DNA from: Ruminococcus sp.
GTDB taxonomy: Bacteria > Bacillota_I > Bacilli_A > RF39 > UBA660
NCBI GenBank assembly: GCA_023663235.1
Contig: JAMPHW010000001.1
Location: 188,195-220,753, forward strand
Reading direction: 5' to 3'
DNA: 32,559 nucleotides
The notes beneath the pieces were generated by a model. The model made no database searches and was not told where the DNA came from. It saw only the letters and a program-made list of their open reading frames with translations. This document shows positions 1 through 32,559 of this stretch, piece after piece (the stretch's first letter is position 1; every line of letters begins with the position of its first letter). Position numbers and translations under genes: made by a program.

Positions 1-749
1 ATCAAGGAAAAGTATCAGAAGGACCACAAGCAACAGGAGAGGGAACACAAATAGGAACCAGCAAATTTAACGAACAAAATAATGATAACAAATATGTAGG
101 ATACTTTTATGAACAAGACCAAGTACATGGGTTAAAAGAGTCATCAACAATATATACCTATTTAAACGATTGGTTTGAAAGTTCAGGATTAAAATCAGAA
201 CAATACTATAATAAAATAGATATAAATGCAGGATTTTGTAATGATAGACAACCAAGCAGTAGTCAAGTAGAAATAGACGGAAACGGAGGCACTAGAACAG
301 CGGTGACATATTATGGAGCGTACATTCGGATAAGACCAGCCGGAAATGTTCCAACAGCAACATCGACAACAGTAAATCCGACGTTAAAATGTAGTAATTA
401 TTCAGATTTGTATACATATATTAAGGCAATACAAGGAAATAGAGAATTAGTCAACCCTGTAGGTTTAATAACGGTTGATGAGGCAAGTTTTGCAGGTATG
501 GTATATGGTTTTGTAAATCAGACCTCTACAAACTATTTGTATACTAATATGCCTTATTGGACTATGACTTCAAATCGTTTTGTTGATAACATTGCACATG
601 TATTTGCTATTTGGACAGAAGGATATATTTCACGTGATGGTGGAACTGTAAGCTATAATAATGGAGTAAGACCAGTAATTAATATTTGTTCAGATGTCAC
701 TTTAACAGGAGATGGGACTGTTAATTCACCTTATCAAGTATTAGATTAA
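1..749 (+). CDS. Surface protein with C-type-lectin-like tail, 3' part (5' end outside window)
   Basis: The frame is open from base 3 to the TAA at 747-749, so the true start lies outside the window; an ATG inside (303) is not the start. The visible 248 residues align well by eye with the C-terminal half of the protein at 13629-15026: both share an INAGFC(N/G)DRQ block, a Cys-containing NxSDLYTY block, a YWT motif, an A-x-VF motif, GVRPVIN or GIRPVIN, and a closing SDV..TGDGT..PY. This layout resembles the FGE/C-type-lectin fold group that includes DUF6273. The role is unknown; by comparison with the paralogue it is probably anchored by an N-terminal membrane segment and exposed outside the cell. 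The stretch between VF and GVRP is the least conserved part. Confidence 0.8.
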   Translation, partial: QGKVSEGPQATGEGTQIGTSKFNEQNNDNKYVGYFYEQDQVHGLKESSTIYTYLNDWFESSGLKSEQYYNKIDINAGFCNDRQPSSSQVEIDGNGGTRTAVTYYGAYIRIRPAGNVPTATSTTVNPTLKCSNYSDLYTYIKAIQGNRELVNPVGLITVDEASFAGMVYGFVNQTSTNYLYTNMPYWTMTSNRFVDNIAHVFAIWTEGYISRDGGTVSYNNGVRPVINICSDVTLTGDGTVNSPYQVLD

Positions 750-782
750 ATTGTAAATTAAATGTCCTTTTAAGTAGTTTTA

Positions 783-811
783 TTGACTTTAAAAAACTTG
801 TTTAGTATTAT
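783..811 (+). promoter_or_regulatory. Promoter TTGACT-17-TATTAT
   Basis: The -35 box TTGACT (783-788) and -10 box TATTAT (806-811) are separated by exactly 17 bases. Transcription would begin near 818, just upstream of the next gene's start at 833. Confidence 0.7.
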
Positions 812-832
812 TGATATTAGGATGTGAAGTTT

Positions 833-1585
833 ATGGGATTTATTCAAGATATAGTAAAAACAGTAGTTGATACGGGAAAGAAAGCAATACAAGCTGAGGT
901 TAAAGAACAAACAGAAAATACAATAGAGACAGTTTCTAATAAAGTTACCTCAACAATTAATGATGTAGGGGATAAATTCCAAAATAATGTTAAGACTTCT
1001 ATTGATAATATTGGTAATAGTACCGTAAATGATAATGTTGGAACTCAAACTATTAATAATCAAAGTTATAATAATACAGTCGTTCCTAATAATGTAATGC
1101 CACAAAATAATGGGGTTATTTCCAATGGAGTTAATCAAGTAACAAATAATATTCCAGTAAATAATCAACCTAATAATAGTCAAGTAGTTAATGGTGATAG
1201 TAAATCTATTGCTTCTGATGTAGCCAATATTTTAGAGAAAAAAGATATTATGAATAGAGATGAGTTATCTAATAATGCTAGTATTTTAGAAAAAGGAATT
1301 GTTGATAAAATAAATGAGGCGACAGACGCTATTAATACCTTTTATAATAAAGATACAACTTTAAATGATAATACACAGGATTTAGCAGGGGCTTTTGAAC
1401 ATTTAATGAAAGCTACAAGTAATATTGGAACTGCAACAGATAATGAGGTTGGAAAAGCAATTAATCAGGCTGTTCAAGACAATCCAGGCTTTAATGAAGG
1501 TTTAGCAGAACTTAATAAAGAAAGCTCTCAAATTATTGATAAAATTCAAGATGGAATAAATGAGTATAAAGACATAAATAATTAA
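833..1585 (+). CDS. Asn-rich helical protein of unknown function
   Basis: This is a 250-residue protein that I do not recognise. The N-terminal 70 residues look like an amphipathic, lipid-binding-style helix rich in Val, Lys, Thr and Asp. Residues about 65-120 are a low-complexity Asn/Val/Gln/Pro linker, and the remainder is predicted mainly helical. No signal peptide or membrane segment is visible. ATG 833 is preferred because AGGA sits 10 bases upstream; the GTG at 824 is only about 6 bases from the predicted transcription start. The gene is followed at 21 bases by the UbiB-like gene and probably shares its transcript. Confidence 0.75.
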   Translation: MGFIQDIVKTVVDTGKKAIQAEVKEQTENTIETVSNKVTSTINDVGDKFQNNVKTSIDNIGNSTVNDNVGTQTINNQSYNNTVVPNNVMPQNNGVISNGVNQVTNNIPVNNQPNNSQVVNGDSKSIASDVANILEKKDIMNRDELSNNASILEKGIVDKINEATDAINTFYNKDTTLNDNTQDLAGAFEHLMKATSNIGTATDNEVGKAINQAVQDNPGFNEGLAELNKESSQIIDKIQDGINEYKDINN

Positions 1586-1606
1586 ATTGTTAGGGGATAA
1601 TGGTTG

Positions 1607-3073
1607 ATGAGATTATATTTAGAAGTATTTAAATTATTATTAAATAAACTTAAAGGTGAAAGTAATGGCGAAGCAATAAAGAAGTTTGCTTTAAATATGG
1701 GGATAGTTTATATTAAACTGGCTCAAATTCTTGCTACTCAAAATTTTGGTAATTTATTTACAGAAGATGACCGTCAAAAACTCTCAAGTATATGTGATGA
1801 TTGTAATCCGATTAGTTATGAGGAAATAGAAGAAATATTAAAAAGAGAGTATAAAACGGATTTGGATAATATATTTAGTTTTATAGAAAAAGTTCCTGCT
1901 GGTTCAGCTTCAGTTTCACAAGTACATAGAGCGATACTTAAAAGTGGAGAAGAAGTTGCAATAAAAATAAAAAGGCAAGATATTACTCAAACTGTTGAAG
2001 ATGATTTAAACAGAATAAGGAATTTAATACATATATTAGGTAGAATAGTTAATTTTAGAAATTTTGTTGGTAGTGACCATGCTTTAGATTTATATTTAAA
2101 TTGGATAAAAGAAGAAATTGATTTTAGACATGAAATGGAAAACATTAAAATTTATTATGGTTTTGCATGTAATGTTAATGGAAAATTTCCTGATAGCAAG
2201 TTAATTAGAGTTCCTAAGCTTTATCCAGAATATTGTACAGATAATGTAATAGTGATGGAATTTATTAAAGGTCCTACTATTAGTAAATTAGATTTAAACG
2301 AAGAAAATAAAGAAAGAATTTTACTTGCAATTAATAGTTATATAAAAGCAAGCTTTTGGGCTTTATTTAATGATAAAACGGTTGTATATCATTGCGATCC
2401 TCATGTAGGTAATTTAGTAATTGATGATGATGGTAATATTTGTTTTTTAGACATGGGATTATTATATGCATTAAATGAACATGAAACTAATTTATGTAGA
2501 GAGTTTTTCTTAACTGCTTATTCTGGTAACTATGAGAAATTATATAGTTTACTTGTTGGATATGGAGATTTGAGCGAAAGAGAAAAAGAAATATTTAAAC
2601 TTGATTGTAAAAGATATTGCGCGGAAGCTCAATCTAAAGATGTAACACATTATTTTATGGATTTAGTTGGTGCTTTTACAAAATGTGAACTTAATCCACC
2701 AACTTTTTTATTTTATATGGCTAAAGCTTTTATTTGTCTTAATGGAATAAGTCATTTTATCGGGAATGATGGTACTGCTTTAGAATTACTTGGAGAGCAA
2801 ACTATAGAGTTTATGATTAATAGGAGTATTGATGATTTAATACAAATAGCAAAAGATACAGTTAGATTAGCTCCAACCGTTTTCGGTGATGCAGTAGAGT
2901 ATGGAACTTCAAAAGCTTTAACTAAATTAGTATTTGAAACAGATGATGAAGTAAGAGCTAATTTTAGAAAAACTTTAGAAGATTTTCAGGAAATGTTAGC
3001 TTTATTAAAATTAGCAGATAAAGACTCTTTTGGAAGAGTAAGAAAAAATAATAGTGGCAATTTAAATAATTAA
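1607..3073 (+). CDS. UbiB/ABC1 (AarF) family atypical kinase-like protein
   Basis: The protein has 488 residues. It shows the ABC1/UbiB landmarks in order: a KLAQ motif (about residue 36) where the family has KxGQ, a PAGSASVSQVH loop (about 96) equivalent to the Ala-rich nucleotide loop, the VAIK lysine (about 117), HCDPHVGN (about 262) for the HxDxHxGN catalytic loop, and LDMG (about 281) for the DFG-like metal motif. In proteobacteria and mitochondria the family supports quinone synthesis; in low-GC Gram-positives its role is uncertain. ATG 1607 is chosen over TTG 1604 because AGGGGAT lies 8 bases upstream. No clear C-terminal membrane helices are visible. The Gly-to-Ala change in KxGQ is notable. 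Confidence 0.88.
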   Translation: MRLYLEVFKLLLNKLKGESNGEAIKKFALNMGIVYIKLAQILATQNFGNLFTEDDRQKLSSICDDCNPISYEEIEEILKREYKTDLDNIFSFIEKVPAGSASVSQVHRAILKSGEEVAIKIKRQDITQTVEDDLNRIRNLIHILGRIVNFRNFVGSDHALDLYLNWIKEEIDFRHEMENIKIYYGFACNVNGKFPDSKLIRVPKLYPEYCTDNVIVMEFIKGPTISKLDLNEENKERILLAINSYIKASFWALFNDKTVVYHCDPHVGNLVIDDDGNICFLDMGLLYALNEHETNLCREFFLTAYSGNYEKLYSLLVGYGDLSEREKEIFKLDCKRYCAEAQSKDVTHYFMDLVGAFTKCELNPPTFLFYMAKAFICLNGISHFIGNDGTALELLGEQTIEFMINRSIDDLIQIAKDTVRLAPTVFGDAVEYGTSKALTKLVFETDDEVRANFRKTLEDFQEMLALLKLADKDSFGRVRKNNSGNLNN

Positions 3074-3107
3074 AGAAAAAACTGTCGTAATTTAAGATAA
3101 TATAAGA

Positions 3108-3113
3108 TATAAT
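3108..3113 (+). promoter_or_regulatory. -10 box TATAAT very close to the PAP2 start
   Basis: TATAAT is preceded by no strong -35. It ends 6 bases before the GTG at 3120 and 9 bases before the ATG at 3123, so a transcript starting 7-8 bases downstream would have essentially no 5' UTR. Confidence 0.5.
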
Positions 3114-3119
3114 TATTAA

Positions 3120-3719
3120 GTGATGATTATGATAGTATTTTGTTTTATTATTAGTTTAATTTTATTTTTTATATGGACTTTTTATATGAAAAAAGATAAA
3201 TTTAAAAATTTAGATGATAAAATATATAATTTTTTAGTGATAAAAGAGCCCTTTACAACATTTTTTAGAATTATAACTAACATTGGTAGTGCTTGGTTTT
3301 TAATTATAAGTTCGATAATAATTATAGTAAATTTAAGAAATAAATTAGCTATTATTATGGGAATATTTATGTTATTTGAATGGGGCTTAAATGCTTTAAT
3401 AAAAAGAATAATAAGAAGAGATAGACCAAATATTAAAAGGCTTGTTAAGGAAACAGGATATAGTTATCCTTCAGGGCATACGATGAGCTCTACTTGTTTT
3501 TATAGTTTTTTATTTATATTAGTTTTAAATAGTCCAATGATAGCTAGTTTAAAAATACTTTTAATGATTATATTAATTTTAAATATTTTTATGGTAGCAT
3601 TAAGTCGAATTTATTTAGGGGTTCATTATTTTAGCGATATTGTAGGAGCAGTACTTATTTCTTTAAGTATAGTTATAATTTATGTCTACTTTGTGTATGA
3701 TATTTTAAATATTTTTTAA
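3120..3719 (+). CDS. PAP2-family membrane phosphatase
   Basis: This is a 199-residue integral membrane protein with about five hydrophobic segments. The three PAP2 (type 2 phosphatidic acid phosphatase) motifs are complete: KRIIRRDRP (about residue 93), YPSGHT (about 116) and SRIYLGVHYFSD (about 161). The catalytic His residues lie in motifs 2 and 3. The family removes phosphate from lipid phosphates or undecaprenyl diphosphate at the outer membrane face. The neighbouring LCP gene, which transfers undecaprenyl-linked polymers, makes a lipid-carrier recycling role plausible, but substrate cannot be read from sequence. The start could be GTG 3120, ATG 3123 or ATG 3129; no Shine-Dalgarno is visible upstream of any of them. 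Confidence 0.88.
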   Translation: MMIMIVFCFIISLILFFIWTFYMKKDKFKNLDDKIYNFLVIKEPFTTFFRIITNIGSAWFLIISSIIIIVNLRNKLAIIMGIFMLFEWGLNALIKRIIRRDRPNIKRLVKETGYSYPSGHTMSSTCFYSFLFILVLNSPMIASLKILLMIILILNIFMVALSRIYLGVHYFSDIVGAVLISLSIVIIYVYFVYDILNIF

Positions 3720-3744
3720 CAACAAATTAAAAGCATGCTATAAT
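3716..3744 (+). promoter_or_regulatory. Promoter TTAACA-17-TATAAT for the LCP gene
   Basis: The -35 TTAACA (3716-3721), which overlaps the PAP2 stop, and the -10 TATAAT (3739-3744) are 17 bases apart. The predicted transcription start at about 3751-3752 coincides with the ATG at 3752, indicating a leaderless mRNA. Confidence 0.7.
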
Positions 3745-3751
3745 TATAGTG

Positions 3752-5185
3752 ATGTTTATGATAAAGAATGAAAATAATAAGAAAAGAAAAATATTACCTT
3801 TTTTTAAATATCTAACAGTAGTAATGGTTTTACTTACGCTTATTACTTTAGGCTTATTTAAATTTATTAATGTACTACCTAATGAATATTTATTTATCTT
3901 ATTTATTCTTTTAGGTATTTTTACAGTATTTATATCATCTTTGATTTTAACTAGAAGAGGAGTTAGAAAAAGAGTCATTGGAACGCTTTTATCGCTTATA
4001 TATATTGTTTTTTTAGTTGTAGTAATAGTTTATGAAATTAACACAATTGGATTTTTAAAAAGAGTGGGATATCATAATTATAAAACAGAAAATTATAGTA
4101 TTTTGGTTTTAAAGGAAAATAGATACCAAGAATTAAAAGATTTAGATAAGAAGAAAATAGGTAGTTTAGAGTTTAAAACTGAAGGAATTAAGAAAGCTAA
4201 AGATAAAACTTTAAAAAAAATAGAGCCAGAATTTATTACATATGATGATATAGGAGATTTAAAAGAAAAATTTTTAAAAAAAGAGATAGATGGTATTTTA
4301 ATTGAGAATTCAATGTTAGCGATATTAACAGAAGATAACGAGGAACTTGCTAGTAGTTATAAAGTTATATATGATTTTGCTATTGATGTAGAAACTAAAG
4401 ATATAACTAAAAATGTTGATATTACAAATGATGCTTTTAATGTTTATATTTCAGGAATAGATACTTATGGTGCAGTATCTAGTGTGGCTAGAAGTGATGT
4501 TAATATGGTTGTTTCTATTAATCCTAAAACAAAAAAGGTTTTAATTACATCGGTTCCAAGAGATTATTATATTGAGCTTGATGGTAAAGGAAAAGATAAA
4601 TTAACACATGCAGGTATTTATGGAGTAGAAACTAGTGTTAAAGCATTAGAAGATTTATTAGATATTAAAATAAATTATTATTTAAAAGTTAATTTTACAT
4701 CGCTTGTAGATACAGTTAATGCCTTAGGTGGAGTGGAAGTTAATTCTAATTATGCTTTTACATCACGAGATGGTTATCGTTATAAAAAGGGTTATAATAA
4801 ATTAAATGGAGAAGAGGCTTTGTCTTTTGTTAGAGAACGTAAAGCTTTTGATGGTGGGGATAGAATTAGAATTGAGAATCAAGGCTTAATGTTAGAAGCT
4901 TTAATAAATAAAGCTCTTAGTCCATCGATAATTACAAAGTATAATTCATTATTAAAAACATTAGGTAAATCATTTTTAACTAATATTGATATAAAAGATA
5001 TTACGGAGTTTATAAAAGAGCAGATTAATGATATGAGTTCATGGGAGATAGAAGCTTATTCTTTAGATGGATATGATGATTATGATTATACCTATTCTTA
5101 TCAAGGTGCTAAATTATATATTATGAGGCCTAATAATGAAACTGTAATAAATGCCCAAAATAAAATAAAGGAAATATTTGAATGA
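3752..5185 (+). CDS. LytR-CpsA-Psr (LCP) family cell-wall polymer ligase
   Basis: The protein has 477 residues. Three hydrophobic segments lie in the first 100 residues, rather than the usual single anchor. A roughly 130-residue extracellular region follows, then the LCP catalytic domain (about 228-390). It shows the family's charged residues: RSDVNM, SVPRD, the RERK motif and GGDRIRIENQ. LCP enzymes transfer undecaprenyl-diphosphate-linked glycopolymers to peptidoglycan. The region between anchor and LCP domain resembles the accessory domain seen in some LytR proteins; that is an impression only. ATG 3752 is preferred over GTG 3749 because it falls on the predicted transcription start. The gene is convergent with the metallophosphoesterase gene. 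Confidence 0.9.
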   Translation: MFMIKNENNKKRKILPFFKYLTVVMVLLTLITLGLFKFINVLPNEYLFILFILLGIFTVFISSLILTRRGVRKRVIGTLLSLIYIVFLVVVIVYEINTIGFLKRVGYHNYKTENYSILVLKENRYQELKDLDKKKIGSLEFKTEGIKKAKDKTLKKIEPEFITYDDIGDLKEKFLKKEIDGILIENSMLAILTEDNEELASSYKVIYDFAIDVETKDITKNVDITNDAFNVYISGIDTYGAVSSVARSDVNMVVSINPKTKKVLITSVPRDYYIELDGKGKDKLTHAGIYGVETSVKALEDLLDIKINYYLKVNFTSLVDTVNALGGVEVNSNYAFTSRDGYRYKKGYNKLNGEEALSFVRERKAFDGGDRIRIENQGLMLEALINKALSPSIITKYNSLLKTLGKSFLTNIDIKDITEFIKEQINDMSSWEIEAYSLDGYDDYDYTYSYQGAKLYIMRPNNETVINAQNKIKEIFE

Positions 5186-5196
5186 TATTTCCTTTT
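5168..5196. terminator. Bidirectional intrinsic terminator
   Basis: The perfect 10-base stem AAGGAAATAT / ATATTTCCTT has a 7-base loop and T/A runs on both sides. It overlaps the stop codons of the convergent genes ending at 5185 and 5195, so it probably serves both. Confidence 0.8.
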
Positions 5197-5995
5197 AACT
5201 ATTATATAAACGATATAGGGTAATAGATGGTTTATTAAATAGTCTTAGTTTTAAATTAGTAGTTCCAAGACCATTAGAAATATATAACTTGGAACTATTT
5301 ATTTCATAATAACTATCAAGATAACTTTTAGCTCCTTCAGTTTTTATTAAGCCACCTATAAAAGGAATTCTTATTTGACCGCCTAGTGAGTGACCTGCAA
5401 AAACAAGAGACGTATTATCTAACTTTTTTATAGTATCAGGATAGTGAGTTAGAGTAATATTAAAATAATCATTATTATATAATTCCATATTATCGGTATT
5501 AGTTAAACCAATAAAGTTTAAAGGTGTAGAACTATTATTATAGACTAATTTATTAGAGTTATCTAAAAGAATAAAATAACTTTTATTTAAGATTTCTTCA
5601 TAAGTACTTAAATATTTCTGATCATTATCACCAATGATAGCAAATTTATAAAGTTTAGCCTTTATATTACTTAATTCATTAATTACTTCTTCACTGGTTT
5701 CATTTTTAATATCATCATAACTAAATAAGTCACCTGTAAAAATAATGATATCAGCGTTTAACTCATTTAATTTAGTTACAACTTCTTTTAGAGTATCTTT
5801 ATTGGTAGTACTTCCATATAATAAGTCTGAGAAATGAGCTATTTTAAAACCATTATAATCAGCACTTAAAGTTTCTGTATATATAGGTATTTCATTAACT
5901 TTTAAACCAACAGTATTAATATATCTAGCATCTAAATAAATTAAGACAAAAATAATTATTAAACATAAAAATATTTTAAGAGCAACTTTTTTCAT
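5195..5995 (-). CDS. Metallophosphoesterase-fold protein with altered metal ligands
   Basis: The protein has 266 residues: an N-terminal membrane anchor (about 5-25), then a calcineurin-like phosphoesterase fold related to YkuE/YaeI enzymes. The motifs are recognisable but changed. DLH is DLL (FSDLLYGS, about residue 57). GD is kept (TGDLF). GNHD is GDND (about 122). LTHYP is kept. GHTHGGQ is GHSLGGQ (about 201), followed by IRIPFIGG as in the active family. Three expected metal or phosphate ligands (His, Asn/His and His) are therefore absent. It may be a pseudoenzyme or use a different metal site. The start ATG has AGGTG 6 bases upstream, and the gene lies 7 bases after the CPBP gene, so the two are probably co-transcribed. 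Confidence 0.82.
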   Translation of the reverse strand: MKKVALKIFLCLIIIFVLIYLDARYINTVGLKVNEIPIYTETLSADYNGFKIAHFSDLLYGSTTNKDTLKEVVTKLNELNADIIIFTGDLFSYDDIKNETSEEVINELSNIKAKLYKFAIIGDNDQKYLSTYEEILNKSYFILLDNSNKLVYNNSSTPLNFIGLTNTDNMELYNNDYFNITLTHYPDTIKKLDNTSLVFAGHSLGGQIRIPFIGGLIKTEGAKSYLDSYYEINSSKLYISNGLGTTNLKLRLFNKPSITLYRLYNS

Positions 5996-6002
5996 ATTAC
6001 AC

Positions 6003-6704
6003 CTAGAATAATAGTATTAGTAGGACACACATTCCGTTATGAATAACATGGGCTAGGGTAGATGTGTAAATGTTATTAGTTTCGTACATTGCTTTACCAA
6101 AGAAGAAACCTAGGGCACCATAAGGAATAATAAATAATAATCCTAAAAGGCTAAAATCTGTTAAAATATGAGCTGCACCAAATATTAGGCCAGTAAATAA
6201 TGCAAAAGTGTACCATTTATCAAAGCCTTTTTGGAAAGAAGCTCTAAAAGTTATTTCTTCAATTAAAGGCCCTACAAAAACCATGGTTATAATATTACTT
6301 ATAGGGTAGTTAGTTAATAATTCTCTATTAGCGCTTTCATTTGCAGCAATGTTACCGACAATCATTGTTATAATTAAGTTACTAATAATCATGACTCCTA
6401 AACCAATAAGCCAATTTCTAAAAGCAACATTAATATTATCTTTTTTGAATTCTTTAAAGTCTTTTATTAGTCTTTTGTGATAGAAAATAAATAAAACAAT
6501 TAATAAGATAAGATAAGTACAAAGCTGAGATGCTTCAGCGATAAACTGATTATTACTTTTATAATATTCACCTAGAAAATAGGCTGCGATGTTAGCTGTA
6601 AGAATATATAAAAGAATAGTTCCAAATCCTTTAAAAATTTCAATGGTTTTAGTTTTTATTTTATCGAATTTTGTTATAGTTTCAATATCTTTTTCTTTTT
6701 CCAT
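6003..6704 (-). CDS. CPBP-family intramembrane metalloprotease (Abi/Rce1-like)
   Basis: This is a roughly 233-residue polytopic membrane protein. It has the CPBP motifs EEITFR (motif 1, EExxxR, about residue 146), a His in GAAHILTD (motif 2, about 178) and HVIHNG (motif 3, about 218). The family includes CAAX-type proteases and bacteriocin-immunity proteins; the substrate is unknown. ATG 6704 has GAGTG 6 bases upstream; an in-frame GTG at 6713 is an alternative. It is the first gene of a two-gene minus-strand operon with the metallophosphoesterase. Confidence 0.85.
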   Translation of the reverse strand: MEKEKDIETITKFDKIKTKTIEIFKGFGTILLYILTANIAAYFLGEYYKSNNQFIAEASQLCTYLILLIVLFIFYHKRLIKDFKEFKKDNINVAFRNWLIGLGVMIISNLIITMIVGNIAANESANRELLTNYPISNIITMVFVGPLIEEITFRASFQKGFDKWYTFALFTGLIFGAAHILTDFSLLGLLFIIPYGALGFFFGKAMYETNNIYTSTLAHVIHNGMCVLLILLF

Positions 6705-6884
6705 TTTAATCACTCTGTTTCTAATGATAAATATATCAAAAAAGATTGGTTAAGACAAGTCTTTTTAAGAATTATAAACTTAAAGAATTGAGTTCTGTCT
6801 TAAAATTATATGATAAAATTGTAATATTTATTTGTTATTATACACTTTCTTTTCGATTAATTTACAAAAATGTATTGGGTAGTG

Positions 6885-6913
6885 TTGATATTTTAAAAAA
6901 AATTAGTTATAAT
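6885..6913 (+). promoter_or_regulatory. Promoter TTGATA-17-TATAAT of the pilin-like operon
   Basis: TTGATA (6885-6890) and TATAAT (6908-6913) are 17 bases apart. This places the transcript start near 6920, followed by a strong AAAGGAGG at 6928-6935. An open frame running upstream from TTG 6746 precedes this promoter and is therefore not part of the gene. The rest of 6714-6884 shows nothing that I recognise. Confidence 0.8.
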
Positions 6914-6946
6914 AATTTATATAATATAAAGGAGGAATTGAAATAT

Positions 6947-7228
6947 ATGAAAGAAGCAACAGGTGAATTAAATATGACAGTTATTACCGTTGTTGCAATA
7001 GCAGCGGTTGCGGCATTCTTCTATGCCTTTGTTTGGCCTAGCATTAAAACAACTATTAATAGAAGTACAATATGTGCATCTTCTTGGGGTTGTAGTAATT
7101 GTGATGGTAAGAATTGTACTTGTAGTTATTGTGAAGATGGAGATATGGAATGTAATGATCCAAAAGAAATAAAATGTCCAGATCAATCTAATTCAGGTAC
7201 TACAACAGGAACAACTGTAACAAAATAA
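6947..7228 (+). CDS. Small Cys-rich pilin-like membrane protein 1
   Basis: The protein has 93 residues. The N-terminus MKEATGELNMT is followed immediately by one hydrophobic helix (about 12-33). A Cys-rich region (eight Cys around 43-83, several as CxxC) and a Ser/Thr/Gly tail follow. The short leader ending in Gly before a hydrophobic helix recalls class III/Flp-type prepilins, but no classical cleavage motif is certain. The paralogue directly downstream begins MKEASGELNLT. Start ATG 6947 is fixed by AAAGGAGG. The Cys content suggests an oxidised extracytoplasmic domain or metal binding. I do not recognise a named family. Confidence 0.75.
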   Translation: MKEATGELNMTVITVVAIAAVAAFFYAFVWPSIKTTINRSTICASSWGCSNCDGKNCTCSYCEDGDMECNDPKEIKCPDQSNSGTTTGTTVTK

Positions 7229-7247
7229 TAATAGGAGGTAGGAGAAA

Positions 7248-7502
7248 ATGAAAGAAGCATCAGGAGAACTTAATTTAACAGTAGTTGTAGTTATTGTTGT
7301 TGCTATGCTTGCTTTCTTTTTCTTTTCAATTTTATGGCCACAGATAAGAAATAATTTTGCTTCAAATACTAAATGTAATGAAGCGATATGTGGTGTCGAT
7401 GTAAATGGTAATAAAGTTCAACCTAAAAATGGTATGATAGAATGTTATTATCGTGATAAGAATAATCAAGCACATACTATTACGTGCGCTTGGAAGGGTT
7501 AA
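7248..7502 (+). CDS. Small pilin-like membrane protein 2
   Basis: The protein has 84 residues. It begins MKEASGELNLT, nearly the same as the protein upstream, and then has a Val/Phe-rich hydrophobic helix (about 12-32). A polar domain with four Cys (CNEAIC, MIEC, ITC) follows. AGGAGGTAGGAG lies directly upstream of the ATG. The gene sits 19 bases after the first pilin-like gene and 13 bases before the third. The repeated N-terminus suggests duplication of a structural subunit. Function is inferred only from architecture and neighbours. Confidence 0.75.
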   Translation: MKEASGELNLTVVVVIVVAMLAFFFFSILWPQIRNNFASNTKCNEAICGVDVNGNKVQPKNGMIECYYRDKNNQAHTITCAWKG

Positions 7503-7515
7503 TTGGTGATATTGG

Positions 7516-8037
7516 ATGAAAGAGTCAGTAGGTGGCGTATCCTTATTTAATATTGTAATAGTTTTTGTATTGCTTTTTACAGGTTATATAAGTTTATCAA
7601 TTAACTATTCTAAGGCATATAATGTCAAAAATGAGCTTTTAAATATTATAAAAAATCAGGGTGGTGTATGTACTTCTGATAGACCTAGTAACAATAATAA
7701 TTGTTACAATTTTGCTGAGCAAATTCAAGATTATTTTAAAGAATCTAGTTACAGAAGTACTGGTAACTGTAATACTAGTGATGGTTGGATTGGCTATTCA
7801 AGAAGTGGAGATTTACTTAGAGATGGAAAAAATTCAGCTTTTTGTGTTAAAGCAGTAAAACCTAAATCTAATACAGAACTTCCTAATGCTTTATATTATC
7901 AAATAAAAGTTTTTTATCAATTAGATTTACCAATTATTAATAGTTTGTTTGAATTTTCGATTTTTGGAGAAACTTCAAGAATATATAAGCCTAATGAATG
8001 TGAATATTTTAAAGATTCATATACTTGGTGTAAATAG
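7516..8037 (+). CDS. Pilin-like / TadE-like membrane protein 3
   Basis: The protein has 173 residues. MKESVGG precedes one hydrophobic helix (about 8-28), then an extended amphipathic helix (SKAYNVKNELLNIIKNQ) and a globular domain with several Cys. This resembles type IV-like minor pilins or TadE/TadF proteins in outline. A GGTGAT lies 5 bases upstream of the ATG. It shares layout and motifs (YSK..., a Y-Y-Q-x-x-x-F-Y-x-x-x-L-P-I block) with the next protein, showing that the two are paralogues. Confidence 0.72.
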   Translation: MKESVGGVSLFNIVIVFVLLFTGYISLSINYSKAYNVKNELLNIIKNQGGVCTSDRPSNNNNCYNFAEQIQDYFKESSYRSTGNCNTSDGWIGYSRSGDLLRDGKNSAFCVKAVKPKSNTELPNALYYQIKVFYQLDLPIINSLFEFSIFGETSRIYKPNECEYFKDSYTWCK

Positions 8038-8047
8038 AGGTGTTTAA

Positions 8048-8560
8048 ATGAGACAGACAATTGGTGGAACATGGTTAATGCAGTTAATGATATTATTTAT
8101 TCTTTTATTTGTTGGGTATATTGTTTTAACTTTGAGTTACTCTAAATCTATACGTTTAAAAAACGAAGTTGTAACTATGGTGGAAAAATATAATGGATTA
8201 CATGATGAAAGTGTATCACTTATTAATAATTATTTATCTTCTTCTGGATATACCGCTAGAGGAAACTGTACTGCAACAAGCGGAACGGGAGTATATGGAG
8301 CAACAGATTTAAAAATAATGGCTTTAGAAGAAGCGCAACCTAATAAAAAATATTATTATTGTGTAAAGAAATTTAAAGGGGCTAATACGACTAAATACTA
8401 TCAAGTAACATTATTTTATAAATTTAATTTACCGATTTTAGGTAATATTTCAGGATTTACAGTTAGAGGAACTACAAGTAACTTTCAAACATCGGATGAT
8501 GATGCTAATAGTCCATATTGTAAGATGGTTAATGAAAATAGAGGTTTTTGTCGTAGATAG
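8048..8560 (+). CDS. Pilin-like / TadE-like membrane protein 4
   Basis: The protein has 170 residues. MRQTIGG is followed by a hydrophobic helix (about 8-28), then YSKSIRLKNEVV and a globular part with Cys pairs. The YYQVTLFYKFNLPILG block matches YYQIKVFYQLDLPIIN in the preceding protein, so they are paralogues despite low overall identity. An AGAGGTG Shine-Dalgarno precedes the ATG. The gene lies 10 bases after its paralogue and 14 bases before the TadZ-like gene. It is likely a pseudopilin-type component. Confidence 0.72.
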   Translation: MRQTIGGTWLMQLMILFILLFVGYIVLTLSYSKSIRLKNEVVTMVEKYNGLHDESVSLINNYLSSSGYTARGNCTATSGTGVYGATDLKIMALEEAQPNKKYYYCVKKFKGANTTKYYQVTLFYKFNLPILGNISGFTVRGTTSNFQTSDDDANSPYCKMVNENRGFCRR

Positions 8561-8574
8561 AAAGCAGGTTATTA

Positions 8575-9573
8575 ATGAATGTAATTGTATCAAATAAATA
8601 TCAAAATATGTTAGCAACTTTAGACATTGATATTATAAAGAATATTAATGGAGAATTTGAAGTAGAAGAACTTGTTAAAATATTTACTAATTTTTATTTT
8701 AATAAAATGATTATAGATATTACAGCGATTAAAGGTTATCAAAATATTAAGACAATTCAGAATTTATCTGTTAATTTTGATATGAGTAAAATTATTCTAT
8801 TATTGGATGATTCAGCGATGGTTAATAGTAAAGGTTATTTATCTAAACTAGTTAGTATGGGTATTTATAATTTTACAAGAAATATTAATGCAGTTAAATT
8901 CTTAATTGATAATCCAAACTCTTATAAAGATGTTGCTCAATATCATAATTTAAATGGTAATAATAATGATGATAATAGTGCTAGCAGTGATACATTTACA
9001 GGAACTGGTAGTGCAGGTCTTAGAATAATTGGTTTTAAAAATGTAACATCACATGCAGGAGCAACTACACTTGTTTATATGTTGAAAAAACATTTAGAAG
9101 TAGCTTATAATGTAGTAGCAATAGAAGTAGATAAAGAAGACTTTATTTATTTTAATGATAAGTCTTTAAAGTCATCTTCTAGTCTAGATTTATCTTTTAA
9201 CATTGCCAATAATCCTGATACAGAAGTGATATTAATAGATTTAAATGATTCTAATCAAGCTAATTTATGTAATGAAGTAGTTTATTTAGTTGAACCAGGT
9301 TTAATTAAATTGAATAAACTTATTAGGGCTGATAGAGAAGCTTTCTTAAAATTAAAAGAGAAAAAAGTTGTTTTAAATAAGAGTATTTTAAATAGTAAAG
9401 ATATTAGTGATTTTGAACAAGAGGCAAGAGCACAGGTTTTCTTTAATATTCCTTATTTAGATGATAAAAAAGAAAGAGAACAAGTATTAGATGACTTTTT
9501 AGTAGCACTTGGATTTTCAAGACTTAATAGTAGTAATTCTAGTCGTGCTAAATTATTTAATATTTTTAAGTAA
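8575..9573 (+). CDS. TadZ/CpaE-like ATPase with receiver-like N-terminal domain
   Basis: The protein has 332 residues. Residues 1-115 look like an atypical receiver fold, an Asn/Asp/Ser-rich linker spans about 125-142, and a MinD/ParA-type domain follows. The Walker A position reads NVTSHAGATTLV, so the deviant Walker A lysines are missing; ILIDLNDS is the likely Walker B strand. This layout matches TadZ/CpaE proteins, which position Tad/Flp pilus machinery and often have poor Walker A motifs. Its place after four pilin-like genes supports that role. No TadA ATPase, TadB/C platform or prepilin peptidase is present in this window. Confidence 0.65.
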   Translation: MNVIVSNKYQNMLATLDIDIIKNINGEFEVEELVKIFTNFYFNKMIIDITAIKGYQNIKTIQNLSVNFDMSKIILLLDDSAMVNSKGYLSKLVSMGIYNFTRNINAVKFLIDNPNSYKDVAQYHNLNGNNNDDNSASSDTFTGTGSAGLRIIGFKNVTSHAGATTLVYMLKKHLEVAYNVVAIEVDKEDFIYFNDKSLKSSSSLDLSFNIANNPDTEVILIDLNDSNQANLCNEVVYLVEPGLIKLNKLIRADREAFLKLKEKKVVLNKSILNSKDISDFEQEARAQVFFNIPYLDDKKEREQVLDDFLVALGFSRLNSSNSSRAKLFNIFK

Positions 9574-9601
9574 ATTATATGTTTTAAAAAAGAGTGTTTA
9601 T

Positions 9602-9610
9602 TGGTATAAT
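9602..9610 (+). promoter_or_regulatory. Extended -10 promoter TGGTATAAT
   Basis: The TGG-TATAAT extended -10 has a weak -35 (TTTTAA, 9582-9587) 17 bases upstream. It precedes AAGGAG and the ATG at 9631. Confidence 0.6.
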
Positions 9611-9630
9611 ATATTAAAGGAGCAAGATGA

Positions 9631-10362
9631 ATGAAAAAGTTTTTAAGTTTAATCATTTTAATTGGTTCTTTATGGTTTATTATAACACTTACTTGTAATA
9701 TTTTGACTGATAATGGCATAAAAGTAGATGTTAAAACTAAAGAAAATAGGATTATCGGAAAGGTTAGCTCAAATGAAGTTGATAATATGCTTTCTGATGT
9801 TTTTAATATATATTTAAATGAAGTAAGATATAAAGTAAAGATTGATTATACATTTAATGTTTTAGAAGATGAAACAACAAATTTAGAATTAAAGATTTAT
9901 TTTGATGGTAAAGAAATATTAAGTAAAGTTGTAGGAGTAAATGTTGTTAAAGATTTAGAAGAACCTTTTAGAAATGAAGATATTATAAACAAAGTTTTGT
10001 TAACAGAGGATAGTTTTAAAATTATTAATAGCGATAAAGATTATCTTTCTATAAAAATTGGTTATTTAAATAATTATGGTGAATATTATTTATTTAATAA
10101 TAAAGGTAATTTATTAAATGAAAAAGCAATACTTGCTTATGATAATAAAAATTATGTTAATGAAAATGATGAACTTTTAGATATATTTTATGAAAATAAT
10201 TATTATGTGAAGTTTCTAGATAATGAAATGTTTGTTTTAGAATTAGAAAATGGGAAGAATTTAAAGTTTAAAGAATATAAGTATAATATTAATAATAATA
10301 AGATTAATAAAGAATTAATAAATACTTATGAAAATATTAAATTAGTCGTTAATGAGGAATAA
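9631..10362 (+). CDS. Membrane-anchored extracytoplasmic protein of unknown function
   Basis: The protein has 243 residues. A Lys-initiated hydrophobic segment (about 3-24) acts as signal or anchor. The remainder is polar, rich in Asn, Asp, Glu, Lys and Tyr, and appears to be mostly beta-strand. I recognise no motif. AAGGAG lies 8 bases upstream of the ATG. The gene has its own extended -10 promoter and an intrinsic terminator overlapping its stop, so it is a single-gene unit between the pilin-like operon and obg. Confidence 0.75.
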   Translation: MKKFLSLIILIGSLWFIITLTCNILTDNGIKVDVKTKENRIIGKVSSNEVDNMLSDVFNIYLNEVRYKVKIDYTFNVLEDETTNLELKIYFDGKEILSKVVGVNVVKDLEEPFRNEDIINKVLLTEDSFKIINSDKDYLSIKIGYLNNYGEYYLFNNKGNLLNEKAILAYDNKNYVNENDELLDIFYENNYYVKFLDNEMFVLELENGKNLKFKEYKYNINNNKINKELINTYENIKLVVNEE

Positions 10363-10377
10363 TAATTCCTTATTTTT
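10355..10377 (+). terminator. Intrinsic terminator after the secreted unknown
   Basis: AGGAAT - aata - ATTCCT is followed by TATTTTT. The stem overlaps the stop codon at 10360-10362. Confidence 0.65.
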
Positions 10378-10385
10378 AGTATTTA

Positions 10386-10394
10386 TGGTAAAAT
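10386..10394 (+). promoter_or_regulatory. Extended -10 promoter TGGTAAAAT for obg
   Basis: TGG-TAAAAT is followed by GAGGTG and the ATG at 10412. No strong -35 is seen. Confidence 0.5.
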
Positions 10395-10411
10395 TAAAGA
10401 GGTGAATTATA

Positions 10412-11686
10412 ATGTTTGTAGATGAGTTAACAATTAAAGTTATAGCTGGTAAAGGTGGAGATGGCTGCACTTCTTTTAGACGTGAGAAATGTGAACCAAT
10501 GGGAGGACCTAATGGAGGTAATGGAGGTAGAGGAGCCAATATTATTTTTAAAATAGATAAAGGTTTAAAAACTTTAATTGATTTAAGATATATGAAAATT
10601 ATTAAAGGTAAAAAAGGAGAAAATGGTAAAGGTTCTAATAGAAACGGTTCTAATGCAGAGGATATTATTATTAAAGTACCTGAGGGGACAACAGTTATAG
10701 ATAGTGATACTAATTTAGTTATTGCAGATTTAGTAGGAGAAAATACGGAGGTGATTGTTGCTCATGGAGGTAGAGGAGGACGAGGTAATACTGCTTTTAA
10801 AACAGACAGTAATACAGCTCCTAAATTTAGTGAACTTGGAGAACCTGGAGAAGAAAGAATCCTTAAAGTAGAACTTAAAATGCTTGCAGATGTAGGATTA
10901 GTTGGTCTTCCTAGCGTTGGTAAATCTACAATATTATCGATGATTAGCAATGCTAAACCAAAAATTGCGGAATATCATTTTACAACATTAAGTCCTAATT
11001 TAGGCGTTGTTACATTAAAAGATAAAAGAACATTTATTGTCGCAGATTTACCAGGATTAATTGAAGGTGCACATGAGGGTGTAGGACTTGGAATTAAGTT
11101 TTTAAGACACGCGATGAGAACAAAGATATTAGCTCATGTTATTGATATGGGAGCTGAAGAAAATAGAAATCCAATTGAAGACTATGAAACGATTAGAAAA
11201 GAAATTGAAAACTATAATAGTAAGCTTGCTAATAAAAAAGAAATTATTATAGCTAATAAAATGGATTTATCTACGGCAGAAGAGAATTTGGTAAATTTTA
11301 AAAAGTTTTATCCAGATAAAGAAGTTATTGAATTTAGTTCTTTTGATGAAAAATATTATGATAAATTAATGGTTAAACTTGCAGATATGTTAGATAGTGT
11401 TAAAGAAGATCCTTTATATTTAGATGAAGAATTAGAAAGTCATGTTATATATAAATTTAAGAATGAAAGACCTTTTACAATAACCAAGGTAGATGATGTA
11501 TGGGTATTAGAGGGTAGAGAATTAGAAAAACTATTTAATATGACTCGCTTTAATGAAGATGAAGCAGTTATTAGATTTGCTAGAAAACTAAAAGGTATGG
11601 GTGTTGAAGAAGAACTTGAGAGACTTGGAGCCCAAAGAGGCGATGAAGTTCAAATTTGTGATTATATTTTTGAATTTAAAGAGTAA
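10412..11686 (+). CDS. obg: Obg/CgtA GTPase
   Basis: The protein has 424 residues, the usual length for Gram-positive Obg. The Gly-rich Obg fold spans about 1-158 (GKGGDGCTSFRREK, GGPNGGNGGRG and HGGRGGRGN). The GTPase domain has G1 LPSVGKST (about 163), G3 DLPGLIEGAHEGVGLG (about 211) and G4 NKMD (about 282). A C-terminal OCT domain follows from about 345. Obg binds the 50S subunit and links GTP/ppGpp state to ribosome assembly and stress. GAGGTG precedes the ATG. This is an ordinary housekeeping gene and fixes this part of the window as chromosomal. Confidence 0.96.
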   Translation: MFVDELTIKVIAGKGGDGCTSFRREKCEPMGGPNGGNGGRGANIIFKIDKGLKTLIDLRYMKIIKGKKGENGKGSNRNGSNAEDIIIKVPEGTTVIDSDTNLVIADLVGENTEVIVAHGGRGGRGNTAFKTDSNTAPKFSELGEPGEERILKVELKMLADVGLVGLPSVGKSTILSMISNAKPKIAEYHFTTLSPNLGVVTLKDKRTFIVADLPGLIEGAHEGVGLGIKFLRHAMRTKILAHVIDMGAEENRNPIEDYETIRKEIENYNSKLANKKEIIIANKMDLSTAEENLVNFKKFYPDKEVIEFSSFDEKYYDKLMVKLADMLDSVKEDPLYLDEELESHVIYKFKNERPFTITKVDDVWVLEGRELEKLFNMTRFNEDEAVIRFARKLKGMGVEEELERLGAQRGDEVQICDYIFEFKE

Positions 11687-11715
11687 TTTATAGTGTTTTT
11701 TTAAGCATTTTGTAT

Positions 11716-11721
11716 TATAAT
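11716..11721 (+). promoter_or_regulatory. -10 box TATAAT six bases before the DedA GTG start
   Basis: TATAAT is followed by six A-rich bases and then GTG at 11728, the position expected for the transcription start. This is a third example in the window of a -10 box abutting the start codon. Confidence 0.5.
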
Positions 11722-11727
11722 AAAAAA

Positions 11728-12315
11728 GTGATTAATATGCTAGAAATGATTGATACATTTATTGATACGACTTTACAAAATTTAGGACTATGGGGACCTA
11801 TTGTAGGATGTTTTTTCATAACTATTGAATCAATGGTACCAATACTTCCTTTATTTGTTTTCATAACGCTTAATTTTTTGGCTTTTGGTAATATATTAGG
11901 TTTTATTATATCATGGTTTTTTACATGTATAGGATGCTCCATATCATTTTTTTTGTTTAGGAAAAAGGTTCAGACTTGGTGGTATAAGAGACTAAAAAGT
12001 AGAGGTATTATAAGTAAAGAAACAATGAATAAAATTACATCGCTTAAATTTGAAGAATTAGCAACGGTTATTGCTATTCCTTTTACACCAGCTTTTTTAG
12101 TTAATATTCTTTGTGGTTTATCTAAAATGAGTTATAAGAAATTTTTAGTAACTTTAATGATAGGAAAAGCATTTTTAGTTTATTTTTGGGGATTTATTGG
12201 TGTTAGTTTAATTGATAGTATTAAGCATCCGATATATCTTTTAAAAGTTTTAATTATGTTATTGATTGCTTATATTATAAGTAAGATAGTTAATAAAAAA
12301 TTAAAATTAGTTTAG
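11728..12315 (+). CDS. DedA/VTT-domain (SNARE-associated) membrane protein
   Basis: The protein has about 195 residues and 4-5 membrane segments. It contains the DedA-type entry region (LWGPIVGCFFITIESMVPILP) with the conserved E and P residues, and later a cytosolic FRKK turn, as in the DedA/TMEM64 superfamily. Members include undecaprenyl-phosphate or phospholipid flippases. GTG 11728 or ATG 11737 are plausible starts; an earlier TTG at 11710 lies upstream of the -10 box and is unlikely. No clear Shine-Dalgarno is present. Confidence 0.82.
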   Translation: MINMLEMIDTFIDTTLQNLGLWGPIVGCFFITIESMVPILPLFVFITLNFLAFGNILGFIISWFFTCIGCSISFFLFRKKVQTWWYKRLKSRGIISKETMNKITSLKFEELATVIAIPFTPAFLVNILCGLSKMSYKKFLVTLMIGKAFLVYFWGFIGVSLIDSIKHPIYLLKVLIMLLIAYIISKIVNKKLKLV

Positions 12316-12344
12316 GGTTAATCTGAATGCTATGAGGATATTAG

Positions 12345-12455
12345 TATCCGTTTAACTATGGCAACGCTCAGGTGTTCTATGTGAATGGTACGAATGGCTA
12401 CCTCAACAACAACGGCGTGCACGGCACGAATGGTGTGCGTCCAATATCCTTTTAG
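12345..12455 (+). pseudogene. GC-rich orphan lectin-tail cassette (DGR template-repeat-like)
   Basis: The frame is open from a TAG at 12342 to a TAG at 12453 and has no start codon. It encodes YGNAQVFYVNGTNGYL, then NNNGVHGTN, then GVRPISF and stop. This matches the AxVF ... GVRPVIN segment of the lectin-tail proteins at 1-749 and 13629-15026, starting and ending within that segment. By hand count 12357-12443 is 46 G+C of 87 bases (53%), far above the very AT-rich surroundings. It also has AAC-AAC-AAC, GGC and GTG codons, which are rare in the host genes. Such Asn-codon-rich, untranslated copies of a lectin variable region are the hallmark of diversity-generating retroelement templates. No reverse transcriptase lies in the window, so this could also be a degraded gene remnant. 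Confidence 0.55.
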
Positions 12456-12535
12456 AACTTAAATATTTAGGTTAAGGCTTAATATAAAAGAATTAGGATA
12501 CAAGATTAGTCCTTAAGTTTTTACTTTAAATATAT

Positions 12536-12584
12536 AACACTGATGTTTTTATGTCTTGTATATAAAACTATGACAGTGTTTTTT
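12536..12584 (+). terminator. Long-loop hairpin with T-run
   Basis: AACACTG (12536-12542) pairs with CAGTGTT (12574-12580) and is followed by TTTT. A second TTTT/AAAA pairing is possible inside the 31-base loop. It may end the transcript carrying the orphan lectin cassette. The stretch 12456-12535 also contains the loosely complementary words AACTTAA, TTAAGG and CCTTAAGTT, suggesting a structured RNA. Confidence 0.45.
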
Positions 12585-12665
12585 AATTGTTTATGAAAGT
12601 TTTGTGAAATCGTTTTAGGGTGCATAAACACTAAGCTTGAAGACTATTCTGAAAAGCCCGTTTTC

Positions 12666-12694
12666 TTTACACTAAATAATATATATGATAAAAT
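12666..12694 (+). promoter_or_regulatory. Promoter TTTACA-17-TAAAAT for the small hydrophobic ORF
   Basis: TTTACA (12666-12671) and TAAAAT (12689-12694) are 17 bases apart. The transcript would start near 12701, leaving a leader of about 85 bases before the ATG at 12786. Confidence 0.6.
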
Positions 12695-12785
12695 ATTAAT
12701 AGGAGATGTATAGCTGTTAAGTGCCTTCAAACTTGGTGTTACTGCATCTAGATTGGAGTGATGCCTATGAGTGAAAGGAATTGTA

Positions 12786-12854
12786 ATGGAATATTTAGTT
12801 ATTCTAGTGGTTTTGATTTTAGTACTAAAACAAGACAACACACCCAAAAATTAG
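12786..12854 (+). CDS. 22-residue hydrophobic peptide, candidate type I toxin
   Basis: ATG 12786 is preceded by AAAGGA with a 6-base gap. The peptide starts MEYLVILVVLILVLKQDN and ends about four residues later, after a single Val/Leu/Ile membrane helix with a polar tail. It has its own promoter, an approximately 85-base leader and a downstream terminator (12920-12958). This organisation (tiny TM peptide, long structured leader, small independent transcript) is typical of Gram-positive type I toxin or holin-like toxin genes. An overlapping longer frame (from ATG 12762) is less convincing. The matching antisense RNA cannot be established by eye. Confidence 0.5.
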   Translation: MEYLVILVVLILVLKQDNTPKN

Positions 12855-12861
12855 GGCAAAT

Positions 12862-12905
12862 AAAAAAGCGCTTAACACTTCAATTTAATTTGAAGCGCTA
12901 AGTGC
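12862..12905 (-). terminator. 16-base hairpin terminator for the minus-strand regulator gene
   Basis: GCGCTTAACACTTCAA (12868-12883) pairs with TTGAAGCGCTAAGTGC (12890-12905) over 16 positions, three of them G-U type, with a six-base loop. On the minus strand it is followed by TTTTTT, so it fits the end of the regulator transcript starting at 13462. On the plus strand no T-run follows directly. Confidence 0.65.
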
Positions 12906-12919
12906 AAATCTAATTTTTT

Positions 12920-12958
12920 AGAGGCATTTAACGAAGCAAGTTATATGTCTCTTTTTTA
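12920..12958 (+). terminator. Plus-strand terminator after the small hydrophobic ORF
   Basis: AGAGGCAT (12920-12927) pairs with ATGTCTCT (12945-12952), with one G-T pair, and is followed by a run of T. Confidence 0.5.
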
Positions 12959-13006
12959 TTGTATGAAGTTTTCTTCATCTGTATACATAATACCATAATT
13001 AACTAA

Positions 13007-13462
13007 TTATTTCAAGTATTTAGGATTATCAATCTTACCTAGGAGATAATCAGCAGAAATGTGATATTTTTTACAAATATCGTAAAGAAATGGAGTAGCG
13101 ATAATATTTGTGCCTCTTTCATATTCTGCAATAGTTCCATTAGCAATATTTAATATATTTGCAAGCTTAATCTGGGTAAGATTTTTATCTTTTCGAAACT
13201 CCTTTAATCTAATACTTAGTTTTTCTTTATTAATATTTTTATTTGAGTTCTTGTATTGAAATAAATTATTTAATCCTAATATATAATCAATAGAAGTGTC
13301 ATAGTAATTGCTAATATCATTAAGTCTTGTTACTGGGATAATTTTTTCTTGTACTTCATAATGAGAGTATGTTATTCGAGAAACGTTTAAATTTTTAGCG
13401 ATATCTGCTTGACTATAGTTATTGTTTAATCTAAGTTCTTTTAATTTTTCTCCATAATTCAT
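13007..13462 (-). CDS. Transcriptional regulator with two tandem XRE-type HTH domains
   Basis: The protein has 151 residues from ATG 13462, which has GGTGA 7 bases upstream; TTG 13474 and GTG 13471 are less likely starts. Two HTH_3 (Cro/C1) domains lie side by side. The first is about residues 4-57 (LKELRLNNNYSQADIAKNLNV) and the second about 78-135 (LKEFRKDKNLTQIKLANILNI). Each ends in a typical Y-D/YILG or YLLG helix. There is no sensory or protease domain. The gene diverges from the lectin-tail gene at 13629, and the 166-base gap holds that gene's consensus promoter, so it probably represses it, itself, or both. Confidence 0.85.
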   Translation of the reverse strand: MNYGEKLKELRLNNNYSQADIAKNLNVSRITYSHYEVQEKIIPVTRLNDISNYYDTSIDYILGLNNLFQYKNSNKNINKEKLSIRLKEFRKDKNLTQIKLANILNIANGTIAEYERGTNIIATPFLYDICKKYHISADYLLGKIDNPKYLK

Positions 13463-13535
13463 ATAATTCACCAATGTTATTTTCTCATTTATTTATTAAG
13501 TATTAAATTTTGTGGTCCTAATAATGAGAATTTTC

Positions 13536-13564
13536 TTGACAAATATAATATTCAATAATATAAT
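13536..13564 (+). promoter_or_regulatory. Full-consensus promoter TTGACA-17-TATAAT
   Basis: TTGACA (13536-13541), a 17-base spacer and TATAAT (13559-13564) match the sigma-A consensus at all 12 positions. The start of transcription is near 13571, giving a 58-base leader. Such a strong promoter suggests high expression unless repressed by the divergent HTH protein. Confidence 0.85.
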
Positions 13565-13570
13565 TGATGT

Positions 13571-13618
13571 ATAAGCTAGAAATTTCTAAAATAATCCGGA
13601 TTTGCTTATTATAAGGAG
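13571..13618 (+). promoter_or_regulatory. Structured leader next to the Shine-Dalgarno
   Basis: ATAAGC (13571-13576) can pair with GCTTAT (13604-13609) around a perfect 12-base palindrome TAGAAATTTCTA (13577-13588). Alternatively CTTAT pairs with the ATAAG that begins the ATAAGGAG Shine-Dalgarno. The palindrome may equally be an operator for the divergent HTH protein. Confidence 0.35.
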
Positions 13619-13628
13619 CAAATAAAAA

Positions 13629-15026
13629 ATGAAATTTAAAAGAAATATAAATAGCAAAAAGTATTTTTTTTGTGGTCTAATAAGTGTAGTAGTACTTACT
13701 GTAACAGTTACTTTTATAACATCAAAAGCAAATTATAGAATGACAGCATCTATTCCTTTAACAGAAGGTAAAGTTGTATCTAGCCCTTATGATATAAATG
13801 TAATGGCTATATATATCAGTGATGGGGATGGCAATTATCAAGAATTATCTAAAGAAACAACTATGCCTAGTGGATATATAATAAATAAGGAAAACACTTA
13901 TTGCTGTAAGGGAAGTAATTGTAAAAAAGAAAATAAAGATACAAATGCTATAATAGAAACAATAGGGGGAATACATATTTTTAGAGGTATATCTAAAGGT
14001 GATAAGTGTTTTATTTACTTAGATAAAGATACAAGTACTGCTAAAACAATGAGCGAATTATTAAATACACACTATAAATATAAAGCAAAAAGAACAAGTG
14101 AGAATAAAGATTTTAATGTTCCATATGAAGAAACAACATATGGAATGATATTTGAAGCTGAAGATGACGATGGAACAACATATTATTTTGCTGGTAACCC
14201 TTTAGATAATTGGGTAGAGTTCGGAGGATATTATTGGCGGATAATAAGAATAAATGGTGATGGCTCTATAAGAATAATATATCAAGGAAGAACACAAGAT
14301 GAAAATGGAAATAAGTTAGAACCACAAGCAACTGGATCAGAAACTCAAGTTGGAATAAGTGCATTTAATACTCAAAGTACTGATAATGCTTATGTTGGCT
14401 TTATGTATGGAACTCCAAATTCAGATACTTATGAAGCAACACATCAAAATATTAATGATAGTACTATTAAAAAAGAATTAGATAATTGGTTTATAAATTC
14501 AAATATAAAAAAAGGTTCCAGTTATTTTGATAAAATAGATTTAAATGCAGGATTTTGTGGCGATAGGCAAGTTAGTACAATTTATAGCTATTTAAATGGA
14601 AATGGTGGAAATAAGAAAGTATTATCTGCTTATGGTCCTAGAGTAAGAGCAGAAGTCGGATTAACTAAACCTATATATAATTGTGTAAATAACTCTGATT
14701 TATATACTTATAATGCCTCGACTAAAGGTAATAAAGTATTAAAGAGTCCAGTTGGTTTTATATCTTATGATGAAGCAGTTTATGCAGGATTAGGATATCC
14801 CTTTATATCGAAGCTTAATTATTTAAACACCGAAGTAGTTTATTGGACTATATCACCTGCTTGTTTTAGTGATAACTTTGCTCGAGTATTTCAAATTAAT
14901 TATAATGGTCAACTTGATAACAGGTATGTAGGAAATAAGTTTGGAATAAGACCTGTAATTAATTTACGTTCAGATGTTAATTTTACTGGTGATGGAACTA
15001 TATCTAAGCCATACAAAGTAATTTAA
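13629..15026 (+). CDS. Membrane-anchored surface protein with C-type-lectin-like tail
   Basis: The protein has 465 residues. A basic N-terminus and one hydrophobic segment (about 13-31) act as anchor or signal. About 150 residues of unrecognised beta-rich sequence follow. A conserved block beginning TYYFAGNPLDNWVEFGGYYWRI then leads into the FGE/C-type-lectin-like (DUF6273-like) region ending GIRPVINLRSDV and TGDGT. It is a paralogue of the partial protein at 1-749. The segment between ARVF and GIRP, which corresponds to the orphan cassette at 12345-12455, is the most divergent part. AAGGAG precedes the ATG by about 10 bases. The role is likely surface binding; the ligand is unknown. Confidence 0.8.
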   Translation: MKFKRNINSKKYFFCGLISVVVLTVTVTFITSKANYRMTASIPLTEGKVVSSPYDINVMAIYISDGDGNYQELSKETTMPSGYIINKENTYCCKGSNCKKENKDTNAIIETIGGIHIFRGISKGDKCFIYLDKDTSTAKTMSELLNTHYKYKAKRTSENKDFNVPYEETTYGMIFEAEDDDGTTYYFAGNPLDNWVEFGGYYWRIIRINGDGSIRIIYQGRTQDENGNKLEPQATGSETQVGISAFNTQSTDNAYVGFMYGTPNSDTYEATHQNINDSTIKKELDNWFINSNIKKGSSYFDKIDLNAGFCGDRQVSTIYSYLNGNGGNKKVLSAYGPRVRAEVGLTKPIYNCVNNSDLYTYNASTKGNKVLKSPVGFISYDEAVYAGLGYPFISKLNYLNTEVVYWTISPACFSDNFARVFQINYNGQLDNRYVGNKFGIRPVINLRSDVNFTGDGTISKPYKVI

Positions 15027-15029
15027 AAA

Positions 15030-15053
15030 GAAGCTATTAATTAGTTTCTTTTT
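15030..15053. terminator. Bidirectional terminator between convergent genes
   Basis: GAAGCTA - ttaat - TAGTTTC has one G-T pair, an A-run to the left and a T-run to the right. It lies between the genes ending at 15026 and 15037. Confidence 0.65.
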
Positions 15054-15996
15054 CTGTTTTTAGTTCGGTATAAATACTAGGATCAAAATTGTGTTCGGTG
15101 CTTGTTATATTACTATCTGCAGTATTAAGTTCTTCGGTATTTATTAAGAAATACTTGTGATATAAGTAATCTTTGCCATCACTACTTACAGGATCATCCC
15201 AAGTAAGGTCTAAATGTAACCATTCACCATTAATTTCTACTGCATTCCAAACATGACCTTCAACATTTTTTTCATCACCATTAGTGGTAGCTATCTTAAA
15301 ATTGTTATAGCCCATATTACTTAAAAAGATAGCCATTAAATCGGTATAACCATTACAGGTTGCTAAACTATTAAATAATGGTCCATAAGCATTATAGCTT
15401 TTATTTTCTTTATTATTGTCTATATCATATTTAGTATTATTTATTATATAATCATGGATTATTTTAATTGTATCATAATCAGGTGTTTCGCTATCTATAT
15501 CATCTTCTATTAATTCTTTTAAAAGATTATTTACTTTGGTATTAATAGCTTTAATTTCTTCATCACTATATAAATAGCTTACTTTTAAATTAATTTCGCC
15601 AGAATCGCTTAAAGTTGTATTAATACTTGTAAAAGAATTAAAAGGGTGGACAAAATTATTTAAATGAGTAAGTAAGTTAGCATCTTTACTTATATCATTC
15701 ATATCCATAATACAATTAGTATATTCTTTAGGACAATAAAAGGTAAAATTAAGAGTTCCACTGTTAATAATAGTATATATAATATTTAATAAATCTTGTT
15801 TTCCATAGGGAGTAAAGTCATTCGTATTAGTGACAAAACTATAATTATTATTTTTATAGTAATTATTATGATATTCTATTTTAAAAGTATTAGGAGGATT
15901 AATAAAATTTATAATTTTATCTGTTATAGTATTAATGTTTAGTAAAACTAAGAGAATACTTAAGATACATAAAAAAGATGTAATAATATTTTTCAT
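15037..15996 (-). CDS. Membrane-anchored transglutaminase-like cysteine protein
   Basis: The protein has 319 residues, starting at ATG 15996, which follows GGAGGTG; the upstream in-frame TTG (16008) would overlap the ribosome site. An N-terminal hydrophobic segment (about 4-22) is followed by about 170 residues of mixed sequence. A transglutaminase-like core then carries the expected triad: Cys in LATCNGYTD (about 211), His in EGHVWN (about 245) and Asp in LDLTWDDP (about 262). Secreted members act as proteases or peptide-crosslinking enzymes on the cell surface. The target is unknown. It faces the lectin-tail surface protein gene. Confidence 0.85.
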   Translation of the reverse strand: MKNIITSFLCILSILLVLLNINTITDKIINFINPPNTFKIEYHNNYYKNNNYSFVTNTNDFTPYGKQDLLNIIYTIINSGTLNFTFYCPKEYTNCIMDMNDISKDANLLTHLNNFVHPFNSFTSINTTLSDSGEINLKVSYLYSDEEIKAINTKVNNLLKELIEDDIDSETPDYDTIKIIHDYIINNTKYDIDNNKENKSYNAYGPLFNSLATCNGYTDLMAIFLSNMGYNNFKIATTNGDEKNVEGHVWNAVEINGEWLHLDLTWDDPVSSDGKDYLYHKYFLINTEELNTADSNITSTEHNFDPSIYTELKTEKETN

Positions 15997-16015
15997 AAAC
16001 ACCTCCAATATTATA

Positions 16016-16044
16016 AGTATAGCAAAAAAAAAAGAAGTTCACAA
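16016..16044 (-). promoter_or_regulatory. Minus-strand promoter TTGTGA-17-TATACT
   Basis: On the minus strand TTGTGA (16044-16039) and TATACT (16021-16016) are 17 bases apart, reading into the transglutaminase-like gene. The spacer includes the T-run of the rpsT terminator. Confidence 0.6.
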
Positions 16045-16057
16045 TAAATGTTACTTC
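16023..16057 (-). terminator. rpsT terminator
   Basis: On the minus strand GAAGT pairs with ACTTC across a 14-base loop and is followed by ten T. It overlaps the rpsT stop. Confidence 0.5.
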
Positions 16058-16314
16058 ATATTTTTAACTTTGTTTGATAAGCGCGCTTTTTGACGATTAA
16101 CAGTATTACTTTTAATTAGACCTTTACTTAAAGCTTGATCTAAATTTTTTTGAACGTCTTTATATAAAGTATTAGCTTTTTCTTTATCATTACTAGCGAT
16201 TGCTTTTTCAGTATCTTTTATTAAATTTTTAACTCTAGCCTTAAGTTCATGATTATTTTCAGTTTTCTTTGCTATTACTTTTATAGCTTTCTTAGAGCTT
16301 TTAATATTTGCCAA
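16051..16314 (-). CDS. rpsT: 30S ribosomal protein S20
   Basis: The protein has 87 residues, with the typical S20 start ANIKSSKKAIK and the basic, three-helix pattern ending in KARLSNKVKNMK. It binds 16S rRNA in the small subunit. The start codon is TTG (16314), with AAAGGAG about 9 bases upstream and no ATG nearby in frame. E. coli rpsT also uses UUG and is autoregulated, so a weak start may be a conserved control. It has its own promoter and terminator. Confidence 0.95.
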   Translation of the reverse strand: MANIKSSKKAIKVIAKKTENNHELKARVKNLIKDTEKAIASNDKEKANTLYKDVQKNLDQALSKGLIKSNTVNRQKARLSNKVKNMK

Positions 16315-16345
16315 TATTTTGCACTCCTTTCATATATCAGTATCA

Positions 16346-16374
16346 ATTCTATCAAACAATTACTTTTTTTTCAA
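16346..16374 (-). promoter_or_regulatory. rpsT promoter TTGAAA-17-TAGAAT
   Basis: On the minus strand TTGAAA (16374-16369) and TAGAAT (16351-16346) are separated by 17 bases, about 30 bases upstream of the rpsT start. Confidence 0.65.
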
Positions 16375-16444
16375 GCTTTTTCATAAGAAATTGCTATTTT
16401 ATAGAATTATGATATAATAATTTATATGAATGGGTGGGTTTATT

Positions 16445-18307
16445 ATGAAAGGCTTAAATGTTCCTGGATTAAAAGAGCGTTTTGGTAGTGACAAAGATTA
16501 TGATAAGTTTATAGATAAAATAGATGTTTTGTATGTGTCATTTTTAACTAAATATGCTTATTTAGGGTTGCCTGAAGATACATGGGTTAAGTTATTTTCG
16601 AAAGTTATAACTGCAAATTTGCCTAAAACTGATGATGTTTTAATTTCTATAGAAGTAACTAAACATGTTAATAATTATATTCGAAAACAGATTAAGGAAA
16701 ATAAACCAAGAATTATAGCTAATTTCTTAATTATGCTTTATAAAGATGGATTAAGAGGTAAAGAATTATTAAAGCGGTTTATAAGACAACTGGAAGTAGA
16801 TAACTTTATAATTAGTGAAGAGTATTATCAAATATTAAAAGAGTATTCAGAATTATTAAAAAATACTTTGATTAATTTAGGTATTTTTGACTTAAGTTTA
16901 AAAAATTTAAAAGATTGCTTAAATAAAAAAGAAGATTTTTATGATAAATTTAGACTAAGAGGAATTTCTTATGCTGAAAAAAAGAAGCTTTTAGATTATG
17001 CGCTTTCTTTAACTGATGATAAAGAAAGAATAAAAAATAATTTTTTAGACCGTAAAAATAATGAAGAAACGAGAAAGTTTAGTTATTTTGTTAATAACTA
17101 TAGTACTATTGTTAAAATACATAATCTCATTAAAGAACAGTATAATGGTTTAGATAGTAGGGATATTGATAGAGTAATTATGGGTTTTAGTTGTGAAGAA
17201 ATGGAAAATACTTTTAATGAATATTGGGCTTATGCGACAACTAATAATAATGATTTTATACTTAGAATTATAAATAAAATTGGCAATTTAAGAATAACTT
17301 CAAGGAAAACACCTTTAAATTATACTTTTAAGTCAAGTACTTCTTTATCTAAAGATGCAAAAGAAAAAGCAGAACCTAAAAAGAAAGATGAACCAGTTCC
17401 AACAGTAAAGAAACCAGAAACAACTAAACCAATCCAAAATGCAAATATTCATTATCTTAATGAAAATGAAATTAAAACTAATTTATATGGGCTTTTTAAT
17501 AAACCTAATGAAATAGATGAAAATATCCATCGAAGTATTATTAATCGATTGTGGGATGCTTTAGATATTAATAAAAAGAAAATTATAAAAAAATTTATAT
17601 CTTATAAGTCTAATAGTGATGAGGAATATAATGAAGCGCTTGAAATAATTAATTATCTTAGAGAGCAATATAAAAAAGAAATTGCAATAGATGGTTCTAA
17701 AGCATTTACATGTAACACAATTTATGAATATATGCCTAAAAAAGAAGGATTAACAGAAAAAGAGCATAAAAAAATAGTGGATGTTTTATTTAAAAGAAGA
17801 ACTCCTGAAGAAAGGAATTTGGTTATTAATTGTTTATCTAAAAAATCTCTTCCTGATGATACATTTTATCAAATTATGAGAGAATTAGAAGAATTTTATA
17901 ATACTAGAGGTTCAGAAATTTTAGCTAATTTAAATAATCATAAAAGTGCTAAATCTTCTAAAAGAAGAGAAAATATTTATGAATTTTTTCCTTTAAAAGA
18001 TGATATAAATGAAGAGGTAAGAAAAGAGATAGTTGATATTTTATTAGGTAAAAGGACTGAGGAAGAAAAAGATTTAATAGATAAATACATAAAGGATGAA
18101 ATTTCGACTAAAAGTTCTGAATATAAAAAATTTAGAAGCTGTTTGGTATCGATGCAAGCTTCTTATAATAGATATGGAAAAAAGATTTTAAATGATAATA
18201 AAAAGGGGACACCTAAAAAAGAAGTTAATATTTATAAATACTTTCCAATAAAGGAAGGGATGACAGAAGATGAAAGAAATGAAATAGTAAATATTTTAAT
18301 AAGATGA
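16445..18307 (+). CDS. Protein with 85-residue tandem repeats, truncated by the mobile element
   Basis: 620 residues are visible from ATG 16445; ATG 16430, five codons earlier, is also possible. The first 290 residues are helical and unrecognised. A Lys/Glu/Pro/Thr-rich linker spans about 300-330. A degenerate unit (from about 17483) and two full 85-residue repeats follow, each beginning IY(E)(Y/F)(M/F)P and containing IVD(V/I)L..(K)RT.EE. A third repeat stops after 25 residues at a TGA whose bases come from the inserted element (AGA-TGA at 18302-18307). The native C-terminus is therefore lost. If the flanks are rejoined at GA, the frame runs into a collagen-like repeat at 32507. No signal peptide is visible. 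A TATAAT lies at 16413-16418. Confidence 0.72.
   Translation: MKGLNVPGLKERFGSDKDYDKFIDKIDVLYVSFLTKYAYLGLPEDTWVKLFSKVITANLPKTDDVLISIEVTKHVNNYIRKQIKENKPRIIANFLIMLYKDGLRGKELLKRFIRQLEVDNFIISEEYYQILKEYSELLKNTLINLGIFDLSLKNLKDCLNKKEDFYDKFRLRGISYAEKKKLLDYALSLTDDKERIKNNFLDRKNNEETRKFSYFVNNYSTIVKIHNLIKEQYNGLDSRDIDRVIMGFSCEEMENTFNEYWAYATTNNNDFILRIINKIGNLRITSRKTPLNYTFKSSTSLSKDAKEKAEPKKKDEPVPTVKKPETTKPIQNANIHYLNENEIKTNLYGLFNKPNEIDENIHRSIINRLWDALDINKKKIIKKFISYKSNSDEEYNEALEIINYLREQYKKEIAIDGSKAFTCNTIYEYMPKKEGLTEKEHKKIVDVLFKRRTPEERNLVINCLSKKSLPDDTFYQIMRELEEFYNTRGSEILANLNNHKSAKSSKRRENIYEFFPLKDDINEEVRKEIVDILLGKRTEEEKDLIDKYIKDEISTKSSEYKKFRSCLVSMQASYNRYGKKILNDNKKGTPKKEVNIYKYFPIKEGMTEDERNEIVNILIR
17720..18304 (+). 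repeat. 85-codon tandem coding repeats
   Basis: The repeat starts fall at 17720, 17975 and 18230, exactly 255 bases apart and all in frame. The third unit is interrupted at 18304. Conservation is at protein level; the DNA is diverged, so the duplication is old. Confidence 0.75.
18303..18304 (+). other. Proposed attL core (GA)
   Basis: The left junction reads TTTTAATAA-GA-TGACATC. The host repeat-protein frame ends here and a start-less element frame begins here. Confidence 0.55.
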
Positions 18308-18440
18308 CATCATCGTAGATTATGCAATCACTACAAAAATGTCAGAGGAAGAAATTTTAAATTGTTTGTTTGAAGTTGGAGCGGATAATAAGGACAGTAT
18401 TTTTCACGAAACTTATTGTAGTATAAAAATGAATATCTAA
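18303..18440 (+). pseudogene. 3' half of a gene split by integration
   Basis: 45 codons and a TAA are open from the left boundary with no start codon. The encoded segment begins DDIIVDYAITTKMSEEEILN and ends SIKMNI. Its codons look like those of the element. Joined at GA to 32460-32504 it becomes a complete 60-residue protein starting at ATG 32460. I do not recognise the family. The stop lies 17 bases before VirB4, so it would head the transfer operon in the circular form. Confidence 0.55.
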
Positions 18441-18457
18441 AAATAAGAGGTTTAGAT

Positions 18458-20797
18458 ATGAAAAAGAATAAAAAGAAAAAAGTTGAAAAGTCTGTCTTAA
18501 ATTTACTTCCTTTTAAAGAAGTTTGGAACGATCTTTTATATCTTGATAATGATAAGGTCGTTGGACTTATTCGTGTTAATAGCATTAATTTACAATTATA
18601 TTCTAACGAAGAACAAACATCAAAAATTTTTCAGTTAAGGAAAGTTTTATTAAGTTTAGAATATCCGTTTAAAATTCTAGCACTTGATAAGCCAGTTAGT
18701 TTAACGGATCATATCGAAAACTTAAATTATCTATCACAAAATACAGATGATGAGATAAAAAAGAAATTGCTTGATGAAGATATTCATTTTGCAAATACCA
18801 TTATGAATAAAAACATCGTCAATAATCGTGAATTTTATTTACTTATTGATGAAGATAAAGACAATGCAAAATTGTTAAAATCTAAAATAAATGATATTAC
18901 ATCACAATTAAGTAATATCGGTCTAGCTTCAGAACAAGCTAAAACTGATGAGATTAAGGAAGTACTTTTTACTTACCTTAACCCTCAAGAATCACTAGAA
19001 ATTTTTAAACAAGATTCTAGTATAAAATCAATTAAAGAAAAAATCGCACCTATTGCTATTAAGTTTAATGAAAAAGATATGTTACTAGGCGATGTTTTCG
19101 CTACAAGTATGATTATCGATACATTCCCCTCTTACACTAGGGGAAGTTGGTTAGGTATGCTATCTAACATTAAAGATACTCGTATGATTATTTCTGTTAA
19201 GCCAATGGATAATGTCGAGGTTTCCAAAACATTAAAGAAAGGTATGTCAGAAACAAGAAGTAAATATATCAATACAAACGATAGGAACGATCAAATCATG
19301 CTTAAAAATCAATTACAAGATTACGAGCAACTTACAAATAAAATGGATCGTGAAAATGAAAAAATGCTACTAATGTCGGTAGTGTTTTTTTCTTATGCGG
19401 ATACAAGAGAAGAATTACAAAAACGTATTAAAGAGATAAAATCTGCGATGTCTTCTCTTAATCTTCGTGGATCACAATTAATATTCGAGCAAGAACAAGG
19501 TTTTAAGACTGCACTTCCTACTTTAGATATGCCAATACAAGAAAATTTTGGTCTTCCAATGCCTGCGACTACGGTAGCGGCCTCTTTTCCCTTTGTTTTT
19601 GAAAGTATCCAAGATGACGGAAATTCAATCATACTAGGCGATGATATAAACGGCGGTCTTACCATGTTTGATTTATGGAAAAGAACAAATAAGAGAACTA
19701 ATTCTAATGTTTGTATCATCGGTAAAAGTGGATCTGGTAAGTCCACCCTTATTAAGAAATTAATACGTGGTAACTGGGCCAGAAAAACTAAAATTGTATG
19801 TATTGATCCAGAACGCGAACTAAAAGAAATGTGTTTGTCTGTGGGTGGTACTTGGATCGACGCTGGTAGTGGATCAGGTTTTATAATTAACCCACTTGAA
19901 ATAAAAAACTCTACTAATGATGAAGATAATAATGTCGCTGTAATTAAACATTTACAAACATTTAGAACTTTCATCAAGTATTATTTTAAGGATCTAACAG
20001 AACTTGAACTTACTAAAATTGAAGAATTACTTTTAAGAACTTACAAAAATAAAGGTATTACTTTAGATACTGATGTTAGCAAATTATCTTCTAATGATTA
20101 TCCAATCATTACAGACTTTCATAATGAGATTGTTAAAGAATTAGAGAAAGCTAAAAATGATAAACGTGTTAATGATGATAATGTTAAGTCTTTAGAAAAA
20201 ATCGAGGCCATAGTAAGACGTATGACTACGGGCGTTGATAGTAAATTATGGAATGCTCCAAGTAATGTTGATTTAAGTTCTGATTTTATTGTTTTTGATA
20301 TACATAGTTTGCTTGAAAGTGATGATACCATATTAAGAACTCAATTCTTTAATATCCTATCTTTATGTTGGCATATAATTAGTCAAGATCGCGACGAACA
20401 AATTATGTTGATTATAGATGAAGCTCATCTTTTAATCGATCCTAACAATAAAGACGGCCTAGAATTTCTTAAAAGAACGAGTAAAAGAATTAGAAAGTAT
20501 GCGGGTAGTATGGTTGTCTGTACTCAAAATATGATTGACTTTACTTCCCCAGAAGTTGTTAGATACGGTCAAGTTATAGTTGATAATTCTGACTATCAAT
20601 TTGTATTAGCACAAGGTAGCGAAGAAATTATCTCACTTCAAAAAGTATTAAGGTTAAGTGAGAATGAACGACGTTACTTACAAACGGCGGGTAAAGGTCA
20701 AAGTTTACTTGTTATCTCTCATGATAAAAGAGTTCCTATCTTTATACATCTTCGTCCAGAAGAAAAAGAATTATTTGGTAAAGGTGGTGGCCGATAA
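18458..20797 (+). CDS. VirB4-family conjugation ATPase
   Basis: The protein has 779 residues. The N-terminal half matches the VirB4 N-domain layout (LLPFKEVWNDLLYLDNDKVV opening). The C-terminal RecA-like domain has Walker A GKSGSGKST (about 421-429) and Walker B IMLIIDEAHLLID (about 650). The motif KRTSKRIRKYAGSMVVCTQN follows, as in the TrsE/TraE group of Gram-positive systems. It powers the type IV secretion channel at the inner membrane face. AAGAGG precedes the ATG. The stop TAA overlaps the proposed ATA start of the next gene. Confidence 0.93.
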   Translation: MKKNKKKKVEKSVLNLLPFKEVWNDLLYLDNDKVVGLIRVNSINLQLYSNEEQTSKIFQLRKVLLSLEYPFKILALDKPVSLTDHIENLNYLSQNTDDEIKKKLLDEDIHFANTIMNKNIVNNREFYLLIDEDKDNAKLLKSKINDITSQLSNIGLASEQAKTDEIKEVLFTYLNPQESLEIFKQDSSIKSIKEKIAPIAIKFNEKDMLLGDVFATSMIIDTFPSYTRGSWLGMLSNIKDTRMIISVKPMDNVEVSKTLKKGMSETRSKYINTNDRNDQIMLKNQLQDYEQLTNKMDRENEKMLLMSVVFFSYADTREELQKRIKEIKSAMSSLNLRGSQLIFEQEQGFKTALPTLDMPIQENFGLPMPATTVAASFPFVFESIQDDGNSIILGDDINGGLTMFDLWKRTNKRTNSNVCIIGKSGSGKSTLIKKLIRGNWARKTKIVCIDPERELKEMCLSVGGTWIDAGSGSGFIINPLEIKNSTNDEDNNVAVIKHLQTFRTFIKYYFKDLTELELTKIEELLLRTYKNKGITLDTDVSKLSSNDYPIITDFHNEIVKELEKAKNDKRVNDDNVKSLEKIEAIVRRMTTGVDSKLWNAPSNVDLSSDFIVFDIHSLLESDDTILRTQFFNILSLCWHIISQDRDEQIMLIIDEAHLLIDPNNKDGLEFLKRTSKRIRKYAGSMVVCTQNMIDFTSPEVVRYGQVIVDNSDYQFVLAQGSEEIISLQKVLRLSENERRYLQTAGKGQSLLVISHDKRVPIFIHLRPEEKELFGKGGGR

Positions 20798-21483
20798 TAG
20801 AAGATGTAATCGGTAAAATCATGAAAGGTAAAATGCTGATTGCTCTTCTACCGGTCGCTGGAATTATCTTTATTGTTTTGATTATTCTTGCTGTCATAGC
20901 TGCTGTATTTGGAAATGAAGAAACATTTTATAGATCTTATTTTGTTCTTCCATTCGATACTAATACTTATACGATTACATCGCCTTATGGGGAAAGAACA
21001 GATCCTATCAATAATACTACGGCCTTTCATAGTGGTATAGATGTTGTTCCTACTTCTTCAAATATTGTGGCCGTAGCTGACGGAACAGTTGTTATAAGTG
21101 AAATGCAAGAATCAGGTGGCGAAACGGTTGTCATAGAACATAAACTTGGTGGCGTTTTGTACCGAACTTTCTATCATCATTTAAAAGAAAATTCAAGAAC
21201 AGTAAAAGTTGGCGATGTAGTTACACAAGGACAACAAGTTGGTATTATGGGATCGACTGGCCGAAGTACTGGCGATCATTTGCATTTTTCACTTCAAAAA
21301 TATAATGTTAAAGATCAGAAATTCGAGTACACCGATCCTAGCATTATTATAAATAATAAAGTTACTTCAAAAGAATATTCACTATTCGACTATACGGATA
21401 ATAAATTTAGTTTCCCAGATAATGATTATATGAAAAATAAATTACCTACACCAGATTATCAAAAACCTACTCTAACACCATAA
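20797..21483 (+). CDS. Membrane-anchored M23 peptidase (VirB1-like cell-wall hydrolase)
   Basis: One TM helix is followed by a LytM/M23 domain with HSGIDV (HxxxD), HHLKE and DHLHFS (HxH), i.e. a complete zinc site. It probably opens peptidoglycan for the transfer channel; the lytic transglycosylase half found in many Gram-positive VirB1-like proteins is absent. Conventional ATG 20821 has no convincing Shine-Dalgarno. I propose ATA 20797: AAAGGTGG lies upstream and the VirB4 stop and ATA overlap as TAATA, in the manner of classic TAATG coupling. That adds IEDVIGKI before MKGKML. The protein is 228 residues with ATA or 220 with ATG. Confidence 0.85.
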   Translation: MEDVIGKIMKGKMLIALLPVAGIIFIVLIILAVIAAVFGNEETFYRSYFVLPFDTNTYTITSPYGERTDPINNTTAFHSGIDVVPTSSNIVAVADGTVVISEMQESGGETVVIEHKLGGVLYRTFYHHLKENSRTVKVGDVVTQGQQVGIMGSTGRSTGDHLHFSLQKYNVKDQKFEYTDPSIIINNKVTSKEYSLFDYTDNKFSFPDNDYMKNKLPTPDYQKPTLTP

Positions 21484-21496
21484 TTATATGATTAAA

Positions 21497-21528
21497 ATTA
21501 TGGCCTAACTTTAGGCCGTAATTTTTTC
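21497..21528 (+). terminator. Intrinsic terminator after the M23 gene
   Basis: GGCCTAA - ct - TTAGGCC is extended by ATTA/TAAT across one G-T pair and followed by TTTTTT. Confidence 0.8.
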
Positions 21529-21539
21529 ATATATTTATT

Positions 21540-21828
21540 TATAATTTGGCGAAAATTTTATAAAAAGCAAAAAAATAAGTGTTTACGATTGTTACACCCC
21601 CCTTATAAATAAAGGGTTGTGATGTAAACGATTGTATAACATTTTTTTAAAATGTAAACACTTGTGTTTCATCAAATACCTTATGAAATAAGGTAAAACT
21701 AGCCACTGGCTAGTTGTTTGTAAACAGGTTTTATCCTGCTTTAAAAAGGTTGCAAATATTTAAGAATTTTTTAGTATTTTGTGGCCGAGAGTTAGGCCGA
21801 AGTTATGGCCTTTAGAAAGGAATATAAT
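21540..21828 (+). other. Hairpin- and iteron-rich region, candidate oriT
   Basis: This is the only long gene-free stretch inside the element (345 bases including the terminator). It contains GTAAAC-type sites at 21581 (inverted), 21623, 21653 and 21719, and the direct word ACGATTGT at 21585 and 21628. Hairpins are CCCTTAT/ATAAaGGG (about 21599-21616), ACCTTAT-gaa-ATAAGGT (about 21678), AACTAGCC-act-GGCTAGTT (about 21697) and CAGG/CCTG (about 21725). A direct repeat GGCCGA(G)AGTTA lies at about 21783-21806. It sits immediately upstream of the RHH-like accessory and relaxase genes, as origins of transfer usually do. The nick site cannot be named. Confidence 0.55.
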
Positions 21829-21960
21829 ATGAAATTATTTTTAATTATTTTAGGTATTAATCTAGCATTATTTACTATCTTATTTTTGTATTGTGCTTGT
21901 GTGTTGTCTAGTCGTGCTGATCGACAAATAGAATATATGAATAAAAAAAATAAAAATTAA
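21829..21960 (+). CDS. 43-residue single-TM protein of the mobilisation operon
   Basis: ATG 21829 follows AGAAAGGA. The peptide is MKLFLIILGINLALFTILFL, then a Cys-containing end of the helix (YCACVLSS) and a basic polar tail. It has one TM segment and no known family. Its place between the oriT-like region and the RHH-like proteins suggests a membrane accessory of the transfer system. Confidence 0.6.
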   Translation: MKLFLIILGINLALFTILFLYCACVLSSRADRQIEYMNKKNKN

Positions 21961-21983
21961 ATTATTTAAAGGGGGTTGTTAAA

Positions 21984-22163
21984 ATGAATGATAAAAAAAG
22001 TGTATATTTAAAATTACAAGTTGATACCAAAACAGAAAAAGCATTTAAAAAGATTTTAGAAATGAAAGGTCTTACAATTCAAAGTGTTTTGGAAAATATG
22101 ATTAAAAATTACATCTTTGAAAACCTTGATTGTATCATGGGTGCTAATGGATCAGGAAAATAA
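21984..22163 (+). CDS. Small RHH-like DNA-binding accessory protein
   Basis: The protein has 59 residues from ATG 21984, eight bases after AAAGGGGG. The N-terminal strand SVYLKLQVD and two helices (TEKAFKKILEMKG, TIQSVLENMIKNYI) fit a ribbon-helix-helix fold like that of relaxosome proteins. Its end overlaps the next gene by 17 bases, suggesting coupling. It may bind the iteron-like sites just upstream, alone or with its neighbour. Confidence 0.65.
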   Translation: MNDKKSVYLKLQVDTKTEKAFKKILEMKGLTIQSVLENMIKNYIFENLDCIMGANGSGK

Positions 22164-22581
22164 AAATGCGAACATTATCGCTTTTCGATTAGATCCTCAT
22201 AAGAAAAAATTATTACAAGATCAGGCCGAACAAAACAATATGAAAGTTAGTGAATATTGTAAAAATATTTTACTTGATTTTATGGAACAATCAATGTTAT
22301 TAGATAGTCAAAAAAAATTAAGAGAGCTTATCATTGAAACGGTTAAGGACGCGAACGAAAAACAATTTTATAAAATACTTACTATGATTAATAAAAATAA
22401 TGTTGGTATTGAAACGATTATTTTACAAAATGATATGACATATAAATATTTTGATATTCCTCAAACTAGGGCTGAACTTAACACTCATCTAGTTAATCAC
22501 CCTATAACAGAAGTAGCTCGCGAACAAGTCTTAAAAAATATTCGTGAATTAAGAAGTAAAAAGGACAATGTAGATGAGTAG
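22147..22581 (+). CDS. MobC-like relaxosome accessory protein
   Basis: The protein has 144 residues from ATG 22147; an upstream in-frame ATG (22117) would lie deep inside the previous gene. The start IIAFRLDPHKKKLLQDQAEQ continues NNMKVSEYCKNILLDF, the strand-helix-helix pattern of MobC/RHH proteins. A helical C-terminus follows. It overlaps the relaxase start by 8 bases. Such proteins bind oriT and help load the relaxase. Confidence 0.72.
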   Translation: MDQENKNANIIAFRLDPHKKKLLQDQAEQNNMKVSEYCKNILLDFMEQSMLLDSQKKLRELIIETVKDANEKQFYKILTMINKNNVGIETIILQNDMTYKYFDIPQTRAELNTHLVNHPITEVAREQVLKNIRELRSKKDNVDE

Positions 22582-24001
22582 TAATATCGTTACTCGTGTT
22601 CGTTATAAGAAAGATGTAAATTTTCAAAGGTTGGTTGGTGGTTGGTGTAAGTATGTTTCAAAGGACGGAGCTGATACCACTTCCCTAAAAGATTTCTCTT
22701 CTATTGATGAATTATATCAGAAAGAATTTAATATTTTTGATGACACCGAAGAAACAAAGGAATTTCATATCTGGGGTAAAAATGGTAATGTTACTAAAAG
22801 AGATATTTTAAAAGATTTACCGAATGGCAAGTCTGGTCGTATGTGGAATTTAGTTGTTTCATTTCCTCCAGAATTTGCTCTAAAAAATGGCCTTAAAACA
22901 AAAGAAGATTATTACTTGATGACAAAGTCTGTTATTCCAAGATTTATGTTAGACAATGATTTTGATTTAACTAATACAAGGTGGTATGCAAGTCTTCATC
23001 GGGATACTGGAAACCCACATTTGCACATAACTTTTTTTGAAATGGAAGAACGAAGAAAAAAAGATACTTTAGATAAAACATCACTTAAATATTTAAAAAG
23101 TAATATAGCTTCTTATTTAGTAGATAATACCTCTTTTTATAAAGAACAAGATTATTTATTTTTAGGCCTAGATAACAAAATTAGAAAAAGTAATTTTACT
23201 AAAACAGAAGATAATTTGTTCTTTAGCAATAAGTTTAGAAAATCATTAAATAAAGATTTACTAGAATTATATAAAAAGTTACCTAGTCGTGGCCGTCTTC
23301 AATATAATTCAAAACATTTAGATTATTGTAGAAAAGATATTGACAAGATAATTGAAAAAATTTTATATCATGATACAATCAAATATGAATTTGAAAAATA
23401 TTATCATTCTTTAGAATCAATAGAACGCGAACAAAAAAAGATGTATGGGGAAAAAGCAAATAACAAGTACATTGAAAATAAAATGAAAAGATTATATTCT
23501 CGTATTGGTAATGATATTTTATATAATTTTAAAGTTTATAATTCTACTGATTTTTTAGATCGTCAAAAAGAATTTTTAAAAATTAATATAATGAATATGG
23601 AATTTAAAAGTAAAAGTCCAAAAAAGAAATCTACAATTTTAAAACATGCAAAAGAAATTTACCAGTTAGGAAAACTTGCTGATTTATCGGAATCAGATAT
23701 TAAGAAGTTATTAAGTAAATGGATCAAGAAGTCTAATATTGATTATGATGTTGATATTCTATATAGTGCGGTTAGTAGTTCTCGTGATACGATCAATGCT
23801 ACTGACTTTTATAAAGCACTTTCTCATTTAGGATACACCAAAGAAAGATATAATAATTTTAAGTCAAAGTCATTTTATAAGAACATAAAATTTAAACAAT
23901 TTATGAAAAAAGCAAATAATTTTTTACTTACTGAAAACAAAAAAGAAGAAAGATATTTACAAGAAATTTTAGAAAAAGAATTACAAGGAAAAGATATTTA
24001 A
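22574..24001 (+). CDS. MobL/MobP-type relaxase
   Basis: The protein has 475 residues. The metal-binding motif LHRDTGNPHLHI (about 140) is the three-His signature of Firmicute MobL/MobP3-type relaxases. GRMWNLVVSFPPEFA upstream of it is also typical. Early Tyr residues (for example in CKYVSKDGAD) are candidates for the nicking tyrosine. The C-terminal half is Lys-rich and helical. The enzyme nicks oriT and carries the strand into the recipient. It is translated with the MobC-like gene (8-base overlap), and its TAA is part of the TAAGGGGGT ribosome site for VirD4. Confidence 0.85.
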   Translation: MSSNIVTRVRYKKDVNFQRLVGGWCKYVSKDGADTTSLKDFSSIDELYQKEFNIFDDTEETKEFHIWGKNGNVTKRDILKDLPNGKSGRMWNLVVSFPPEFALKNGLKTKEDYYLMTKSVIPRFMLDNDFDLTNTRWYASLHRDTGNPHLHITFFEMEERRKKDTLDKTSLKYLKSNIASYLVDNTSFYKEQDYLFLGLDNKIRKSNFTKTEDNLFFSNKFRKSLNKDLLELYKKLPSRGRLQYNSKHLDYCRKDIDKIIEKILYHDTIKYEFEKYYHSLESIEREQKKMYGEKANNKYIENKMKRLYSRIGNDILYNFKVYNSTDFLDRQKEFLKINIMNMEFKSKSPKKKSTILKHAKEIYQLGKLADLSESDIKKLLSKWIKKSNIDYDVDILYSAVSSSRDTINATDFYKALSHLGYTKERYNNFKSKSFYKNIKFKQFMKKANNFLLTENKKEERYLQEILEKELQGKDI

Positions 24002-24014
24002 GGGGGTTATAAAA

Positions 24015-25874
24015 ATAAAGAAATATTTTAATTACATATTAGTAGTTATTATTTCTTTATTGCTTCTTATCTTCATCATTCCAAACTTTATATATTTTAT
24101 TCAAAATAAATTTGAAATACATTTTATTTTTAATTTTATAGAGCTATTAAAAATGATAATAGATGATAAGAATTTAATTGTTGGCATTCTGATTTCGGAA
24201 TGTCTTTTTATTTTGTTTTTACTTTATTATAAATATAATTTTAAGATTAAAAATAATGCAAATGATAACGGCATTCCAAAAAGAATAAAAAGCAATGAGT
24301 TTGGTAGTAGCGACTTTGCTAGTTTAAAAGAGATAAAAGAAAACTTTTCTACTTGGCACTTTGGGAAAAATAAGGGTGCTGGTGGAATGGTTATTGCAAT
24401 AGAAAATAATAAATACTATGTTGATACTTCATCAAATCATACTTTAGTTGTCGGAAGTACCGGATCAGGTAAAACGGTCGGTGTTATTTTTCCTCTCATT
24501 TATAATTTAGCTGATAATGGCGAAAGTATGATTATAAATGATGTTAAAGGCGAAATTTATAAGACTACTTATGATTATTTAAAGAAAAAAGATTATGACA
24601 TTCAAATTATTAATTTACGTGATACATCAAACAGTAGTTTCTGGAATCCTTTAGAAATTGCATATCAATATTATAAAGAGAATAATTTTGAAAAAGAAAT
24701 TGAAACAATAAACGATTTATCAAATGCAATTTGTGAAGATGTAACAAGTCGTGATAAGTACTGGCAAGAATCGTCTTCCTCTGTTTTAAGTGCTTTATGC
24801 TTAGCTTTAATTGAAGACGCAAAGAAACAAAGTCAAATACATTTTCATTCCATATATAATTTACTTGTCGAGCATGGATCTAAAAAATACGGCGATCAGA
24901 ATTCTTTAGATAAGTATTTCAGTGATCGTCCTTTTGGTAATACTGCTAAAAATTTATACGCAAGTGGTAATTTTGCTCGTGGGGAAACAAGAGCTACTAT
25001 TTTTTCTATTTTAGCGTCAAAATTAAGGGTGTTTGGCGATACTGGGGTTAGTTACATTACAAGTAAGTCTTCATTCAATATAAGGGATATTGGAAAGAAA
25101 AAAACGGCTATTTTTTTAATTGTTCCAGATGAAAAACTTTCTCGTCATTTTATTGGTGGTTTATTTGTTAATCAAGTATATCAAACACTTGTTGAAGAGG
25201 CCCAGAAAAATGCTAGTGGCTCTCTTCCTATTAGAGTAAATTTTATCCTTGAAGAATTTTGTAATACAATAAAAATTAGTGAACTGTCTAAAAAACTCAC
25301 AGTAGCCCGTTCCCGTAAAATTCGTTTTTATATGGTAATTCAAGACTACAATATGCTTAATGAAACATATAAAGAAACAGCCGGAACAATCAAAGCAAAC
25401 GCTGGAAATACAGTTTACTTACTTACGAATGATTATAGTACGGCTCGCGAGATTTCAAACCGCATGGGGAAATATACGACTTGCACTACTCGAACATCAA
25501 CATCTAATCGTTATGGCAAAGCTGATTTTAATATTTCTTCTGATACTTCATTGACTGGTCGAGATTTAAGAACGCCAGATGAACTTATGAATATAAAAGT
25601 TGGCGAGGCAATTATATTAAGAACTCGTATGTCGCCTATTAAAACTAATTTTAAACAAATAAGTGATTATCCTATCAAATATAAAGTTGTTGATAAAATA
25701 ATTTTCAAACAAGATGAATTTTATAAGTTAGAATTATTTGATTTAGATACTTTTAGGATCGAACAAGAATTATTTAGTAATACCAATGATGAAATTATCC
25801 AGATTACACCTACCAAGAAAGCAAACCCTACTAAAAGGAAAAAGAAAGATGTCGTATCCAAAACAGACGATTAA
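24015..25874 (+). CDS. VirD4/TraG-type coupling protein, proposed ATA start
   Basis: The protein has about 619 residues. The frame upstream of TTG 24060 encodes KIKKYFNYILVVIIS, a basic N-terminus leading into the first TM helix, which TTG would cut in half; TTG also has no ribosome site. ATA 24015 lies eight bases after TAAGGGGG, the spacing seen in other genes of this element; ATA 24009 is the only close alternative. A second TM lies at about 50-70. Walker A VVGSTGSGKT is at about 145. The Walker B region reads INFILEEFCN (about 408), followed by arginine-finger and sensor-like motifs typical of TraG/VirD4. It links the relaxosome to the channel. Its 3' end overlaps the methyltransferase gene by 26 bases. 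Confidence 0.85.
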   Translation: MKKYFNYILVVIISLLLLIFIIPNFIYFIQNKFEIHFIFNFIELLKMIIDDKNLIVGILISECLFILFLLYYKYNFKIKNNANDNGIPKRIKSNEFGSSDFASLKEIKENFSTWHFGKNKGAGGMVIAIENNKYYVDTSSNHTLVVGSTGSGKTVGVIFPLIYNLADNGESMIINDVKGEIYKTTYDYLKKKDYDIQIINLRDTSNSSFWNPLEIAYQYYKENNFEKEIETINDLSNAICEDVTSRDKYWQESSSSVLSALCLALIEDAKKQSQIHFHSIYNLLVEHGSKKYGDQNSLDKYFSDRPFGNTAKNLYASGNFARGETRATIFSILASKLRVFGDTGVSYITSKSSFNIRDIGKKKTAIFLIVPDEKLSRHFIGGLFVNQVYQTLVEEAQKNASGSLPIRVNFILEEFCNTIKISELSKKLTVARSRKIRFYMVIQDYNMLNETYKETAGTIKANAGNTVYLLTNDYSTAREISNRMGKYTTCTTRTSTSNRYGKADFNISSDTSLTGRDLRTPDELMNIKVGEAIILRTRMSPIKTNFKQISDYPIKYKVVDKIIFKQDEFYKLELFDLDTFRIEQELFSNTNDEIIQITPTKKANPTKRKKKDVVSKTDD

Positions 25875-26985
25875 TCTTTTTAATTTTAATTATCCATATT
25901 TAAAATTAGATAAGAAAAATGTTAAGGTGGGTACTTTCTTCTCTGGAATTGGTAGTCCAGAAATGGCTTTTAAACGATTAAAGGAAAATGGTATCATTGA
26001 AAATTATGATCCTGTTTTCTTTTGTGAAATAGACAAATTCGCAATTAAAAGTTATTGTGCTATTCATGATAAAAGTCCAAGTGATAATTTAGGTAGCATT
26101 ACAGAAGTTGACGGATCTAAAATTCCTTATGCGGATATATGGATCGGTGGTTTTCCCTGTCAGGATATTTCAATAGCTGGTGTAAGGCGTGGTTTTGATT
26201 TTAATAGCAATACTAGATCCTCTTTAGGTTGGAAGATGATACAATTTTTAAGAGAAGTAAAAGAACAACCGAAAGTTGTCATTTTTGAAAATGTGGCTGC
26301 AATTACCCAAAGCAAAATGAAAAGAACTTTAGATTTATTCAAAAAAGATTTAGAAGATTTAGGTTATTCTTTATATGATAATGTTTTATGTGCTTTAGAT
26401 TATAATACCCCTCAAAATAGAGAAAGGTATTTTTTAATTGCAATTAAAGGAAAATATTTATATCATTTTCCAGAAAGACAAAGACTTAAATTAAGATTAA
26501 AGGATCTACTAGAAAAAGAGATTGATTCAGATTTAATATTATCTGAAAAAGTTCACTTTGATTTAGAAAGTTTTGTTAAGAATAAAAACTATTCTAAAAA
26601 TAGTAAGTTGTGTTGTCGTAATCTAAAAAATAAAAAGAAAAAATATGTTATTGATCTATATAGATTTATCGAGGGTAAAAATTATTGTGGACGTGATACT
26701 TCCTCTAGGTACAATCAAACGGCTAGACTATGGTCGATGAACGGTTATTGTCCTACTTTAACCGCTAATTCTACCGAAGATACTAGCAAAATGATTATTT
26801 ATCGTAATAATTGTTTCTTTGTAAAAAAAATAAGTCCACTTGAAAGCTGGCGACTTATGGGGTTTAATGATGAAGATTTTTACAAAGCAAAAAATGTTGG
26901 TACTTCAAATCGCCAGTTATATAAACAAGCTGGTAATAGTATTGCAACAAATGTAATTTATCATATATTAAAAAATTTATTTTAG
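25849..26985 (+). CDS. DNA cytosine-5 methyltransferase
   Basis: The protein has 378 residues. Motif I is GTFFSGIGSPEMAF, motif IV is GGFPCQDIS with the catalytic Cys, motif VI is FENV and motif VIII is QNRERYFLI. A target-recognition region follows, then motif IX/X with KQAGNSIATNV. All catalytic parts are present. No restriction enzyme is nearby, so it is an orphan, probably marking the element DNA against host restriction after transfer. ATG 25849 is chosen because the earlier in-frame ATG (25786) lies inside VirD4. The recognition sequence cannot be read by eye. Confidence 0.93.
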   Translation: MSYPKQTINLFNFNYPYLKLDKKNVKVGTFFSGIGSPEMAFKRLKENGIIENYDPVFFCEIDKFAIKSYCAIHDKSPSDNLGSITEVDGSKIPYADIWIGGFPCQDISIAGVRRGFDFNSNTRSSLGWKMIQFLREVKEQPKVVIFENVAAITQSKMKRTLDLFKKDLEDLGYSLYDNVLCALDYNTPQNRERYFLIAIKGKYLYHFPERQRLKLRLKDLLEKEIDSDLILSEKVHFDLESFVKNKNYSKNSKLCCRNLKNKKKKYVIDLYRFIEGKNYCGRDTSSRYNQTARLWSMNGYCPTLTANSTEDTSKMIIYRNNCFFVKKISPLESWRLMGFNDEDFYKAKNVGTSNRQLYKQAGNSIATNVIYHILKNLF

Positions 26986-27022
26986 AATGTACTTGAATGA
27001 TATATATAATTATCCAATAATG

Positions 27023-27031
27023 TGATATAAT
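27023..27031 (+). promoter_or_regulatory. Extended -10 promoter TGATATAAT
   Basis: TGA-TATAAT precedes the protease gene and gives a leader of about 44 bases. AATTTA/TAAATT in this leader can fold around the GGAGG site. Confidence 0.55.
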
Positions 27032-27081
27032 TATTTGTAACAACAAAACGATAAATGATAATTTATATTTGGAGGTAAATT

Positions 27082-27594
27082 ATGAAAGAAAGAATATCAA
27101 ACAATTCAAGAAAGTGGTTAAGTTTAATTATTGCTATATTTTTATATTATATAATTCATGAAGGTAGTCATGTTATAGTAGCAATACTTTACGGAGTATT
27201 TGAAAAAATAAGAATATTAGGTTTAGGCGTTCAAGTAGTTGCAAAAACAGAACTTTTAACAGACTTTCAAACGGCTATGTTTTGTGTTGTGGGAAGTATA
27301 AGTACATTATTGGTATCATATTTATTGGTTTTATTTGTTAAAAAAATAGTAGATAGTAAAAATAAAATTTTAAAAGCAATTTGCTATTACACTACACTTG
27401 CTTTTATGTTATTAGATCCAATATACTTAACAATATTATACAAGTTTGTAGGTGGCGGAGATATGAACGGTATTTTATTATTTGGAATACCTGAAATTGT
27501 AGTTCAACTTATTTATGGAATTATTGCAATAATAAATATTTTCTTGATTATTAAAAAAATATATCCTGCATACAAGAAAAGTTTTAGTGAATAG
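27082..27594 (+). CDS. M50-like membrane metalloprotease
   Basis: The protein has 170 residues and four or five hydrophobic segments. An HEGSH motif (HExxH) lies in the first helix (about 26-30), as in site-2-type proteases. A later LLDP and GGGDMNG segment could supply the third ligand. It is short for M50 and lacks a PDZ domain. The substrate is unknown: possibly a signalling anti-sigma factor, a peptide pheromone or an immunity role. GGAGG precedes the ATG, and it has its own promoter and terminator, which suggests cargo rather than transfer function. Confidence 0.65.
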   Translation: MKERISNNSRKWLSLIIAIFLYYIIHEGSHVIVAILYGVFEKIRILGLGVQVVAKTELLTDFQTAMFCVVGSISTLLVSYLLVLFVKKIVDSKNKILKAICYYTTLAFMLLDPIYLTILYKFVGGGDMNGILLFGIPEIVVQLIYGIIAIINIFLIIKKIYPAYKKSFSE

Positions 27595-27603
27595 TTTCCT
27601 ATT

Positions 27604-27637
27604 AGATTATCACAAAAATTGATAATCTTTTTCTTTT
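27604..27637 (+). terminator. Intrinsic terminator after the M50-like gene
   Basis: AGATTATC pairs with GATAATCT over a 9-base loop, followed by a T-rich run. Confidence 0.75.
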
Positions 27638-27720
27638 TGTATATATTTCTATATTTATTTATGTTATAATGAATTTGATAGTAATTGCTGAAAACAATTA
27701 AAAATAACTTGCTTGTTTTG

Positions 27721-27749
27721 TTGACTTCACCTTAAGTTTAATGTATGAT
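27721..27749 (+). promoter_or_regulatory. Promoter TTGACT-17-TATGAT
   Basis: TTGACT (27721-27726) and TATGAT (27744-27749) are 17 bases apart. A leader of about 42 bases precedes the ATG at 27798. Confidence 0.7.
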
Positions 27750-27797
27750 AAGAAAACACACCTCGCAAGAGTCCTATCTTTTAAGGAGCTGTATATT

Positions 27798-28307
27798 ATG
27801 AAGTCAAATTTTAATGAATTGAAAGATCTTATAACAGAAATGAACGATCTAAACGATCAAATTAGTTTTATTAAATTTAATAATGACGAGGGTGTCAAAT
27901 TTGATAGTGTCGAAGATATGAAAGACTTTTTTTTAAAAGTAGAAAATGGTAATCTTGATTATTTATTTGATGATGTAAATTGTGAAGTACAAATACCGCA
28001 AAAAGAATTAGTAGAAAGTTTTAATCATACAAAAAATGATATTTATTTTTTCCTATATACTTATGAAAAAGATGATAAATTTATTACATATCTTTCAATG
28101 AAACATTTAAAAGACGATCATGTTATTGATAATTTATGTGGTAAAGAAAATAAAGATAAAGAATCAGCTCATAACTGGTTTGAGGAACTTAAAGAAAATA
28201 TATTAAATACCAATATTGATGAATTAATAGAAACATTAATTATTGGTGTTAAAAATACAATAAAAAGTTTAAAAATTGAAATGCAAAACTTGGCTAGCGT
28301 TGGCTAG
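27798..28307 (+). CDS. Acidic accessory protein of unknown function
   Basis: The protein has 169 residues from ATG 27798, which has AAGGAG 9 bases upstream; an ATG further upstream (27741) lies inside the promoter. It is soluble, acidic and helical at both ends (NELKDLITEMNDLNDQ at the start; DELIETLIIGVKNTIKSLKI near the end). I recognise no domain. It is a monocistronic unit between its own consensus-like promoter and a CTAGC/GCTAG terminator, a pattern expected for an independently expressed early or anti-defence gene. That is inference only. Confidence 0.6.
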   Translation: MKSNFNELKDLITEMNDLNDQISFIKFNNDEGVKFDSVEDMKDFFLKVENGNLDYLFDDVNCEVQIPQKELVESFNHTKNDIYFFLYTYEKDDKFITYLSMKHLKDDHVIDNLCGKENKDKESAHNWFEELKENILNTNIDELIETLIIGVKNTIKSLKIEMQNLASVG

Positions 28308-28316
28308 TCTTTTTTT
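28294..28316 (+). terminator. Intrinsic terminator CTAGC-GCTAG
   Basis: CTAGC - gttg - GCTAG is followed by TC and seven T. A similar CTAG-type terminator ends the gene at 30103. Confidence 0.7.
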
Positions 28317-28342
28317 GTGTTATATAATAAGGGGGTTAAATT

Positions 28343-29317
28343 ATAGAAATAAAGAAAATTTTAAATGAAATAAGTAATTGTTCCAAACAAAATAATTTTG
28401 ATAGGATCAATTCACTTACTCTTGATTTAGAAAAAAATATTTTGGATAGTTACAAAAGCAATCATGACTTTATTAGATTAATAGATGTCATTACAACTTA
28501 TAGTAACTATTCTTTTTTTAATAGTTTATTAATTGATTATCAGTACCCTTTCTTTTTAGATTTAGGAACTAAAAACAAATATGCAAAACAAGGTGTTAAT
28601 ATTGTAGATAATGCAAAAGTAATTAATATATTATCACCTAACAATGATATTTATATAAAAATTAATGATACTGATAAAGAAGAAATAAAAAAATTAGATG
28701 AGCTATCACCGGAAGAATTAAAAAGATATAACGATCCAAAGGACACATCAATCACACTTCATCATAAAGACTTTAAAGGTTTAAATGTTATTGAACTATA
28801 TGATTGTAAAGATACTGATATGAAACAAGAAGATTATATGAAGTTAGATCTACCGCCTCTTTATTTTCATGATTATAATGATATTTATACGCCTTTTGTT
28901 AAAACTTTATATGCTGACGGTTATAAAATAAGTTATTGTGATAATTTAGATACAAAGTTTTCCTATGACAAAGAAAACAAAACTATCAATATTAAAAATG
29001 GCCTTAATTGTCAAATGAAAATGATGTGTCTTCTTGAGGTCTACTCTTCTGATATAACTTCAAATGAATTTGATAAAAATTTACTTAATTATGCAATTCA
29101 TAAAAATATTGGTATGGAAGACAATTTTACTGATAATTTTTCCTTTTTAGATTGGTATAAAAATACTGATATAAAAGAAGTAGAAAAAAGTCTAAAATTG
29201 TTATCTTCTAAAGGTAGAAAATTTATTACTAATTTTAATCGTTTCTTTGATATAGAAAAAGAAAAATTTATTTATGAAAAAGTTAGTTTATATGATGACA
29301 TTTCTTTTTCAATTTAG
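28343..29317 (+). CDS. ArdC-N-like protein, proposed ATA start
   Basis: The protein has about 324 residues. The region SNYSFFNSLLIDYQYP, followed by KQGVNIV and INILSP, recalls the ArdC N-terminal domain, a ssDNA-binding anti-restriction module. The ArdC HExxH is not visible; the equivalent position may be LLEVYSS. The in-frame TTG at 28442 has no ribosome site and is preceded by 33 coding-like codons. The frame opens only after a TAA at 28337-28339. ATA 28343, seven bases after AAGGGGG, is the best start, with ATT 28340 as an alternative. A TATAAT (28323-28328) with TTGGCT 17 bases upstream abuts the ribosome site. Confidence 0.6.
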   Translation: MEIKKILNEISNCSKQNNFDRINSLTLDLEKNILDSYKSNHDFIRLIDVITTYSNYSFFNSLLIDYQYPFFLDLGTKNKYAKQGVNIVDNAKVINILSPNNDIYIKINDTDKEEIKKLDELSPEELKRYNDPKDTSITLHHKDFKGLNVIELYDCKDTDMKQEDYMKLDLPPLYFHDYNDIYTPFVKTLYADGYKISYCDNLDTKFSYDKENKTINIKNGLNCQMKMMCLLEVYSSDITSNEFDKNLLNYAIHKNIGMEDNFTDNFSFLDWYKNTDIKEVEKSLKLLSSKGRKFITNFNRFFDIEKEKFIYEKVSLYDDISFSI

Positions 29318-29321
29318 GGCG

Positions 29322-29350
29322 CTGACATCTTTTTTATAGCGCGTTATAAT
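29322..29350 (+). promoter_or_regulatory. Promoter CTGACA-17-TATAAT with GCGC hairpin
   Basis: CTGACA (29322-29327) and TATAAT (29345-29350) are 17 bases apart. GCGCT (29320-29324) and AGCGC (29338-29342) inside it can pair. The word GCGCGTTATAATT recurs at 30364-30376, upstream of the recombinase. Confidence 0.65.
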
Positions 29351-29370
29351 TGATTTGTGAGGTGGTATTC

Positions 29371-29604
29371 TTGAATTATAAAAATGAAATAAAAGAAAAA
29401 ACATTAAATTCTTATAGTGATTTATTGAGTGATATTATCTATATCTATTATAAGAATAAAAAAGATATTTCAAAAAAAGATATTCTAATGGAACTTTTAA
29501 CTATTAGAGAACTAAAAAGATCGGAAGTTGATACTATTTTTGGTAATGCAATCGAACTTGTTAAAGTAAAATATAGTATTGATATTTCAAAAAATAGAAA
29601 GTGA
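29371..29604 (+). CDS. Small unknown protein, TTG start
   Basis: The protein has 77 residues from TTG 29371, preceded by GAGGTGG. It starts (M)NYKNEIKEKTLNSYSDLL and is Lys/Ile/Leu-rich and helical, with no membrane segment or recognised motif. The initial frame from TTG 29350 overlaps the promoter's -10 box and is not used. It is followed 13 bases later by the next unknown gene and probably forms a two-gene unit with it. Confidence 0.6.
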   Translation: MNYKNEIKEKTLNSYSDLLSDIIYIYYKNKKDISKKDILMELLTIRELKRSEVDTIFGNAIELVKVKYSIDISKNRK

Positions 29605-29617
29605 GTGTTTAAATATT

Positions 29618-30103
29618 ATGAAAGATTTTAATAGAAATAATATGTCTAATTTATTTTATGATTTTGTTGTTAACTATGAAAGTAATAAAGATGATAAAAA
29701 AAATTCTAAATATTTATTTAAAGATAAAAATTCAAAAAATGCAATTAGAGCATTAACAGAACAATGGTATATGGAAGATACAATGTATTTTATCTTTCTA
29801 TGTAATAACAAAGAACATGCTTTAAAAGAAATTAAAGAAATGTTAAAAACTAAAACAGGAACAGAGCTTTTAATTGGAAGACTTGATAATACTTTTGAAA
29901 ATGATTCAGATTGTTACATATCACAGATTGAAGATTTAGATTATTTAACAAAAGATTTAGTAACAAGAGATCAGCTTTCTATAATTGTAAATAGAAAATT
30001 TGAGTTTGATGATGAATTTAAAGAAAAAGATTATTTTAATTTATATATTAAATTTAAAGATTTAAGTAATATGTTAAAATCTTATTATGAAGTATCATTT
30101 TAA
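29618..30103 (+). CDS. Unknown acidic accessory protein
   Basis: The protein has 161 residues from ATG 29618. It is rich in Asp, Lys and Phe, with a central EQWYMEDTMYFIFLCNN segment. It has no signal peptide, TM segment or known domain. A weak GTGAG site lies upstream. It is the second gene of the unit driven by the promoter at 29322 and ends at a strong terminator. The EQWYMEDT words resemble DQWYLEDT in the recombinase, but the surroundings do not match. Confidence 0.55.
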   Translation: MKDFNRNNMSNLFYDFVVNYESNKDDKKNSKYLFKDKNSKNAIRALTEQWYMEDTMYFIFLCNNKEHALKEIKEMLKTKTGTELLIGRLDNTFENDSDCYISQIEDLDYLTKDLVTRDQLSIIVNRKFEFDDEFKEKDYFNLYIKFKDLSNMLKSYYEVSF

Positions 30104-30109
30104 CAAACT

Positions 30110-30139
30110 GATTAGGTCAACGGCCTAGTCTTTTTTTTA
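30110..30139 (+). terminator. Intrinsic terminator
   Basis: GATTAGG pairs with CCTAGTC, with one T-G pair, over a 7-base loop and is followed by eight T. Confidence 0.75.
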
Positions 30140-30190
30140 TGTGGGCGAATATTATATAACAAATACTATAAATTTAAGGGGGTTTTAGAA

Positions 30191-30349
30191 ATTAGTAAGA
30201 GAAAGAATAAAAAGGAAACAAAATTTATATATAGTGAAGAATTTATAACTAACACCACTAACCCCACCGAAGAAGAATTAAAAGCTATTTTCAACAAGAA
30301 ATATTTTAAATATATAAAAAGACTTGAAAATAGAACTTTAGGGGGCTGA
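30191..30349 (+). CDS. 52-residue basic protein with ATT start
   Basis: The frame codes for (M)SKRKNKKETKFIYSEEF, then ITNTTNPTEEELKAIFNKKY and a basic end at TGA 30347-30349. There is no ATG, GTG or TTG in frame, but ATT 30191 lies eight bases after TTTAAGGGGG. The content, with NPTEEELKAIFNKKY then IKRLEN, looks like a genuine short conserved protein of the type often found before serine recombinases of Gram-positive elements; that resemblance is from memory. It could be an excision or regulatory factor. It overlaps the ribosome site of the next small gene. Confidence 0.55.
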   Translation: MSKRKNKKETKFIYSEEFITNTTNPTEEELKAIFNKKYFKYIKRLENRTLGG

Positions 30350-30353
30350 ATTA

Positions 30354-30428
30354 TTGAAACAAGCGCGTTATAATTTTATTGAGCTTGAAATTACGATTAA
30401 AAATAAGGAGATGTATTTTTATGAGTAA
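30354..30428 (+). CDS. 24-residue leader-like ORF coupled to the recombinase
   Basis: TTG 30354 lies eight bases after AGGGGG. The peptide is (M)KQARYNFIELEITIKNKE followed by MYFYE. Its stop overlaps the recombinase start as ATGAGTAA (30421-30428), so translating it would bring ribosomes to the recombinase. It may be a regulatory leader rather than a functional protein. Confidence 0.45.
   Translation: MKQARYNFIELEITIKNKEMYFYE
30364..30376 (+). promoter_or_regulatory. Repeated -10 module GCGCGTTATAATT
   Basis: This 13-base word is identical to 29340-29352. It contains TATAAT (30369-30374), with CTGAAT (30346-30351) 17 bases upstream, so a second promoter inside the leader ORF could drive the recombinase directly. 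Confidence 0.5.
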
Positions 30429-32478
30429 TATAATAAAAGCTGTAAAATCTATTTTAAGGGTGGTGTTATATTTAAGATTGTCTGATGAAGACAGAAACAA
30501 GTTAACAAAGGAACAATTATCAGAAAGTATTAAGAATCAAGAAACGATGTTAAGAGAATATGCGGAAGAAATGGGCTGGGAAGTTATTGGCGTTTACAAT
30601 GATGAGGACTGGTCTGGATCGGACGCTACTCGTCCAGATTTTAATAGAATGATTGCTGAATGTGAAAAAGGTAATGTTGATATTGTTTTAGTTAAAACAC
30701 AAGCAAGATTTGCTCGTGATATGGAATTAGTAGAAAAGTACGTTCATAATCTTTTCCACCAATGGAATGTCAGATTTATAACATATATTGAAAAAATTGA
30801 CAATACAAGAAAAGAAACAAAGAAAACAAGTCAATTAACTGCTATGACAGATCAATGGTATTTAGAGGATACATCATTAAATATTCGTGAAACTTTTAGA
30901 TCTAAAAGAAAGAATGGCGAATTAACAGCAAGTTTTGCTAGTTATGGTGTAATGAAAGATCCAGAAAATAAAAATCATTTGCTTATCGATCCTATCGCTT
31001 GTGAAGTTGTTAAAAGAATTTTTGATGAATATATGGCCGGTAATGGCTTAGGAAAAATCGCCGACAATTTAAACAAAGACAAAATATTAAGTCCTTATGA
31101 ATATAAACTTTTAAATGGGTGCAAATTAAAGATACCTTTAATAAAAGAATATTTAGACTTTGGTTATATTGAAAAAGCTGGTACATATATGCTTAATATA
31201 AGTTTTACAAATAATGAAGATCATATTTTAAAAGATTTAGTTAGTTTTAACTATATTACTACTGATATGAAAACACTTAATAATAAATGTGATATTACTT
31301 TAAGAAAATTCACAGATAAAAAAACAAAAATATATTATAGCGAAGATGAAAATTTAGACATTAACAATTTTAATATAGATGATTGTGTTTTATTAAATGA
31401 AAACGATGTTTTACCAAAAAATGCAAAAGTATTAATATCTTTTACAAAAGAACTTGATCGTACGCATGTTATTGATTACCAATTTGAAATTACATTAAAA
31501 GAAAACAGAGCTCATGAGGAATATTTTATAAATATAATAAAAAACAATGCTAATGGAATATTACAATCAGAGTTTACACATAATTTAAGAAAAAAATTCA
31601 AATGGTGTAGTCAAACAGTTAAAAAGATACTTACTGATGAAGTCTATATCGGTAATTTAGTTCAATTTAAAACAACAACGGTAAGTTATAAAAATCACAC
31701 AGTTATTAAAAATGATGATGAAGATAGAATCAGAAAAGACAATACTCATGAATCGATTATTGATAAAAATGTTTTTTATACAGTTCAAGAAAGAATGCAA
31801 GAAAAATCAAGAAGTAGTCAAGGCGGCGAAGTTCACGCATTTAGTAATAAAGTATATTGTATGAATTGTAATAGATTATTCTTCAAGTGTGGTAAGAAAA
31901 ACGAAAACGGATATTGTTATTTATGTTGTAAAGATAAAAAAGATAGTTGGGCTAATTGTGATAATAAAAAATATCTTCACGAGGAAGAATTACATAGCTT
32001 CATTTTAGAAAAAATAAATAATGTGTTAACTAGGTTTTATGATGAGGATAGTCTTAAAGAAATGAATAACGAAGAAATAGAACAAGATTTATTTAAAGAC
32101 AAATTAAATTCATTAGAACAAGAATTAAAAAGTATTAATAAGGAATTACAAGGTAAAAGTACATATTTCCAAAAACTATATGAAGATCGAGCAAACGGGA
32201 TACTTCCGGAAAAAGAATTTTTAATCTTACTTAACAAGTATAAAGATGATAATTCTAAATTAGAAGAACGATCAAATATTATAAAAAAAGAGATAGCTTC
32301 TACTACCGCTAAAAAAGAAAGTTTAAAAAGTAAGAAGAATATCTTTAAAAAATATAAACATATAGATAAACTTAATGTTGAAATCGTTGGCGACTTTATA
32401 GATAAAGTATTAATCGGTCATTACAACGATGAAACAGGATCAAGAGAAATTAAGGTATTATGGAACTTTACCATTTAA
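30421..32478 (+). CDS. Large serine recombinase, TnpX/TndX type
   Basis: The protein has 685 residues from ATG 30421, which has AAGGAG upstream; the frame from TTG 30379 runs through the promoter. The resolvase domain shows LYLRLS with catalytic Ser21 and the Arg-containing KTQARFARDMELV. The recombinase domain (about 170-245 and 395-460) ends in VKKILTDEVYIGNLVQFKTT. A zinc ribbon (about 478-520, CMNCN..CG...CC...C) and a coiled coil (about 545-640) follow. About 150 residues (about 240-390) interrupt the recombinase domain. TnpX, about 700 residues, is similar in length. It should integrate and excise the element at GA cores. Confidence 0.93.
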   Translation: MSNIIKAVKSILRVVLYLRLSDEDRNKLTKEQLSESIKNQETMLREYAEEMGWEVIGVYNDEDWSGSDATRPDFNRMIAECEKGNVDIVLVKTQARFARDMELVEKYVHNLFHQWNVRFITYIEKIDNTRKETKKTSQLTAMTDQWYLEDTSLNIRETFRSKRKNGELTASFASYGVMKDPENKNHLLIDPIACEVVKRIFDEYMAGNGLGKIADNLNKDKILSPYEYKLLNGCKLKIPLIKEYLDFGYIEKAGTYMLNISFTNNEDHILKDLVSFNYITTDMKTLNNKCDITLRKFTDKKTKIYYSEDENLDINNFNIDDCVLLNENDVLPKNAKVLISFTKELDRTHVIDYQFEITLKENRAHEEYFINIIKNNANGILQSEFTHNLRKKFKWCSQTVKKILTDEVYIGNLVQFKTTTVSYKNHTVIKNDDEDRIRKDNTHESIIDKNVFYTVQERMQEKSRSSQGGEVHAFSNKVYCMNCNRLFFKCGKKNENGYCYLCCKDKKDSWANCDNKKYLHEEELHSFILEKINNVLTRFYDEDSLKEMNNEEIEQDLFKDKLNSLEQELKSINKELQGKSTYFQKLYEDRANGILPEKEFLILLNKYKDDNSKLEERSNIIKKEIASTTAKKESLKSKKNIFKKYKHIDKLNVEIVGDFIDKVLIGHYNDETGSREIKVLWNFTI

Positions 32479-32504
32479 AAATAATAAAGAAGAATAAAAC
32501 AATC
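32460..32504 (+). other. 5' half of the gene split by integration
   Basis: ATG 32460 has AAGG four bases upstream, overlaps the last 19 bases of the recombinase gene in another frame, and runs open for 15 codons (MELYHLKIIKKNKTI) to the proposed right end. Joined at GA to 18303-18440 it gives a 60-residue protein. In the integrated state the frame continues into flanking repeat DNA instead. Confidence 0.5.
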
Positions 32505-32506
32505 GA
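32505..32506 (+). other. Proposed attR core (GA)
   Basis: The right junction reads AAAACAATC-GA-GCAACTGG. Unlike sequence starts here, namely a perfect 18-base tandem repeat with no start codon. Confidence 0.55.
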
Positions 32507-32559
32507 GCAACTGGACCTATTGGAGCAACTGGACCTATTGGAGCAACTGGACCTATTGG
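32505..32559 (+). repeat. 18-base tandem repeat coding a collagen-like GATGPI motif
   Basis: Three identical copies of GAGCAACTGGACCTATTG run to the window edge. The frame GCA ACT GGA CCT ATT GGA gives GATGPI repeats (Gly-X-Y), typical of collagen-like surface proteins in low-GC bacteria. A TAA at 32495-32497 closes the frame upstream and there is no start codon, so this is the interior of a gene. Perfect tandem copies at a contig end can also be collapsed or mis-joined by assembly. Confidence 0.7.

Follow-up and report, generated by a model that had tools for sequence, protein, structure and literature searches.

A family of integrative conjugative elements (ICEs) of uncultured gut-type bacteria, one member of which occupies part of the DNA analysed here, very probably starts translation of many of its genes, among them virD4 for the DNA-export motor, at AUA, AUU or AUC by means of a long Shine-Dalgarno (SD) helix, an arrangement that would serve as a conserved translational throttle. 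These three codons are normally near-forbidden as starts. From comparative sequence evidence, it is strongly supported that the codons are start sites and that they are conserved. The evidence for a start site is strong in the case of the virD4, ArdC-like, mobC-type and 52-aa genes and weaker for candidates seen in a single element.

The element and its hosts

The stretch analysed (the window, 32,559 nucleotides, G000:C11:188195-220753) belongs to a 1.5-Mb metagenome-assembled genome. Its element part (18303..32542, + strand) aligns in three blocks, with 87–92% DNA identity, to an ICE carried by a genome of the same genus (G019). Within it are genes for a VirB4-type ATPase (18458), an M23 peptidase (20821), a MobL-type relaxase (22574..24001, + strand, ATG start with an ordinary weak site), a CD1115-family coupling protein, VirD4 (24015..25874, + strand), a DNA C5-methylase (25786) and a large serine recombinase (30421..32478, + strand, ATG start). 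Relaxase, VirB4, coupling protein and recombinase, the combination that marks an ICE, are found together in this one element. VirD4 passes the NF045973 model with 341 bits against a cut-off of 250, and VirB4 is nearest to the Mbov_0397 ICE model but scores below that model's cut-off. Since the left part of the G019 ICE, with ssb, a VirB6-like gene and other transfer genes, has no counterpart in the window, the window copy is left-truncated and its own mobility is doubtful. The label "ArdC-N-like", given to the gene at 28343 in an earlier sequence-only reading, is right for the family, as the G251 homologue passes both Pfam ArdcN and Peptidase_M78, although the window protein passes neither.

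Several assemblies, which represent at least three genera of the host family, carry near-identical elements (VirD4 96%), and more divergent elements of the window type (76–80%) occur in L092/UBA7476, G371 and G447. In a sample of 395 genomes of the class, the host's own family alone had strong relatives of VirD4, and within the genomes sampled the ICE family is confined to one family of Bacilli. A search of viral contigs gave no VirD4 relatives, and those on plasmids were at most about 35% identical and without a useful 5' end.

Ribosome sites and start codons in the window

The sequence-only reading had claimed five AGGGGG sites, each followed at 7–8 nucleotides by a start, and all five were located on the + strand (21970, 24001, 28330, 30177 and 30340) with the spacings described, counted in nucleotides after the last G of AGGGGG. 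The first, within AAGGGGGT at 21969..21976, precedes a small NikA/MobC-type gene of 59 amino acids (21984..22163) that begins with ATG at a spacing of 8. The second copy of AAGGGGGT (24000..24007) overlaps the relaxase stop codon and precedes virD4, for which ATA at 24015 would open a frame of 619 codons at a spacing of 8. The third (28329..28336) precedes the ArdC-like gene (28343..29317, + strand, 324 codons), which begins with ATA at a spacing of 7. An ATT at 28340, directly 5' of this ATA, is an alternative candidate for the start and likewise a non-AUG codon. The fourth (30176..30183) precedes a 52-aa gene (30191..30349) with ATT at a spacing of 8. A shorter version, TAGGGGG (30339..30345), stands before a 24-codon ORF (30354..30428) that begins with TTG, also at a spacing of 8, and overlaps the start of the recombinase.

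The window contains seven copies of AGGGGG, whereas shuffling leads one to expect 2.65 and gave seven in 2 of 100 shuffles, and four of the eight occurrences of AAGGGGGTT in the whole 1.5-Mb genome are in the window element. The proposed pairing of AAGGGGGT along the anti-SD holds: with 5'-ACCUCCUU-3' it can form eight pairs, one of them G-U. Another genome of the genus has the standard 16S tail GGATCACCTCCTTTCT, which is missing from the window's own assembly, and on this basis an unusual host anti-SD was ruled out.

It had also been claimed that the ATA and ATT frames have no ATG, GTG or TTG backed by a ribosome site, and this was borne out. The first canonical codon is TTG 24060 in virD4 and TTG 28442 in the ArdC-like gene, and the frame of the 52-aa gene contains none. 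Of 348 long ORFs scanned in the window's genome, element included, only virD4 and the ArdC-like gene had to rely on an ATA preceded by a strong site.

Conservation of the virD4 start

In the five virD4 genes of the window type, ATA at a spacing of 8 after GGGGG is invariant, while the eight-nucleotide spacer beside it varies (ttataaaa, ttatgaaa, ttgttaaa, ttataact, ttattgtt). Elsewhere within VirD4, internal ATA codons persist in 20 of 34 comparisons between pairs, so the invariance of this ATA is weak evidence when taken alone, and codon conservation was rejected as sole proof of a start. The reading that the codons upstream of the first canonical codon are coding is upheld, since they are conserved as VirD4 protein (IKK...), with 12 of 14 codons identical or synonymous in L092. 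An ATG in homologues opposite the window ATA codons, a comparison suggested earlier, was found in no relative, either in virD4 or in the ArdC-like gene.

VirD4 relatives at 47–53% identity belong to further ICEs in the same host family, mostly without a usable canonical start. Their virD4 genes are predicted to begin with ATT at a spacing of 7 (G251, G233), ATC at 7 (G358) or ATA at 9 (G126), and only the two G180 elements present a plain ATG. Three elements (G060, G216 and G168) have GTA in frame, 7 nt after GGAGG and separated from it by an out-of-frame ATG-TAA. In G038, ATA lies 7 nt after GGAGG, and the A7 that follows shifts the frame of virD4 by one A; G409 has TTA. These exceptions may reflect errors, decay of the copies, frameshifting or start codons that are weaker still. 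The same hosts carry a second ICE type, whose VirD4 is 34–38% identical; wherever a site can be assigned in it, the start is ATG or, in one case, GTG. Thus, the habit is a property of the AUA-start ICE family rather than of conjugation in these hosts in general.

Another candidate for the start of virD4 is the codon at 24009, two codons before the ATA and directly after the G run, in which case poor spacing rather than a poor codon would act as the brake. This codon, 2 nt from the G run, is ATG in the near-identical G019-type copies, and an in-frame ATG that could be a poor start follows the G run by 1–2 nt in virD4 of G019, G251, G233 and L132 (1 nt in G251 and G233). The position two codons before the called start likewise shows an excess of ATA, ATT and ATC (16 of 42). 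The codon at 24009 is, however, ATA in the window, GTT in L092, ATA in G371 and ATT in G447, whereas the ATA at a spacing of 8 is invariant; moreover, 1–2 nt is far below the usual spacing, and a comparable ATG is absent from the ArdC-like and mobC-type genes. A start at this codon is considered improbable.

The ArdC-like gene and the small genes

The ArdC-like gene of ten elements shows a strong site followed by ATA or, in one of them, by ATT, and an ATG with a ribosome site is absent from all ten. The ATT-ATA pair at a spacing of 7–8 is kept in the ArdC-like gene of five element types.

Were virD4 and the ArdC-like gene to start at the downstream TTG codons instead, the codons upstream would be an untranslated leader. 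TTG 24060 is shared by L092 and G371, and TTG 28442 by G019 and L092, but both are without a ribosome site. The sequence-only reading had named homologues starting at these two positions as an observation that would speak against it; the comparison gave TTA at 24060 in G447 and TTA at 28442 in G371. In addition, the codons 5' of TTG 24060 are conserved as VirD4 protein, and the 52-aa gene and several relatives lack any canonical codon. Starts at the downstream TTG codons are thus very improbable.

Orthologues of further genes exchange ATG, TTG, ATA and ATT at one aligned codon. The mobC-type gene begins with ATG in all five elements of the window type and with ATA, ATT or TTG in more distant ICEs, its 5' codons being ATG-AAT-AAC in G035, ATA-AAT-AA/AG in G038, G233 and G358, ATT-AAT-AAT in G060, G216 and G168, and TTG-AAT-AAT in G126. 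The 52-aa gene has ATT in the window and in G019, TTG in L092, and ATG in G447 and G032. The ORF at 30354 has TTG in the window; L092 has ATG in its place, and in the G019 copies the ATG is shifted. Gene 9681 of G019 begins with ATG and has ATA in G371 and TTG in G447.

Start codons of elements and host chromosomes

Starts behind GGRGG sites were counted in 13 related ICE contigs (25% G+C, some host flank included; ORFs of at least 80 codons) and in three host chromosomes (G000 minus the element, G251 and G180), with a start-calling procedure that favours ORFs with a strong GGRGG site. The elements gave 53 ATG, 15 TTG, 1 GTG, 42 ATA, 6 ATT, 2 ATC and 14 other codons, and the chromosomes 141 canonical codons, 7 ATA, ATT or ATC and 27 others. 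The share of ATA, ATT and ATC is thus 50 of 119 in the elements against 7 of 148 in the hosts (Fisher p = 5e-14), where the observations are not fully independent because the counts include some homologous genes of related elements. Among element ORFs that lack a canonical start, ATA, ATT or ATC lies 6–8 nt after the site in 46 of 64 (ATA in 39), against an in-frame background of 9.2% (ATA 3.7%; p = 1.6e-33). At the next five codons after the called position, the three codons account for only 8–16%. That the host makes general use of AUA was ruled out on the three chromosomes.

The sequence-only reading had advised looking for AAGGGGG-N8-ATA/ATT in other elements. ATA, ATT and ATC starts do recur in related elements, and AAGGGGG itself proved inessential: the sites of distant relatives are mostly AAGGAGG, GGAGGG or GGAGGTGAT, with the same ATA, ATT or ATC starts. 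The G run is therefore one local form of a general habit.

This bears on whether the G-run motif might be mainly a regulator or promoter element to which the weak starts are incidental. In favour of this, a TATAAT lies immediately 5' of AAGGGGG at 28329 in the window, and the 12-mer TTTAAGGGGGTT is repeated within single elements. The TATAAT is not retained in G019, however, and the motif stands at a fixed 6–8 nt before the starts of more than 10 genes per element, also within operons and over upstream coding sequence. As relatives swap the motif for canonical AAGGAGG or GGAGGTGAT yet keep ATA or ATT, there is little chance that regulation of this kind is its main role. Finally, the idea that faulty assembly or sequencing turned ATG into these ATA and ATT codons, an objection raised earlier to which a metagenome-assembled genome and changes confined to the third position lend some colour, may be dismissed because the same codons recur in independently assembled elements that are 76–96% identical, in separate assemblies from several studies, and because ATA, ATT and ATC starts are linked to ICEs and not scattered across chromosomes.

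Host initiation machinery and a proposed mechanism

The host has IF3, as infC is present in its genome, and loss of IF3 was ruled out as an explanation. The host infC gene also serves as a positive control, with a TGGAGGTGC-N-ATA start in all 15 genomes of the genus that were read; infC of other Bacilli starts with ATT, ATA or ATC in some cases but not in all. Since the host infC begins with ATA behind a strong SD, the host ribosomes already initiate at AUA. An element-encoded initiator tRNA with another anticodon was ruled out, with no tRNA in the window or in the ICE parts. The three tRNAs that were found (Cys, Gly and His) are on contigs that include host flanks.

With translation from the AUA, AUU and AUC codons as the preferred reading, the ICE family would translate many genes from AUA and, less often, from AUU or AUC. 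A long SD helix 6–8 nt upstream (AAGGGGGU here, AAGGAGG or GGAGGUGAU in relatives) would hold the codon in the P site, whereupon the initiator tRNA could accept a mismatch at the third position; the decoding of all three codons would accordingly fall to initiator fMet-tRNA. The likely effect is a strong and precise choice of site combined with a low output of VirD4, the ArdC-like protein and others. We infer that this low output, which is suggested by analogy with characterized genes, is what selection keeps. The throttle would be sensitive to ribosome state and to the level of IF3, and a tie between element expression and IF3, as the sequence-only reading had proposed, is plausible, the ATA start of the host infC being its one new and circumstantial support. 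A further step would be to regard the AUA and AUU starts as a coordinated ICE regulon in which transfer and accessory genes rise and fall with the AUA-started IF3 gene of the host. This step appears rather unlikely. If it is true, transfer competence would read the state of the host initiation machinery.

There is also a consequence for annotation. As standard gene callers accept only ATG, GTG and TTG, they will return truncated forms of VirD4 and the ArdC-like protein in these elements and overlook small genes, the 52-aa gene among them.

Comparison with known systems

The rescue of a weak start by an extended SD is known, and its use throughout an element was not found in the literature searched; in particular, the open-licence literature gave no published description of AUA starts in CD1115-type or other conjugative elements. 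The coupling protein places the element with the CD1115-type ICEs, whose model it passes. The nearest model to its VirB4 is that of the mycoplasma ICEs (Mbov_0397-type), below the cut-off.

Bacterial infC, that of the host included, resembles the element genes in having ATA or ATT behind a strong SD at 7–9 nt, conserved over long distances, and in a plausible link to discrimination by IF3. It differs in being a single, autoregulated chromosomal gene, whereas the ICE shares the feature across many genes, none of which encodes IF3. In S. aureus, initiation profiling and reporters demonstrated AUA starts of infC, ccpN and citZ and an AUU start of cvfC1, each with an extended SD; output was about 10% of that of AUG, and for ccpN it reached as much as 30% in rich medium (PMC13009471). 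The ccpN, cvfC1 and citZ genes of S. aureus and B. subtilis are like the element in that AUA or AUU is rescued by extended SD pairing, and their output is low and sensitive to conditions, a property that extends to the element by analogy only (PMC13009471). They are single chromosomal genes that have been profiled, whereas the ICE feature is element-wide, includes AUC and is derived from comparison only.

Natural AUA and AUU starts have thus been known one gene at a time, and here they appear to characterize a whole family of mobile elements, in which ATA, ATT and ATC are almost as frequent as AUG behind strong sites and in whose host chromosomes they hardly ever take that position. In this family, two questions could be studied in a naturally occurring setting: the reason for the selection of weak starts, and a possible gating of gene transfer by the level of IF3.

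Distribution and boundaries of the ICE family

The same-genus genome G019 holds an intact ICE, and nearly identical copies of it occur in genomes of other genera (L090, L094, L126 and L127), with VirD4 proteins that match the window VirD4 at 96%. Since these copies sit in other genera, their near-identity points to a recent spread of the G019-type ICE between genera. One metagenome bin (UBA7476) contains two different ICEs of the window-element family, L092 and L102/L182.

Homology with the intact ICE of G019 starts sharply at window position 18303, within a gene. Missing from the window copy is the ICE's left part, with ssb, a VirB6-like gene and further transfer genes. A collagen-like repeat composed of GGAGCAACTGGACCTATT units adjoins the other end of the element (32479–32559). 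The G019 and window copies have the same right junction beside this type of repeat, which suggests that the large serine recombinase (30421–32478, + strand) integrates the element into Gly-X-Y repeat genes.

Variant virD4 5′ ends and non-AUG starts of infC and candidate chromosomal ORFs

In genome G038 (L009, 1490–1530), the sequence AGGAGGAATGTTAATAAAAAAATAATAG places ATA at a spacing of 7, followed by A7, which shifts virD4 one base out of frame. This offset may reflect an assembly error, slippage on the run of A residues, or decay of the gene to a pseudogene. The virD4 5′ ends of L008, L133 and L135 read GGAGGGATAAATGTAAAAATT; an out-of-frame ATG, with TAA directly after, lies between the ribosome site and virD4, and the in-frame codon at spacing 7 is GTA.

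A few chromosomal ORFs may also have non-AUG starts. The candidates, from the minus strand of L125 and of the L189–L198 region of genome G251, include ORFs of 345 aa (GGAGGTGCGGTC-ATA) and 541 aa (GGAGGTGATTAAC-ATT). The IF3 gene infC (L106 and L145–L159) has an ATA start downstream of TGGAGGTGC in those host-genus members that were read, with ATC in G036; in several further families of Bacilli the start is ATT or ATA.
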